From positions 124,001 to 188,000 of the forward strand of contig NZ_JARXHY010000001.1 of NCBI RefSeq assembly GCF_031127815.1: a stretch of DNA of 64,000 nt, in the 5' to 3' direction. The notes below the pieces were generated by a model. It did no database searches, was not told the DNA's origin, and saw only the letters and a list, made by a program, of their open reading frames with translations. This document shows positions 1 to 64,000 of this stretch, in pieces (position 1 is the stretch's first letter; every line of letters begins with the position of its first letter). The DNA is from Pelagicoccus sp. SDUM812003. GTDB lineage: Bacteria; Verrucomicrobiota; Verrucomicrobiia; Opitutales; Opitutaceae. The translations under genes were made by a program, and so were the position numbers.

Positions 1-5
1 AAACA

Positions 6-1013
6 ATGAATACGGAAGTGGGTTCTGAGATAGAGTTAAAGAAACTGTTGTTGGACTTGGGCTGGATTGGAGCGGCCGAAGCGCAGCTGACCCCGCTGAC
101 CGGGGGCGTTTCGAGCGAGATCTATCTGGTACGCGATGGCGAACGGCAGTTCGTGGTGAAGCGTGCCTTGAAGAAGCTCAAGGTCGCGGCGGACTGGTAC
201 GCGGATACATCGCGAAACGATTCCGAGCAGGCCTACATGCGCTATGTGAGTCGCTTCCGTCCCGATGCGATGCCGGAGATTATAGCTAGCGACAAGGCAG
301 CTGGGCTGTTCGCGATGGAGTTTCTCGACGGCTTCGAGAACTGGAAAGCGTCGCTTCTGTCAGGCGTAGCGGATATGGACCTGGCGTATCGGGCGGGGAA
401 GTTGCTGGGGGAGATCCATGCCCAATCCTGGGGAGACGAAGAAGCTCAGGAGGCCTTCGACACGCTGCCGAACTTCGACCAGCTTCGGGTGGATCCCTAC
501 CTGAGGGCTACGGCGGAGAAGCACCCGCACTTGAGAGCTGCGATTCTGGAGGAGGCTGATCGCCTGATGCGGAGCCGGAACTGTCTCGTCCATGGCGACT
601 TCAGCCCGAAAAACATTCTCTTCCGAAGCGAGCGACTGGTGCCGCTGGACTGCGAAGTCGCTTGCTATGCCGACGCGGCCTTCGACCTGAGTTTCTTCCT
701 TAACCACTTTTTCCTGAAAAGCCTCTACCATGGCCGGGAGGGGAAGCGCTTTGCGAAGCTTGACGACCCGGCTCGCCGTGGCTATCGCGAGGCAAACCCT
801 GCCCATGCTGATGAAGTGGAAGCCGGTACAGCACGACTGCTGCCAATGCTGATGCTCGCTCGGGTGGATGGGAAGAGTCCGGTCGAATACCTCGATGATG
901 ACCAACGGGATTTCATCCGGCGATTCGTGAACAGCGAACGGGTGGCAGGAAATCAGAATTTGGATACGATCAAGAATCAGTGGCTGCAACAGCTAGGAGC
1001 CTTAAAGCAATGA
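6..1013 (+). CDS. APH/choline-kinase-like phosphotransferase
   Basis: A 335-residue soluble protein with the aminoglycoside-phosphotransferase (APH) kinase fold. The Brenner-type catalytic loop VHGDFSPKNILF (about residues 197-208) supplies the catalytic Asp and the metal-binding Asn, and LDCEVACYADAAFDLSFF that follows carries the second metal-binding acidic residues. Family members phosphorylate hydroxyls of small molecules (sugars, amino alcohols, antibiotics). The substrate cannot be read from sequence. Its stop codon overlaps the start of the enolase-like gene by ATGA at 1010-1013, so the two are probably translationally coupled and act in one pathway, the kinase perhaps making the phospho-acid used by the enolase paralogue; that link is inference. 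The start lies 6 bases from the window edge, so the promoter is not visible. Confidence 0.75.
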   Translation: MNTEVGSEIELKKLLLDLGWIGAAEAQLTPLTGGVSSEIYLVRDGERQFVVKRALKKLKVAADWYADTSRNDSEQAYMRYVSRFRPDAMPEIIASDKAAGLFAMEFLDGFENWKASLLSGVADMDLAYRAGKLLGEIHAQSWGDEEAQEAFDTLPNFDQLRVDPYLRATAEKHPHLRAAILEEADRLMRSRNCLVHGDFSPKNILFRSERLVPLDCEVACYADAAFDLSFFLNHFFLKSLYHGREGKRFAKLDDPARRGYREANPAHADEVEAGTARLLPMLMLARVDGKSPVEYLDDDQRDFIRRFVNSERVAGNQNLDTIKNQWLQQLGALKQ

Positions 1014-2314
1014 AGATAAAGAAACTAGACGCTTATCAAATATTCGACTCGAGAGGCATGCCTACCGTGGAGGTCGAACTCACCTTGTCCGATGACACAG
1101 TCGGCCGAGGGCTGGTACCCAGCGGCGCTTCGACCGGGCAATTCGAGGCCTTGGAACTACGGGATGGGGATCGCCGGAAGTTCCGCGGGAAGTCGGTTTA
1201 CAAGGCGATCGAGAGCGTAAAGGGGGAGATCGCTCAGGCCCTGGTTGGGCGTGACGTCTACGATCAGCGTGGTTTGGACCAGGCATTGATCGACCTCGAC
1301 GGCACGGGCAACAAGAGCCGACTGGGAGCGAACGGGATATTGGGCGTTTCCATGGCAGCTGCCTATGCGGCGGCGAATAGTCGAGGCCAGCAGCTCTTCG
1401 AGTATTTGGGGAATGGAGACGGGAACCTATTGCCCTTGCCTGAAATTCAGATCATCGGGGGCGGCGCTCATGCGAACTGGCGTACCGACGTGCAGGACTT
1501 TCTGGTTATCGCCAACGGGGCGCGGGATTACGCAGAGACGCTAGAGATAACCTACAATGTGTATCATGCGGCTGGTGACATTTTCCGCGAGCGGGGCAAG
1601 TACTTTGGAATTGCGGACGAGGGCGGGTATTGGCCCGAGTTCGACAGCAACGAAGCGGTTTTCGAGGTCTTTCTGGAAGCGATAGAACGCGCGGGGTATG
1701 TGCCGGGCCGGCACGCCTCCATATCTTTGGATATCGCGGCCAGCGACTTGTTTGACGAGGAGAGCCAGACCTACCGTTTTCGTTTGGAGAATCGCAGCTA
1801 TTCTCGGGAAGCCTTTGCCGAGCTCATGATCGAGTGGTGCGAGAAGTATCCCATCCTTTCGATCGAGGATCCGGCGGCGGATACGGATTGGGAAAGCTGG
1901 AAGCGCATCTACGAGGCCGTTGGCCACAAAGTTCAGATCATTGGCGACGATCTTTTTACGACCAATCTGAAGCGTATCCAAGAAGGCATTTCGCGCGGCG
2001 TGGCCAATAGCGTGCTGATCAAGCTCAACCAAATCGGTTCGGTCACGGAGACGATGGAAGCGATTCGAGCGACCCAAGCGGCGGGCTGGCTGCCGGTGGT
2101 TTCGGCCCGCAGTGGTGAGACCGAGGACGCGTTTATCTGCCACCTCGCAGTGGCCACGAACGCTGGGCAGCTCAAGGTCGGTTCGTTTGCCCGCAGCGAG
2201 CGGATGGTGAAGTGGAACGAGTGCCTGAGGATCGAGCGTCGGCTCGGCGAGCGGGCACGATTTGTTGGATCACGAATCTACGATTTAATATTCGCTCAGC
2301 GCTTGACCACTTGA
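1010..2314 (+). CDS. divergent enolase paralogue
   Basis: A 434-residue enolase-family protein of full usual length. It keeps GASTGQFEALELRD near the N-terminus, the loop GGGAHANW with the active-site His, ADEGG, SLDIAAS, SIEDP, GDDLF (metal ligands Asp/Glu/Asp), the catalytic base Lys in LIKLNQIG and the second Lys in LKVGSF. Two normally fixed residues differ: QEF is QDF (Glu to Asp at the E. coli E168 position) and SHRSGE is SARSGE (the His before the phosphate-binding Arg-Ser is Ala). A housekeeping enolase would not be expected to change these, so it probably handles a related 2-phospho-hydroxyacid. The ATG at 1010 is chosen over one about 30 bases upstream because it overlaps the kinase stop and begins at the canonical MKIKKLDAYQIFDSRG. 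Exact reaction unknown. Confidence 0.78.
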   Translation: MKIKKLDAYQIFDSRGMPTVEVELTLSDDTVGRGLVPSGASTGQFEALELRDGDRRKFRGKSVYKAIESVKGEIAQALVGRDVYDQRGLDQALIDLDGTGNKSRLGANGILGVSMAAAYAAANSRGQQLFEYLGNGDGNLLPLPEIQIIGGGAHANWRTDVQDFLVIANGARDYAETLEITYNVYHAAGDIFRERGKYFGIADEGGYWPEFDSNEAVFEVFLEAIERAGYVPGRHASISLDIAASDLFDEESQTYRFRLENRSYSREAFAELMIEWCEKYPILSIEDPAADTDWESWKRIYEAVGHKVQIIGDDLFTTNLKRIQEGISRGVANSVLIKLNQIGSVTETMEAIRATQAAGWLPVVSARSGETEDAFICHLAVATNAGQLKVGSFARSERMVKWNECLRIERRLGERARFVGSRIYDLIFAQRLTT

Positions 2315-2574
2315 GAGTATCCAATAGGAGAAGCACTATTGGCTTCAATATCCGTTGCTGTTCGCAAATAGAGGGGATTAGCAATTGGAGTCTATCGGAA
2401 TTGCAAATCATGTTTGGTGATAGAGGCAGTTAAAAACTGCTCCTATTAGTTTTGTTCGTCTGATTGGTTTTGTTGCACTGTAGTATTGCATTTGATGGCA
2501 ACCGTACCAATGCAGTCTTACGCTTCGAACGAAAGTCGTGTATCTGCTAGTGCAACGAGCGAAATCACTTGATG
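2315..2574. other. intergenic region between convergent genes with two hairpins
   Basis: No gene is seen. A 7-bp stem (CCAATAG at 2321-2327 with CTATTGG at 2336-2342) lies just after the enolase stop and could end its transcript. A second imperfect stem-loop at 2419-2446 is a member of the repeat family listed at 6397. Confidence 0.6.
2419..2460. repeat. REP-like repeat, copy 1
   Basis: ATAGAGGCAGTT and AACTGCTCCTAT form a 12-bp stem with two mismatches around AAA, followed by an AGTTTTGTTCGTCTGATT tail. Stem, tail and spacing align with the copy at 6397-6440, so this is a dispersed hairpin repeat rather than a single terminator. Confidence 0.5.
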
Positions 2575-4011
2575 CTAAACTGCGTCGCGCCTTTCTTCCA
2601 GGGTCGCACGTACATCTGCCATCATGTTGTGAGTAAGCGGGTACTTTATCATCAGTATGAACATCGCTGCTGCGGCGCTAGCTGGTATGAGGGCGTAGGA
2701 CCAAATCAACCTAGATAGCGTTTCGGGGCTTTGATTGCCTCCTAAACTGACGTCGAAACCGGCGATGTACTGCAATACGATACCGCCTAAGGCCATTGCG
2801 GCAGTCATGGAGAGTTTGGCAATCCAGTTTCCTACCGCTGCGATCAATCCCTCGCGACGACGACCAAATTTGTATTCATCCCAATCTGCAACATCGGCAC
2901 GCATGGAGAGAATGAGTATCCAGAACCCCGTTTCTCCCATTGATAGAAAGGGTTTTGTTATGAAAGTTAATAAAGGCTTGCCTGGGATGTAGGTGACGAG
3001 AATGCCGATCTTGCAGATAAAGATGGTAGCGATACAAGCGAGGATGAGATGTTTCTTATCGAACTTTTTAGAGAGTGCTTGAATTAGGAAAGCTGCTACA
3101 AACGAAAATACGACCCGAAGCGTTCCGTCGTATCCAAAAAGAAATGCTCCTTCTTTTAAATCTCCCCCATAGATATAGTAGGTTTTAACGTGGACGTCGA
3201 GAGCTTGGGTTGCGGATATCGCTAGAAGGTACGTTCCAATTGCCGCGAACACGAAAATGAGTGGTCGGTTTTTACTCAGGGACCTGAGCGACTTGAGTGG
3301 ATTCTCTTTCTTTTGAGTCTGAGCAATAGTGCTAAACTTCTCGACACAAAAGAGGGCCGGAAGAACTCCAGCAGCAGCGATGGCTATGCCAACTCCAATA
3401 CTAACTATCCGCGTGCCTTGTAGTTCGTCTCGAAAGACCGACAAGGTTGTAAGTGCGAGTAGCCATGGGACCGTGAAACTGGAGATTTGCTGGATGTATG
3501 ACATCCACGAATACACATTGGTACGCTCGCGATAGTTAGGCGTAAGCTCCATCCCCAAAGACTGATAAGGAACCGAGAATATTGAGTAGAACGTGAAGTA
3601 GATCAGAAGTGCTCCGACTAGGTAAATAAAAGTCAGAGTCTGACTCCACGCTACGGGAGCGAGCCAAAGGAAAGGGAAAAAGGCTCCAGTTAAAAGTGCA
3701 CCCCAAAATACAAATGGTTTGCGACGACCTTTGGGACTTTTAGAATTGTCAGATAACGATCCAATTAGGGGGTCGGTGAATGCGTCCCATAAGCGAGCAA
3801 TCATCAATGCGTACCCAATAAGGCTGGGCGAAAGTTGCAGGATGATATTGAAGATGGGCATCGTGAACGAGTTGAGGCTGAAAGTCGCCAGATGGTCAGA
3901 CACGATGCCGAATCCGAAGGAGATCTTTTGCGGGATCGGTACGCGGTCCTTCTCCGGTATTTCTACCGAGTCGCTTTGTTCCTGCATCGGCGCTTCTTTC
4001 AATTCACTCAT
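2575..4011 (-). CDS. GPH-family sugar:cation symporter (MFS)
   Basis: A 478-residue integral membrane protein with about twelve hydrophobic segments. The glycoside-pentoside-hexuronide (GPH/MelB) signature is clear: ARLWDAFTDPLIGSLSDNS then SPKGRRKPFVFWGALL between helices 2 and 3, and a second DEYKFGRRREG-type loop in the C-terminal half. GPH carriers import oligosaccharides or hexuronides with Na+ or H+. In this setting the likely cargo is neoagaro- or porphyran-derived oligosaccharide or galactose, which is inference from neighbours. It is the last gene of the minus-strand run GH50, FG-GAP, GH3, MFS. A perfect TTGTATACAA palindrome sits 67 bases before the start, so it probably has its own regulated promoter. 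The N-terminal about 25 residues are a hydrophilic extension. Confidence 0.85.
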   Translation of the reverse strand: MSELKEAPMQEQSDSVEIPEKDRVPIPQKISFGFGIVSDHLATFSLNSFTMPIFNIILQLSPSLIGYALMIARLWDAFTDPLIGSLSDNSKSPKGRRKPFVFWGALLTGAFFPFLWLAPVAWSQTLTFIYLVGALLIYFTFYSIFSVPYQSLGMELTPNYRERTNVYSWMSYIQQISSFTVPWLLALTTLSVFRDELQGTRIVSIGVGIAIAAAGVLPALFCVEKFSTIAQTQKKENPLKSLRSLSKNRPLIFVFAAIGTYLLAISATQALDVHVKTYYIYGGDLKEGAFLFGYDGTLRVVFSFVAAFLIQALSKKFDKKHLILACIATIFICKIGILVTYIPGKPLLTFITKPFLSMGETGFWILILSMRADVADWDEYKFGRRREGLIAAVGNWIAKLSMTAAMALGGIVLQYIAGFDVSLGGNQSPETLSRLIWSYALIPASAAAAMFILMIKYPLTHNMMADVRATLEERRDAV

Positions 4012-4077
4012 CGGGGGTAATAGGGGGCTTCTCGTCAGATTGATGTGGGGCTGCCGATGGAAAACCTAAAGTGAATA

Positions 4078-4087
4078 TTGTATACAA
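4078..4087. promoter_or_regulatory. TTGTATACAA operator-like palindrome upstream of the GPH symporter
   Basis: Perfect 10-bp palindrome inside GAATATTGTATACAAAAAC. It shares the ATATTGTAT.CAAAAA context of the sites at 10835, 10930, 20310 and 31379. It is of the size and symmetry bound by FadR/FCD-class GntR proteins, one of which is encoded at 30621. Confidence 0.6.
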
Positions 4088-4133
4088 AAACTGTTTTGTA
4101 AAGGGCAATTGCACCGTGGTGAGGGATGGCCCT

Positions 4134-6371
4134 TTATTCGGACCAGCCACCGACCAACGTAAATGCGGCCTGTTTCGTTTCTTCGGAGGAAGTGCCGATT
4201 TGAAGGACGAACCTACCTGGTTCGCGGATAGCTTTGTAGTCGGCACCGATGAATGACAGGGAATCTGGCGTTATCTCGAAGGTCACGGTTTGTGATTCGC
4301 CTACATTCAGATCGATCAGCTGGAACCCTTTGAGTTCTTTTACGGGGCGGGTCACCGAGGCTATTTCGTCGCTGATGTAGAGCTGGACGATTTCGCGACC
4401 GTTGTTTTCGCCGGTATTAGTGACGGTTACGCTCGCTTCGATGGATCCGCCTGTTCTCATGGTGTCTGAACTCAGTCGAATTTCAGAATACAGGAAGGTC
4501 GTATAACTCAGGCCGTATCCGAATGGGTAAAGAGGCCTGATGCCAATGTCTCTGTGCGACGCGGTGTAGCGATTGTCTTTAGGGCCTGGATCGAATGGAT
4601 GGCTTGTTCTGCGATAGCTGTAGTAAATGGGAATCTGGCCTTGGTGTATGGGAAACGTTACGGGTAACTTCCCTGAAGGATTGAAGGCTCCTGTCAGGAT
4701 TTCGGCGACTGCAGCCCCTCCCATTGTTCCTGGCATCCACGCCTGGATAATCGCATCGGAATGCCGCGCAACCTCGGTGAGAATGTAGGGCTTGCCGGTT
4801 ACGACTACAGTGACGACAGGTGTGCCGGTTGCAGCGACCTCAGCGATGAGCTGCTCCTGCAAACCAGGGAGATGCAAGGATGCGGTTCCTCCTCCCTCGC
4901 CACTCATCCAGTATTCTTCGCCCACTACGATGATCGCTACGTCCGCTCTGCGACTGATATTGACCGCTTCCGGAAGAAGACTGGCCCCAGATTTCTCAAA
5001 GCGAACTATGGAGCAACCTGGCGCGTAGGAAAGCTCGACGTTTTGGCCGAGCTGTTCGGCTAGTCCTTCCCAAATGGATACGGTTTCTTCGGGAGAGCCC
5101 ATGGCGCTCCACCAGCCCAGGAGATCGCGTTTCGCTTTCGCGAAGGGACCAACAACAGCTATGGACTTGATATCGGGGGAAAAGGGAAGAAGGGAGTTAT
5201 CATTCTTGAGAAGAACAATCGATTTTCTTGCGATATCCTTAGCAAGATTGCGATTGTCGTCGGACAACAATTCCTTTTCCTCCCGTTCTTTGTCGAAGTA
5301 CGCATAGGGGTCGTCGAACAGTCTCGCTTTTTGCTTCAGCTCCAAAACTTTGCTCACAGCTTGATTTAGCTGATCCTCATCGATGTCTCCCAGACGCACG
5401 AGTTCTGGGATATGTTCAAGATAGGCTTGGGAAAACATATCCATTTCTATGCCCGCCTTGAAGGCCATCTTGGCCGCAGCACGATTGTCTTTAGCGATGC
5501 CGATTCTGCACAGATTTCCGATAGTATCCCAGTCTGTCATAAGCAAGCCCCTGAATCCCATTTCTTGCCGCAGAATCGTGCGTAGAAGAAACGGATTCGC
5601 CGAAGCAGGGAGAGCATCATAGGATGTGTAGGCACTCATGACGCTTGATACGTTGGCGTCTATCGCAGATTGGAAGGGTGGGAGATGTATTTCCCGAAGC
5701 TCGCGTTCCGATAAGTCAGATATGTTGTAGTCTCGCCCTGCTAGGGTGGCCCCGTAACCGGCGAAATGCTTGGCGCAAGCTAGAAGGTTTTGATGGAAAT
5801 CTAGTCCGGACTCTTGAAATCCCCGCACGCGAGCCACTGCGATCATAGCCCCAAGATAGGGGTCTTCGCCTGATCCTTCGAGAATGCGCCCCCAGCGTGG
5901 GTCGCGTGAAATGTCGACCATTGGAGCATAGGTGAGGTGGATACCAGAAGAGGCGGCCTCTCTTGCGGCAAGTGCGGCAGATGCTCGAATCAGTTCCAAA
6001 TCCCAGCTTGCCGCCTCCGCAAGGGGCGTCGGGGTTATGGTTTTGTATCCATGAATCACATCTTCCTGGAACAATATCGGTATTCCGCTTGCTGATTCTT
6101 CAACTGCGACTTTTTGGATTCGGAGGTTTTGTTCCGCTCCATTCGACTTGAGTAGGCTGCCGATTTTGCCTTCGCGAATTGCCTGCAGAAGCTCGTCGGT
6201 AGGCTCGCCTTCCAACGGTACCAGATTCAGTTGCCCGGCTTTCTCTTCGAGACTGAGCGATTCAATTATATCTTCTAATTTGTATGACTCGCGAGACCAG
6301 CATAGCGGTAGTAGGCTGTTGGCCAGCAGTATGAGGCACATGAGAGGTCGTCCAGCGATGTTGCTTTTCAT
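4134..6371 (-). CDS. GH3 beta-glycosidase (BglX-like), secreted
   Basis: A 745-residue glycoside hydrolase family 3 enzyme with an N-terminal signal peptide (hydrophobic LMCLILLANSLLPLCW). Order: signal; (beta/alpha)8 domain with DVIHGYKT, YAPMVDISRDPRWGR, KHFAGYG and the nucleophile Asp280 in LLMTDWDTIGN; alpha/beta sandwich with GEEYWMSGEGG; and a C-terminal fibronectin-III-like domain (VTVTNTGENNGREIVQLY). Length and order match periplasmic BglX-type exo-beta-glucosidases/galactosidases. BglX usually has SDH.AI where this protein has TDWDTIGN, so the aglycone pocket may differ. It probably trims beta-linked oligosaccharides after endo-cleavage. It lies 204 bases after the FG-GAP gene on the same strand, with a repeat in between; no TTGYATRCAA site was seen directly before it. 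Confidence 0.88.
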   Translation of the reverse strand: MKSNIAGRPLMCLILLANSLLPLCWSRESYKLEDIIESLSLEEKAGQLNLVPLEGEPTDELLQAIREGKIGSLLKSNGAEQNLRIQKVAVEESASGIPILFQEDVIHGYKTITPTPLAEAASWDLELIRASAALAAREAASSGIHLTYAPMVDISRDPRWGRILEGSGEDPYLGAMIAVARVRGFQESGLDFHQNLLACAKHFAGYGATLAGRDYNISDLSERELREIHLPPFQSAIDANVSSVMSAYTSYDALPASANPFLLRTILRQEMGFRGLLMTDWDTIGNLCRIGIAKDNRAAAKMAFKAGIEMDMFSQAYLEHIPELVRLGDIDEDQLNQAVSKVLELKQKARLFDDPYAYFDKEREEKELLSDDNRNLAKDIARKSIVLLKNDNSLLPFSPDIKSIAVVGPFAKAKRDLLGWWSAMGSPEETVSIWEGLAEQLGQNVELSYAPGCSIVRFEKSGASLLPEAVNISRRADVAIIVVGEEYWMSGEGGGTASLHLPGLQEQLIAEVAATGTPVVTVVVTGKPYILTEVARHSDAIIQAWMPGTMGGAAVAEILTGAFNPSGKLPVTFPIHQGQIPIYYSYRRTSHPFDPGPKDNRYTASHRDIGIRPLYPFGYGLSYTTFLYSEIRLSSDTMRTGGSIEASVTVTNTGENNGREIVQLYISDEIASVTRPVKELKGFQLIDLNVGESQTVTFEITPDSLSFIGADYKAIREPGRFVLQIGTSSEETKQAAFTLVGGWSE

Positions 6372-6574
6372 TCAGCGGGCCGGTTCAGAAAAATGGCAAT
6401 AGGGGCAGCTTAGGCCGCCCCTATTGGTTTGATTTGCCCGATTCGTTTTAGGCCTAGCTATCAGCGTGGGCTCGCCACTGTGTAGCCATATTTGGGTTAC
6501 CGGACAAAATGAATTGATACTAATACGCATGTACGTAGGTCAGAGACTATTTGGAGCTAGTGTTAACTCGGTAT
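6372..6574. other. intergenic region between GH3 and FG-GAP genes
   Basis: Contains the hairpin repeat at 6397-6440 and otherwise no recognisable gene. A plus-strand reading frame from 6466 overlaps the FG-GAP gene and has no protein-like composition. Confidence 0.5.
6397..6440. repeat. REP-like repeat, copy 2 (perfect hairpin)
   Basis: CAATAGGGGC (6397-6406) and GCCCCTATTG (6417-6426) are perfect 10-bp inverted arms around a 10-base loop, followed by GTTTGATTTGCCCGATT. The whole unit aligns with 2419-2460. Placed between genes, it may end transcription or stabilise mRNA 3' ends. Confidence 0.6.
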
Positions 6575-8467
6575 CTAACGACCCAAATGGCCTACGGCAA
6601 CGATCTGATTGGCTGTTATGTTTTGCAGCGTTTGAGTTGAACCATCGCGCCAGCGGATGGTGATTTCTTCAACCGAAGTCGTTTCCCCGAGACCAAAATG
6701 TATGAAGTTGTGGACACTTTGGTAGAATGCTGTACCTCGTGAGCCTACGCGTTGAAAATGCTTTCCATTTTGGGATGAAAAAGTGACCTCTGCTCCAATC
6801 GGATCGATTCCGGTATTCGAATACTGGATGTGGAGTGTCAGGTAATTGCCTGTATCTTCAGTGGTGTTACGGTAGAGACGCCAGCGGCCGTTATCATCAT
6901 CGCCGCTAAGAATATCTACTCGCCCATCTAGATCGAAATCAAGAGTGCTGCCCATGTCACCGTGGCTCTTTTCGGGCAGCTTGTTCGCCCCATGGTCGGT
7001 GAAGGCTTCGAATCGGCAATCTCCTTTGTTGAGGATAAGAAGGTCGGGAACTCGGTAGACCAGTTCGCCGAATCGGTAAACGAAGAAGTCTTCCAATCCG
7101 TCGTTGTTGAAGTCACCGTGAGTGACGCCCCAGTTGTTTTCGCGGGACTCGATTGGCAAACGCCCCGAGATTTCAGTGAAACGGTTGCCATCGTTGCGGA
7201 GCAACACGTCGTCCTCGCCTAGATCCTGCGGCACGAAATAGGGATCGATTTTGGATACGCCCAATATGGACGCTCGTATGTCCCAGGCTAAATTATCGTT
7301 CAGGTTCCACTCCAAACGCCAAATCCCGTCGCCAAGGTAGCCTAGAAACCATCCATCTTCACTAGTTGAATCGGGGAAGCCGAGTGCATCCTTGGAGTCA
7401 ATGGATATCGTTTCAGTGGGCGTTTTCGTGAGGGTTTTGTTCGAGCCGAGGAAGACCGGCAAAACGACGTCGCGACCGCGAGGCCAGTGGTAGAAATCGC
7501 ACAGTTCGATTTGTTCGCCTGCTGTGAATTCGAGACCGTCGTGACTCTTGTTGCCTTCGTCTCGCAGGTCGAGGCGACCTGTTTGGGGATCGAAGGAAAT
7601 CGCATCGTTGCCCGTGCGGTAGTGAGTCTTGCCGCGGGCCAAGTAGTAGTCCGGATCCCCATCGTTGTCTATGTCGGCTTCCGCGACCGCGTTGATCAAA
7701 TCGCCCCTGAAGAACGCAGGGGGCAACCATTTCTTTGTTACGTCTTCGAATCCGAAGGCGTTGTCGCCTTGCCAGAATGCAATGGGGGAAAAAACGATTA
7801 GGTCGGGGATGTGGTCGCCATTGAAATCGGTTAGCAAAACCCGTTCCGCGTCTAGCTGCTCGAAAGCTGGACTGCTGCGGTAGACGAATGTCCCATCGCC
7901 TTGGTTTTCGAAGAGCAGGTTTCGCGGTCCGGTTTCGTTTACGATTTGCGCTGCATTGATCTGCAGCAGGTCCAAGTCGCCGTCGGAATCAAGATCGACC
8001 CAACGCGGAGAGCGGCCGCGAGCACCCATGCCAGAGATGCCCGCGGCGTCGGTGACGTCAACAAAGTTTCCATCGTCGTTTCGTAGCAGATGAGGGGCTT
8101 TCGGATTCTGCCCATTGCCGCCGCCGACTGCTACGACAAGATCCATGTCACCATCGTTGTCGTAATCGCCGGGAGCGATTCCATGGGCGTCGCACTTGGG
8201 CAGTGGCGAGGGCGCTTCCTTGAATGTATTGTCTTCCTGTCCCCAGAAAATCTGAATGGGAGTGCGATCGTGGTTACAAAGGACCAGATCGTAGCGCCCG
8301 TCGTTGTTTAGGTCCGCTACAGTAGGACCGCTGTATTTCCAGCTTGGCTCGCTGTTTAGCCCGACTTGATCCGTGACCTCTTTGAAGGTGACGGGGGAGG
8401 CGGTTGTTTCGATGAGGGCGAAGGCAGGGAAGACGGCAACAGCGAAGCGAGCGATGTTCATGGGCAT
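6575..8467 (-). CDS. FG-GAP/VCBS repeat protein with ASPIC/UnbV domain, secreted
   Basis: A 630-residue exported protein (short signal ending near ALIETTASP). Repeated Asp-rich calcium-binding loops of the FG-GAP/VCBS type occur throughout: DLNNDGRYDLVL, DYDNDGDMDLVV, DLDSDGDLDLL, DFNGDHIPDLI, DIDNDGDPDYYLARG, DFNNDGLEDFFVYR, DFDLDGRVDIL, which predict a beta-propeller. The last about 85 residues (GAEVTFSSQNGKHFQRVGS, then HFGLG and EITIRWRDGS.Q) are the ASPIC/UnbV module typical of CRTAC1-like proteins. No enzyme motif is visible; a binding or cell-surface role is plausible. It follows the GH50 gene by 24 bases, so the two are surely co-transcribed. The start could be either of the two in-frame ATGs (MPMNIARF). 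Confidence 0.85.
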   Translation of the reverse strand: MPMNIARFAVAVFPAFALIETTASPVTFKEVTDQVGLNSEPSWKYSGPTVADLNNDGRYDLVLCNHDRTPIQIFWGQEDNTFKEAPSPLPKCDAHGIAPGDYDNDGDMDLVVAVGGGNGQNPKAPHLLRNDDGNFVDVTDAAGISGMGARGRSPRWVDLDSDGDLDLLQINAAQIVNETGPRNLLFENQGDGTFVYRSSPAFEQLDAERVLLTDFNGDHIPDLIVFSPIAFWQGDNAFGFEDVTKKWLPPAFFRGDLINAVAEADIDNDGDPDYYLARGKTHYRTGNDAISFDPQTGRLDLRDEGNKSHDGLEFTAGEQIELCDFYHWPRGRDVVLPVFLGSNKTLTKTPTETISIDSKDALGFPDSTSEDGWFLGYLGDGIWRLEWNLNDNLAWDIRASILGVSKIDPYFVPQDLGEDDVLLRNDGNRFTEISGRLPIESRENNWGVTHGDFNNDGLEDFFVYRFGELVYRVPDLLILNKGDCRFEAFTDHGANKLPEKSHGDMGSTLDFDLDGRVDILSGDDDNGRWRLYRNTTEDTGNYLTLHIQYSNTGIDPIGAEVTFSSQNGKHFQRVGSRGTAFYQSVHNFIHFGLGETTSVEEITIRWRDGSTQTLQNITANQIVAVGHLGR

Positions 8468-8491
8468 TGGAAGGTAGGTTTTAGTTTAGGC

Positions 8492-10765
8492 CTATTTTTC
8501 GAGGTCGCCGAATTTCTTTTGGTAGAGCGTTTCATTCACTTCTTTGGCCGCATTGACGAGGTCTTGGTAGGGGACGTCGGTGATGCTGACGAAACCTACA
8601 TTGTAGTTCTCACCATCGTGGGCGCGGCCCGTTGCGGGCGAGTCGATGTACTGGAACCAATGAGCGCCTACGAAGTAGTCGTTCTCGATCACGGAATTCA
8701 TATAGTCCTTGTACCATCGCCCACGGTCAGCCTGGTCGGCGGCGTGGATCAAACCGGGATGGAAGAGTCCGCTGTCGGTCGAACCGTTGTGGAATTCGCC
8801 GATGATACTGGGCATGTCGATCTCCGGAAGGAAGTTCCAGAAGCTGTCGTCGAGCCCTTCTTGGTAGTAGTTGTAGCTGATTACATCCATGTGCTTCTTT
8901 GCAGCCTCCACGACTTCGGGAGTCATGCCCCAATGGGCGAAGCGAACGCCCATGTAGAGGTGATTGGGCATGGCCCGCTTGAGTTCGCCGTTTACGATGC
9001 GGAAATACTCCTCGGCGTAGAGCTGCAAAAGATCGGCAAGATCGGCCAGCATCGCTTCGCTATAGTTCTCATGGCCTAGGTCGAAGCCGCCTGCGAATGA
9101 TTCCCAATTGTCTATTTTGGTGTCCCATGCGTTGTTTAAGGCTGCGATGGTTTTGTACCTCCCTTTCAGGTACAGGTCGAAAGCTGTCTTGCAGGGGCTT
9201 TCGAAGCTTGAGCGCATCAAGGTGTTGAGCACTATTCCGTAGCGAGACGTATTCGAATTCATTCGACCCCAGCTCTTTTCGTTGTCTACGAACACACCTA
9301 CGCACCAAGGGCTGCCGTTCACCTCCTTTGCGATTCGGTCGATCGTGACCCTTGCCCGCTCGCGGAATTTTGGATCGAAGGGATCGGGGAGGGGAGCCCA
9401 AATGTCGAAGCCGGAGGTCACGGTCTTGAAGTCTCCAATGATCCAGCCATTGGCGAAGTAGGGGATTCGCTGGTTGTCGTAGAAGGCGGGATCCACCCAA
9501 TTGCCGAAAGAGGTGAAACCCCAGTCTAACATCCTCTCTATGGTTACATCTTGCCATTGCTCCATAAAGTCATCACCATATCGTCTCTCTAGATTGGCTT
9601 GGTAGAAGCTGTAGGTTTGACCGTGTTCTATGGGGCCGGTGTGCGATTCGCGCCGGTAGCTGTAGTGTTTCGCCAAAGGATCGTCGTATTCGGGGAGTCC
9701 TTTGAACATGCCGTAGCGAAGCCGATTCGCGACGAATGCAGTGTCGGTCACCGACTTGCTAGCCTTGACCATGCCTTTTGAGTCCTCTGGGGTTGTGTCT
9801 TGCGGATCGATTATTCGTAGCGAGTCATCGCGATAGTCGATGCCTGTATAGGTGGATGTATTCGCCATGCGGATATTGGCTATTCCGTTGGAAAAGAATA
9901 AATAGCCCTCCGGATCGATAAGCGCCCATTTACTACCAATCTTTTCGGTTCGAAAGTATCCGGTGGCTTCCAGCTTCGGACCTGTTTTCCAGCCTTGGAA
10001 CTTCGAACGATCGTCCGGTCCCGATTCCTCTTTCAATTGGGTTAGCTCCATTTGAGCCAAGCGACGCAGTTCCTTCTCGGTTTTCACTTTTAGGGTGAAG
10101 TCGCTCTTGGCAGGTTGTCCGAACTTATCAACGATACCCTTGAACTGGGATTCGTCGTACGGGATGTCCGTCAGAAGTCGGAGTCGTTTTAGGGTGAACG
10201 CCTTGTCGAAAAGATTGTGGTGGGCGACGACGGAGACGTTGGCTATCTGGCTCAAATTGAAATCCGTCGGTTGTGATCCCCACATCCAAATGAGGCGAGT
10301 TGCATCGATTTCCCAAGGGTCGGGCGTATCACGCATGCCAGCATCGAATTGTTGCGACTGGCTGGACAGCTCGTAGTAGAGCGATCCATCGAATCCCCTC
10401 GGTATGTTGACGCTCCTCACGGCACTGGCACCGTTCGAATCGCGTACAGTGACGAAAATCTGAACGGATCGCTCGCCATGGTTAGCCACGTCGAAGACGA
10501 GGGCCGATTCGCTCGAGCCGGATAGGTCCCATGGCTCAGCTGGAGTTAGGTTCAGGCCACTGTATGGTTGCGAAGCATCAAGTAAGACACGGAGTCCATC
10601 CTCGCTGGGTATCAGTTGCGATTGAGTCGCGGAAACAGCGGCGGGAAGGTTGCCTGTCGAAAGGTCGAGAACCACACGCTGATTTGGCTGGACCGCGGCG
10701 GCGGATAGTTGAAGGCCGCCAAAGGCGGTCGTCGCAGCAAGGAATCGGTTTAAAAATTTCGTCAT
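8492..10765 (-). CDS. GH50 beta-agarase, secreted
   Basis: A 757-residue family GH50 enzyme. It has a signal peptide, an N-terminal CBM-like beta-sandwich (about residues 25-200, ending RLIWMWGSQPTDF and DIPYDESQFKGIVDKFGQ), then a TIM barrel with GYLFFSNGIANIRM, GVFVDNEKSWGRMN (acid/base Glu496), MGVRFAHWGMTPEVVEAAK, ISYNYYQEG, IIGEFHNGS (nucleophile Glu657) and GAHWFQYIDSPATGR. Known GH50 enzymes are exo- or endo-acting beta-agarases releasing neoagarobiose or neoagarotetraose; the domain layout matches the exo-acting type. It heads the minus-strand run that continues into the FG-GAP gene and faces the GH2-GH86 operon across a promoter region with three operator-like palindromes. Family assignment is from recognised motifs; substrate fine specificity is inferred. 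Confidence 0.9.
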   Translation of the reverse strand: MTKFLNRFLAATTAFGGLQLSAAAVQPNQRVVLDLSTGNLPAAVSATQSQLIPSEDGLRVLLDASQPYSGLNLTPAEPWDLSGSSESALVFDVANHGERSVQIFVTVRDSNGASAVRSVNIPRGFDGSLYYELSSQSQQFDAGMRDTPDPWEIDATRLIWMWGSQPTDFNLSQIANVSVVAHHNLFDKAFTLKRLRLLTDIPYDESQFKGIVDKFGQPAKSDFTLKVKTEKELRRLAQMELTQLKEESGPDDRSKFQGWKTGPKLEATGYFRTEKIGSKWALIDPEGYLFFSNGIANIRMANTSTYTGIDYRDDSLRIIDPQDTTPEDSKGMVKASKSVTDTAFVANRLRYGMFKGLPEYDDPLAKHYSYRRESHTGPIEHGQTYSFYQANLERRYGDDFMEQWQDVTIERMLDWGFTSFGNWVDPAFYDNQRIPYFANGWIIGDFKTVTSGFDIWAPLPDPFDPKFRERARVTIDRIAKEVNGSPWCVGVFVDNEKSWGRMNSNTSRYGIVLNTLMRSSFESPCKTAFDLYLKGRYKTIAALNNAWDTKIDNWESFAGGFDLGHENYSEAMLADLADLLQLYAEEYFRIVNGELKRAMPNHLYMGVRFAHWGMTPEVVEAAKKHMDVISYNYYQEGLDDSFWNFLPEIDMPSIIGEFHNGSTDSGLFHPGLIHAADQADRGRWYKDYMNSVIENDYFVGAHWFQYIDSPATGRAHDGENYNVGFVSITDVPYQDLVNAAKEVNETLYQKKFGDLEK

Positions 10766-10834
10766 CGGGTAAGTAGGAAGCGGGGTTGACGCACTCGGGC
10801 GAAGCCTGTTGCAAGTACTTGTCTAAAGTGTATA

Positions 10835-10844
10835 TTGTATGCAA
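10835..10844. promoter_or_regulatory. TTGTATGCAA operator-like site, GH50/GH2 divergent promoter
   Basis: Lies in GTGTATATTGTATGCAAAAA, 70 bases before the GH50 start. TATATT just upstream, with TTGCAA 16 bases further up, could be a promoter firing toward GH2. One base from a perfect palindrome. Confidence 0.55.
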
Positions 10845-10853
10845 AAAAATACT

Positions 10854-10864
10854 TTGCAATGCAA
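10854..10864. promoter_or_regulatory. TTGCAATGCAA, odd-spaced variant operator
   Basis: An 11-base palindrome, TTGCA-A-TGCAA, with the same arms as the neighbouring sites plus one extra central base. Its half-site spacing differs, so it may bind weakly or be a decayed copy. Confidence 0.35.
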
Positions 10865-10929
10865 AAGTCATCTTGACGATCGGCCGGGTTTCAAGAGAGA
10901 GGCGTAAATGATTGACAAGATGCAGTATA

Positions 10930-10939
10930 TTGCATGCAA
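10930..10939. promoter_or_regulatory. TTGCATGCAA operator-like palindrome, GH2 side
   Basis: Perfect 10-bp palindrome in GTATATTGCATGCAAAAACC, 153 bases before the chosen GH2 start. The 13 bases TATATTGCATGCA are identical to the site before the sulfatase at 20310. The centres of this site and the 10835 site are 95 bases apart, close to nine helical turns. Confidence 0.6.
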
Positions 10940-11091
10940 AAACCGCAGACCTGAGTATTTCAGATTGATTGCAGTAGCAAGAACTGCCCCGTCCCAAGGA
11001 GAGCTTGAAAAGGGCTCTCGCTGGAAACAATTCAACCAAATTCCCCTCTGTCGTTTTGCGCTCCTACCTACTAACTCACCCTTTGGGAAAG

Positions 11092-13629
11092 ATGGCTCGT
11101 TTACTGTTTTCGAGCCTTTCGACACTCGCTATGGCAAATCTATCTGTTCAACAATTGGAGGGTTCTTTGAAACGCACTGAGACGGTTTTGGATCGAGACT
11201 GGCAGTTTAGTCTGTCACCCGGCAGTGATGTGACGGAATCGGAACTTGACGCCACTCTTTGGAAATCTGTGCGGGTGCCGCATGATTGGAGTGTTGAAGC
11301 GTCTTTCCAGAATAACCTGGAAGGTGCGACTGGTTATCTGCCGGGTGGCATTGGCTGGTATCAGAAACGCTTTTCCTTGCCGCCGACTACAGACGAGACC
11401 TGTGTTTATCTCGTCTTCGATGGTATCTACAACAATGCGGAAGTGTGGCTTAATGGCCATTTTTTAGGCCAACATCCGTACGGATACTCTCCCTTCCATT
11501 ATGAAATCTCGAGTTTGCTATCTGGCGAAGGAGAGGAAAACCTTTTGCGGGTCAAGGTCGATCGAACGCGCTACGCTGACAGTCGTTGGTATACGGGATC
11601 GGGCATTTACCGGGACGTAAAAGTCATAGTGGCTGACGCTCTGCACGTACCTGTTTGGGGAACCTATTTCACGACTCCCAGCGTTACTCCCCACCAGGCT
11701 CTCGTCGATTCGAAGGTCACGGTCCGCAATTCCCGTAGCCATTCTGCCCGATTTGCGTTGAGGGTTACGCTTTTTTCACCGGATGGTAGCAAGGTCGCGC
11801 AAGCAGAGGAAACTGGAGAACTGAAGCCAGGCGAAGAACAGGAGTTTGCCCAGCGACTGACAGTTGCGGAACCGATGTTGTGGGGAGTGGAGAGAGCTTC
11901 GCTTTATCGGGCTGTCACGGAAGTCTACGAGGGCGAACGACTAGCGGATCGAATCGAGGATAGGATTGGGATTCGCAGTATTCGATTCGATCCCGACCAA
12001 GGATTCTTCCTGAATGGCAAGAACATGAAGATCAAAGGCGTTTGCCTCCATCACGATGGAGGAGCGGTGGGCGCCGCGGTGCCGAAAGACGTGTGGCGTC
12101 GTCGTTTGAAGACCTTGCAAGCGGGGGGGTGCAACGCAGTTCGCATGGCGCACAATCCTGCCTCGGAAGAGCTGATAGAACTTTGTGACGAAATGGGAAT
12201 TCTGGTTCAGCAAGAGTTTTTTGACGAATGGGACTATCCGAAGGACAAGCGTCTCAACCAGAACGAAAAGAGCGTCGATGCCATCACTCGTGGGTACACT
12301 GAGCATTTTCAAGATTGGGCGGAGCGCGATTTGAAGTCTACTATGCTTCGCGACCGCAATAATCCGTCGATAATCCAATGGAGCATCGGAAACGAGATTG
12401 AGTGGACGTACCCGAGGCATGCTTATTCAACTGGCTTCTTTGATATGAAGTGGGATGGAAACTATTTCTGGTCTCTGCCGCCGCACTCCCCGGAGGAAAT
12501 CAAGCGACGCTATGAGGCGGCAGAGCCGGAGAAGTTTGCAATTGCAGATACGGCCAAACGCTTGGCCGACTGGACCCGGGAAATGGATACGACTCGCCCT
12601 GTGATCGCGAATTGTATCCTACCTTCAGCTAGTTACATATCCGGATACACCGACGCGCTTGATATGGTGGGCTACTCCTATCGACGGGTGGTGTACGACT
12701 ACGGTCACCGAAATTACCCAGACAAGCCCATCATGGGTACGGAGAACCTGGGCCAATGGCATGAGTGGAAGGCGGTCATCGAGCGGCCCTTCATCGCCGG
12801 CATGTTCATCTGGACCGGAATCGATTATATGGGCGAGGCCAATGGTCAGTGGCCGCGCAAGGGGACCCACTCCGGCCTGCTGGATCTCGCAGGGTTCCAG
12901 AAGCCGTCTTATCACATGATGAAGAGTCTGTGGACAGATCAGCCGCATCTTTTTTTGGCAACGCAGCTTGAAGACAAGTCGGACTACAGGCGTAGCTCCA
13001 AGTCCGGTGTTGTGGTCGAAAAGGAAAAGGGGGCGTGGCAGAAGCGGCTGTGGTTTTGGAACGAGGTGAACGAGCACTGGAACTACGACGACGGCGAATG
13101 GGTTGTCGTAGAAGTTTACTCCAATTGCGAAGAGGTCGAACTGCTTCTCAACGGCAGTTCCTTGGGGATTCAGCGGCTGTCCGATCAGGTAGACCGAGTG
13201 TTCAAGTGGGCGGTGCCGTTCGAAGCGGGTCGTCTAGAGGCTAGGGGCTCTAGTGGCATTGACACCGCCGCGATGACGCTGGAAACGGCAGCGTCTCCCG
13301 TTGTCATAGAGCTGCACGCGGACAGGGGTTCGATGAAGGCTAATGGCCGCGATGTTACGCATGTAGTGGCCCAGTTGCGGGATGAGATGGGACGGGCAGT
13401 GCGACACGAGAATCGCGAGATTGTGTTCTCCGTGGACGGAGACGCCCGCATCCTCGGGGTTGACAACGGAGCGATCACGAACGTCCAGGATTTCCAGTCG
13501 AACCGCATCACCACCGCGAATGGCAGATGTCTGCTCCTGCTTCAATCAAACTTCAGCCCATCAGAGGTCTCCATTTCGGCTTCTGGGGAGAGACTTCAGG
13601 GGGATCACATTAGCGTCGAGATCCAGTGA
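11092..13629 (+). CDS. GH2 beta-galactosidase of the agar/porphyran type
   Basis: An 845-residue family GH2 enzyme: jelly-roll domain ([37 protein letters not shown]), Ig-like domain with [13 protein letters not shown] barrel with WSIGNEIEW (acid/base Glu435) and IMGTENLG (nucleophile Glu551), and C-terminal Ig-like domains ([17 protein letters not shown]). Enzymes of this layout remove non-reducing beta-galactose from agaro- or porphyran-oligosaccharides, but GH2 specificities vary. The ATG at 11092 begins [18 protein letters not shown], a plausible signal sequence, and has GGGAAAG just before it; an upstream in-frame ATG at 11005 would add a hydrophilic leader. It overlaps the GH86 gene by four bases and is preceded by the operator cluster at 10835-10939. 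Confidence 0.87.
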
Positions 13630-16541
13630 AATCCGGATACATGCAAATCGTTTCACTCAAGCTCTTGAGCCTACGTCGCAAGTCCGGCGATTCGCTCGCG
13701 CGTTGTTCTGCCCGTCTGGGTCTTGATCTCACGTGCAGGCTTGGCGCGGCGTTCGCGGCGTTCGCGGTGGCATGGGTCGCCATGCCTTTCGGGATGGCGG
13801 TTGACGTGACCTTGGACTTTGGGGTTCGGCGGGACGTCGGGACCTCGTCCGAATTCGACCGGTCGAAATTCATGGTGCTGCACGCCAACATAGCGGAGCA
13901 GGGGCTCAGGGGGGAAAAGGAGAAGGTCGAATACCTTCTCAACGAGCTGGACCTCTATCTTGGCCGCGACAATGGCTCGATCGTCTGGTACTACAACCAG
14001 TCGCGACAAGATCCCGATCGAGCGGGATTCGTCGATCCCGGGTTCATGATGGAGGAGGGCGAGCGCGTTCGGCGAGAAGTCTACGGGAAGGAACTGGAAT
14101 ACTGGCATCAGTTTGAAAGCCGCGCCGATGTCATGATCGGTGCCCAGTACACGCCATTCTGGCCCGGCAGCTTTACGCAACCCGCCACGGGCGAGGGCTG
14201 GGGTCCGACAACCGCGGAGAGCACGGGTGAATACATGGGGCGGTTCATTTCGGAATTCTATCGAGAGCCGGGGGAACCGACTAGCGAGGGCCAGCCTCCT
14301 CCCCGGCTGGTCGAAGTGATGAACGAGCCACTCTACCACTTCGTCGACGAAGGTGAAGAAACGCCGCTTGAAGTCTTCGAGTTTCATAACACGGTCGCGG
14401 CAGAGATTCGTAAATTCGCTCCTGAGGCGCTGATCGGCGGATACACCGTGGCGTTTCCGTACTACGATATCGAAGGCTTTCAGCGTTGGCGCGACCGTGA
14501 CAAGCTCTTCGTAGACGTAGCGGGAGCGAATATGGATTTTTTTTCGCTACATTTCTACGATTTCGACCAACATTGGGTCCAAGGGCAGGGGTATGTAGGG
14601 CCATGGAACTTCAAAGGCGGACGGGTTGAAGCCACCTTGGACATGCTCGAGCAATATTCTTGGCTAGCGCTTGGCGAGGTAAAGCCCATGGTCATTTCCG
14701 AGTATGGCAGCCGTGATCACGAGCTTGAGCAGCAGGAATGGTCGCGAGAGCGAGACTGGATATTCCTGAAATCGTTCACGCCGCTGATGATGGCCTTCAT
14801 GGACCGCAGCGATCGGGTGCTGAAGGCGATCCCATTCATGCTGATGAAGGCGGAGTGGTCGGAAACGGTTTACGATTGGAGGCTGATGCGAAAAGCCAAT
14901 GAGTTGGAGGGGCAATCTGGAGAGCACTATGTCTTTACGGATCTCGTGAAGTTCTTTGAGCTATGGTCGGAGGTCAAAGGGCAGCGGGCACTGGTCAAAG
15001 ACAGCGATCCGGATGTGAAGTCCGATCTGTACATTGACGGCTACAAGGCGTTCTTGATTCTTTCCAATCTCGCTCCAGAGCCCAAGACGGTAGATCTTCA
15101 GTTGAAGGGTTTGGGCTCCTCGAACCTGGTGAAGGTTCGACTGAAGCATTTGCACGCGGTTGAAGGAATCGCGACGCTCGTTGACGAGGAGCATGACGTC
15201 GCATTCAGCGCGTTCGAACTTGGTAGCGAGGCCTCTGCGATCATTGAGTACACGCTTTCTGAACCGGTCGAGCCACGGGTGACAGTGCAGGAGAGGCTGT
15301 ATTATGCTAATGACTACTTGCGTGAGATTGAGGCAAATGCGCCGATCCGTTTTCAATATCACGGAGTCGAGCTTTCGGACCACGGCTATGCGACGATTCG
15401 AATTGGGATCGGTCGGGAACACGGAAAGTCATTGAGACCCTCCGTTCGGTTCAATGGCGTGGATCTGCGCGCGCCTCTAAACTTGCAGGGCGACGACCAA
15501 TCGTCCCGCTTCGGTTTCTTTGGTCTCATCGAGGTGTCCGTCCCGTATCCCCTGATCCGGCAATCGAACGAAGTCGAAATCGCCTTTCCGGATCAAGGTG
15601 GCCACGTGAGTTCGGCGACGTTGCTTGTGGGGAAGGCGGACGGGCTCGTAGGGAATCAGGCGGAAGCGCCGGAAGTTTCTTCGGTGCAGCTAATTGGGCG
15701 GGATCTTAGGATTGATGTGAGCGCCGCGACGCCTGGCGGCGTGTATGGCGTGGTGAGCGCTCCGGATATCGTGTTGCCGCGCAGGGAATGGTCAGTCGAT
15801 CCGCAGCGGGTTTTGATGGACGAGAGCGGATCGGGCTTTTTGGAGCGTTCGATAGAGCAAGAGCGCCTCTTCCTTTCGTTCTTCGAATGCCCCGAATGTT
15901 TGCCGCCGGCTGGCCCGCCGGAAAGCGTGCAGATCACGAAGAATCGCCCTATGACGCTTGTCGGCATGGAAGAGCCGCTGTCGGCCACGGTAGAACCGAC
16001 TAACGCCCTAGATCGAGAGATCGAATGGCATTCGAAATCTCCAGAGATCGCGAGGGTCTCCGCTGCGGGAGTCGTCAGTGGCGTAAGCTCGGGCACTGCG
16101 CAGATTACGGCAACGGCTGTTCTGGGCGGAGCGTTCGACACGACTTCGGTCGTGGTTGCCGAGCCGGTTGCGCAACCGGGGTTAGCCTTCGATGACGTGG
16201 TTGCGTATCAAGAAGGGGTTTACAAGGTAGGGTATGATTTAGACGTCTCGTGCCAGTTCTTTGCAGGAAAAGGAGATTCGGTTGATGCGTCGCTAGGTGG
16301 TGTCCGTTTCCTGTTGCGGGAAGTGACATCAGAATGGGCGGTTGTTTCCGACGTGGTAGCGGTGGATACATCCGCTGTTGGCGTAGAGCGGGGAGTAGCG
16401 AGCGCAAGTCTGTCGCTAGAAGGTCTCGCGCCGAGTTCCGAATTGCCGGAAGGAAATTTCTACTTCCTGTTTGTTAATTTCGAAACGAGTGGAGGCGAGT
16501 CCTTCGATGCAGGTGTCTCTCCGATCCTTGTGGAGCGCTAG
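13626..16541 (+). CDS. GH86 beta-agarase/beta-porphyranase with Big2 domain
   Basis: A 971-residue secreted protein. After a signal segment ([18 protein letters not shown]) comes the GH86 catalytic barrel: [35 protein letters not shown]-like [20 protein letters not shown] (catalytic Glu234), [11 protein letters not shown] and [12 protein letters not shown] (catalytic Glu359), then beta-sandwich domains, and near residues 770-840 a Big2 Ig-like domain ([26 protein letters not shown]). GH86 endo-enzymes cut agarose or porphyran, and telling them apart needs more than motifs; the P450 demethylase nearby favours porphyran. A GTG start at 13626 overlaps the GH2 stop as GTGA; ATG 13641 is an alternative. 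The stop shares the palindrome CTAG with the convergent AraC gene. Confidence 0.86.
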
Positions 16542-17416
16542 CGAGCTTGTACCCTAACTTCCTGGGCATTGGAGTGCCTTTCGCGGTAGTCCCGAGGACT
16601 GCAATGGTAGGTTCTGTGAAAGCTTCGATTGAAGTTCGACAGGTTTCTAAACCCGCTGCTGAAGGCTATTTCGACTATCGGCATGTCTGTTTCGATAAGC
16701 AAGTGGCAGACATGACCCAGTCGAACATTTGTGAGAAAATCCTGATACGTTTTTCTAGTGCTCTTCTTGAATTGACGGCTGAAATAAGCTGGTGACATGT
16801 GAGCTTGTTTTGCCAAGTCTTTATGGGTGAGCTCTTCGTCGAAGTGTTCCAGAATGTACTGGCAAATCCGATGCATACGTTGGGACACGTTTTGATTGAT
16901 GGAACCGATGAAGCCGGGGCTTGCGAGAATTCGGGGCTTAGGAGCAGCCAAGAGGTGCTCCACCAATTGGAGGAAAGCAATCCAGCGTTGCACGCCGTCA
17001 GATTCGCGAATTTTGGCGAGTAGAAAGCGGGCAGTATGAGCAGTATTGTCATCAAAGGAGAGCCCGAGCTTAGCTTGATCGAGCATGTCAGAGAAGGCGG
17101 CGAGCTCGGGCGCGGTGTCGATGAAGCCGTGCACGCAGTCGCGAGAGAGGTGCAGCACCTCGGATTCGGCGCCGTTACTCGTGGGAAAGGTGTTGCGGTA
17201 GATGTGGGGAAGGTTCTCGCCGATCAGGCAGAGATCGCCGGGATCGAAGGTGCCGACGTGATCGCCAACGATGCGGGTGCCGCTGCTGCGGGTGATGTAG
17301 GTCAGTTCGATCTCGGGATGGTAGTGAAACGGGTGGTCGAAGCGCGGTTCGCTGAAGCATCGGCAGATGAACGAATGCCGGGCGGAGGGGATGATTTGCT
17401 CGATTTGCGCCTTCAT
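16538..17416 (-). CDS. AraC-family transcriptional regulator
   Basis: A 292-residue regulator. The N-terminal half is a cupin-like sensor (FDHPFHYHPEIELTYI, GDHVGTFDPGDLCLIGENLPH), the usual effector pocket of sugar-responsive AraC proteins. The C-terminal about 100 residues carry two helix-turn-helix motifs: LTHKDLAKQAHMSPAYFSRQFKK and MPIVEIAFSSGFRNLSNFNRSF, followed by the CSPRDYR family end. It is divergent from the ferredoxin-P450-ADH genes across 192 bases that contain a 9-bp inverted repeat (17506-17547), so it probably controls the demethylation operon and perhaps GH86. Inducer unknown; 6-O-methyl-galactose or a porphyran oligosaccharide is a guess. Confidence 0.88.
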   Translation of the reverse strand: MKAQIEQIIPSARHSFICRCFSEPRFDHPFHYHPEIELTYITRSSGTRIVGDHVGTFDPGDLCLIGENLPHIYRNTFPTSNGAESEVLHLSRDCVHGFIDTAPELAAFSDMLDQAKLGLSFDDNTAHTARFLLAKIRESDGVQRWIAFLQLVEHLLAAPKPRILASPGFIGSINQNVSQRMHRICQYILEHFDEELTHKDLAKQAHMSPAYFSRQFKKSTRKTYQDFLTNVRLGHVCHLLIETDMPIVEIAFSSGFRNLSNFNRSFHRTYHCSPRDYRERHSNAQEVRVQAR

Positions 17417-17505
17417 GAAAGAAGAAAAATCTATCGGATGTTGACAGAAATTCCAGATGCAAGTCGCAGAAGGGACAATAAAGTATCGGAATTGGACGGC
17501 AAATG

Positions 17506-17547
17506 CACAGCGCCAAGGGAATCTGATAGGCTATATTAGGCGCTGTG
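17506..17547. promoter_or_regulatory. 9-bp inverted repeat upstream of ferredoxin gene
   Basis: CACAGCGCC (17506-17514) and GGCGCTGTG (17539-17547) are perfect inverted arms separated by 24 bases that hold a TATATT (-10-like) element. The position between the AraC gene and ferredoxin suggests a regulator site or a leader stem-loop. Confidence 0.45.
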
Positions 17548-17608
17548 AAACGAGGTCGGCCAAGTCCTGCCGCCTCGAGCTAACCATCGCCAAACCAAGG
17601 AAGTTCTT

Positions 17609-17923
17609 ATGCCCAAAGTAACGTTTATCACCCAAGACAAGGAAGCAGTCGTCGTCGACAACGTGGAAGGATCGCTGATGGAAATCGCGGTCGACCATGG
17701 TATCGAGGGCATCGAAGGGGATTGCGGCGGCGTGTGTTCCTGCTCGACCTGCCATGTGCTAGTGGCTCGCGAGTGGATGGACAAAGTGGGCCAGCCGGAG
17801 GACATCGAGAAAGATACCTTGGAGTTCAATCCAGACGTGACTCCGCGCAGCCGTCTCTGTTGCCAGATCGAGCTTACGAAAAACCTGGATGGCTTGGTCG
17901 TGGAAGTGCCCTCGACCCTCTAA
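17609..17923 (+). CDS. [2Fe-2S] ferredoxin, putidaredoxin type
   Basis: A 104-residue ferredoxin of the adrenodoxin/putidaredoxin class. The cluster ligands are visible as Cys39, Cys45 and Cys48 in DCGGVCSCSTCHV, with the fourth in SRLCCQIE near residue 85. These proteins pass single electrons from a flavin reductase to class I cytochrome P450s, and the P450 follows 32 bases downstream. In known algal-sugar demethylation loci the same P450-ferredoxin pairing removes the 6-O-methyl group of D-galactose. No ferredoxin reductase is encoded in the window, so it must lie elsewhere or be shared. The length and start are normal for the family. Confidence 0.93.
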   Translation: MPKVTFITQDKEAVVVDNVEGSLMEIAVDHGIEGIEGDCGGVCSCSTCHVLVAREWMDKVGQPEDIEKDTLEFNPDVTPRSRLCCQIELTKNLDGLVVEVPSTL

Positions 17924-17955
17924 CGCTCAAGAAGAACCCCAGTCCTGGGCGAACT

Positions 17956-19095
17956 ATGTCAGAACTGCACGACCCATTCAAGGAAGCCAAAGAAAAGGGA
18001 CCGATCCTCGTGGCCGAGTTTCAGGGGGAAAAGATCCCCATGATCCTCAAGTTGAAGGATATTCGAGAGGCTACCAAGGACACTGAAACCTACAGCTCAG
18101 ACGCCCCGCGTCGCGTGCCCATTCCGTCAGAAGAGGACGTGCGTACGGTGCGCCAGTATCCTCTGGAAGTCGATCCCCCGGTTCATGCGGAGCACCGCAA
18201 GATCGTGGAGCCGTTTTTTCTCCGGCCGAAGTTGCCCGAGTACGAGAAGAAACTGAATGCGCTGATCGATCGCTTGATCGATGAAGCCCTCGAGCGCGAA
18301 ACTTTGGATGTGGTGCATGACTTTGCCATTCCGCTGCAGTCGCACGCCCTGACTTATCTGCTCAACGTGGACGAAAAGGAGGCCGAGCTTTGGATTGGCT
18401 GGGGTATCCACGTCTTCAAGGACGGCGATGGAAAGTCGAAGGGGCCGTTCATGGAAAAGTACAGCGAGCAGATGTTTCTCGCGGCGGAGAAGAATCCTGG
18501 GGAGGACTTTTTCAGCGCCCTGAATCAAGCCAAGTTCGATGGGCGAAAGCTGACCATGGAGGAAAAGCTTGGCTACGCGAACATCGCGTTTGCAGGTGGG
18601 CGCGACACGATCATTCACACTGCGGTGAACATCGTGGACTACTTTGCTGGAAGTCCCAAGGGGCTGGAGTGCGTGCGCGAGCACCCGCAGATGGTGAAGA
18701 CTGCCGCGGAAGAGTTTTTTCGTGTATTCATTCCGCTGACCCACATCGGCCGCGTCTGTCCGCACGACACGAATGTGCATGGGCATGAGGTGAAGGCTGG
18801 CGGACGCGTATCGCTTTGCTGGTCGTCTGCGAACCGCGATCCCGAGGTTTTCAAGGAGCCCAACGAGGTCAAGCTCGACCGCAAGCCCAACCCGCACGTG
18901 GCCTTTGGTTTTGGTCCGCACAACTGCCTCGGAGCGCATCACGCCCGGGCGATCATGCGCAGCCTCATCCTCAAGCTAGCGGAACGCGTGGAGCGTATCG
19001 AGGTTCTTAGGACAATAGAATTGGTCGAGCACGAGAAGGAGTATTCGCGGAAGGTCGGATACGAGCTGCTCGAGGCCAAGTTCACTGCCCGCTAA
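17956..19095 (+). CDS. cytochrome P450, probable 6-O-methyl-D-galactose demethylase
   Basis: A 379-residue soluble bacterial P450. The haem loop FGFGPHNCLGAHHAR places the axial Cys at residue 324; the I-helix oxygen motif AGGRDT and a substrate-recognition ENLT-type KLR region are present. The compact length resembles the CYP236A group, which hydroxylates 6-O-methyl-D-galactose from porphyran so that it breaks into D-galactose and formaldehyde. That function is inferred from size, the ferredoxin upstream, the alcohol dehydrogenase downstream and the agarase/porphyranase setting. The ATG at 17956 is preferred because the upstream reading frame overlaps the ferredoxin gene and lacks P450 features. 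The protein starts MSELHDPFKEAKEKGPI. Confidence 0.85.
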   Translation: MSELHDPFKEAKEKGPILVAEFQGEKIPMILKLKDIREATKDTETYSSDAPRRVPIPSEEDVRTVRQYPLEVDPPVHAEHRKIVEPFFLRPKLPEYEKKLNALIDRLIDEALERETLDVVHDFAIPLQSHALTYLLNVDEKEAELWIGWGIHVFKDGDGKSKGPFMEKYSEQMFLAAEKNPGEDFFSALNQAKFDGRKLTMEEKLGYANIAFAGGRDTIIHTAVNIVDYFAGSPKGLECVREHPQMVKTAAEEFFRVFIPLTHIGRVCPHDTNVHGHEVKAGGRVSLCWSSANRDPEVFKEPNEVKLDRKPNPHVAFGFGPHNCLGAHHARAIMRSLILKLAERVERIEVLRTIELVEHEKEYSRKVGYELLEAKFTAR

Positions 19096-19118
19096 ACTCA
19101 GGACGGAATATAGTTATT

Positions 19119-20225
19119 ATGATCAATGCGAAGGCGGCGGTCGCGGACGCAAAGGGTTCTTTCACCATCGAGGAGATCGAGGTGGGAGAGCCGCAGGCGG
19201 GCGAGGTTTTGGTGAAGCTAAAGGCTTCTGGAGTGTGTCACACGGACTGGGATTCTCTGCGTTGGGGGTACCACCACGTGCTCGGACACGAGGGCGCGGG
19301 CATTGTCGAAGCGGTTGGAGACGGCGTGCAAACCGTGAAGGTGGGCGACGCGGTGCTACTCAACTGGGCTATCCCGTGTCGAAGCTGCTACCAGTGCCAG
19401 ACTGGGCACCAGAACATTTGCGAACAAAATTCTCCGGTGACGGGAGCGAATCCGGACAACGGCATGGCCCACCCGGAGGCGACCTGTTGGAAGGGCGCTC
19501 CTTTGAAGCGATCCTTCAATATCGGCACGCTGAGCTCTCACACGATCGTCAAGCAAGAGGCGGTCGTACGTGCCACGGTCGATATTCCCTTCGAGTCCGC
19601 CTGTATCATCGGTTGTGGCGTCATGACTGGCTACGGCTCAGTCGTCAACGCGGCCCAGCTGAAAGCTGGCAGCAGCGCAGTGGTCCTGGGCTTGGGCGGC
19701 GTAGGACTCAGCGTGATACAAGGCGCCCGTATCTCTGGGGCGGCCAAGATCATCGCAGTGGACGTAAACGAACACCGACTGGAAATCTCGAAGACTTTTG
19801 GGGCGACCCATCTGATCAAGGCGAGTCGAGACGACAAGGGGCTGGCGTCGGTGGCGGCCCAGGTGAAGGAGCTCTGTGGCGGTCGTGGGGCAGATTACGC
19901 CTTCGAGTGCACGGGGGTGCCCGCTCTCGGAGCGGCGCCTCTTGCCATGGTGCGAAACGCCGGCACGGCGGTACAGGTTTCCGGAATCGAGCAGGTGATC
20001 GAGATCGATATGAACCTGTTCGAGTGGGACAAGACCTACCTCAACCCGCTTTATGGTGGAGCCATGCCGGAGTACGACTTTCCTAGGCTGCTCGATCTCT
20101 ACGCCTGCGGCAAGCTGCTGCTCGACGAACTGATCACTCGCAAATATCCGCTAGAACGCTTGCAGGACGCGATCGATGACATGCTTGCCGGGCGGAACGC
20201 CAAGGGTGTGGTGGTCTTCGAGTGA
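19119..20225 (+). CDS. Zn-dependent alcohol dehydrogenase (MDR family)
   Basis: A 368-residue medium-chain dehydrogenase. Catalytic zinc ligands are in ASGVCHTDWD, LGHEGAG and IIGCGVMTGYG; the structural zinc loop is complete (IPCRSCYQCQTGHQNIC); the Rossmann motif is VLGLGGVGLS followed by AVDVNEHRLE, the Asp indicating NAD rather than NADP. The sequence is close to class III-like alcohol dehydrogenases. It follows the P450 by 23 bases. The same gene order occurs in described 6-O-methyl-galactose loci, where the dehydrogenase is thought to help dispose of formaldehyde or another demethylation product. Its real substrate is not decided by the sequence. Confidence 0.87.
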   Translation: MINAKAAVADAKGSFTIEEIEVGEPQAGEVLVKLKASGVCHTDWDSLRWGYHHVLGHEGAGIVEAVGDGVQTVKVGDAVLLNWAIPCRSCYQCQTGHQNICEQNSPVTGANPDNGMAHPEATCWKGAPLKRSFNIGTLSSHTIVKQEAVVRATVDIPFESACIIGCGVMTGYGSVVNAAQLKAGSSAVVLGLGGVGLSVIQGARISGAAKIIAVDVNEHRLEISKTFGATHLIKASRDDKGLASVAAQVKELCGGRGADYAFECTGVPALGAAPLAMVRNAGTAVQVSGIEQVIEIDMNLFEWDKTYLNPLYGGAMPEYDFPRLLDLYACGKLLLDELITRKYPLERLQDAIDDMLAGRNAKGVVVFE

Positions 20226-20309
20226 CAGCCATTGTTTTAGGTCACCGCTGAAAGCTCCCAACTCGGGAACATCGAAAATGTGCTACTCTAAAGAGTTGCA
20301 AAATGTATA

Positions 20310-20319
20310 TTGCATGCAA
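20310..20319. promoter_or_regulatory. TTGCATGCAA operator-like palindrome before sulfatase
   Basis: Perfect palindrome in GTATATTGCATGCAAAAAAG, ending only 12 bases before the chosen sulfatase ATG. A protein bound here would cover the start region itself. Word and flanks match the GH2-side site at 10930. Confidence 0.6.
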
Positions 20320-20331
20320 AAAAGACCTGAG

Positions 20332-21819
20332 ATGAAGCGAATACCCCTTTTGTTCTTGGGAGCGTTGTTTTCCTCCTTGGTCACCACGCAATCAGTTGCC
20401 GAGGACGAGCGTCCGAACATCCTGGTTGTCCTCGCAGACGATCTCGGCTACGGAGATCTTGGTTTTACCGGATCTACCGAGATCCAGACGCCGCGGATTG
20501 ACCGATTGGCGGAGGAGGGGATGGTGCTGCGGAACGGTTACGTGACCCATCCCTATTGTGGACCCTCGAGGGCCGGATTGCTTACCGGACGCTATCAGGC
20601 CCGTTTCGGCATGGAGAACAATTGCTCCTACTCGCCCTACGATCACCATATGGGCTTACCGGTAAACGAGCAGACCATTGCGGACCGTTTGAAGGCGGTG
20701 GGCTATCGCACTGGGATAATTGGAAAATGGCATTTGGGCGCGGCCCCACCATTTCATCCTAACAACCGCGGGTTCGACTACTTTTATGGCTTCCTGGCGG
20801 GGGGACATTGTTATTTTCCAGAAGACGTATCCACCAGCAAGTCACTGTTTACCGCCAGCGGTCAGCCCGACTACATGGTAAACGAAGGCGGCTACCTACC
20901 GTTGTCGCGCAACGAGCAGGCGGCGACGTTCGACGAGTATCTGACCACGGCGATGAGTCGCGATGCGGCCCGTTTCGTAAACGAAGGAGACGAACCGTTT
21001 TTCCTGTTTCTTTCCTACAACGCGCCGCACGCCCCGCTTGAAGCGCCGGCGGAAACGATCGCCAAATACAGCCACATCGAGAATCCCCGCCGACAAATCT
21101 ACGCGGCGATGATCGACGAAATGGACCGCGGTATCGGGATGGTGGTCGATGCTTTGGCGAGCGCGGGGAAGTTGGACAACACGCTTATCTTCTTCCTTTC
21201 CGATAATGGCGGCGTGTATCCGGAGTCTTGGATGCCTAACGCCGACTGGGCTAGCAACGCTCCGTTTCGGCGGGGCAAGGTTGCCTTGACCGAAGGTGGC
21301 ATCCACGTGCCGTTTTTAGTTCATTGGCCGGCTGGCTTGAGGAAACATGGCGTGTTTGAAGGACTCGTTTCGACGCTTGATATCGCGGCCACCGCGGTGG
21401 CACTGGCTGGAGCGGAAACGAGTGACGCCGCTTTGGAAGGGGTCGATCTGATTCCCTATCTGAATGGGGAGGCGAGTGGTTCGCCGCACCCCGCGTTGTT
21501 TTGGCGTCTCGAGGAAGCCGACCACGTTTGGGCCGTCAGGACGGAGCGATACAAGTACTTGCGACAAGACTTGCCCGGAGTCGGGTTGAGCTTTTTCGAC
21601 CTGCAGGAGGATCCGTACGAAGGCCACAACTTGGTGGGCCAGTTGCCGGAATCTCAAAGGGAACTTGCTCGCCTCTGGAACGAATGGAACCAGGACAACA
21701 TGCAGAACATCCTGCAACAAGCAGCCCAGTATCAGAAATCGAGATACGATTTCTACGAGCGTCTTTACCAACAGCAGCTCGAGCAGGCTCGGACGAGAAA
21801 AGCCTACACGATCGAATAG
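20332..21819 (+). CDS. S1-type formylglycine sulfatase, secreted (1)
   Basis: A 495-residue exported sulfatase with signal peptide (LLFLGALFSSLVTTQSVA). N-terminal metal site NILVVLADDLGYGDLGF; the formylglycine motif YCGPSRAGLLTGR gives Cys76 as the residue to be converted by a maturase, which is not in the window; GKWHLGA, LFLSYNAPHAPLEAP, FFLSDNGG and the C-terminal YKYLRQD and FDLQEDPYEGHNL follow the S1 family order. It probably removes sulfate from porphyran or agar oligosaccharides such as L-galactose-6-sulfate units; the position is not known. The ATG at 20332 begins the signal peptide; an earlier ATG at 20314 would lie inside the operator palindrome. Confidence 0.92.
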   Translation: MKRIPLLFLGALFSSLVTTQSVAEDERPNILVVLADDLGYGDLGFTGSTEIQTPRIDRLAEEGMVLRNGYVTHPYCGPSRAGLLTGRYQARFGMENNCSYSPYDHHMGLPVNEQTIADRLKAVGYRTGIIGKWHLGAAPPFHPNNRGFDYFYGFLAGGHCYFPEDVSTSKSLFTASGQPDYMVNEGGYLPLSRNEQAATFDEYLTTAMSRDAARFVNEGDEPFFLFLSYNAPHAPLEAPAETIAKYSHIENPRRQIYAAMIDEMDRGIGMVVDALASAGKLDNTLIFFLSDNGGVYPESWMPNADWASNAPFRRGKVALTEGGIHVPFLVHWPAGLRKHGVFEGLVSTLDIAATAVALAGAETSDAALEGVDLIPYLNGEASGSPHPALFWRLEEADHVWAVRTERYKYLRQDLPGVGLSFFDLQEDPYEGHNLVGQLPESQRELARLWNEWNQDNMQNILQQAAQYQKSRYDFYERLYQQQLEQARTRKAYTIE

Positions 21820-21824
21820 CTCCT

Positions 21825-22676
21825 ATGTCAGTCGAAAAACAAAACGAAACGGAGCTCCCGTTCAGAACCGTGGAGTGTGGCGCGCTGCCGGTCGAAGGAG
21901 GTACTTTCACCTTTGTCACGGTCAAGAGTCCGAACCTGATGGGGAGAGGCGACGTGTTGGTCTTTTGTCCCAAGGACGCAGAGGGCGTGACGAATGTACC
22001 TGTCGTTGTCCTCTTGCATGGAGTCTACTGCAGTCATTGGGCTTGTGCTTTGTCCGGCAGGGCGCATCGCGTATTGAGCGAGCTGATACGAAAAGGCGAT
22101 GTGCCGCCCATGCTTTTGGCCATGCCTTCGGACGGACTTTGGGGTGACGGCAGCGGGTATCTGCGACACTCGGGTTGCTGTTTCGACAAGTGGATCGTCG
22201 ACGACGTGCCGAAGGCGGTAGCGCAGGCCAACTCTGAGACGGAGGCCTCGCCTTATTTCCTGGCCGGTCTATCGATGGGTGGCTACGGCGCCTTGCGTAT
22301 CGGAGCGGAGCGCGGTGACAGATTTCAGGCTTTTTCGGGACATTCGTCGATCACTCGCTTCGAGGAGTTAAGCTTGTTTGTGGAGGAGTCGTTGCAGCGT
22401 TACGAGCCGGTGAACAATCCTTCCAAGGATGTGATCGACGTGATGCGGTGCAACGAGCTGAAGCTGAGCCCCTTCCGTTTCGATTGCGGAGTGGAAGACG
22501 AGTTGATCGAGGGTAATCGACTCTTGAGCGACCAGTTGCGGCAGGAAGGCATTCCTCATGTCTACGAGGAGTTCTCCGGTGGTCACGAGTGGTCGTATTG
22601 GGAAAAGCATGTTGCGAAGAGTTTTCGCTTCTTCGCCGAGGTTTTGCAGTCTGCGGAAAGGAAAAATCATGTGTAG
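21825..22676 (+). CDS. alpha/beta-hydrolase of the esterase D type
   Basis: A 283-residue cytoplasmic serine hydrolase (no signal peptide). The oxyanion region [14 protein letters not shown], nucleophile elbow [11 protein letters not shown], acidic residue in [14 protein letters not shown] and catalytic His in [10 protein letters not shown] match the esterase D/S-formylglutathione hydrolase superfamily. Two readings are possible: a carbohydrate esterase removing acetyl groups, or a thioester hydrolase in formaldehyde disposal downstream of the P450. The lack of an export signal is compatible with the second but proves nothing. It starts 6 bases after sulfatase 1 and overlaps sulfatase 2 by 8 bases, so all three are one operon. 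Confidence 0.8.
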
Positions 22677-24096
22677 AACGTTTCAGAATTGCCGGTTTGG
22701 GTTGAGCCTCGTGGTCGGCCTCTTGGTTTTTATCTGCGCTCCCAGATCCTCTTCGGGAGCGGAAGCGAAGCAGAAACCGAATATCGTCTTCATTTTGTCG
22801 GATGATGCCGGCTATGCGGATTTCGGCTTTCATGGAAGTTCTGCGATGCGTACGCCACGTCTGGACCGGCTGGCCTCGGAGGGCATGTTGTTTTCTCAAG
22901 CCTATGTTAGCGCGGCTGTGTGCGGACCATCACGGGCTGGAATCTATACGGGCAAGTACCAGCAGCGATTTGGGTTCGAGGAAAACAATGTACCGGGCTA
23001 CATGAGCGCTTCGGGGCTGACCGGCGAGGACATGGGCTTGCCTCTGGATCTGAAGATTATGCCGCAGTACTTGAAGGAACTCGGATACGTCTCGGGCTTG
23101 ATCGGCAAATGGCATCAAGGGGACGCGGATCGATATCATCCCCTGAAGCGTGGATTCGACGAGTTTTATGGCTTTCGGGGAGGCGCTCGCAGCTTTTTCG
23201 CTCACAGCGAAGAGGAACTGCAGGTACGTCCTCAGGACAGGATGGAGCGAGGGTTCGAGGACTATCGAGAGCCGGAGGGCTACGTGACCGATGTGTTTGC
23301 GGCAGAGGCATCGGCTTTTATCGAACGACACCGCGAGGGCCCGTTCCTGCTCGTGCTTTCGTTCACGGCGGTGCACACACCCATGGAAGCCTTGCCGGAA
23401 GACCTGGCTCGGTTCCCCGAGCTCAGCGGTAAGCGTAAGGTTCTAGCCGCCATGAATCTGGCGATGGACCGGGCGTGTGGTGTGGTGTTGGATACTCTCG
23501 AACGGCTGGAGCTGAGCGACAGCACGATCGTCGTTTACACCAACGACAATGGAGGGCCTTCGGACGCCAATGACTCGGTGAATGATCCATTGAGCGGTAC
23601 GAAGGCGAACCATCTGGAAGGTGGCATTCGGGTGCCGTTCCTGATGCGCTGGCCGGGCGTGGTGGAGGCGGGCAGCCGGTATCCATATCCGATCAGCACG
23701 CTGGACTTGCTGCCCACCTTCTACGCCGCCGGTGGCGGGAAAGTGGATACATTGCCTGGGTTGGATGGGGTTGATCTCGGGCCGTACGTCACGGGCCAGA
23801 AGCAGGGCCGGCCACACGAAGTCTTGTATTGGAAAAAAGAGAACCGCGGGGCGATACGCGAGGGCGATTGGAAGTTGCTGCGCTATCCAGATCGGCCAGC
23901 GGAGCTGTACAACATAGAGGAGGATCCGTCCGAAGTACGGGACCTGGCCGCTCGCTATCCCGACAAGGTGAAGGACCTCTACAAGAAGCTCTTCCAGTGG
24001 GAGCTTGGCCTTGAGCGTCCGCTGTGGCAGTTGTTGCGCAAATACGAAGGCGATGCCATGGAGCGGATGGACGCTTATCGCAAGAAGCCTCTCTGA
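22669..24096 (+). CDS. S1-type formylglycine sulfatase, secreted (2)
   Basis: A 475-residue exported sulfatase with signal region [16 protein letters not shown]. Metal site [17 protein letters not shown], formylglycine motif [13 protein letters not shown] (Cys85), then [33 protein letters not shown] and the C-terminal [14 protein letters not shown]. It differs clearly from the first sulfatase, including GKWHQGD for GKWHLGA, so the two probably act at different sulfate positions. The ATG at 22669 overlaps the end of the esterase gene. It ends 43 bases from the convergent SDR gene. Confidence 0.92.
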
Positions 24097-24139
24097 TCAC
24101 TGAAAGAGAGAGGCCAAGTCCGATCAGTCGCCCGGGCTA

Positions 24140-29060
<4,921 letters not shown>

Positions 29061-29067
29061 ATCTTTG

Positions 29068-29718
29068 TTATTTTCTAAGTTTCTTAACTACGGATGAGGC
29101 AGCTAAGGCTGACGCCTCGATCGCGTTCCAATCTTTTGCGGAGATGGTCTCTTGCTTTGCGATCCAGGATCCACCGATAGCCTCAACGAGAGGTGACTGC
29201 AGGTAGGTTCCCATATTGTTCTGGTTTAGACCGCCCAAAGGAATGAATTTTATACCAAGGTGTCGGTAAGGTGCGGACATTGTATTCAAAGTATTAATAC
29301 CACCAATGGACTCTGCAGGGAAAAGCTTCATTGTTTTGCATCCAAGTTCGATCGATAGTTCGATGTCACTTGGTGTCATGACGCCTGGGGCAAATGGCAA
29401 TCCGATGCTCTGGCAGTGTCTCACAACTTTTGGATTCAAGCCTGGGGCAACGGCAAACTGTGCCCCTGCCGAAAGAGCTTGATTTGCTTGATCACACGTT
29501 AAGACCGTTCCGGCTCCAATGGTAATAGCCGGTAGTTCCTCGCTGATTATCTGAATGGAGTCTATGGCCGCGGGAGTTCTTAAGGTTAGTTCAATCACCG
29601 ATATCCCCCCTTTTTGAAGGGCTGAGGCCATCGGTAGTGCGTCTTTCGCATCATCGATAGCAATTACGGCAATAACTCCGCAGTCTCGTATTTTTTCGCT
29701 AATTTCTAGTGTCAGCAT
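29068..29718 (-). CDS. eda: KDPG/KDPGal aldolase
   Basis: A 216-residue class I aldolase of the Eda family. Seen: RDCGVIAVIAI, VIELTLRTPAAID, ITIGAGTVLTCDQ, the Schiff-base Lys in KTMKLFPAES and the phosphate loop FIPLGGLNQNN. It cleaves 2-keto-3-deoxy-6-phosphogluconate to pyruvate and glyceraldehyde-3-phosphate. It is first in the operon aldolase, kinase, GH2, SDR. The start at 29718 matches family N-termini and leaves 32 bases to the divergent IclR gene; the ATG at 29748 has a better AAGGA ribosome site but would leave only two bases between the divergent start codons. Confidence 0.85.
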   Translation of the reverse strand: MLTLEISEKIRDCGVIAVIAIDDAKDALPMASALQKGGISVIELTLRTPAAIDSIQIISEELPAITIGAGTVLTCDQANQALSAGAQFAVAPGLNPKVVRHCQSIGLPFAPGVMTPSDIELSIELGCKTMKLFPAESIGGINTLNTMSAPYRHLGIKFIPLGGLNQNNMGTYLQSPLVEAIGGSWIAKQETISAKDWNAIEASALAASSVVKKLRK

Positions 29719-29750
29719 ATTTGACAAAAAAGTTTGAATAACTGACATAC

Positions 29751-30491
29751 ATGCGCATTCCTTATCGTGTGTCAAAGGATTCGCGTCAGTTAGCTACTTC
29801 ACTTTTTAAGGCATTGGATGTGCTCACTCTTGTTTCGTCTCGGACGGATGGGGTCGCTCTGCAAGAATTGGTCGAGGCAATGTCACTGCCTCGTACGAGC
29901 ATTCTGAGGCTGCTCGACAGTCTATCTCATTACGGATTGATTTCGCGAGACGAGGCAAGGAGGTACCATGTGACCGAAGCTTTTAGGCAGTGGCGACGAG
30001 ATGATGCCGAGCAAAGGCTTATCAGTCGATACGCACCGATGATGTCGCGACTGACTAATTGTCTTGGCGAGATGACTACTCTCGGGAGAGCAAGTGGACG
30101 AGGTGTCAAGCATTTGCATTGCGTAGAGCCGAATTGCAGGGTTCGGGTAGCGCCTCCTGTCGGAAAAAGGTTTCCTATTGAGTCCATGGCTATGGGGAAG
30201 TTGCTACTGTGCGAGAGACCGGATTTGATGCCGGATGGAGTCTCTCAAGAGTTCCTCGATGAAATCGAGACGATTCGTCGAGAGGGCTACGCGATGAATT
30301 TCGGCGAGTCCGAAAAAGGCATAGTAGCAATCGGTATTTGGCTTGGAACTCCAAGTCCGTTGACGCCGATGCTGGCGGTCACATGGCCCGAATTTCGCTA
30401 CAGTGAGGTTGCCAAGGAAACGGCTCTTGAGCGACTTCGAAAAGAGTCAAGGCGGTTTGGGCCGTTTTCGGTGGACTGCGATGCAAAGTAG
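29751..30491 (+). CDS. IclR-family transcriptional regulator
   Basis: A 246-residue IclR protein. N-terminal winged helix: SLFKALDVLTLVSS, ALQELVEAMSLPRTSILRLLDSL and YGLISRDEARRYHVTEA. The C-terminal effector domain contains CRVRVAPPVGKRFPIESMAMGKLLLC, and INFGESEKGIVAIGIWL-type sequence closes the pocket. IclR proteins near KDG operons usually sense KDG or related acids. It is divergent from the aldolase-kinase operon with almost no intergenic space, so its promoter must overlap that operon's start, favouring direct control. A GTG at 29769 is an alternative start. Confidence 0.83.
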   Translation: MRIPYRVSKDSRQLATSLFKALDVLTLVSSRTDGVALQELVEAMSLPRTSILRLLDSLSHYGLISRDEARRYHVTEAFRQWRRDDAEQRLISRYAPMMSRLTNCLGEMTTLGRASGRGVKHLHCVEPNCRVRVAPPVGKRFPIESMAMGKLLLCERPDLMPDGVSQEFLDEIETIRREGYAMNFGESEKGIVAIGIWLGTPSPLTPMLAVTWPEFRYSEVAKETALERLRKESRRFGPFSVDCDAK

Positions 30492-30530
30492 GAAAAAATT
30501 GTCCGCATTGTGGACTTTACATATATAGTT

Positions 30531-30540
30531 TTGTGTGCAA
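30531..30540. promoter_or_regulatory. TTGTGTGCAA, weak operator-like site before gntR-type gene
   Basis: One mismatch from the TTGTATGCAA sites at 10835 and 31379 and located 81 bases before the GntR start, which would fit autoregulation. Confidence 0.35.
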
Positions 30541-30564
30541 GCTACGCTGATCTTTCGTTGATGA

Positions 30565-30574
30565 TTGCACGCAA
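30565..30574. promoter_or_regulatory. TTGCACGCAA, weak operator-like site before gntR-type gene
   Basis: One mismatch from TTGCATGCAA. Centre is 34 bases from the 30531 site and 46 bases before the GntR ATG. Confidence 0.35.
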
Positions 30575-30620
30575 TCGGCAATATCGTTTTCTCCTAGTAA
30601 AATACCCGAATCGAATTCTC

Positions 30621-31229
30621 ATGTCAGCCCAACCTATTTTCAGAACGATTCGCGAGCAGGTTGTACACCGGCTACGCGACGATATTCTTGGCCAGGTGTA
30701 TGCCCCTGGAGAGAGTCTCCGCGAGCATTCGCTTTCGAAGGCTTATGGGGTTAGTCGATCTCCTATTCGCGACGCATTGCTGCAGTTGGCGCAGGAAGGA
30801 CTGCTTGTAGCTACTCCGAACTGTGGGGTCAGGGTTTCGCATCGTCTTGATGAAGATCTACAGCCCTTGGTGGTGGATGTCCGAAGAAGGATTGAAGGAT
30901 ATGCGATTGATCGTGCAATCAAGAGATTAGACGAGGAGGGTGCGCGTTTGATCAAAGACGCCCTCGAGAAAAATAGAATAGCTTGCTCGAGCGAGGATCT
31001 TCCAACGATCGTAAAGAGTGACATGGCTTTCCATCAGATCATTGTAGAGCTTTCGGGGGTTCCTGAGCTCATGTCTTTGTGGCAACCGGTTATAGCTAGT
31101 ATGATGCTGCATTATGAGAGGCATCGCGCTTGGATGGAGAGCTATCGCGAGCACGAAGAAATTGCCAAGGCGCTTCTGGCTAAAGACAGGAGAGCGGCTA
31201 AAAGGGCTCTCAACGCGAACATTAAGTAG
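30621..31229 (+). CDS. GntR-family regulator, FCD (FadR) subfamily
   Basis: A 202-residue regulator. The GntR winged helix comprises TIREQVVHRLRDDILGQVYAPGE, LREHSLSKAYGVSRSPIRDALLQLAQEGLL; the all-helical FCD effector domain follows with metal-ligand candidates in DMAFHQIIVELSG and REHEEIAKALLA. FCD regulators respond to acidic sugars and bind short palindromes of the TTGTATACAA kind. Such palindromes occur before the symporter, GH50, GH2, sulfatase and anhydrogalactose operon, so this is the leading candidate for their regulator. The ATG at 30621 is chosen because the upstream in-frame sequence is not GntR-like. Followed by a strong terminator. Confidence 0.85.
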   Translation: MSAQPIFRTIREQVVHRLRDDILGQVYAPGESLREHSLSKAYGVSRSPIRDALLQLAQEGLLVATPNCGVRVSHRLDEDLQPLVVDVRRRIEGYAIDRAIKRLDEEGARLIKDALEKNRIACSSEDLPTIVKSDMAFHQIIVELSGVPELMSLWQPVIASMMLHYERHRAWMESYREHEEIAKALLAKDRRAAKRALNANIK

Positions 31230-31282
31230 AGGGTGTTCGCAGTTTCCGATAAGTCCGCTAGCTCGGGCTTAATTTGGAACCG

Positions 31283-31306
31283 ACCGCGTTTCGACGCGGT
31301 TTTTTT
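31283..31306 (+). terminator. intrinsic terminator after GntR gene
   Basis: ACCGCGT (31283-31289), TTCG loop, ACGCGGT (31294-31300), then TTTTTT. It separates the regulator from the anhydrogalactose operon. Confidence 0.85.
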
Positions 31307-31378
31307 GTGTCGCTCGCTCTGTTGTTCGTTGCAGGAAAGCGGAAGCAAGAATGAAGAAGATGCTTTACATGTGGGATA

Positions 31379-31388
31379 TTGTATGCAA
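31379..31388. promoter_or_regulatory. TTGTATGCAA operator-like site before anhydrogalactose operon
   Basis: Lies in GGATATTGTATGCAATCC, 112 bases before the dehydrogenase ATG and just after the terminator, so it sits in the promoter region of the four-gene operon. The core is identical to the 10835 site. Confidence 0.6.
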
Positions 31389-31500
31389 TCCATGATTTAA
31401 CCCCGACGGCAATCTAACGCCGGAAATGACGATGGAGGCTTTGGTCAGTTCCCGAAGCTGGCTTCAGTTGTCTGCCGATTGGGTCCATATTGATGTACTG

Positions 31501-32517
31501 ATGAAAGCAGCAATTTACGAAGGAAATAAGAGAATAAGGGTCGGCAAGAGCGAGGTAGTCTCGCCGAAAGCTGGTGAAGTTCGGTTAGACGTTGCATACT
31601 GTGGAATCTGCGGGACGGATCTTCATATTTTCCACGGTAACATGGATAGTCGTGTCAAAATTCCTCAACCTATTGGGCATGAAGTGTCGGCTGTAGTCGC
31701 TGATTTGGGAGAAGGGGTAGATGGATTCAGTGTCGGAGATCGGGTCGCGGTTAGGCCGCTATTGTTTGGTGAACCGACCGCTTTCGACAAGGGGTTTCAG
31801 CATGTTGGGAAAAACTTGAAGTTCATAGGCATCGATCTCCCTGGAGGCATGCAATCTTCCTGGACCGTGCCGGCCTATACCTTACATAAGCTACCCAAAG
31901 AGCTTTCTCTCGAGCATGGTGCTATGGTCGAGCCAGCAGCTGTTGCTGTTCACGATGTTCGCCTCGGGCGAGTGAAGGCGGGTGAGTGGTGTGTGGTGAT
32001 TGGAGGTGGGCCTATCGGACTGCTCATTGCGTTGGTTGCAAAAGAAAAGGGTGCGAAGGTGGTGCTTTCAGAGGTTAATGAAAGAAGATTAGAGTTGGCA
32101 TCGACTCTGGGAATAGAAGTTGTCAATCCGGTTAAATCCGATGTTGTTGAATTTGTTCGGCGCGCAAGTGAAGGGGCTATGGCAGATTGTGTGTTCGAGG
32201 TTTCGGGATCGGCACCAGGTGCTGAAGTCATGACTGATTTACCGAATGTTCGAGGCCGGATTGTTATGGTGGCTATCCATCCTCAGTCTAAGCAGATTAA
32301 CCTGTTCAAGTTTTTCTGGGCTGAAATCGAAATGATTGGGGCTCGCCTATATGAAGAGCAGGATTTTGAGGAGGCGATCAAGCTCATCGCTGATGGTAAG
32401 TTGGCTATCGATCGACTTATTACAGAGGTATCTTCTATCGATTCGGTACAACAGACTTTTTTAAAAATCGATTCGAATCCCGACGGAATAAAGTACCTTG
32501 TCGATTGCAAAAGGTAA
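31501..32517 (+). CDS. MDR dehydrogenase, probable 2-keto-3-deoxy-L-galactonate 5-dehydrogenase
   Basis: A 338-residue zinc-type dehydrogenase. Catalytic zinc ligands YCGICGTDLH and IGHEVS; Rossmann motif VIGGGPIGLLIA then LSEVNERRLE. The four-Cys structural-zinc loop is absent, replaced by LLFGEPTAFDKGFQHVGKN, as in some sorbitol/threonine-dehydrogenase relatives. It heads the operon dehydrogenase, KduD-like SDR, aldehyde dehydrogenase, cycloisomerase. In the described anhydro-L-galactose route, KDGal is oxidised at C5 and the ketone re-reduced to give KDG; this protein fits the oxidation step. That role is inferred from the gene set. ATG 31501 starts the typical MKAAIYEG. Confidence 0.75.
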   Translation: MKAAIYEGNKRIRVGKSEVVSPKAGEVRLDVAYCGICGTDLHIFHGNMDSRVKIPQPIGHEVSAVVADLGEGVDGFSVGDRVAVRPLLFGEPTAFDKGFQHVGKNLKFIGIDLPGGMQSSWTVPAYTLHKLPKELSLEHGAMVEPAAVAVHDVRLGRVKAGEWCVVIGGGPIGLLIALVAKEKGAKVVLSEVNERRLELASTLGIEVVNPVKSDVVEFVRRASEGAMADCVFEVSGSAPGAEVMTDLPNVRGRIVMVAIHPQSKQINLFKFFWAEIEMIGARLYEEQDFEEAIKLIADGKLAIDRLITEVSSIDSVQQTFLKIDSNPDGIKYLVDCKR

Positions 32518-32546
32518 GCAAAGCGAAAATCCAAAAATTGAATACA

Positions 32547-33317
32547 ATGGATACGTTGGAAATGTTTAGTTTGTCAGGTAAAACTGCCTTGGTTACTGGC
32601 TGTAAGCGGGGTATCGGTAAGTCGATAGCGATCGGATTGGCTGAAGCCGGTGCTGATATAATAGGAGTCTCGGCTTCCTTGGAATCTTCTGGCAGCGAAG
32701 TTGAGAAAGAAGTCTGTACCTTAGGCAGGTCCTTTACTGGTTATCAATGTGACTTTAGTGATCGGAGTAGTCTGTATTCTTTTATCGAAATTGTTAAAAA
32801 GCGTCACTCGACTATCGATATATTGATTAACAATGCCGGTACTATTCTGCGTAAGCCTGCAGTCGAACACCCTGACGAGTATTGGGATAAGGTGATTGAG
32901 GTTAACCTCAATGCTCAATTTATACTAAGCAGGGAGATCGGTAAAGAAATGGTGGAGCGTGGATCAGGTAAAATCATCTTCACGGCATCGCTCCTGACAT
33001 TTCAAGGTGGAATTACTGTGCCTGGCTACGCGGCAAGCAAGGGTGGGATTGGGCAATTGACAATGGCTTTGGCAAATGAGTGGGCCTCGAAAGGCATCAA
33101 TGTAAACGCAATAGCTCCTGGTTACATCTCGACTGACAACACCGAAGCGTTGCGAAATGACCCTGAACGTAGTCAATCGATATTGTCTAGAATTCCTGCG
33201 GGAAGATGGGGTAAGGGGGATGACTTCAAGGGGCCAGCCGTGTTTTTGGCATCTCGAGCGTCTGAATACGTGCACGGCACGGTGATGCTCGTTGATGGAG
33301 GTTGGATGGGGCGATAA
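32547..33317 (+). CDS. kduD: KduD-like SDR (5-keto-KDG reductase)
   Basis: A 256-residue classical SDR: FSLSGKTALVTGCKRGIGKS, DFSD, NNAGTI, catalytic Ser in TASLLTFQGG, Tyr and Lys in GYAASKGGIGQLT, and INVNAIAPGYISTDNTEALR. The N-terminus and the TDNTEALR region are typical of KduD (2-dehydro-3-deoxy-D-gluconate 5-dehydrogenase), whose reverse reaction reduces 2,5-diketo-3-deoxygluconate to KDG. That is exactly the step needed between the MDR dehydrogenase upstream and KDG kinase. The ATG at 32547 is used because it begins at the SDR N-terminus; it lies 29 bases after the preceding stop. Confidence 0.82.
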   Translation: MDTLEMFSLSGKTALVTGCKRGIGKSIAIGLAEAGADIIGVSASLESSGSEVEKEVCTLGRSFTGYQCDFSDRSSLYSFIEIVKKRHSTIDILINNAGTILRKPAVEHPDEYWDKVIEVNLNAQFILSREIGKEMVERGSGKIIFTASLLTFQGGITVPGYAASKGGIGQLTMALANEWASKGINVNAIAPGYISTDNTEALRNDPERSQSILSRIPAGRWGKGDDFKGPAVFLASRASEYVHGTVMLVDGGWMGR

Positions 33318-33353
33318 TGGACAGATTGATATATCAGAACGTCTAACTATTAC

Positions 33354-34832
33354 ATGATTATGGATACGAAAGTTCAAACAAAGTTGGGATTGGGACATCA
33401 AAAGATGTTTATAGACGGCGAATTTGTAGATTCAGTCTCAGGTAATACTGTCGAAGTCGAGAATCCTGCCAACGAGGAGATCGTAGGTACCGTGCCGGAT
33501 GGGAATGAGGAAGACGCGCGTATTGCGCTCAAGTCCTCAAGTGCCGCCCAAGCGAAATGGGCCGCTATGCCTGCCGTAGAGCGCGGTAACATACTTATCG
33601 CGTTAGCGGAAAAGATAAAAGAGAATCGCGAGCGGTTGGCCCGAATGCTCAGCATCGAGATGGGTAAGACATACAAGCTGGCTCTCGGGGAAGTGGATGT
33701 GGCAGCCGATTTCATTAATTTTCCCGCTCAAGCTGCCCGCCGCCTGGAGGGTGACATCTTCCCTTCCGATTTTCCTAACGAGCACATAATGATTCATAAG
33801 GTTCCTTATGGTGTGACTGTAGGAATTGCCGCGTGGAATTTTCCTTTTGCCCTTTCTTGCAGGAAGATCGGACCATCTTTGACTGCGGGTAATGTCATGG
33901 TTGTTAAGCCGCCATCTGTCACGCCGATAACAGTATTGGAACTTGGTAAACTTGCTGTCGAGGCGGGTGTACCTAAGGGAGTTCTAAACATTGTGACAGG
34001 TGGCGGTAGGACTATGGGGAGCGAGTTAGTTCGAAATAAGCTGACAAGGTTAGTTAGTATGACAGGAAGCACTAGCACTGGTCAGCAGATTTTTAGCATG
34101 TGCGCTGACAATCTTACGGCGGTCCGCTTGGAGCTGGGAGGCAAAGCTCCTTTTATCCTACTGGAAGACGGTGATGTGGATAAGGCTGTCGAGGCGGCTG
34201 TAGTTTCGCGACACTTGAATTCTGGCCAAGTTTGCACCTGCCCTGAACGTTTCTATATTCACGATGCTGTGTACGATGAATTTGTGGAGAAGTACGTCGC
34301 AGCGACAAAGAAGTTAAAGATGGGAGACCCGCTACACCCAGAAACCGACTTGGGGCCTAAGGTAAGTGGTTACGAGCTCGAGCAAATGGAGAAAATGGTG
34401 GAGAGGGCTTTGAATCAGGGATGCAAGCTTGTCTTGGGGGGGAAGCGACCAGATGGCGAAGACTTCAAAAGAGGCCATTGGTATGAACCGACAATTCTCA
34501 CTGAAGCCACAAACGAAATGTCGATTATGAGAGACGAGGTCTTCGGGGTAGTCAGTCCGATTATGCGCATACAGAGCTTTGAACATGCCCTAAGGCTTGC
34601 TAACGATAGTGACTACGGCCTGTCAGCTTTCTTGTTTACAAATGATGTTCGTAAGATCCAGCGTGCAGTTTTAGAGTTGGACTTCGGAGAAATCTACGTG
34701 AACCGACAGATGGGTGAGCAACGACAAGGTTTCCACAACGGATATAAGCTAAGCGGAACTGGAGGGGAAGACGGCAAGTATGGCCTTGAAAACTATTTAG
34801 AGAAGAAAACCTTTTACGTTAATTTTAGCTGA
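33354..34832 (+). CDS. aldehyde dehydrogenase, probable 3,6-anhydro-L-galactose dehydrogenase
   Basis: A 492-residue NAD(P) aldehyde dehydrogenase. Oxyanion Asn in [12 protein letters not shown], Glu about 259 in [10 protein letters not shown], catalytic Cys about 294 in [12 protein letters not shown], and the C-terminal [15 protein letters not shown]. It belongs to the lactaldehyde-dehydrogenase-like branch. The first step of anhydro-L-galactose breakdown is oxidation of its aldehyde to anhydrogalactonate by such an enzyme, and the next gene (7 bases downstream) is the cycloisomerase of the second step. Function is inferred from this pairing. ATG 33354 or 33360 could be the start. Confidence 0.83.
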
Positions 34833-34839
34833 GACGACT

Positions 34840-35982
34840 GTGAGTAGTATAAAAAGCATAGAAACGCGGATTTTCAACGTGCCTCTTGCTGAGGTTCTTG
34901 TGGATGCGAAGCACGGAAATCATACCCATTTCGAGCTACTCACTGTGATCGTTACATTGGAAGATGGCCGATCAGGAGTAGGTTACACCTACACGGGGGG
35001 TAAGGGAGGGCATTCGATTAAAGCCATGATCGATAATGATCTTGCTCCAGCGTTGGTTGGGCAGGAAGGAGACGAGGTCGAGAGAGTGAACGACTTTTGC
35101 GAGTGGCATATTCACTATGTTGGAAGAGGTGGGGTGGCTTCTTTCGCAATCTCAGCGATAGACATTGCCCTATGGGATATTCGATGCAAAACCAAGGGAT
35201 TGCCTCTTTGGAAAGTCGCAGGAGGTGTTTCGAACAAATGCAAAGCATATAGAGGTGGCATTGACCTTATGTTTCCTTTATCCAAGCTATTGAAAAGCAT
35301 CGGAAGCTATCTTGAAGCTGGTTTCAACGGGGTAAAAATCAAGATTGGACGACCGAGTATTGCTGAGGACCTAGAGCGCATTGCAGCGGTCCGTCAGCTT
35401 GTGGGTCAGGATGTAGCTTTTATGATCGACGCAAATTATTCACTTAGCGTTGATAAGGCGATCGAGGTAGCTAGGCGAGCTCGTGAATTTGATTTGGTTT
35501 GGTTTGAAGAACCGATAGTCCCTGATGACTACAAGGGCTATGCTCGTATTGGCAAGGAGTCAGGGGTACCCCTCGCTATGGGCGAGAATTTGCATACATT
35601 GTATGAATTTGGATACGCGTTCGAGCAGTCGAATCTTTCGTTCATTCAGCCGGACGCTTCGAATTGTGGAGGTATAACTAATTGGTTAAAGGTGGCCGAA
35701 ATGTCTCGAAGACATGGAGTCCCAGTATGCTCGCATGGTATGCACGAGTTGCACGTGAGTTTAGTGTCTGCTCAGCCGAATGCTGGTTGGCTAGAGGTGC
35801 ATAGTTTTCCAATCGACGAATACACGATGCATCCGCTGAGGCTCGAAAATGGCCAGGCAGTAGCGCCTGAAATCCCCGGCATTGGCGTTGAATTTGATTG
35901 GGAAAAACTAAAGCGATTCGAAGTCTCAAGGGCTCTTGTTGACATCAATAATCAACGGAAATCCATGTTCGCTCAGCTTTGA
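34840..35982 (+). CDS. enolase-superfamily enzyme, probable 3,6-anhydro-L-galactonate cycloisomerase
   Basis: A 380-residue mandelate-racemase-type enzyme starting with GTG. Active-site pattern: Lys166 and Lys168 in GVKIKIG, metal ligands in MIDANYS, WFEEPI and AMGENLHT, and the acid/base His in CSHGMHELH. It also keeps [20 protein letters not shown]. Family members dehydrate or cycloisomerise sugar acids. Directly after the aldehyde dehydrogenase, it fits opening of anhydrogalactonate to 2-keto-3-deoxy-galactonate. Dehydratases of other sugar acids look alike, so the exact reaction rests on context. Last gene of the operon. Confidence 0.8.
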
Positions 35983-36869
35983 TTTCTCCTCGTGTGATGC
36001 CAGCCCCTAGAAATGGATCAGTAGGTTTCTCCGGAAACTTGAGCCGACAGACGCGCCGAAGACACGTTTCCCAAGGGAGCCACCCGCGACGGGCGATGCA
36101 TTTTTTACTGTGTGGGCTCTCGACTTTACTTCAGTTGATGTGGGAGGGTTTCTGTTTCAGGAGCAGTTGGTTGGCTTAGCGAACGGCGAAGAGGAAGCTA
36201 CTCGTTGCTTGAGCTTTGAAATGCCAATGTAATGAAAGCGAATCTCGTTACATCGGAGATCCACACATTCGGCTGTCTTTAAGCACTTTTTTGTCAGCTG
36301 AGGGTTCCTAAAGGTAGACAAGAGCCATTTGAACAGGTCAGCATCTAGATTCGAATGAATTAAATTTGGTAGCAACGAGCAGGTGACAGCAAGTGGATAA
36401 CGCTAGCTTGAAATAAGAGGTCCAAGACTAAATCCTGAAGCTTTATGTATTTAATACTGAAGGGATATGCAAATTTTATTGGATAATGAAAAGTTTTTAC
36501 TTACTTCGGCAGTGAAACTCACTTCATTGATTTGAATAATTCGAGTTAGGTTACCGTGATTTATTAAGCTATGTTATCATTGATTGGTCGGAATTCATAT
36601 TCTTCAATGAGCGAGAATGGGCAATTTCATTCCCGTGGAGACTTGGTTTCAATAAATTGAGTTTTCTTTAATTAAATCCAATGGCGATATTCTTTCTGAT
36701 CGATAACTTGAAGCTCGAAACAAATGAATAGCTACTTGTTAGAGTTGAATGAACTGCCAGTTGGTAGATCTTGGATTGTTATGTGAGATTCGGAAAAGAC
36801 AAAAGGCAGGGTTCTGTAGCAAAATAGAGCTACTCCTGCGAGAGGTGAAATTTTAAACGATAATAAATT
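35983..36869. other. 887-base non-coding, AT-rich stretch
   Basis: No convincing gene on either strand. The first about 150 bases are GC-rich, with a small CCCG-CGA-CGGG hairpin followed by a short T run near 36105, which may end the upstream operon. From about 36200 the sequence becomes strongly AT-rich with no protein-like frame. It could be a decayed insertion or a long promoter region for the kinase at 36870. Confidence 0.5.
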
Positions 36870-37955
36870 ATGTTGGTTGTTACCTTTGGAGAAATCATAG
36901 GTCGTCTGGAGACTCCTGGACATCTAAGATTGCGCCAGGCGCGTGACCTTGAGGTGACCTATACTGGTGCAGAAGCTAGCGTAGCGGCTTCGATATGCAA
37001 TTTCGGCGGGGACGCTCGCTACGTGACAGCGCTGCCTAAGCATGCTTTAGCCGAGGCGGCCGTGGACGCCGTGCGTGCCGTTGGCGTGGATACCAGTTTT
37101 GTTCTGAGAACAGACTGGGGGCGTTTGGGCATGTGCTATATGGAGATGGGATTGAACCAACGCCCGAGCAATGTGATTTATGATCGAGCTTATTCGGCGA
37201 TCGCCATTACAGATTCGGTAGAATATGATTGGGAGAATATTTTTTGCGATGCTGATTGGCTCCATTTGAGTGGGATCACCCCAGCTCTTTCCGCAGTCGC
37301 TGCTGAGACAACGTTGGTCGCCGCCATGGTAGCAAAGGATTCCGGTTGTAAAGTCTCTCTCGATTTGAATTTTCACAGCGCTCTTTGGAAGTGGAATGAG
37401 TCGAACTCTTCGAGGGATCTTGCTCGTCAAACAATCGGTACTTTGCTGCCTTTTGTAGATGTTGTCATCGGAAACGAAGACGATTACCACGATGTCTTGG
37501 GTATTCAGGCGGATAAAACAGGCTTTAGCAGTGGATCTCGCAAAATTGATTGTTATTCTGAAGTTGCTAGAACAGTGATTGATTGCTTTCCAAATCTAAG
37601 CAATGTCGCAATTACGCTTTCTGAAAGCTTATCGTTATCGAATAACAATTGGGGAGCAATGCTCTACGATGCTAAGAAGGGCCAAGCTTTCTTTGCTCCG
37701 TTGAGCCAGAAAAGAACATACGAGCCATATCAGATAAAGAGTGTTGTAGACAGTGTCGGGTGTGGAGAATCTTTTGCTGGTGGTCTGATATTTGCATTGA
37801 ACACGCCAAAGCTGTGCGACCCCGAGCTAGCTATCCAGTATGCTGTGGCTGCGGCTTGCTTGAAGCATTCTATAAAAGGCGAATTCAACTTCTCTACACG
37901 TGAAGAGGTGGAAGCATTGATGGGCGATACTGTATCGAGACTAGTGCTTCGTTAG
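36870..37955 (+). CDS. PfkB-family kinase paralogue with altered catalytic base
   Basis: A 361-residue paralogue of the KDG kinase at 27969, colinear from VTFGEIIGRL to the shared C-terminal STREEVEAL. Conserved blocks include NQRPSNVIYDRAYSAI, LHLSGITPALS, SLDLNFHSALWKW and VVIGNEDD. The PfkB signature, however, reads VGCGESFAGGLIFAL: the catalytic Asp (302 in the paralogue) is Glu300 here, and the GAG turn is changed. It may be weak, altered in substrate, or a non-catalytic sensor. It stands alone between non-coding stretches. The reading frame is intact and the composition is lower in GC than most of the window, so it is not an obvious pseudogene. Confidence 0.8.
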   Translation: MLVVTFGEIIGRLETPGHLRLRQARDLEVTYTGAEASVAASICNFGGDARYVTALPKHALAEAAVDAVRAVGVDTSFVLRTDWGRLGMCYMEMGLNQRPSNVIYDRAYSAIAITDSVEYDWENIFCDADWLHLSGITPALSAVAAETTLVAAMVAKDSGCKVSLDLNFHSALWKWNESNSSRDLARQTIGTLLPFVDVVIGNEDDYHDVLGIQADKTGFSSGSRKIDCYSEVARTVIDCFPNLSNVAITLSESLSLSNNNWGAMLYDAKKGQAFFAPLSQKRTYEPYQIKSVVDSVGCGESFAGGLIFALNTPKLCDPELAIQYAVAAACLKHSIKGEFNFSTREEVEALMGDTVSRLVLR

Positions 37956-38341
37956 GTCGCGCTATGAAAATTGCTTTCTAGGATTCTGAGTTTCTGATCA
38001 TTCAATATTTTTTTCTTTATCGGTGAGTCAATTATGGCTTTCGGTCTAGTGCTAGGTTAGAAACTTCTGAAGGTTTAAGTCACTCGAAGGGACCTCTTGG
38101 TCTATGGCGGTGTAAACTCTAGATTGGGCGGCGGATCTGCTTGTGCTCGGGTTATTGCCCGTCGCGTTGAAGATATCGTGATTTTTATCTTTGCATATGC
38201 GGTTTACCCGTTCCTGGAGTGCTAAACGCATGCGAAGTTTAGTGCCAAGGAATTGGTCACGCACCTGAAGTGCCTTGTTGTGCGTGTGCGACTCGGGTGA
38301 CGTGCTACATTTAGCTTCGAGTGCGGACCGAACCACTGATG
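37956..38341. other. intergenic region between convergent genes
   Basis: No supportable gene in 386 bases between the kinase stop and the XylR-like stop. A short minus-strand frame (38052-38336) has no recognisable features. Confidence 0.4.
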
Positions 38342-39514
38342 CTACATTCCAGGCAGGTCAAGTTTCGAAGGATTTGTTTTCCTTCGATACTTCGCTGGTG
38401 TTGTGTTGAGGCACCGCTTGAACACCTGATTGAGATACTCCTGATAGTTGAATCCGCTCCGGATCGCGACATCTATTATGGGCAGGGTAGTAAAGCTAAG
38501 CATGTCGCAGGCTCGTCGGAGTTTGACGTCCTGAATCGACCGTCCAACGGTTCTTCCGAGAGTTTCTTTGAATCGACGCTGAAGGACGCTGCGTGAAAGC
38601 CCAGCGGCGCTAGCGATTTCCTCAACGGAGATCCCTTCGCATGCCTTCTCCCTGATCAGTTGGAGCGCTTTCGCTAGCGAAGGGTCGTCGACGGCTTCGA
38701 AATCGCTCGAGAGTCTTCGATGGATAGTCAGAGGCGGAATTCGTGTAGGATCGCTGTTTGGTTTTGAACCGTGTAATATCTGATCGAGGAGCTTGGCTGC
38801 CTGATACCCCACCTCGTTGTGGTTTGGCTCTATGCTGGTCAATCGTGGTTGGCAGAGATCGCAGAAAGACGAATCGTTGTCTACAGATATGATGCTTACT
38901 TGCTCTGGGATAGCGATCGATCGTCGCCTGCAAGCTTCGAAAGCAATAGGTGCGAACTGGTCGCTCGCGATCATTAATCCAAGAGGAACAGGACAGCTGG
39001 CCAACCAGTTTTCGATTTTGGTTAGTGTGCTGGGCCAGTTAGCCGGCTCGCGGTCGCGAGTGCTGAGTTGAAGCTTTTGAATCGAAGACGCCGACTGTGC
39101 TGAGGCGTGTTCCCTGAACCCGATCAGTCTTTGGTTGGACCAGGTTTCATTTTCTACTCCGAGGAAAGCGAAATTCCGATGTCCCATTTCCATGAGATGA
39201 GAAGCCCCCAGTTCGCCGATCTGTGCGTCATGGCTGCTCACAACCGGGTAAGGTGATCCAATGACATTTCCGAGAACATCGACTATCGGTACACCTTTGC
39301 GAGCAACTAGCTCTAGTGATTCCGACCGTGAGATTCTCGCGATAATGCCGTCGCCCTTCCATTGGTCGATGCTGCTTGGCTCCAAGGAACCAAGTGGGCC
39401 TGTGTAATGAAAAATAGACCAGTCGTTGGTTTCGTGCAGGTAGCGAGATATGCCGCCAAGAATAGCTCTCCCTGAAGCGAGCGAGGTCTCGATAAGGATA
39501 GCGATATTTTTCAT
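38342..39514 (-). CDS. XylR-like regulator (LacI-type sensor + AraC HTH)
   Basis: A 390-residue regulator with a LacI/periplasmic-binding-like sensor first (IAILIETSLASGRAILGGISRYL, GDGIIARI, VVSSHDAQIGELGASHLMEMGHRNFAFLG, MIASDQFAPIAFEACRR, VSIISVDND) and two AraC-type helix-turn-helix motifs last (ISVEEIASAAGLSRSVLQRRFKE and PIIDVAIRSGFNYQEYLNQVFKR). The same fusion occurs in E. coli XylR, and many verrucomicrobial and planctomycete sugar regulators share it. It faces the galK-galT-galE operon across 122 bases and so probably senses galactose or a related sugar. Confidence 0.87.
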   Translation of the reverse strand: MKNIAILIETSLASGRAILGGISRYLHETNDWSIFHYTGPLGSLEPSSIDQWKGDGIIARISRSESLELVARKGVPIVDVLGNVIGSPYPVVSSHDAQIGELGASHLMEMGHRNFAFLGVENETWSNQRLIGFREHASAQSASSIQKLQLSTRDREPANWPSTLTKIENWLASCPVPLGLMIASDQFAPIAFEACRRRSIAIPEQVSIISVDNDSSFCDLCQPRLTSIEPNHNEVGYQAAKLLDQILHGSKPNSDPTRIPPLTIHRRLSSDFEAVDDPSLAKALQLIREKACEGISVEEIASAAGLSRSVLQRRFKETLGRTVGRSIQDVKLRRACDMLSFTTLPIIDVAIRSGFNYQEYLNQVFKRCLNTTPAKYRRKTNPSKLDLPGM

Positions 39515-39636
39515 ACGATGACCGAAATGCTTAAAAAAATGAGCGGTATCTATCTGGATTGGGAGAGCGAAAAAGTGCTAGACTCCTTTCATATTCGCCA
39601 TTGAGGCGTTCGAATTCAAGCGACTTGATTCATAAA

Positions 39637-40821
39637 ATGACAGTGATGAAAAGCAACATGCAACGGGTGGAAACATTAGCGGAGGTGGAGAGACGATTTT
39701 GTGTGGAATGGGGAGCTTTGCCTTCGTTTTTCGCTATTGCGCCGGGCAGGGTAAACCTGATCGGCGAGCATGTGGATTACAACATGGGTTGGGTTCTCCC
39801 TGCTGCAATCGAGAAGCATGTGGTGCTGGCGGCGAATCCTAATGGAGGTTCACGGATCAGAGTTCGCAGTTCCGGATTTAGCGAGCTGGTTTCGGTCGAC
39901 TTGGGGGAGCTTCATTCTCGCCGAGAGTCCGGGTGGGGGCGTTACGTAGTCGGAGTGCTCACAGTCCTGGCTGAAAGAGGTGTGGACCTGAAAGGATTTG
40001 ATGGGTATCTCGAGTCCACGATTCCTTCGGGGGGCGGACTTAGCAGTAGCGCTGCTCTCGAAGCTGCTGTTTGCCAAGCTGCTTTGACTGTGGCTGGAGA
40101 ATCGATGGGAGAAATGGAAATGGCGAAATTATGCCAGGAAGCAGAGCATAGATTCGGAGGTGTTCCGTGTGGACTCATGGATCAAGCTGCCGTTTTCGCT
40201 AGTCGGGAAGGAAGCCTTCTTCTGATGGACTGCGGAGAGGAGACGGTCCGACATGTACCATTTGACTGCGAAGATTGGGCTATCATGATTCTGAATACGG
40301 GAGTTAAGCACAATCTGGCGGATGGGGAATATGCGGTTCGGCGACGTTGTTGCGAGGAAGCGGCGAACTTGCTGGGCCTGCCAAGTCTTCGTTCGCTGGA
40401 GCCGTCCCAACTGCAGGAAACGCTTTCTAGAGAGGACTTGAATGGCGAATTGCGACGATGTATTCGCCATGTGGTTACAGAGAACGAAAGGGTGCTGCGT
40501 TGCGTGAAGTCTCTACGCTCTGGAGACATGGCGACTGTGGGTCGCCTGCTGAACGAGAGTCATGAGTCGCTAAGAAGCGACTATCGGGTAAGCTGCAGGG
40601 AGCTCGATTTCGTAGCGAAAACGCTACAGGACATGGATGCTGTCACAGGTTGTCGAATGACAGGAGGCGGTTTCGGGGGATCGTGCGTCGCGATCGTTAG
40701 GAGCGAAGAGATCAGGTCCGTCTCTGAGTATGCGATCCGGGCTTATCGAAAAGAGTATGGTGGAGAGTTGGATGTTTTCAGCTCCCGGCCCGTAGGGGGC
40801 TCAAAAGTGGTTTTCAACTAG
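39637..40821 (+). CDS. galK: galactokinase
   Basis: A 394-residue GHMP kinase. The galactokinase signature [15 protein letters not shown] lies near the N-terminus, the phosphate-binding loop [14 protein letters not shown] follows, then [10 protein letters not shown] and the C-terminal [13 protein letters not shown]. It phosphorylates D-galactose at C1 with ATP, the first Leloir step. ATG 39637 is used; 39646 or 39658 are nearby in-frame options. It heads the galK-galT-galE operon, which would consume the galactose released by the agarolytic and demethylating enzymes. Confidence 0.92.
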
Positions 40822-40834
40822 GGATTTGAAGAAG

Positions 40835-41878
40835 ATGAATTACGAACAGCAACCGCACAGGCGAAGGAATTTGCTGACTGGAGAATGGGTTATTTGCTCG
40901 CCGCACCGAGCCGCTAGACCGTGGCAGGGGCAGCTTGAGGATACTGCTCGATCGAAGCGTCCTCAACATGATCCGGCGTGTTACCTCTGTGCCGGAAATG
41001 CTCGTTCTGGAGGGAAACGGAACCCTGATTACCAGGATACGTTTGTGTTCGAAAACGACTTTCGAGCGTTGCTAGACGATGAGGGCCATGACGAAGGCGA
41101 CGAGAAGCACCCATTGCTTTGCTCGAAGCTGATTCGAGGGACGTGTCGGGTCGTCTGCTTTTCTCCCAGGCACGATCTCACGCTAGCGCAGATGTCTGAA
41201 GCTGAGATTTCCAAGGTTGTACAAACTTGGATCGACCAAACGAGTGAGCTGGGCCAGAAGTATTGCTGGGTTCAGGTCTTCGAAAACAAAGGGGCGGCGA
41301 TGGGGTGCTCAAACCCCCATCCACATGGACAAATATGGGCGATGGACGACGTTCCCACCGTGCCGAATCTAGAGGATGAAAACCAGTTCGATTACTATCG
41401 CCGCAACGGGTCGGTGCTGCTGAGCGACTATTTGGAGACAGAGCTGAAGGTGGAGGAGAGACTGGTCTGTCTCAATGATGATTGGGCGGTGCTTGTGCCA
41501 TACTGGGCGGTTTGGCCCTTCGAGACGATTTTGCTGCCTCGGTTCAAAGCCTCTCGACTGACCGACTTGAGCTTTGCGAGGGTGGATTCTCTTTCGAACA
41601 TTTTGAGGAATCTCCTACGAAGATACGATGGATTGTTCAACGTGGACTTTCCCTACTCGATGGGGTGGCACGGAGCACCTTTCGACGGGACGGCGGGCGA
41701 GCATTGGCAGGTCCACGCTCACTTCTATCCTCCTCTTCTTCGCTCCGCTAGCGTCCGCAAATTCATGGTCGGCTTCGAAATGCTGGGTGAGTCTCAACGT
41801 GACATCACGCCGGAACTAGCTGCTGAAAGACTACGCGGAGTCGAACTCGAAGCTGCTTCAGGAAAGGATTGCATATGA
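40835..41878 (+). CDS. galT: galactose-1-phosphate uridylyltransferase
   Basis: A 347-residue HIT-superfamily transferase. Zinc-site Cys pair in CYLCAGN, active-site [13 protein letters not shown] with the nucleophilic His of HPHGQ, then [15 protein letters not shown] and [15 protein letters not shown]. It swaps galactose-1-phosphate with UDP-glucose. ATG 40835 is preferred to a TTG at 40826. It starts 13 bases after galK and overlaps galE as ATGA. Confidence 0.93.
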
Positions 41879-42870
41879 AGGTGCTAGTGACTGGTGGCGC
41901 GGGGTATATTGGAAGCGTGGCCACGGACGCTCTTTTGCAGAGAGGACACGACGTAGTCGTTTTCGACAATCTGCAGCAAGGGCACAGGGAAGCGGTTCCC
42001 CTGGAGGCGAGGTTTGTGCAAGGCGACTTGAATTGCTTCAAGGCAATCGATCAGGTTGTTCGCTGCGAAACCCCCGACGCGGTAATGCATTTCTCGGCGA
42101 ACTCACTTGTGGGAGAGTCGATGGAAAAGCCCTTCTTGTATCTGAACGACAATGTGGTGAACGCCCTTAATCTCCTGAAGAGCATGGAGAATCACGGAGT
42201 GAAGAGGATAATTTTCTCATCCACCGCCAATCTTTTTTCTGATCCGTCCGAAATGCCAATTGACGAAACCGAACGCATTGTGCCGGGAAGCCCATATGGA
42301 GAATCTAAGGCGATAATCGAGCGCTTCCTTCACTGGTTGTCTGTCACAAGCGGATTCAGGTACGCTTGTTTGCGATACTTCAACGCGGCTGGCGCCACGG
42401 AAAGGCTGGGAGAGGATCACAATCCGGAGCTTCACCTGATTCCGATTATATTGCAGGTCGCTTTGGGGCAACGAAAGGAAGTGAAGATATTCGGAAACGA
42501 TTACGATACGCCCGACGGCACGTGTATCAGGGATTACATACACGTTGAAGATCTGATAGACGCGCACATACTTGCTCTAGGCGCACTTGAGAGCGGAAAC
42601 CGAGTCTACAATCTCGGCAACGGAAAGGGCTTTTCGGTCAAAGAAGTTGTCGAGTCGGCTAGGCGAGTAACCGGTCATCGAATACCATGCGAGATTGCGA
42701 AGAGAAGGCCTGGAGATCCGGCAGTGCTCGTTGCCGGGAGTGACAAGATTAGAAACGAGCTGGGTTGGTCGCCTCGCTACGCGGATATCGATTCCATCGT
42801 AGAGTCGGCATGGAAGTGGCATAAGGACAATCCGAACGGGTACGAAGGTGAAAAGCGACAGGTTCGCTAG
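41875..42870 (+). CDS. galE: UDP-glucose 4-epimerase
   Basis: A 331-residue extended SDR. NAD-binding [10 protein letters not shown] at the N-terminus, catalytic Ser-Thr in FSSTANLFS, Tyr and Lys in [32 protein letters not shown] and [12 protein letters not shown]. It interconverts UDP-galactose and UDP-glucose to close the Leloir cycle. ATG 41875 overlaps the galT stop codon. Confidence 0.94.
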
Positions 42871-43063
42871 GCAGTTTCGTGGCCTTAGCTCTGGGGGAAG
42901 AACTTGCGGTTTAGCTAGCGGCACCCATTTTTCCTGACGCATGATGAAAAAAGTGGGGAAACTTTTGGTAAGTATCCCATCTAGTGTTCGTTTACGTCGT
43001 AATCTGTCCAGCTTAGAAGATTTAAGCCGTTCCTCGTCGCTGACCATCATGATAGTCAGCTTC

Positions 43064-44248
43064 TCAAGCACGTCCTTGAGATGGTTTCACTGGAGAAGAT
43101 CTTCGCGCTTTGACGAAAACATTCCTTCGCCATGGTCCAAGAAAATGGTTCCGCTTTGAGACGTTGCGAACGTACTCTTCGAGTTGGTCGAGCTCCCGTA
43201 CCCAAGAAGCGGATAGAAAGTGGTTCTCCGAGTTAAAATGTATTTTGTTTGGCGATACAGAGCTTAGAAAGTCATAGGTCATGCTCATTTCTTCCCAGAA
43301 ATAGGCGTAGTGCTCCTCCCAAGGTTCCGGGCCTTTCGCGTTGAGGTTTCTGGCCCATTTCGTTTTCGCGTCATCACCGATCATCGAGGTCAACTCGGTG
43401 AGAACTTCCATATCTATCCCGTGCGACCGATAGTTTTCGGAGAAGAGGTTGGGTTGCAGCTTGATGCTGGTGTCTGCCTCTGGATTGCCTTTTCGAAGCT
43501 CGCCTTGTATGTAGGTGAACCATTCGGTACCGCGATCCATATTGAATCGACAAAAATCGTACCAGAGTGGAGTTCCGCGGAGAGCTCGGGGTAGCGGAAA
43601 CGGGTACTCTATAGAATAAAAGTCAGGACTCGTTCAAGAGGAAGGAATTGATCGCTCGGTCGTGATCGACGGGATACAGGTTTTCTCCTCCGTGGAAGAT
43701 AGCGCCCAAATGGTCGTTGTAGACGCGATCATCGGTAAGTGGACGACCTACGGATTTCGAGAAGTAGTCGTAGAGGAAGATCGGCTTTCCGTTGATCAGC
43801 AGCATATCCTCCGCCACCTCGATGTTCTGCCAGTCGACTTTGTTGACCGGTCGTCTGACTATATCGCCGCTTAGGACTTGTTCGAGCGTGGCTATGCCTT
43901 TGTCGAGAATCTCTATTGATTTGCGACGTTCGAAGTTCGGAAGCTCTTTCGCCAGGCGCTTTTTGTTGTTGCGAAACGGTTCGTGGTAGACGCCGAACAG
44001 ATACTCATTGGCTTCTATGTTGGTCTCGTCCCAGTCGGCAATTTAAGAAATTCGCGGGAAAACCAGAGAAGCGTTTCTTCTCGCGTAACGTCGATATTGG
44101 CGTTTCTCGCCTCATCCATAGGTACGACAAGTTCGTCGATTTTTGAGTAGGCTCTTTCGCTGAGCGCCGAGGCATTCAAGCACGGTAGAGCTATGGCAAT
44201 CAGGATGGTGAAGATAACTTGCCTGCGTCGAGAGTGTGTTTGCGACAT
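43064..44248 (-). pseudogene. frameshifted secreted hydrolase pseudogene
   Basis: Three adjacent minus-strand frames read as one protein. It begins with a signal peptide (VIFTILIAIALPCLNASA). It continues to EFLK, then shifts frame at about 44041-44046, where a run of A appears one base short, and resumes as IADWDETNIEANEYLFG. It reads through LLINGKPIFLYDYFSKSVG to INSFLLNES, shifts again at about 43623-43628 and resumes as PDFYSIEYPFPLPRALRGTP and LWYDFCRFNMDRGTEWFTYI, ending degraded after KIHFNSENHFLSASW. The WYDF...NRGTEWF and NSENHF blocks look like a TIM-barrel glycoside hydrolase with a catalytic Glu, but I cannot name the family. Lost C-terminus. Confidence 0.6.
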
Positions 44249-44719
44249 GGGTAGCCAATGTGGGTCCTATGGTTATGGGGGCGCTGAGCTTTACCAATCG
44301 AGACTTGTGATACTACTCGCCATTGAAGAATTGGGCGAGCGAAGCTAAATTTCGTTTCCCACGAAGATAGCGAGGATGGGCGCATTTAACTATGCATTTT
44401 TTGATTTTCGTGCTGCATCTCCTTCGCAACTTTTTATATCTGTCTTTAAGGGGTCTGACATCCGAAAATTAGGTGTGTATTAGGTGGGTTATTTGAAGAA
44501 TCTGTTTCTGAGCTCCGAGCGATCAGTATCGCTCTTGGTTTTAGCTTTTTTGTTGATCCGTGGGGTGATCTCCCAAATTTTTGAATACGAGTCCGTGTGA
44601 GGTAGTGAGTGCGAAAGACGACCCTGTATCTTCGCCAAGCTTCATTGATCGAAGCCAAGGCTAACCTGCGTTATTTCTCATGGTCGCGGATAGCGAGTGA
44701 CTCGAACGAACCCCTCGAG
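44249..44719. other. non-coding region between pseudogene and cytochrome gene
   Basis: 471 bases between divergent units. Apart from promoter space for the cytochrome gene, nothing recognisable was seen. The upstream in-frame extension of the cytochrome frame (from 44609) lacks a signal and is not believed coding. Confidence 0.4.
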
Positions 44720-46834
44720 ATGAAGATCGTAAAATCGCTTCTGTTGTTGTATGCGCTAATGATGCTGGCTTTCTTTGGCTGCGGCCTAAACGAGGAGGAA
44801 TCGATTTCCGCAGGAAAGCGGGACGATTCCGGAATTCCTGACTGGAAGGATGCGGAGACGTGCAGAAGCTGCCATTCTGAGGTCTTTGATGAATGGTCTG
44901 CCAGCCACCATGCTGGGGCTAACCGTCTCGTCGATCCGGTACGCGATGCGGACAAGTTTGGAGTCGGCGAGCTGACGGATGCTGCAGGACGGCGATACGT
45001 CGCAGGCGAGCGAGATGGCGAATTCGTCCTGAGCGAGCGTTACGAGGGGGGAGAGTTCGTCGAGGGCAAGGTGGACGCGATCATTGGGAAGACGCCATTG
45101 GAGCAGCCACTGCTCTCTCTTCCCGACGGCAGGTACCAGGCGCATGCAATGGCTTGGGACACCGAGAGGAAGGAATGGTTTAACGTGTTCGGCGACGAGG
45201 AGAGGCTGCGCGGGGAGTGGGGGCACTGGACGGGCCAGGGGATGACGTGGAACTCGAACTGCGCCTGGTGTCACGTGACTGAATACGAAAAGAACTACGA
45301 TCCGGACACCGACAGCTACGCTAGCGAATGGAGTCGCATGGGTATAAGCTGCATATCCTGCCACAGCGGCATGGAGGAGCATGTGAGATCGGCGGTCGCT
45401 GGCAGCGGTCTGGTCACGGTCGAGCCGGTCTCCGAGACAGCCGTGCTGGAGAACTGTGCAAGCTGCCATTCGCGCCGGGAGGAGCTTACTGACAGTCGGT
45501 TCATCGCGGGCGACGACTACGAGGACCACTTTCGATTGATGCTCTACGATCACCCCACCGCCTATTTCGAGGACGGTAAGGCGGACGAGGAGAACTTCGT
45601 GTACGGCTCGTTCATGCATAGCGGAATGGGGCACGCGGGCGTATCCTGCATGGACTGCCACAACCCGCACTCCGCCGAGTTGACCCTGCCCGCCGAAAAC
45701 AACGCCACGTGTATTCAGTGTCACAGTACGGGGAATATGGGAGCGACGCTGATCGATCTCGCGACGCACAGCAGGCATAGACCGGGGTCCGGAGGCGACT
45801 CGTGCGTTGACTGCCACATGCCGGAACGGACCTACATGGCTCGGGATCCGAGAAGAGACCACGGCTTCACCATCCCGGACCCGTATATGAAGAAGGAATT
45901 TGGCGTTCCCACCGCGTGCACGGACTGCCACGCCGAGGAGTCGACCGAATGGCTCCTGGAGAGGTTCGACAATTGGTATGGGCCGAGCGAACGAATCAAT
46001 GACCTGCGGGCGCGCGGCCACCTGCTAGAAAACGCCTGGGAGGGCGAAATCGAATCCCCCGATGAGATTCTCGATCGACTGGAGGCGGCGGAGAACCCGT
46101 TCTGGCGCGCGAGCTGGCTGCGAATGCTTCGGCCGTTCGCTCAGGAGCAGTCGGTGCGGAACGCCGCCGTGCGATCGCTCGACGCTGAGCATCCTTTGGA
46201 GAGGGATGCCGCGCTTTTCCTGCTTGGCATTCGAGAGGACGCCGTTGGCGAACTGCTAGATGGGCTCGAGGACGAATCGAGGCTTGTGAGGCTTCAGGCG
46301 GCTGAAAACCTGTCCGAAAGAGGAGTGGACCTTGAGGGAAGCGTTGCCGCCGAGCATATGGACTATCTAAAGGCCAACGCAGATCGACCGTCGGGAGCCC
46401 TTCGTCTCGCCCGGGTCGCCGCCAGGGAGGGCGACGCGGATCTGACGCGTAGAATGGTTGAGGTGGCGGTCAGCTTCGATCGGCGCAACCCCGCGCTGCG
46501 CTACGATGCTTCGATTCTCCTCGACCGGGCGGGCCTGCCGGAGGCTGCGATTCGCCACCTTCGCGTGGCGATTGGCTACGCCCCTCGAACCGCTCTATAC
46601 CGTTTTTCAATCGGTCTGCTCGAGGCCGAGCTGGGACGGCTGGAAAAAGCGACGCAAAGCATGGAGGCGGCTGTCGAGCTCGCCCCTGAAAACGATCGCT
46701 GGCACTACAATCTCGCTATAGTGCGAGCGCGCCTGGGCGATCGGGAAGGGGCGAAGGATTCCTTGTCATCCGCCATCGAGCTGGCTCCGGAAAACGCGGA
46801 CTACAGGTCATTTATGCAGAACCTGCTCCGCTAG
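44720..46834 (+). CDS. octahaem c-type cytochrome lipoprotein with HEAT/TPR C-terminus
   Basis: A 704-residue exported lipoprotein: LLLLYALMMLAFFGC ends in a lipobox-like FFGC. Eight CxxCH haem motifs follow in about 400 residues (CRSCH, CAWCH, CISCH, CASCH, CMDCH, CIQCH, CVDCH, CTDCH). The second half has no haem site; about residues 470-560 look HEAT-like (LERDAALFLLGIREDAV, SRLVRLQAAENLSERG) and the last about 120 are TPR (FSIGLLEAELGRLEKATQSM, WHYNLAIVRARLGDREGAKD). Multihaem-TPR proteins of this kind are known in planctomycetes and verrucomicrobia, but their redox partner is unknown. No other electron-transfer gene is adjacent. Confidence 0.88.
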   Translation: MKIVKSLLLLYALMMLAFFGCGLNEEESISAGKRDDSGIPDWKDAETCRSCHSEVFDEWSASHHAGANRLVDPVRDADKFGVGELTDAAGRRYVAGERDGEFVLSERYEGGEFVEGKVDAIIGKTPLEQPLLSLPDGRYQAHAMAWDTERKEWFNVFGDEERLRGEWGHWTGQGMTWNSNCAWCHVTEYEKNYDPDTDSYASEWSRMGISCISCHSGMEEHVRSAVAGSGLVTVEPVSETAVLENCASCHSRREELTDSRFIAGDDYEDHFRLMLYDHPTAYFEDGKADEENFVYGSFMHSGMGHAGVSCMDCHNPHSAELTLPAENNATCIQCHSTGNMGATLIDLATHSRHRPGSGGDSCVDCHMPERTYMARDPRRDHGFTIPDPYMKKEFGVPTACTDCHAEESTEWLLERFDNWYGPSERINDLRARGHLLENAWEGEIESPDEILDRLEAAENPFWRASWLRMLRPFAQEQSVRNAAVRSLDAEHPLERDAALFLLGIREDAVGELLDGLEDESRLVRLQAAENLSERGVDLEGSVAAEHMDYLKANADRPSGALRLARVAAREGDADLTRRMVEVAVSFDRRNPALRYDASILLDRAGLPEAAIRHLRVAIGYAPRTALYRFSIGLLEAELGRLEKATQSMEAAVELAPENDRWHYNLAIVRARLGDREGAKDSLSSAIELAPENADYRSFMQNLLR

Positions 46835-47212
46835 GGTTTACAGAGGGAGAGTTCCAGAGCTCGCTCAAGCGAAGTAGGTCGGCTGGGCAAGGTAGGCCTT
46901 CTTTCGTGGGACGGCAAGCGACGGCAGGCATCGATTGCAATGCCTCGAGCTTCGGCTCGTAGTTGGCGGAGACGGGGGAATTAATAGTGTTGAACGGATT
47001 CTCCTCGCCTGCCTTCGGCAGGCTGATCGAATCCCGATGAAGCGTTTCTTATGAATGGACAGGAGAGTTTTCTGTTCAGGCGGCGCTGCCTTGTATTCGC
47101 CGAGAGCGAATGCAGTTCGGAGACGTATTTCAGGGCAGACGTATTCACCAGTAGGATACTGGGAATCTGCCAATCGAACGCGCTGCCACTAACCCCGATC
47201 GAATAGTTTGAT
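46835..47212. other. intergenic region with hairpins
   Basis: 378 bases with no convincing gene. GCCTGCC-TTC-GGCAGGC at 47007-47023 is a strong hairpin, and CGAGC-TTC-GGCTCG lies about 60 bases before it; neither has a clear T run. They may end the cytochrome transcript. Confidence 0.4.
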
Positions 47213-47611
47213 ATGATTTACAGTGAATTTCTACATGACAAGCGCGAGGCGCTGGAACGAGCTTCGAGTCTGCTTTGTTCGGAGCGGTACGACGCCTGCC
47301 AGCGAACGCTAGAGTCGATGGAGCCTGAGGCCAAGGATTGCGAGGACTACCACGCGACTTGGCTTGCGACGCTCGTCCAGCAATCGCAATGGGCCCAGAC
47401 GGTAGCCTATGCGGAACCTCTTGTCGAGCGTCATGGCGGCTATTGCCGGACGTTTTACTCCGCATTGGTGTCGGGGCTGAAGGCTCGAGGCAAAACCAAC
47501 GAAGCGTTCGCGAGGGTAAAGGAGGCGCGAGCCCATTGGCCCAGTGATCCCTTGTTCGTTGAGTTTGAGAGACTGCTGATACTCGAGGAAGGCGAGAAGG
47601 GCGCGAAATGA
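47213..47611 (+). CDS. small TPR-like protein
   Basis: A 132-residue soluble helical protein without a signal peptide. Alternating small and bulky residues in REALERASSLLCSERYDACQ, WLATLVQQSQWAQTVAYAEPL and ALVSGLKARGKTNEAFARVK suggest three tetratricopeptide-like helical pairs, a protein-binding fold. No enzymatic motif. It overlaps the next gene by ATGA at 47608-47611, so the two are one translational unit. I do not recognise a specific family. Confidence 0.6.
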   Translation: MIYSEFLHDKREALERASSLLCSERYDACQRTLESMEPEAKDCEDYHATWLATLVQQSQWAQTVAYAEPLVERHGGYCRTFYSALVSGLKARGKTNEAFARVKEARAHWPSDPLFVEFERLLILEEGEKGAK

Positions 47612-48150
47612 AGCAGGGGGAATCTAAGCTAAAGAGCATCGAGAGGGCGGTGCACGAATTGTTTTGCGCAAGCGGTTTGAATCCCGCCGAAGCCGTTCAC
47701 GTCTCGCTGGGCGTGGCTCGGGCCTCAGCTCTCAATGTGGATATCCACGGCGTTATCAACCTCTGGACCCACGTATTCAGCCGACTGGTACAATGCAGCT
47801 CGGTTGGCCGACCGGACCTTGGCGGGATGCTAGACAAGTCCGAGCTGTCGGTAGAGGCCGATCTCAGCCTGTATAGAATCGATAAGCTCGATGAGCTTGG
47901 TCGACTGCTCTCGCTGGAAACGAATCAAGGGAGGATGTATCCCAGGTTTCAGGTTTGGCGAGGGAGCCTTTTGCCGGGAGTAACGGACGTGAACTCGATT
48001 CTGGCTAGCGAGGAACTGAGCATGGAGACCAGGGCCCTGTTTTACATGTGGCCGTTGTTCGGTGGAGCAAATGTTTTGGAGGCCCTTCGAGCGGGTCGAG
48101 TCGATGTCGTGGTAGACTTCGCACCATGCTTCCGAGGGTTTTTCATATAG
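47608..48150 (+). CDS. unknown 180-residue protein
   Basis: An intact reading frame coupled to the TPR-like gene upstream. No signal peptide, membrane segment or recognisable motif. The sequence is evenly mixed helix and strand in composition, with hydrophobic stretches near AVHVSLGVARASALNVDIHG and ALFYMWPLFGGANVLEALRAG. Probably works together with the TPR-like partner; no function can be given. Confidence 0.55.
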   Translation: MKQGESKLKSIERAVHELFCASGLNPAEAVHVSLGVARASALNVDIHGVINLWTHVFSRLVQCSSVGRPDLGGMLDKSELSVEADLSLYRIDKLDELGRLLSLETNQGRMYPRFQVWRGSLLPGVTDVNSILASEELSMETRALFYMWPLFGGANVLEALRAGRVDVVVDFAPCFRGFFI

Positions 48151-48180
48151 GCGGAACTTACGACGCTCTAGTCGCTCGCG

Positions 48181-48723
48181 TCATGCCGCCTTGGAGCCTG
48201 GAAAGGTCCGCCGTCCGGCATAAGCCACCGTAACGCCCGCCTTGAACAGTTCGAGCGGCACGTAGCAGTGGACGCTGTGGTAGGTCGTTCCGTCCTGCAT
48301 TCGAGTCTTTTGCGGCGCTTCGGCCCGCCAGAAATGCCAGTAGTCCCAATTAGCTTCGTAACAGCGCTTGAAGGAGTCGAATTCGATCATCACCGCTCGA
48401 CCTGTTGGCTTGTATAGCCAGATGAGGTAGTCGGCATTCCGGTTTTGGTACCCTCGTATCCGCTTTTCGAGCACACTATAGAGTTCGATGGCAAGGTCGT
48501 CCGCTCCCCATAGCCGAGGGTCCTCGTCCCGAATCTTCAAGTCGGCGAAGACGCGTCCGCTTTTGCTAAAGATCTCTAGGTCGGCGCCTGTGCGATCGAT
48601 CGTCTCCGAGGTCTCTCGAGAACAAAGGTAGTCTGGGAATAGCTGGGCGAGGCAGTCGTCTAGCGGAAAATTCTTCGTGTCGGAGAGCGAGCGGGAAAGG
48701 TCTTCTGAAAAGTGATTCGTCAT
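48181..48723 (-). CDS. unknown protein with nuclease-like core
   Basis: A 180-residue soluble protein. GADLEIFSKSGRVFADLKIRD looks like the D-(x)n-(D/E)xK core of the PD-(D/E)XK nuclease fold, followed by helical sequence and aromatic-rich YEANWDYWHFWRAEAPQKTR. No accompanying methylase is adjacent. The chosen ATG at 48723 follows a region without protein-like features. The nuclease reading is tentative. Confidence 0.45.
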   Translation of the reverse strand: MTNHFSEDLSRSLSDTKNFPLDDCLAQLFPDYLCSRETSETIDRTGADLEIFSKSGRVFADLKIRDEDPRLWGADDLAIELYSVLEKRIRGYQNRNADYLIWLYKPTGRAVMIEFDSFKRCYEANWDYWHFWRAEAPQKTRMQDGTTYHSVHCYVPLELFKAGVTVAYAGRRTFPGSKAA

Positions 48724-48810
48724 GCCTCGATAGTGGCCAGATTTCGGTCTCTTTTCAATCATAAAGTAATTAAAAAACGGATACTTGAAGTCTTTATTCC
48801 GGACTGCTGC

Positions 48811-48899
48811 TAGCTGCAGCAGCCCGGTCCCCGAATCACAAAAGACGGCGACTGCCTTCCGCCGCCTTGGACCCTGCATTGCTGCAGGGTCTTTTTATT
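48811..48899 (+). ncRNA. three-hairpin structured leader/terminator, candidate small RNA
   Basis: In order: CTGCTGC/GCAGCAG stem (48814-48832) enclosed by GGAC/GTCC; a GGCG/CGCC stem around 48848-48866; then GACCCTGCA (48870-48878), TTGC, TGCAGGGTC (48883-48891) and TTTTT. The last is a near-ideal terminator, only 34 bases before the CHC2-like gene. Together they could be a small RNA or an attenuating leader. Confidence 0.4.
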
Positions 48900-48932
48900 G
48901 GAGGCCAAATCTACACTAACCCAAAAAACAAA

Positions 48933-49292
48933 ATGAAGAAAATCATCAAAAAGAGCAGTATCGAAGCCTTGAAGCAGGTCGCGAGCCTGACGGACCTGAT
49001 CTCCGACGACGTGCAATTGACGCGCGTGGGCGACTATTACGTCGCTCCGAGCCCGTTTGTCGGAACGCGTCCGATGACGCTTTGCATCAACCCCGATGTC
49101 AATCGCTGGCGCTGCAAGGCCACAGGCAAGCACGGAGACGTGATCGAGTACTTCAAGCTTGCTTACCGTCTTCCGTTCATTGTGGCGGTCGAGGCTCTGG
49201 CAAAGCGCTGTGGTTTCCGTCTGGAGTACGAAGGTCCCACCGGACCGTTCGGCGGCTTTCCCCAAGCGGAACTGCCTCTTGAGGCTGCGTAG
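48933..49292 (+). CDS. stand-alone CHC2-like zinc-finger/primase-type domain protein
   Basis: A 119-residue protein resembling the N-terminal zinc-binding domain of DnaG-type primases: VASLTDLISDDVQLTRVGDYY, then RWRCKATGKHGDVIEYFKLAY and ALAKRCGFRLEYEG. Only two of the usual zinc ligands are visible (in TLCINPD and WRCKATGKHG), so zinc binding may be lost. Similar one-domain proteins occur in mobile elements, but no other mobile-element gene is adjacent. Preceded by the three-hairpin element and followed by an inverted repeat at 49310. Confidence 0.6.
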   Translation: MKKIIKKSSIEALKQVASLTDLISDDVQLTRVGDYYVAPSPFVGTRPMTLCINPDVNRWRCKATGKHGDVIEYFKLAYRLPFIVAVEALAKRCGFRLEYEGPTGPFGGFPQAELPLEAA

Positions 49293-49309
49293 TAGCAAGA
49301 AACGAAAAT

Positions 49310-49336
49310 AGCGGCGTCCATACTCTGGGCGCCGCT
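49310..49336. repeat. hairpin repeat, copy A, after CHC2-like gene
   Basis: AGCGGCG (49310-49316) pairs with CGCCGCT (49330-49336). The 27 bases align with the copy at 50094-50120, which also follows a gene 3' end; both are preceded by AT. Confidence 0.5.
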
Positions 49337-49362
49337 CAATCCTAAATAGCAATGAATTTTAT

Positions 49363-50019
49363 ATGAAGGTGACATTGATTTCCGACACGCACACGATGCA
49401 CGACAGGCTTCCTCCGCTTTCGGGCGACGTGCTCGTCCATGCGGGCGATTTCTACGATTTGGCCGAGTGTAGGGACAAAAAACTAAAGAGGCTCAATGCG
49501 TGGTTCGCGAAGCAGGATTTCCAGGTAAAGCTATTTGTTCCTGGGGACCACGACATTCCCGTTTTTAAAAGCTGGCGTGCTGGAAAGAATTATTTGAGCG
49601 AGGCGACGCTACTCGTGGATTCAGTTTATGAATACGAAGGCGTGCACTTTTATGGTTCGCCATGGGTGCCCAACGCCGATGGCTACGCATTCGCCATGGA
49701 GGACGAGCGAATTGAAGAGACATGGAGCAAAATACCGCTTGAGACGGATGTTCTGATTACGCATGTGCCGCCATTTGGTGCACTCGATGACGGTCCTTTC
49801 GACCGAGGATTAGGCTGCCGTGTTCTGCGGCGAAAAGTTCGCGAGGTGAGGCCGTGTTGTCATGTCTATGGCCACATACATTGGAGTAGCGGCTACCAGA
49901 AGCTTGGTGGAACGCGATTCGTAAACTCCTCTTACGTGAACCAGTTGCGATTCAATGAACCTCGAGTTTTCGAGATTACGCGAAGCTTCGGAGGGCGGTT
50001 GGACGCCAGCCCTATTTAA
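49363..50019 (+). CDS. calcineurin-like metallophosphoesterase
   Basis: A 218-residue single-domain phosphoesterase. Metal-binding motifs in order: LISDTHTMHD, VHAGDF, FVPGDHDIPV, LITHVPPFG and VYGHIHWS. The usual GNHD is GDHD here, changing the Asn that normally sits at the dinuclear metal centre. Related proteins (MPPED/icc types) hydrolyse phosphodiesters, but the substrate is unknown. It lies 70 bases after the CHC2-like gene and is followed by the hairpin repeat at 50094. Confidence 0.83.
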   Translation: MKVTLISDTHTMHDRLPPLSGDVLVHAGDFYDLAECRDKKLKRLNAWFAKQDFQVKLFVPGDHDIPVFKSWRAGKNYLSEATLLVDSVYEYEGVHFYGSPWVPNADGYAFAMEDERIEETWSKIPLETDVLITHVPPFGALDDGPFDRGLGCRVLRRKVREVRPCCHVYGHIHWSSGYQKLGGTRFVNSSYVNQLRFNEPRVFEITRSFGGRLDASPI

Positions 50020-50093
50020 TCGTGAGGAGAGGTGGTGCTCTTTACGAGAGGAACTGCCAGTAGAAACGGTGTAGAAGCTCAGATTCAAAAGAT

Positions 50094-50120
50094 AGCGGCG
50101 TTCGCAATACGGACGTCGCT
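50094..50120. repeat. hairpin repeat, copy B, after metallophosphoesterase gene
   Basis: AGCGGCG (50094-50100) pairs with CGTCGCT (50114-50120) with one G-T pair. Aligns with copy A at 49310-49336 in length, arms and position after a stop codon. Confidence 0.5.
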
Positions 50121-50310
50121 AATTCACGCGATAACGGTTGTTGGTTGTGAGTGCGCGGTCTTCACTTTTTCGCGTTGGGATCTGAGGCTCGAGCTCATTG
50201 TGAGTGCTTAGTTTGAGCGGGGTTGTGATACGCTCTCAGAACCGTGGCGTAGCCCCTTAAATTCTCAAAAACCGAACGGCTCTGCATTTTGTAATTTCGC
50301 GACTGGATAA

Positions 50311-50343
50311 TGGCAAGTAAGCCAATTTCCCCCATCCGATTTA
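50311..50343 (+). repeat. 33-bp direct repeat, left copy
   Basis: TGGCAAGTAAGCCAATT followed by six pyrimidines, then ATCCGATTTA. It matches 55940-55972 at 31 of 33 positions in the same orientation, bracketing a 5.6-kb block with the metallopeptidase, hsdR and toxin-like genes. It includes a small GGC-AAGTAA-GCC stem. Confidence 0.65.
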
Positions 50344-50521
50344 CGTGAAATGCAATGTTACCCGGTCGCGAGTCGGTTTCGGGTTTTCGCGGGGCGGGGG
50401 ATAGCGCTTTTGAGCCGAGCGCTTCGAATCTAATCAAAGCGATACGTGTTCGATCTTCGGGCTGTTTCCCTAGCTCTTACTTTCGATGTGGTGGGATGCA
50501 GCGTCAAGTACCGCTCATCAT

Positions 50522-51238
50522 TCAATAACTCCACTCCCGGTGGCTTACGGGGATTCGGTTCAAAACCTTACGGTGTTCCTTCCACTGGGGAACGTAGAGG
50601 TTCATCATCGATTTGAAGCGGTCGTTGTGGGTCGGCTCGATCAAGTGGACGATCTCGTGTGCAACGATGTACTCGAGGCATTCCTTCGGCTTCTTGGCGA
50701 GCTCGAGGTTTACGATGATCTTTCTGTTCTGCGGAATGCAGGAACCCCACTTGGTTTTCATTTTGCGAACCTGCCAATCGGATACCGTGGCACCGATCAC
50801 CTTTTCCCACCTGACGATGATCGATGGCAACGCGTCGGCCAGTTGCTTTCGGTACCAATCTTCTATGACCTGCTGACGCTTTCTCTCGCTCGCCCCCGGC
50901 CGTATCGTCAGCGCAATTTTGCGGTGCTTGAGTTCGACCTTCGGCTTCGCCTTTTTTTCAGCAAGCGACAGCAAGTAGCGCTTCCCCCAGAGGTAGTGGC
51001 TCTCGCGTTCGAGAAACTCTCGTTTCGGCTCTCGTTTTTGGGCGATCTGTTTGCGCTGCTGCTTCCGGATCCAAGGGAGCTTGTTGGCCGCAAACGCCCG
51101 GATCGTCTCCAGATTCATCTCTTCCGGAGCCGCGATGCGCACACGCCCCGTTGGCGGGTAGACGGAGAGATGGACGTTCTTGATTCGTTTGCGAACCAAG
51201 TCCACCGAAAGGTCATTCAACTTCAACTGCTCGACCAT
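50522..51238 (-). CDS. YgjP/DUF45-type zinc metallopeptidase linked to type I R-M
   Basis: A 238-residue protein with the SprT/YgjP-like zincin core: KTKWGSCIPQNRKIIVNLEL, then YIVAHEIVHLIEPTHNDRF, where HEIVH supplies two zinc ligands and the later His a third. An N-terminal beta-rich part (KNVHLSVYPPTGRVRIAAP) is usual for DUF45. Such genes often accompany type I restriction subunits, with unproved function. Its ATG shares one base with the hsdR stop (TGATG), so it is translated together with hsdR. Confidence 0.85.
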   Translation of the reverse strand: MVEQLKLNDLSVDLVRKRIKNVHLSVYPPTGRVRIAAPEEMNLETIRAFAANKLPWIRKQQRKQIAQKREPKREFLERESHYLWGKRYLLSLAEKKAKPKVELKHRKIALTIRPGASERKRQQVIEDWYRKQLADALPSIIVRWEKVIGATVSDWQVRKMKTKWGSCIPQNRKIIVNLELAKKPKECLEYIVAHEIVHLIEPTHNDRFKSMMNLYVPQWKEHRKVLNRIPVSHREWSY

Positions 51239-54200
51239 CAGTATTCGCTTTGCTGCTTCAGGATGGGGAAGATCTTCTCAACCTCGTCTTCGTTTTGCAG
51301 AATCGCGAACAAGGCGGCCTTGATGGTCCGCTCTTTCGCTTCGTGTCCTCTCCAGCCGTGCGGGCTGACTTGCTTGATCGTCTTGTCGATAACCAGTGCC
51401 AGGTCGGCCGTCGGATCGTTCGAGTCCGCTTCAGCGTACCGGCCTGCGGCTTCCGCTGCAGTATCCGACTGGAGATTGTTGTAGATCGCTCTTTGCCCGG
51501 CGGTCCTAACTTTCGAAGGTGTCGAGTCATCTGCTCCTCGGCCGACATCTCTGGCTAGATTGGCGATGCGGCGCAGGTACTCTTCGTACTCCATGGCCCT
51601 GCGCCTACGGGCGGCGATGATCTCGTCGAGCAGGGCGGACATGCGTTCGTAGTACGCGGGGTCGTTCAGGTGCTCGCGAATGATGGTGCTGCGAACATTG
51701 TTCTCGATCGTTTCAGCGACCGACTCCGGGTTGTTCCGCATCTCTTCGGGCAAACTGTTAACCGCTTCGTCGATTCCGGACGAAACGATGAGATCGACCA
51801 GCGGCGTTTCGTCGAAGGAAGAAATTTTTCGGGATTCGTTGGCCTCGATGTAGGTATCGATCAAATGCCGCATGTCGGCCTCGTAGGCTTTCAGGTCGAT
51901 CGTCTCTCCGCTGGCTCGACGGATGATTTCTCGAAGCTTCAGGTAGCGGTCGATCTCGCCCTTGATGCGCTCCGCCTCTCCTGCGTTGAAGCCGGCAGCG
52001 TCCAGCTCATCCGAAACGCTGGCGAAGGCACGCACCAGGGAAGCTACGCTGCGGTAAAGAGCGACCCGTCTCGGCTCCCTTTCTTCCAGGTCGGAGGCGA
52101 TCTCCGTGTTGCCGCAAAAATACTGGATATGCTCCAGCTCGCCGCGCGGACTTCTGACGGGTTCGCATAAGGCGGCGAGCGATTCCAGAGCGTCCTCTAG
52201 CCTTTGCCTTCCGCGCTCCAGTCGATCTTGCAGTAGGATCTCGGAGTTGCCTTCGGAGCACTCGTCCTTGTCCAATTCGGAGGTGTAAACCTGGAGGGCT
52301 CCGGTCTGCTGATCGTTGACTAGGTTCTGGAAGAGGTCCTTGTAGTCGACGATGTATCCAAAATCCTTGTCTTCCCCATCAAGACGGTTGGTACGGCAAA
52401 TCGCCTGGAAGAGACCGTGGTCGCGCATCGACTTGTCGATGTAGAGGTAGGTGCAGCTGGGCGCGTCGAAGCCGGTAAGCAGCTTGTCCACGACGATGAG
52501 CAGCTTCATGCGAGCAGGCTCCTCTACGAACAATTGCTTGGAGCGATCCTCGTAGGCTTCCGTCTTGGTCATGCTGCCTTGCGGCTTCACGTCCTTCAGT
52601 AGCTTTTGATAGAGGTGGTAAACGAACTCCTTTTCGGTTTTCGTGTTCTCTCCGGTATCCTCCTGGTTGATATCGCTGACCTGTGGATTGTAGGAGGTGA
52701 TAACGGCGCACTTCCCCTTGAATGGGGTGTTCTGGAAGAGCTCGAAGTACTTGCAGGCCTCGTGGATGCTGGAGGCCACGAGGATCGCGTTGCCGCGTTG
52801 GTTGCTCAGGCGAGGCTTCACATTGAAGTCGAAGATAATGTCGCTCACCACCCGGTCCATGCGGGACCGAGAGCTTAGCACCTTCTGCTTCGTTCCCCAT
52901 TGCTCGCGCAGGGCGGCGCGCTGCCAATCGTTCAGGCCGCGCGTTTTCGAGTCGAACCAAGCGTCCACCTTTTCGGGCGACCCAAGGCGTTGATCTATGT
53001 CTCGAGCCTCGTATACCAGGTCTAGCACCACCTCGTCCTCGACGGCTTCTCCGAAGCGATAAGTGTGTATGTACCGTTCGAATACCTCCAGCGTGGTCTG
53101 CTTGTCGCGACGCAGCAGGGGAGTGCCTGTAAATCCGATGAAGATCGCTTGCGGGATAAGGGCTTTCATCGTCCGGTGCAGCTTTCCGCTTTGCGTACGA
53201 TGGCACTCGTCGACGAAGACGTAGAGCTCGCCCACCGTTGCGCTGGGCTGCGACTCCAGTTCCCTGATGAAGCGGTCAAAGTCGTCCACCCCCTTTTTGC
53301 CGAACTTGTGAACGAGCGAACAGAGCAGGCGCGGTTTCGCTTGCGAGAGCTGGCTCATCAGGTCGCGGCCGCTTCGCGTTCGGTGGATCTTTTCGCCCGT
53401 GCTGGAGAAGACGCTTTCGATCTGCTTGTCCAGTTCGTCGCGGTCGGTGACCACTACGACACGCGCCTCGGGGTTGTTCTCCAATATCCACTTGGCGAGC
53501 AGCACCATGACGATGCTCTTTCCGCTGCCTTGCGTATGCCAGATGATGCCGCCTTGCTTTCGGGCGATGCGTTCCTGGGCGGCTTTGATCCCGAAGTACT
53601 GGTGGTGCCGCGGGACCTTCTTGATTCCGCCGTCGAAGAGCACGAAGTCGTACACGATTTCCAAGAAACGTTTCTTGTCGCAGAGCTTCAGCAGGTACTT
53701 GTCCAGCTTGAGGCGAGCATTGTCGTCCTCGTCTTCCTTCCATTTCAGGTAGTACTTCTCTGGAGTTCCAACCGTTCCGTAGCGCAGCCCCTCCGAGTCG
53801 TTGCCAGCCAACACCAGCTGCATCGTCGCGAAGAAGTCCCCTATGAATTCCGGCTTCTGGTTGTTGATGTTCTGCCGTATCCCGTTTCCTATCGACTTGC
53901 GGCTGTTTTTCAGTTCCAGCACGCCGAGCGCGATCCCGTTCACGTAGAGAACCACGTCTGGTCGCTTCTCATGCTGGCCATGCACGGTCACTTCCTCGGC
54001 GATGCCGAAGTCGTTGGCCTCGGGAGTTTCCCAATTGATGAGCTGGATGCTCTCCGTGTTTTCGCCAGCCTCAGCCTTCACCGGCACGCCGTAGCGCAGG
54101 AGTGAATACACGGCCTTATTGTTTTCGTAGAGCGTGCGGCTGCGATTGCTCGCCTCGACCTTTAGCGAGTGGATGGCCCGGCTGATCTGCTCGTTGCGAT

Positions 54201-54375
54201 AGCCCGCTCTCGTAAGGTAGTCTCCCAAGACTGCTTCTTCGACATTGCTGTTGCCAGCCCGGTCCTGCCAATGGCCGAGGTAGCGGTATTTCAGTTCGTC
54301 GACGAACAAGGCGACGACTCGATTCTGGGTAACGCGTTCCGCTTGGCCAATTGTCATGAGGGGAGGGGGATTCAA
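51238..54375 (-). CDS. hsdR: type I restriction enzyme, R subunit
   Basis: A 1045-residue HsdR. The N-terminal PD-(D/E)XK nuclease core is visible as RPDVVLYVNGIALGVLELKNS. The SF2 motor follows: IIWHTQGSGKSIVMVLLAKW (Walker A), VFVDECHRTQSGK (motif II), IGFTGTPLL (motif III), NAILVASSIHEAC and KLLIVVDKLLTGFDAP (motifs IV-V), AICRTNRLDGEDK (motif VI). The C-terminal helical region contacts the methylase core. It cleaves unmodified DNA after ATP-driven translocation. It lies about 6 kb downstream of hsdS on the same strand, with defence cargo between them, and is coupled to the metallopeptidase gene. No frameshift seen. Confidence 0.95.
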   Translation of the reverse strand: MNPPPLMTIGQAERVTQNRVVALFVDELKYRYLGHWQDRAGNSNVEEAVLGDYLTRAGYRNEQISRAIHSLKVEASNRSRTLYENNKAVYSLLRYGVPVKAEAGENTESIQLINWETPEANDFGIAEEVTVHGQHEKRPDVVLYVNGIALGVLELKNSRKSIGNGIRQNINNQKPEFIGDFFATMQLVLAGNDSEGLRYGTVGTPEKYYLKWKEDEDDNARLKLDKYLLKLCDKKRFLEIVYDFVLFDGGIKKVPRHHQYFGIKAAQERIARKQGGIIWHTQGSGKSIVMVLLAKWILENNPEARVVVVTDRDELDKQIESVFSSTGEKIHRTRSGRDLMSQLSQAKPRLLCSLVHKFGKKGVDDFDRFIRELESQPSATVGELYVFVDECHRTQSGKLHRTMKALIPQAIFIGFTGTPLLRRDKQTTLEVFERYIHTYRFGEAVEDEVVLDLVYEARDIDQRLGSPEKVDAWFDSKTRGLNDWQRAALREQWGTKQKVLSSRSRMDRVVSDIIFDFNVKPRLSNQRGNAILVASSIHEACKYFELFQNTPFKGKCAVITSYNPQVSDINQEDTGENTKTEKEFVYHLYQKLLKDVKPQGSMTKTEAYEDRSKQLFVEEPARMKLLIVVDKLLTGFDAPSCTYLYIDKSMRDHGLFQAICRTNRLDGEDKDFGYIVDYKDLFQNLVNDQQTGALQVYTSELDKDECSEGNSEILLQDRLERGRQRLEDALESLAALCEPVRSPRGELEHIQYFCGNTEIASDLEEREPRRVALYRSVASLVRAFASVSDELDAAGFNAGEAERIKGEIDRYLKLREIIRRASGETIDLKAYEADMRHLIDTYIEANESRKISSFDETPLVDLIVSSGIDEAVNSLPEEMRNNPESVAETIENNVRSTIIREHLNDPAYYERMSALLDEIIAARRRRAMEYEEYLRRIANLARDVGRGADDSTPSKVRTAGQRAIYNNLQSDTAAEAAGRYAEADSNDPTADLALVIDKTIKQVSPHGWRGHEAKERTIKAALFAILQNEDEVEKIFPILKQQSEY

Positions 54376-54397
54376 GAGTTGGGAGATGAATGGATCG

Positions 54398-55132
54398 CTA
54401 GCTATCAGTCGCTTTATCGAGTACGTAGCGTTTGAACCATTGTGGAATGGTATCCGATTTGTATTCGAGTGTTTCTCCGTCCGTGATTTCAGCCAGCCAG
54501 GACTTTTCTACATTGTCGCTAGAGTTGTCGAAAACGAATGCTCGATTCGAAACCTGGATAGCGTCCCATAGCAAATCGAGAGAGCGGTAGTATCGCGATA
54601 CCGTTTTGTCTGGAGGCACTGAATGACCGCCTTTTCGCACCCGGTTCTCGACCCGTGAGCAGTTGATGTCCGGGTCCTCCGTGGCCACGAAGTACAAATA
54701 GGTTCGATAGCCAGCCGACTGAGCTTCACGAAGCAGCTCAACCTTGCTCGGATGTGACATCACCGTTTCAAAGGTAAAACTCCTCCTCGCTTTCAAAAGC
54801 TCGTGCCGGACGAATTCTGCGAGGACTGCCGCAAGGTAAGGGGAGGTCGACTCCCTTGGAAGGGATAAACTGTTCTCGCCAATCAGAAGCCCAATTGACT
54901 TCAAGTCGGCAAGGCGGTCTGAGATTTCCAGGAACTGGTTCAGCTGGACGCCCAATCCCTTTAGCCCGAAGGCAGACAAATCGAATTTTCCCGTTTGTTG
55001 AAGTCCCTGTGCAATTTCGTCCGCGTTGATGTACACTCCATAGAGTTCGGGGCCGATGACCCCCTTTAGCGTGCTTTTCCCTGAACCGTTCGGACCGGCG
55101 AACATCCGGACGCGAGGCGTGCCTGCAGTCAT
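54398..55132 (-). CDS. zeta-toxin-like P-loop kinase
   Basis: A 244-residue P-loop protein: Walker A FAGPNGSGKSTLKGV, YINADEIAQGL (substrate-acid site of zeta toxins), FTFETVMSHPSK, then RVENRVRKGGHSVPP and a helical end. Zeta toxins phosphorylate UDP-N-acetyl sugars or other small molecules; many chromosomal relatives are uncharacterised kinases. The small gene upstream overlaps it by ATGA (55129-55132), an arrangement typical of antitoxin-toxin pairs. It ends 22 bases before hsdR and may be in the same transcript. Confidence 0.78.
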   Translation of the reverse strand: MTAGTPRVRMFAGPNGSGKSTLKGVIGPELYGVYINADEIAQGLQQTGKFDLSAFGLKGLGVQLNQFLEISDRLADLKSIGLLIGENSLSLPRESTSPYLAAVLAEFVRHELLKARRSFTFETVMSHPSKVELLREAQSAGYRTYLYFVATEDPDINCSRVENRVRKGGHSVPPDKTVSRYYRSLDLLWDAIQVSNRAFVFDNSSDNVEKSWLAEITDGETLEYKSDTIPQWFKRYVLDKATDS

Positions 55133-55356
55133 TTGATGCGACGGACTTCGCCTTTTTTCACCTTGTAGGGAGAACCTATCGACTTGAGGAAGACCTTCTT
55201 GCGATTGGGTTCGATGCGGAAAAGGTCGCCGTTCTCCATTTCGACGACGCTATTCCCGGAATTCAGTACCTGCTCGCGGGCTCCGTGAAAGGCAATACCT
55301 GACAACGGAGGCAATTGCGCTTCAACAAGTTCCGAGTTTTCGTCCTCATGCCGCAT
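55129..55356 (-). CDS. small partner of zeta-like kinase, possible antitoxin
   Basis: A 75-residue protein, basic at its C-terminus (RKKVFLKSIGSPYKVKKGEV). It overlaps the zeta-like kinase start by four bases. No known antitoxin fold is recognised; the label rests on size, order and overlap only. Confidence 0.5.
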   Translation of the reverse strand: MRHEDENSELVEAQLPPLSGIAFHGAREQVLNSGNSVVEMENGDLFRIEPNRKKVFLKSIGSPYKVKKGEVRRIK

Positions 55357-55549
55357 ATGTGAAAGTTACTAGATCGGAACTGGCTTCGTCAAATTCAATT
55401 CCCTAGTGACCCCGGCGCCTAATTACTTCTAAAAATTGCGTTCCGAATTGGGCGGTCGAGAGTGCCCCGTGAGCCAACGAGTAATATTGTTCTCTCCGAA
55501 TCCCATGATGCCTGAAGCTTCGCGTTGTGTCAGACAATACAATACTTTG
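55357..55549. other. short intergenic region
   Basis: Promoter space for the kinase pair. GACAA...TTGTC arms near 55532-55551 could end the YgiT-like transcript. Nothing else seen. Confidence 0.35.
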
Positions 55550-55954
55550 TCAGGAAGGTTTGGACTTCATCGGGTGTGATGAGGGCGTCAGTTTATTGAG
55601 CCAGGCGTCGATCTTCCTATTTCCGTCATTGCCGATAACCAGATAGCCGCAGTGGTCGCAATGTAGCGTGGGAACATTGGATACCGTCACCTCTGTACCT
55701 GAGGATAAGCTTGTTTGGTAGTCTCGATAGACTGTACGGAGTCGGCCTGTTTCGCATTCGAAACAGGCGAGCTCCTCGGAACTGTTTTCGCTCTTCTTCT
55801 CGGCCTTCTTCGAAAGTTTGGCAGGGGTGGGATCCTCGGCAAGGCTTGGGCTGTATCGCTCTCGTGTACGGCCACTTTCACTTTGGGTGGAGGGCCATCG
55901 ACAAAAGGACGCATGTTGTGTAAGTTTGAGTTCTGTATTTGGCAAGTAAGCCAA
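55550..55954 (-). CDS. orphan YgiT-type zinc-finger protein, start uncertain
   Basis: The last about 65 of 134 codons form a YgiT/MqsA-type domain: LACFECETGRLRTVYRDYQ, then VPTLHCDHCGYLVIGNDGNRK, with two CxxC zinc knuckles; such domains are antitoxin N-termini that normally follow a small toxin gene. No toxin gene is adjacent. The N-terminal half is low-complexity and runs into the 33-bp repeat at 55940, so the true start is unclear and the gene may be a fragment. Confidence 0.45.
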   Translation of the reverse strand: MAYLPNTELKLTQHASFCRWPSTQSESGRTRERYSPSLAEDPTPAKLSKKAEKKSENSSEELACFECETGRLRTVYRDYQTSLSSGTEVTVSNVPTLHCDHCGYLVIGNDGNRKIDAWLNKLTPSSHPMKSKPS

Positions 55955-55972
55955 TTCCCCCCATGCGATTTA
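55940..55972 (+). repeat. 33-bp direct repeat, right copy
   Basis: TGGCAAGTAAGCCAATTCCC, then CCCATGCGATTTA; 31/33 identical to 50311-50343. Overlaps the 5' end of the YgiT-like frame. Confidence 0.65.
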
Positions 55973-56160
55973 TGCGGGACGCGATGTCCAGGGCCATCAA
56001 AGCTGATTAGGCTCCTGCGTTTGTTTTCAGCTTTCCGCGATCTCGCCAAAGTATTCATGCTTCTATGCCGGAGCGTAAAATCCGTCGAACTAAATTTTGA
56101 GCCCAACTTTTAAATAAGGCCTGGCGCTAATTAAATTTCCGAGAAGGAGTTGTTCTCGCA

Positions 56161-56679
56161 TCAAGGCGTGAAACGATACTGCGCCCCGAGTCTGTGAAGC
56201 ATGGAGAACGTGTCTTCGTAGCGGACGGAAAATTCGTCGCAGACATCGGGAAGCTTGATTTCCTTCTTGGATTCGGGGGCGGGTTGCTCGTTGGTCACGA
56301 CGGTCGTTCCATACACACGACAGTAAGCGACCAGCCATCCGTCTGCCCCACTGGCGAACTTCGCCTTTGCCGCGTCGGTGAAACGGGTGTGACGCTGCGA
56401 CCACATCATGATCTCACGGAAAGCGTCGACGACGTCGCTCACACCACAGGTATGAAAGAACTCGTTGGGTACCGAGTTGCTGACCCATTTGACGAGATCG
56501 TCATCGGGACTACCATTGAGAAGCTCCTGCTTCACGCGATCGATGCTGTGCAGACTGCCGCTCGAATACCCATGAAGGAGACTTTCCCAGAAACCTGGAC
56601 AAATCGGAAACGCGTAATAGCGGTTCTTGGCCGTAATCAGCACGTCCGAATCGATCAGGTAGCTGAGGTTATTGCTCAT
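56161..56679 (-). CDS. DUF4411 PIN-like nuclease (toxin-type)
   Basis: A 172-residue protein of the DUF4411 branch of the PIN fold: YLIDSDVLITAKNRYYAF (first acidic residue), FWESLLHGYSSGSL, RVKQELLNGSP, SGADGWLVAYCRVYGTTVVTNE with the remaining acidic residues. PIN proteins are Mg-dependent ribonucleases. The gene overlaps the upstream Xre-ImmA gene by ATGA, the usual layout of this two-gene toxin-antitoxin-like module, often seen inside type I R-M loci. Confidence 0.82.
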   Translation of the reverse strand: MSNNLSYLIDSDVLITAKNRYYAFPICPGFWESLLHGYSSGSLHSIDRVKQELLNGSPDDDLVKWVSNSVPNEFFHTCGVSDVVDAFREIMMWSQRHTRFTDAAKAKFASGADGWLVAYCRVYGTTVVTNEQPAPESKKEIKLPDVCDEFSVRYEDTFSMLHRLGAQYRFTP

Positions 56680-57833
56680 GGCAGGGGAACTCCAATCTTC
56701 CGTGCGTACTTCTGAAAAGCCCCGCCATTCAGGCCAGACAGATCGTAGGCTTCCTTGAAACCGATGCGTCCTTCCTTGGCAGCCCGAATGACTTGCGAGG
56801 CGAACAACCGACCGACTCGCGTATTCTGGTTGTTGTAAAAATCCCCGCCCCCAGTACGAGCAGCCTTCATTCGACGCTCCTGTTGGGTGTAGAAGCGATA
56901 GAAACTAAAGAACTCCTCACGGTCGACGAGTCGGAGGTCCATTGCCCGACGGCCGACTACAACCGGACTCACTTTGAAACGCCCTGCCAACTTCTCGAAT
57001 GGGGTATCGCTATTCGCGACACTCGGCCATGCCGCTCGCATCTCCGCCTCAGGAACAAGAAATTCCGCTGCTGCCTGGTCGCAGAAACGCTCCACCGCAT
57101 CGCCATCCGGTTGAAGCCCCTTGAATCCCGACAGGCCTTCGCCCGCTTCGCCAAGCCAAAGATGAGCTAACTCGTGAGCGAGAGTAAACATCTGGGCGGA
57201 CTTCGCGTCGGAGCCGTTGACGAAGACAAGCGGGGCATGCGGGTCGCTCAAAGCGAAGCCTCGAAACTCCTTCACGTCCAACTTGCGACGCGTGTTGTTC
57301 CCTACCACCCCATTGATCACCGCCATTACGCCCAAGGCTTCGATTGCATTGCGAAGCTCTCCGACGGCAGCGGTCCAAGTTGGCACCCTGTGAGCCCAGC
57401 CATCGTCAAGCCCAACCACGCGACGCATTTCTCGACCGATCGCTTCCGGATTGTCGGAAAGGTCGGCCGACCCGACAAAAGACAGAACATCCGCTTCCGC
57501 TTCGATTCGCTCCTCCCGCAACCAAGACTGTCGACGCTGCATGGACTGTATCGTTTCCATGAGGTCGGGACTGATCCCTTGGGGACGACGGCTTTCCAGT
57601 GTACGGAAGTCAGCAAAGGGCAAGGACACTTCCGGCGGCTCCGGCAAATAGAGGTACCCAAATGGAATCCGAGTCGCCTTCGCAAAGGCTTCGAGCTGCT
57701 TCATCGTAGGCTGCTCCTGCTCCGCCTCCCACTCCGCCAAGTGCGGAAACTTCGAAACCAGGTCAGACACAGCCAATCCCGCGCGCTCACGCGCCCAGCG
57801 AAGGACTGTTGGACTGACTGCGATGCGGTTCAT
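56676..57833 (-). CDS. Xre-family HTH + ImmA/IrrE metallopeptidase
   Basis: A 385-residue two-domain protein. The first about 70 residues are an Xre-type HTH (TVLRWARERAGLAVSDLVSKF, PTMKQLEAFAKATRIPFGYL). The ImmA/IrrE peptidase follows with zinc motif MFTLAHELAHLWLG near residue 220 and FCDQAAAEFLVPEAEM. Such proteins cleave repressors or act as antitoxins. It is coupled to the DUF4411 PIN gene, so it probably controls it. Confidence 0.85.
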   Translation of the reverse strand: MNRIAVSPTVLRWARERAGLAVSDLVSKFPHLAEWEAEQEQPTMKQLEAFAKATRIPFGYLYLPEPPEVSLPFADFRTLESRRPQGISPDLMETIQSMQRRQSWLREERIEAEADVLSFVGSADLSDNPEAIGREMRRVVGLDDGWAHRVPTWTAAVGELRNAIEALGVMAVINGVVGNNTRRKLDVKEFRGFALSDPHAPLVFVNGSDAKSAQMFTLAHELAHLWLGEAGEGLSGFKGLQPDGDAVERFCDQAAAEFLVPEAEMRAAWPSVANSDTPFEKLAGRFKVSPVVVGRRAMDLRLVDREEFFSFYRFYTQQERRMKAARTGGGDFYNNQNTRVGRLFASQVIRAAKEGRIGFKEAYDLSGLNGGAFQKYARKIGVPLP

Positions 57834-57904
57834 TAACGTTTATTTAGGGAAGACTGGTTCAGAGAGACAAGAGTAAGCATTTAAGGTTGGCCAAGAGTTA
57901 GGAG

Positions 57905-58837
57905 CTAGGAGTCCTTCAGCAGCCGAAAGCTGACTTGGTACCGGTAAAAGTCTATGTTGGTCGCAGCCCGAAGGGCACGGCGGAGTTTTAGGTCGTTTTC
58001 GAGGGCGATGATCACCCCGCGTACCGTTTGATGGGGCTCAGCGAGTTCTTCCATGGCGTAACCCATGTAGCGTTGTATCTGTCCTACGACTACATCGCTG
58101 GCCCGGCCGCGTTTGAGTTCGATAATCAGGATCTCCTTCTGATCCTTGCTGACCGCGAGGATGTCGATCGGTCCCGTATCGCTTGGGCACTGCTGCCCTT
58201 TTACTTCGCCGTCTTCGGAATAGATGTCGTAGCTCTTACCAAGATCGGTGTACTGCCAGTTGGCGACGAGAAAGTCTTCGAGGTGCTTCTCCAGAGCGAA
58301 CACAGATGGGTCTTCAACGGTCTCATCGGAAACAATTATGTCAGGCCTCACTGCTTGGCCACCAATGAGTTTCTCCTGTTCTTCCGCGTAGCCGGTGATG
58401 TCGCAGCAGGTGCCGGTTGAGTTGGTAGAGCGTTGCAGGGCTTCTCTCATGTCTGCCCGATCGAAGAGGTCGCTGTACCAAGTGACGGACCTTCGATGAG
58501 GGAGGATATCGTCGGGAGCGTAATAATAGGGTCAGGTGATTTCGCCCGCTCGGTAACGTCCTGAACCATTTGGGGTGATGATCACGTCGCCTTCCTTGAG
58601 GCCTTTGCTCATTGTCCAGGTGAAGCCGCAGGCCAATCCCGCCGCGATGGCACTCTTGCCCGGATGTTTCTCCAAGTAGATCGGCCTAAACTCCTTGTTG
58701 AATTCACGCCAATTTTCAGGGAGCCGTCCCGTAAGGTCCTCGCGGATACCGTAGTCGACTCCGATAAATCCTTCCTTGTAGCAGCGATCCGCATACACGC
58801 TTTGCTGCCCGGCCATGACTCTGTTGTAGGATTTCAT
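57905..58837 (-). pseudogene. NucS-like endonuclease interrupted by one in-frame TGA
   Basis: Two pieces in one frame read as a 310-residue protein. The N-terminal piece (58837-58535) has RCYKEGFIGVDYGIREDLTG and AAGLACGFTWTMSKGLKEGD, and ends GRYRAGEIT. A TGA at 58532-58534 follows, and the frame continues as PYYYAPDDILPHRRSVTWYS without any start codon until the ATG at 58450. The C-terminal piece holds ALEKHLEDFLVANW and the PD-(D/E)XK core GPIDILAVS...ILIIELKRG. One TGA for GGA would restore GEITGPYYYAPD. It directly abuts the RexB-like gene. Could be two polypeptides, a mutation, or a sequence error. Confidence 0.65.
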
Positions 58838-59356
58838 CTAGCTGCGATTACTTTCTGGAGACTTCTCAGCCTCAATCTTCTTGAACCATTGATGGTGAGC
58901 CAAAACGAGCTGTACAGTAAGGTATACAACCAGAGCAATTGTCGTGAAACCAAGGCCGACACAGATCGCCGTCGACCAGTTAGTCTGAACAAAGCCCAAC
59001 GTCATCTGGGAAAGTGATGTCGTCAGAGCCAAAATCACGTTAGTAGATAATGCGATTCCTACTCTTTCCAAGCTACCATAGTAGCGTACCTCTTTTCCTT
59101 TGTCTCTCAACTGCCTTATCTTGCGAGCATGGTCGGTACTCTCGTATGCCTCTTTCAGTCTCTGAATGATTCCCGTCTGAAGAGTAAGTAGAAAGCTCCC
59201 CAAGGTCAGGAAACCAGTAAACATTGGAACTCTGGCATTCGTGAAATATCCAGAAACCCAATGGTCCGCACACCCAACGTAGCGCTCTAGCAAAACATAG
59301 AACCCGACAGTCGAGATCAACACGGACGAAACTAGAACTGCGAAGAACTTTTTCAT
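58838..59356 (-). CDS. four-helix membrane protein, RexB-like in topology
   Basis: A 172-residue integral membrane protein with about four transmembrane segments: FAVLVSSVLISTVGFYVLL, MFTGFLTLGSFLLTLQTGII, VGIALSTNVILALTTSLSQM and AICVGLGFTTIALVVYLTVQ. A charged cytoplasmic loop (RLKEAYESTDHARKIRQLRD) separates the hairpins and a charged tail ends it. Size and hairpin-loop-hairpin layout resemble lambda RexB (144 residues), a membrane channel of abortive infection. It follows the soluble partner with one base between. Function is inferred. Confidence 0.6.
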   Translation of the reverse strand: MKKFFAVLVSSVLISTVGFYVLLERYVGCADHWVSGYFTNARVPMFTGFLTLGSFLLTLQTGIIQRLKEAYESTDHARKIRQLRDKGKEVRYYGSLERVGIALSTNVILALTTSLSQMTLGFVQTNWSTAICVGLGFTTIALVVYLTVQLVLAHHQWFKKIEAEKSPESNRS

Positions 59357-59357
59357 C

Positions 59358-60299
59358 TCATGCGTGTAGCAATAGATTCAATACGCTCTCACCCGAAGCC
59401 ATGGCAGCCAGTTTGCTGACAACCTCAGATCCGCCAATCGATTTGGGCCAATCATCCAAATCGAGAACGAGGTCTTTGATTGATTCGTCGTAGTCGAATT
59501 CATTGAAGACCAAAGGATTCTTGTCCTTGAAAAACTGTCTTCGATTCTTGTTTGAATCATATCCAGATACGATTACCTCAGCGACCTCTTGAGCATTTGA
59601 AAGCTCAACTGCCGAATCCGCTAGCTCCTCGATATCGGAATCAGGGGGGAATGTAAGCTTAATGATTTCGTTAGATGCCTTTTCTACGATTCCGCGAAGG
59701 AATGTCTCCTTCGTTTCCAAAGTCGCCAGACGTAACTCGAAGCTGGATACCCGTTTCAATCCCTTTACGAGGTCTTTCAAATCAGTATCATTACAAAGCT
59801 GTATGAGCGATAAGGTCCCTTTGTAGTCCTGTGCTATCTCTTTGGCTTCTTTTTTGGTTTTCCCGGATACTGCAGCCTCCTTTTGGAGCCTGGCTTCTGC
59901 CGCAAAAAGCTTCCGGCATATCACCGCAAATGAAGTAATGCTAGTACCATGATAGTGATGGGCAAGCAAACCACTCCCGGTTTCTGGGTGGGCAATGAAA
60001 TACGTTAACTCAACAAGCTTTTCATTCTCTGCCAGAATTTCCGCCGTAAGAGTTGTCTTCCCATCCGACTCCGTCAGCTTCGTGAACGCCTTCGAATCGC
60101 GCACCTTGAGGATCATACCGGCCCACCATTCCATCGGTCCGTCCTTACCTTCAAAAGTAACTTTGGTCGCACCATATTGATACAGTTTACCTAGTTTCGC
60201 TCCAGCGTTGGCCGACATGAAACCGTAAAGATCGGTGATGTTCATCGCACGGGGTACAATATCGTTCTTGAATTTGAATCCGTAGACTTTGGTTTTCAT
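59358..60299 (-). CDS. cytosolic partner protein, RexA-like in layout
   Basis: A 313-residue soluble protein without signal peptide. The N-terminal third is beta-rich (KVYGFKFKNDIVPRAMNITD, GKLYQYGATKVTFEGKDGPM), followed by LVELTYFIAHPETGSGLLAHH and a mixed helical C-terminus (LRLATLETKETFLRGIVEKA, then a DYDESIKDLVLDLDDWP segment). I do not recognise a named family. Its place before a four-helix membrane protein, and its size and predicted order, resemble lambda RexA, the sensor half of a two-gene abortive-infection system. It follows hsdS by 16 bases in the same operon. Confidence 0.55.
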   Translation of the reverse strand: MKTKVYGFKFKNDIVPRAMNITDLYGFMSANAGAKLGKLYQYGATKVTFEGKDGPMEWWAGMILKVRDSKAFTKLTESDGKTTLTAEILAENEKLVELTYFIAHPETGSGLLAHHYHGTSITSFAVICRKLFAAEARLQKEAAVSGKTKKEAKEIAQDYKGTLSLIQLCNDTDLKDLVKGLKRVSSFELRLATLETKETFLRGIVEKASNEIIKLTFPPDSDIEELADSAVELSNAQEVAEVIVSGYDSNKNRRQFFKDKNPLVFNEFDYDESIKDLVLDLDDWPKSIGGSEVVSKLAAMASGESVLNLLLHA

Positions 60300-60315
60300 G
60301 TCGTTCGGGGGTGCT

Positions 60316-61527
60316 CTAGAGGAGTCGGGTTTTGCCGGTTAGGAGTTCTGGCATCATGCCTTGCTTGAGTTGGCGGGCTTTGGAGAGCTTGGCTTCGAGG
60401 GCGGCGATTTCCTCGTCCATGTCGCTGAGCGTTTCGGCGATGGCGGTTTGCTCGGCTTTGCTGCCAGGAATCGTGACCTCGATCTTGTTGAGTTCGGAGC
60501 GGTTCAGTTTTGCACGAGTGCCGCTAGCGATGAATGGCATTAGGTTTTTGTGGACTAGCGAATAGAAAAGGAATCCTTGGTCAGTATCCTGTTTGGCCTT
60601 GAGTATGTGAGCGTGATTGTTCACCCAGCACTTTCCGGTCATACGATAAGCAATCGGACGGTACATGTACTCATCGAAGTAACCACCATCTTCGGCCATC
60701 AAGATAACATCGTCATCGACAACGTAGTCATTGATGTAGTCCAAAACGCCATTCGCTCCGCAATATGGTATGCTGCCCTTTCTTTTTTGACGTTCAGCAT
60801 CGTTGAGCGGGACGCGGAGATTGTCCAAGCAGTCGGCTACCTCTTCCAAAACTGCCTTGCCCCAATCACCGGAAAAGCCGGGGAGGCGTTTTTGGCCGGT
60901 GAGGAGTTGCTGCATGGCGCCTTGTTTGATTTGGCGTTTTTTGGCGATGAGTTGCTCCAGGGATTCAATGAGGGCATCCGCATCGCTTAAGGCTTCGGCG
61001 ATGGCTTCTTGTTCGGCTTTGGTGGGTGGCCACGCGAGAGGCAATCGTTCAAGTCGCGAGCCTCCAAGGTGTGCGATCGAAGTCGTTTGAAGGGCGATTT
61101 TTGCAAACACACCTGTCTGCTGACAGTATCGAAATAGGTACGACGCGTATTTTGCCGATGCGTCAGCGAAAGACCGGAAGCGGAGAAGTGCATTTTGAAT
61201 AGCACATGGTTCTGGGTATTCGCCTTGGTAGATGGAACAACGCCCAACGAGCTCTAAACTTTGCCCCTCGTTCAAGAGGACGTCGCCAGATCGCACCTGA
61301 AATTGTGTAAACTGCTCATCGGTCATCGGCATCGTGAGCACATCATCAGTGACAATACGACCATCGAAGACATTCTTAGTTCTGAGGTAAGGGCGCTGTC
61401 TGCCGGGAGCATTTACTGCCAATGCTTTCCCAGTGACAACTTTTCCTTTTTGGCTGACTGGAACGACATCCCAATCCTCCGGAATCTCACCAACCTCCGT
61501 TTGCTTGTATCCATTTTTCACTGCCAT
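60316..61527 (-). CDS. hsdS: type I restriction-modification, specificity subunit
   Basis: A 403-residue HsdS with the duplicated target-recognition layout. Each recognition domain is followed by a conserved coiled-coil spacer: EAIAEALSDADALIESLEQL and KKRQIKQGAMQQLLTGQKRL in the middle, and TAIAETLSDMDEEIAALEAK with KARQLKQGMMPELLTGKTRL at the end. The first half starts YKQTEVGEIPEDWDVV. It sets the DNA sequence recognised by HsdM/HsdR. The ATG at 61527 overlaps the last codons of hsdM by 10 bases. Target sequence cannot be read. Confidence 0.92.
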   Translation of the reverse strand: MAVKNGYKQTEVGEIPEDWDVVPVSQKGKVVTGKALAVNAPGRQRPYLRTKNVFDGRIVTDDVLTMPMTDEQFTQFQVRSGDVLLNEGQSLELVGRCSIYQGEYPEPCAIQNALLRFRSFADASAKYASYLFRYCQQTGVFAKIALQTTSIAHLGGSRLERLPLAWPPTKAEQEAIAEALSDADALIESLEQLIAKKRQIKQGAMQQLLTGQKRLPGFSGDWGKAVLEEVADCLDNLRVPLNDAERQKRKGSIPYCGANGVLDYINDYVVDDDVILMAEDGGYFDEYMYRPIAYRMTGKCWVNNHAHILKAKQDTDQGFLFYSLVHKNLMPFIASGTRAKLNRSELNKIEVTIPGSKAEQTAIAETLSDMDEEIAALEAKLSKARQLKQGMMPELLTGKTRLL

Positions 61528-64000
61528 GCGAAGCCCATCCTTTCTAGGTGCTGGCTGACTTTGGACTCTAGGTCGGTGACGCGGGTGGTGAGTTCGGGGA
61601 GCGGCTGGGCGTAGCGTTCGGCCAGGTCTTTGACGCGTTGGGTGAGGCTCTGGCTGATACGGTCGGTTTCGCCGTGGATGGCGGTCGCGAGCGTGGCGAG
61701 CCACTTGTCGTCGACGACGAGGGTCTTGATGTCTTCGGGAGTGAGCTTGGGGTAGTGAGCGAGCGCTAAAGCATCGAGTTCGGACTCGGCTTGCTTGATT
61801 TGCTTTTTGAGGGCGGCTTCTGCTTCGGAGGATTCGAGGTAGGCGAGCAAGGCGTCGACTTCGTCGACGGAGGTCTCGGAGCCGTAGGAGGCGGATTCTT
61901 CCGCGGCGAGGAGGTCAGGTTGGGTGGTGGATGCGCTTCTGCGCCCGCCGGGACGTCGGGCGCCACCTTTTATTCCGAGCTCTTTGAGGCGGGCGGTGAC
62001 GTTGGCTTTGTTGACTTTGTCTAGGTCGGAGAAGGCGCCGTCGTCGCCGCTTTGTTCTTCTTCCAGCTCTTTGAGGCGGGCGGTGGCGGCTTCGAGCTGG
62101 GACTGGAGGGCTTCGAGCTCTGCTTGCTCGGCGGCGAAGTAGCGGGCGACGATGAGCGGCTTGGGCACCAGCTCGCAGGTCCAGCCTTTGTCCACGGTCT
62201 GGCCCTTCTTTTTGCCTTTTGTAATTTCTTCTAGGATACGCTCGGGCTTGGCAATCCAGCCGTCTTGCGTGATTAGGTAGCAGTCGTCCTGCATCGTCTC
62301 CTCCCAGAAATCCATGAGGTGCTGGTAGACGTCGTAGCGATCGATGAGCGGCGAATCGGCGTAGTGCTCGAGCAAGTCTTCCGAGAGCTCGTGAATGAGG
62401 GTCTTGGGATGGAAGCCTAGATCGAGTTGCTTGAGCTGAGCGGAGGCTTTCTTTCGCCAGGCAGCGAAGTGTTTTTCGAGGGAGGCAATGAAGGATGCGA
62501 ATTCCTTGTGGGATTGGATGGTGGGTTTTATTTGGTCGGGGGTGACGGTGAGGTCGGAGTAGGCGCGTTGCGGCTGTCTCGGCGAGACAGCCCTACCTTT
62601 GAAAAGCGAGCTTTTCAGGCTGGGGCAGACTTGCCAGTAGCGGTCGAGGGCGTCGATGTCGCGCTGGGGGATGCCGCCGCGGAGGTGGGCTTCGATGTCT
62701 TGGATGTCCTCCTTGGCTTGGCTGTCGATGTAGCGCGGGAGGTTGAGATTGAAGTCGTTTTTCTCGATCTCCTCGAAGGGGACTTCGCGGGCGTAGCCGG
62801 GCAGCGCGATCCGTTTCTTGAATACGTCCACGATCTTGTGAATGTCCATGCTGCGGAGGCGGTTCTTGTTGCCGTCCTTCATGAAGCCGGAGGAGGCGTC
62901 GATCATGAAGATGGGGCGACGCTCCTGGGCATGCTCCTTGTCGAGTACGATGATGCAGGCGGGAATGCCCGTGCCGTAAAAGAGGTTGGCTGGGAGTCCG
63001 ATGATACCGGCGAGGAGGCCGCGCTTGACCAGCTCACGCCGGATGGCGGCTTCGGCATTGCCGCGAAAGAGCACGCCGTGCGGGAGAATGCAGGCTCCCT
63101 TGGCGGTGGACTTCATGGAGCGGACGATGTGCAGAAGGTAGGCGTAGTCGCCTTGCTTGGCGGGCGGGACGCCGAAGCCGTCGAAGCGATGGAAGTTGCG
63201 CGAGGCTTGGTCGACGCTGTCGCTGTCGGCCGGTACGCCGATCTCGTCGGGATGGAGGCCGCTGGTCCAGCGCTTGTCGCTGAAGGGTGGATTGGCGACC
63301 ACGAAATCGAAAGTCTGCAGGGCGTCGCCTTGGAGGAACTTGGGATTGGCGAGGGTATTGCCCGGACGCACGGTGGCGGTTGGCCGGTCGTGCAGGATCA
63401 TGTTCATGCGAGCCAACTGGGCGGTGGTGGAATCCTTTTCCTGTCCGTAGATGGTGATGTCGGAATCCGCCTCGCCCGCGACCTTGAGCAGCAAGGAGCC
63501 CGAGCCGCAAGTCGGGTCGTAGACGGTGGTGGCGTTGGTCGTCTGGGCTTCGTGGATACCTAGGATGGCGGCCATGACGCGGCTGACTTCGGCCGGGGTG
63601 TAGAACTGGCCCTTGGACTTGCCGCTCTCGGTGGCGAAGTGCCGCATGAGGTACTCGTAGGCGTCGCCCAGAATGTCGTCGCCTTCGGCCCGGTTCCTCG
63701 AGAAATCGAGCTCCTTCTTCTGGAAGATGGAGATGAGGTTGGTGAGGCGGTCGACGATCTCTTTGCCCGAGCCGAGCTTGTTGGCGTCGTTGAAATCGGG
63801 GAAGTCGGCTTGGGAGAGCTGCTCGTTGGCGGCGGCCAGCGGGGCGATGATGCGCTTGTTGATCTGGTCGCCGATGTCGGTCTTGCCCTTGAGCTTGACC
63901 ATGTCGGCGAAGCTGGCACCGTCCGGGATGACGATGGGAGCGTAAGGCTGACCAGCGTACTTGTCGGAGATGTATTTTAGGAAGAGGAGGACGAGAACGT
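61518..64000 (-). CDS. hsdM: type I restriction-modification, methylase subunit (5' end outside window)
   Basis: At least 827 codons; the frame runs off the window edge through LFLKYISDKYAGQPYAPIVI, so the true start lies beyond 64000. N6-adenine methylase motifs: KGQFYTPAEVSRVMA, YDPTCGSGSLLLK (motif I) and FDFVVANPPFSDKRW (motif IV NPPF). The C-terminal half is longer than in short HsdM proteins and has a coiled coil (AEQAELEALQSQLEAATARL) and a terminal helical region that should join HsdS. It protects host DNA and, with HsdS, directs cleavage. Confidence 0.93.
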   Translation of the reverse strand, partial: VLVLLFLKYISDKYAGQPYAPIVIPDGASFADMVKLKGKTDIGDQINKRIIAPLAAANEQLSQADFPDFNDANKLGSGKEIVDRLTNLISIFQKKELDFSRNRAEGDDILGDAYEYLMRHFATESGKSKGQFYTPAEVSRVMAAILGIHEAQTTNATTVYDPTCGSGSLLLKVAGEADSDITIYGQEKDSTTAQLARMNMILHDRPTATVRPGNTLANPKFLQGDALQTFDFVVANPPFSDKRWTSGLHPDEIGVPADSDSVDQASRNFHRFDGFGVPPAKQGDYAYLLHIVRSMKSTAKGACILPHGVLFRGNAEAAIRRELVKRGLLAGIIGLPANLFYGTGIPACIIVLDKEHAQERRPIFMIDASSGFMKDGNKNRLRSMDIHKIVDVFKKRIALPGYAREVPFEEIEKNDFNLNLPRYIDSQAKEDIQDIEAHLRGGIPQRDIDALDRYWQVCPSLKSSLFKGRAVSPRQPQRAYSDLTVTPDQIKPTIQSHKEFASFIASLEKHFAAWRKKASAQLKQLDLGFHPKTLIHELSEDLLEHYADSPLIDRYDVYQHLMDFWEETMQDDCYLITQDGWIAKPERILEEITKGKKKGQTVDKGWTCELVPKPLIVARYFAAEQAELEALQSQLEAATARLKELEEEQSGDDGAFSDLDKVNKANVTARLKELGIKGGARRPGGRRSASTTQPDLLAAEESASYGSETSVDEVDALLAYLESSEAEAALKKQIKQAESELDALALAHYPKLTPEDIKTLVVDDKWLATLATAIHGETDRISQSLTQRVKDLAERYAQPLPELTTRVTDLESKVSQHLERMGFAWQ

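Follow-up and report, generated by a model that had tools for sequence, protein, structure and literature searches.

A candidate RexAB-type gene pair, divergent in sequence, in a type I restriction operon of Pelagicoccus and its relatives in other bacteria and phages

Directly behind the specificity gene of its type I restriction locus, Pelagicoccus sp. SDUM812003 carries two adjacent genes, one for a soluble protein (A) and one for a four-helix membrane protein (B), which we read as a divergent RexAB-type abortive-infection module captured by type I restriction operons, with a probability of roughly 0.6. This reading draws on the RexA/RdgC fold predicted for A, the topology of B, the adjacency of the two genes, and the contexts in which such pairs occur, which include type I operons, other defence genes, and lambdoid prophages. 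RexAB was among the first abortive-infection systems to be described, and to our knowledge it is still not known how it is activated. According to the available part of one report, only five RexAB-like systems had been described as of 2026 (PMC12894663). The A-B family would add many more, from several phyla and from 218 of 5,426 complete E. coli genomes, and its placement in restriction operons suggests a directly testable trigger, namely inhibited restriction. The copies in E. coli can be used in ordinary laboratory strains.

The window referred to below is the whole stretch of 64,000 nucleotides that was analysed. The features of the locus, in the order in which they are read, are as follows.

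61518..63902, minus strand: hsdM, type I methyltransferase (N6_Mtase E 2.8e-96; PADLOC MTase_I)
60316..61527, minus strand: hsdS, type I specificity subunit (Methylase_S E 8.7e-25; PADLOC Specificity_I E 3.9e-92)
59358..60299, minus strand: gene A, soluble protein with a predicted RexA fold, 313 aa (open frame, family alignment, AlphaFold, Foldseek, phrog_2802)
58838..59356, minus strand: gene B, four-helix membrane protein and putative effector, 172 aa (open frame, family alignment, model)
57905..58837, minus strand: PDC-S02 candidate with a NucS-like C-terminal part, abutting B (PADLOC halves; NucS_C E 3.1e-7)
51238..54375, minus strand: hsdR, type I restriction subunit (SWI2_SNF2 E 3.3e-70, HSDR_N E 5.4e-37; PADLOC REase_I)
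50522..51238, minus strand: YgjP-like metallopeptidase, directly after hsdR (PF01863 E 1.5e-58)

The preliminary description of this DNA had placed the pair directly after hsdS, with products of 313 and 172 aa one base apart, and the open frames agree with it, as do the Pfam matches of all three type I genes, hsdM, hsdS and hsdR. The order is hsdM, hsdS, a 16-base gap, A, a 1-base gap (59357), and B, with the hsdS frame ending at 60316 and A starting 16 bases downstream. The hsdS frame is open to 61704 and was listed as 60316-61704; its true start is probably the ATG at 61527, and hsdM may begin further upstream than the listed 63902. About 4.5 kb separate the pair from hsdR downstream. A nuclease-like gene, a putative toxin-antitoxin pair, and a Zeta-like gene lie between B and hsdR, so the window pair follows the hsdM-hsdS part of the locus. 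Judging by the spacing of the frames, A and B are likely to be co-transcribed with hsdS. A promoter scan of 58400-60500 gave a single site, on the strand opposite to the genes (mean of shuffles, 1.8), and none on the coding strand; terminator-like sites on the coding strand number six in the same interval (shuffles, 2.2), and every one of them lies within A or B. The pair has a GC content of 46% and a third-position GC of 0.51-0.53, compared with third-position values of 0.56 for hsdS, 0.81 for hsdM and 0.76 for hsdR. Low GC was considered as proof that the pair was inserted late and was given up as such; since hsdS is also low at third positions, base composition argues only weakly for a later insertion.

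Neither A nor B had been assigned to a named family, and searches agree, as no fitting model was found for either in Pfam, NCBIfam or PADLOC, and none of the 25 A and 30 B family members matched any of the 5027 PADLOC models at E <= 0.01. A does match phrog_2802, a phage family without assigned function (E 1.9e-15). An initial scan of genome contigs with the window A protein gave no match; tblastn gave matches to A in two E. coli phage records but in no plasmid, whereas for B it found nothing in the same phage and plasmid collections. Homologous pairs were found in genome G010 (L002), a Lentisphaeria genome (L003, L096 and L139 denote the same place in it), genome G353 (L006), and two E. coli phages. 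When viral contigs were searched with a degenerate DNA pattern based on B's membrane motif, 52 stretches were picked out, 40 of which have an upstream frame of at least 195 aa adjoining the membrane gene, while 12 have none by the rule of the script, several of these being short or cut. A second, longer pattern was run on one genome per species (84,980 species) and returned 14 loci, in Nitrosomonadales, Methylococcaceae, Betaproteobacteria, Yersinia, Pantoea, Xenorhabdus, Halomonas, a Bathymodiolus symbiont, Pyrinomonadaceae, Flavobacteriaceae, Bacteroides, Geobacter, Corallococcus, and Lentisphaeria. Thirteen of them were compared further; the B-motif locus of Yersinia similis (L093) was left out because it has no upstream frame of at least 180 aa.

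These 13 loci, together with the window, G010, G353, G1005, and one E. coli genome, make up 18 genomic loci, and in all 18 A is followed by B on one strand, the two genes overlapping or lying at most 19 bases apart. A is incomplete in two of the 18, being cut by the contig end in L141 and represented by a frame of only 196 aa in L140. Conserved co-occurrence, which had been proposed as a test of the pair, is thus found throughout the loci compared. For twelve of the 18 only B had been used in the search, which makes the A beside it an independent result. Between two versions of the pair from E. coli, dN and dS are 0.153 and 1.75 for A and 0.124 and 1.43 for B, giving a dN/dS of about 0.09 for both, and the pair is under purifying selection. 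The homologous adjacent pairs and this low ratio show that the pair is more than two chance open frames.

By species the family is rare. It was found in 4 of 387 genomes of the phylum of the window and in 2 of 372 of its order (own genome included in both counts), and in 2 of 398 genomes of the phylum of G428 (seed included). In E. coli, a near copy or a 76% variant is present in 218 of 5,426 complete genomes and is chromosomal in each, and all 30 copies listed from these 218 genomes are annotated as hypothetical. In the E. coli cases viewed, the pair is part of an insert adjoining the antiterminator gene Q of a lambdoid phage or prophage and is oriented against Q, lying between a lysis-side methylase and Q. 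Examples adjoining Q in lambdoid prophages are L153 (5001-6462) and L087 (4001-5462), and a further lambdoid pair is present at L008 (2854-4315).

The kinship with RexA had been guessed from size and topology, and the predicted structure of A bears out this guess. The AlphaFold model (25 homologues aligned) has a mean pLDDT of 81.9, and in a Foldseek comparison with 350,542 PDB chains its best match was lambda RexA (8twq_B, from entry 8TWQ; E 2.5e-6, prob 1.00), followed by E. coli RdgC (2owl_B, E 6.6e-5), with the kinetochore protein CENP-N at rank 6 (6eqt_A, E 6.2e-3). We take CENP-N to correspond to CHL4. RdgC and the kinetochore proteins IML3/CHL4 are reported to be the structural relatives of RexA (PMC11077077), so the match list of A resembles that of RexA itself. 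The global TM score of A and lambda RexA is low, at 0.29-0.31 with an rmsd of 13.8, in Foldseek's whole-chain superposition. RexA is described as having a closed crystal form, with a large domain rearrangement predicted (PMC11077077), and a hinge motion of this kind could explain the low global score. On the strength of the model, A is predicted to have a two-domain fold like that of RexA and RdgC. The family alignment of A contains a single invariant column (n = 25). A is acidic (pI 5.7) whereas lambda RexA is basic (pI 8.6), which argues mildly against nonspecific DNA binding by A. The A profile also gave weak sequence matches to 14-3-3 and other PDB entries (best E 0.008), and these were set aside, as 14-3-3 proteins are all-helical and the A model has strands there.

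Sequence comparison gives a different picture. None of the 25 A and 30 B members matches Pfam RexA (PF15969) or RexB (PF15968) at E <= 0.1; as a positive control, lambda RexA and RexB match their own models at 1e-97 and 8.5e-92. When A was compared with lambda RexA, 59 of 200 shuffled profiles did equally well, and when B was compared with lambda RexB 173 of 200 did, both true scores being below that of the reversed profile. Against the Sbash-type proteins, decoys did as well in 139 of 200 cases for RexA and in 10 of 200 for RexB, so that only the last comparison stands out slightly. The same test applied to lambda and Sbash, both of which are called Rex, also fails (decoys as good in 42 of 100 cases for RexA and 71 of 100 for RexB), and the test therefore has little power. 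As far as profiles can tell, sequence would neither prove nor disprove a kinship of A-B with Rex. The resemblance to RexA and RexB that was first suggested thus appears to hold for the predicted fold of A and for the architecture of the pair and not for sequence, where Pfam matches are absent and profile comparisons with the lambda proteins are at noise level; for the RexB half the structural support is weak. We regard the pair as a variant of the RexAB kind that lies outside the Pfam RexA and RexB families. Kiwa (KwaA/KwaB) was the first idea that size and topology brought up and was dropped for want of any match. Kiwa should be represented in PADLOC or the PDB; neither A nor B has a PADLOC or Pfam match, and no entry described as Kiwa is among the best 50 PDB matches.

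The model of B (mean pLDDT 89.7) consists of four long helices and one short one, and the four helices, charged loop, and charged tail that had been described from the sequence are seen in the model and in the residue counts. The loop, a conserved feature at residues 64-95, contains 9 K/R and 5 D/E and the tail is likewise charged. K/R residues number 2 in the first six positions, 9 in 64-95 and 4 in the tail, with none in 26-40 and 120-126, a distribution that would place the central loop and the two ends in the cytoplasm. Four residues, F46, G48, F55, and L56, are invariant in all 30 members of the family alignment. Neither the PDB nor a viral structure library gave a Foldseek match to the model at E <= 0.001. 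Among the non-significant viral matches, an unnamed 204-aa protein ranked first (prob 0.97), and a 165-aa protein of Mycobacterium phage Sbash ranked fourth (prob 0.92, TM 0.46/0.47, E 0.28). Sbash gp31, which is the membrane component of a Rex-like system that other workers have tested, is of the same length. Of the best 50 viral matches none is labelled lambda RexB, but several are nameless, and the library may lack it. When the B family profile was aligned with the Sbash, CarolAnn, and Sejanus proteins, the alignment extended over 104 columns and put R70 and D73 of Sbash opposite R66 and E69 of B. Alanine changes of these two Sbash residues are reported to abolish defence (PMC6426596). All 30 family members have E or D at position 69 of B; at position 66, 16 have N, 12 have K, one has R and one has Q.

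Among known systems, lambda RexA/RexB shares with A-B a soluble RexA-fold protein followed by a four-helix membrane protein, in the same order and of similar size (279/144 aa against 313/172 aa), and part of the A-B family is likewise phage-borne. In contrast, the lambda proteins have no detectable sequence similarity to A and B, and the lambda rex genes are found behind the cI repressor in the immunity region, whereas A-B lies beside type I or other defence genes or beside Q. The actinophage pairs Sbash gp30/gp31 and CarolAnn gp44/gp43 are also two overlapping genes with a four-helix membrane partner (165 and 178 aa), and their central loops begin with R-V-K-D where the B family mostly has [NK]-[LM]-[KR]-[ED]; their A-type proteins, however, are longer (372 and 370 aa) and have no profile similarity to A. 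In Pseudomonas putida, PP_5643/PP_5644 (RexABpp) is described as RexA-like by fold and HHpred with four predicted membrane helices in its partner, and as having been tested as a defence system (PMC12894663). It differs in being located in a prophage, and its likeness to A-B is drawn from the published description. RdgC, the second-best fold match of A, is a recombination-associated protein, and we know of no four-helix membrane partner for it.

The contexts of the pair were compared in 17 genomic loci, that is, the 18 above minus the one from the E. coli collection; of the genes around the loci other than the window, ten each were scanned by Pfam and PADLOC. Type I genes stand beside the pair in 3 of the 17, the window, L139, and L144, so that the search for other type I loci carrying the pair yielded two further genomes. 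In the Lentisphaeria locus L139, hsdM-hsdS-A-B-hsdR are consecutive, with a gap of 1 base and then overlaps of 1 and 4 bases, the last of these between B and hsdR. In L144, a Flavobacteriaceae contig of only 3,771 bases without hsdM on it, the stop codon of B directly abuts the start of hsdR, and a gene for a 272-aa protein (2144-2959, minus strand) without Pfam or PADLOC match separates hsdS from A. Other defence genes are near A-B at three more loci: L134 has a convergent ResIII/Mod pair, L138 has a C5 methylase and a dCTPase-like defence gene, and L145 has a methylase and a DrmB-like gene. In 11 of the 17, no type I gene or other defence neighbour was identified among the neighbours scanned. 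By chance, 0.05 loci would be expected within two genes of hsdS, which gives a rough P of about 1.4e-5 for 3 of 17, or about 1e-3 for 2 of 16 when the window that prompted the search is left out. These estimates use hsdS counts tallied by hand and an assumed one gene per 1,000 bases, and clustering of defence genes would raise the chance expectation. In a tree of both proteins, the three type-I-linked pairs are on different branches, next to unlinked pairs; L139 and L144 are joined to their neighbours with support of only 61 and 58, respectively, and the trees of the single genes disagree in detail. A search of titles and abstracts in a mostly open-access literature, preprints being outside its scope, found no RexAB-like pair in a restriction operon among the papers listed. 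In L087, which carries the E. coli variant, HsdM and HsdS genes are nearby in the prophage on the other strand, and this locus was not counted as type-I-linked.

If the pair is a RexAB-type module, A, probably as a dimer clamping DNA, would sense phage DNA or DNA-protein intermediates; RexA-like proteins are reported to bind DNA nonspecifically and to form dimers (PMC11077077). A would then activate B through the central cytoplasmic loop, and B would open or damage the inner membrane, stopping growth and aborting the infection. For lambda, Sbash, CarolAnn, and P. putida it is the membrane partner that is described as the effector (PMC12894663). In a restriction operon, the pair would perhaps serve as a backup behind cleavage of phage DNA. 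A gene for a suicide device in such a place is prrC, which lies between hsdS and hsdR. In the available description, the type I operon of EcoprrI has this abortive-infection gene embedded in it, and the enzyme complex sequesters the PrrC protein, which is released on T4 infection (PMC3874165). With this precedent a restriction operon is an apt home for a suicide device. The embedding of A-B varies, lying between hsdS and hsdR in L139, before hsdR with hsdS one gene upstream in L144, and after hsdS in the window. PrrC itself differs in being a tRNA anticodon nuclease, and neither A nor B matches a nuclease model.

The precedent also allows for a closer parallel, in which the type I enzyme silences the pair, a phage anti-restriction protein frees it, and the cell dies after restriction has failed. 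The tight junctions of B with hsdR in L139 (a 4-base overlap within hsdM-hsdS-A-B-hsdR) and in L144 (stop against start) would suit such a guard, as would EcoprrI and the scatter of the three linked pairs over the tree. We nevertheless consider it rather unlikely, as 14 of the 17 genomic loci and the E. coli prophage copies viewed have no type I genes adjoining the pair, and in the window hsdR is 4.5 kb away. Since pairs without adjacent type I genes exist, the family as a whole does not require a type I partner in cis. In type I operons the enzyme may control A-B, or the pair may simply profit from being transcribed together with the type I genes. A composite of the two ideas is possible but doubtful: A-B in type I operons would be a membrane-disrupting guard of the RexAB type, a membrane counterpart of PrrC that fires when the enzyme is inhibited or overwhelmed, and the related copies, present in about 4% of complete E. 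coli genomes, would act on their own as exclusion genes.

Alternatively, A could be the antiviral effector and B could only sequester it at the membrane, as has been reported for the Rex-like genes of phage Butters, where the roles are the reverse of those in other such pairs (PMC7542560, PMC12894663). This is quite improbable for A-B, as conservation is sharper in B, with its four residues invariant in 30 of 30, than in A, with one column among 25, and in the four other systems named above the effector role is reported for the membrane protein (PMC12894663). It is possible to imagine instead that the pair modulates the restriction enzyme or, like RdgC, DNA recombination, with no abortive infection involved. 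The rank of RdgC as second-best fold match of A and the several copies that adjoin DNA methylases fit this idea, but no four-helix membrane partner of RdgC is known to us and some prophage copies lack type I genes, and we judge it very improbable. That the Rex resemblance is a convergence of folds, and that the pair does something unrelated, such as transport or regulation, is hardly credible. The families are indeed unconnected by sequence profiles, but lambda and Sbash fail the same weak test, and both halves, their order, their overlap, and the phage or defence context agree with Rex systems. We keep to the RexAB-type reading as the preferred one.

Several neighbours of the pair deserve a brief description, of which the PDC-S02 candidate and the YgjP-like gene lie outside the core A-B pair. 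The two halves of the PDC-S02 candidate match positions 1-101 and 130-307 of the same 308-position PADLOC models, and its frame, otherwise open, is interrupted by a single in-frame TGA at codon 102 (58532-58534), which may reflect a pseudogene, a sequencing error, or read-through. Within the restriction locus, at 56161-57833 on the minus strand, two overlapping genes encode a DUF4411 protein and an IrrE-type peptidase protein, the latter also matching an HTH model weakly (Pfam), and the two look like a toxin-antitoxin pair. A Zeta_toxin-like P-loop protein (Pfam) is encoded at 54398-55132 on the minus strand, just ahead of hsdR. The YgjP-like metallopeptidase that follows hsdR is a recurrent partner in two type I loci, as it is also present in the Lentisphaeria locus L139, at 7638-8345 on the plus strand (E 3.7e-62).
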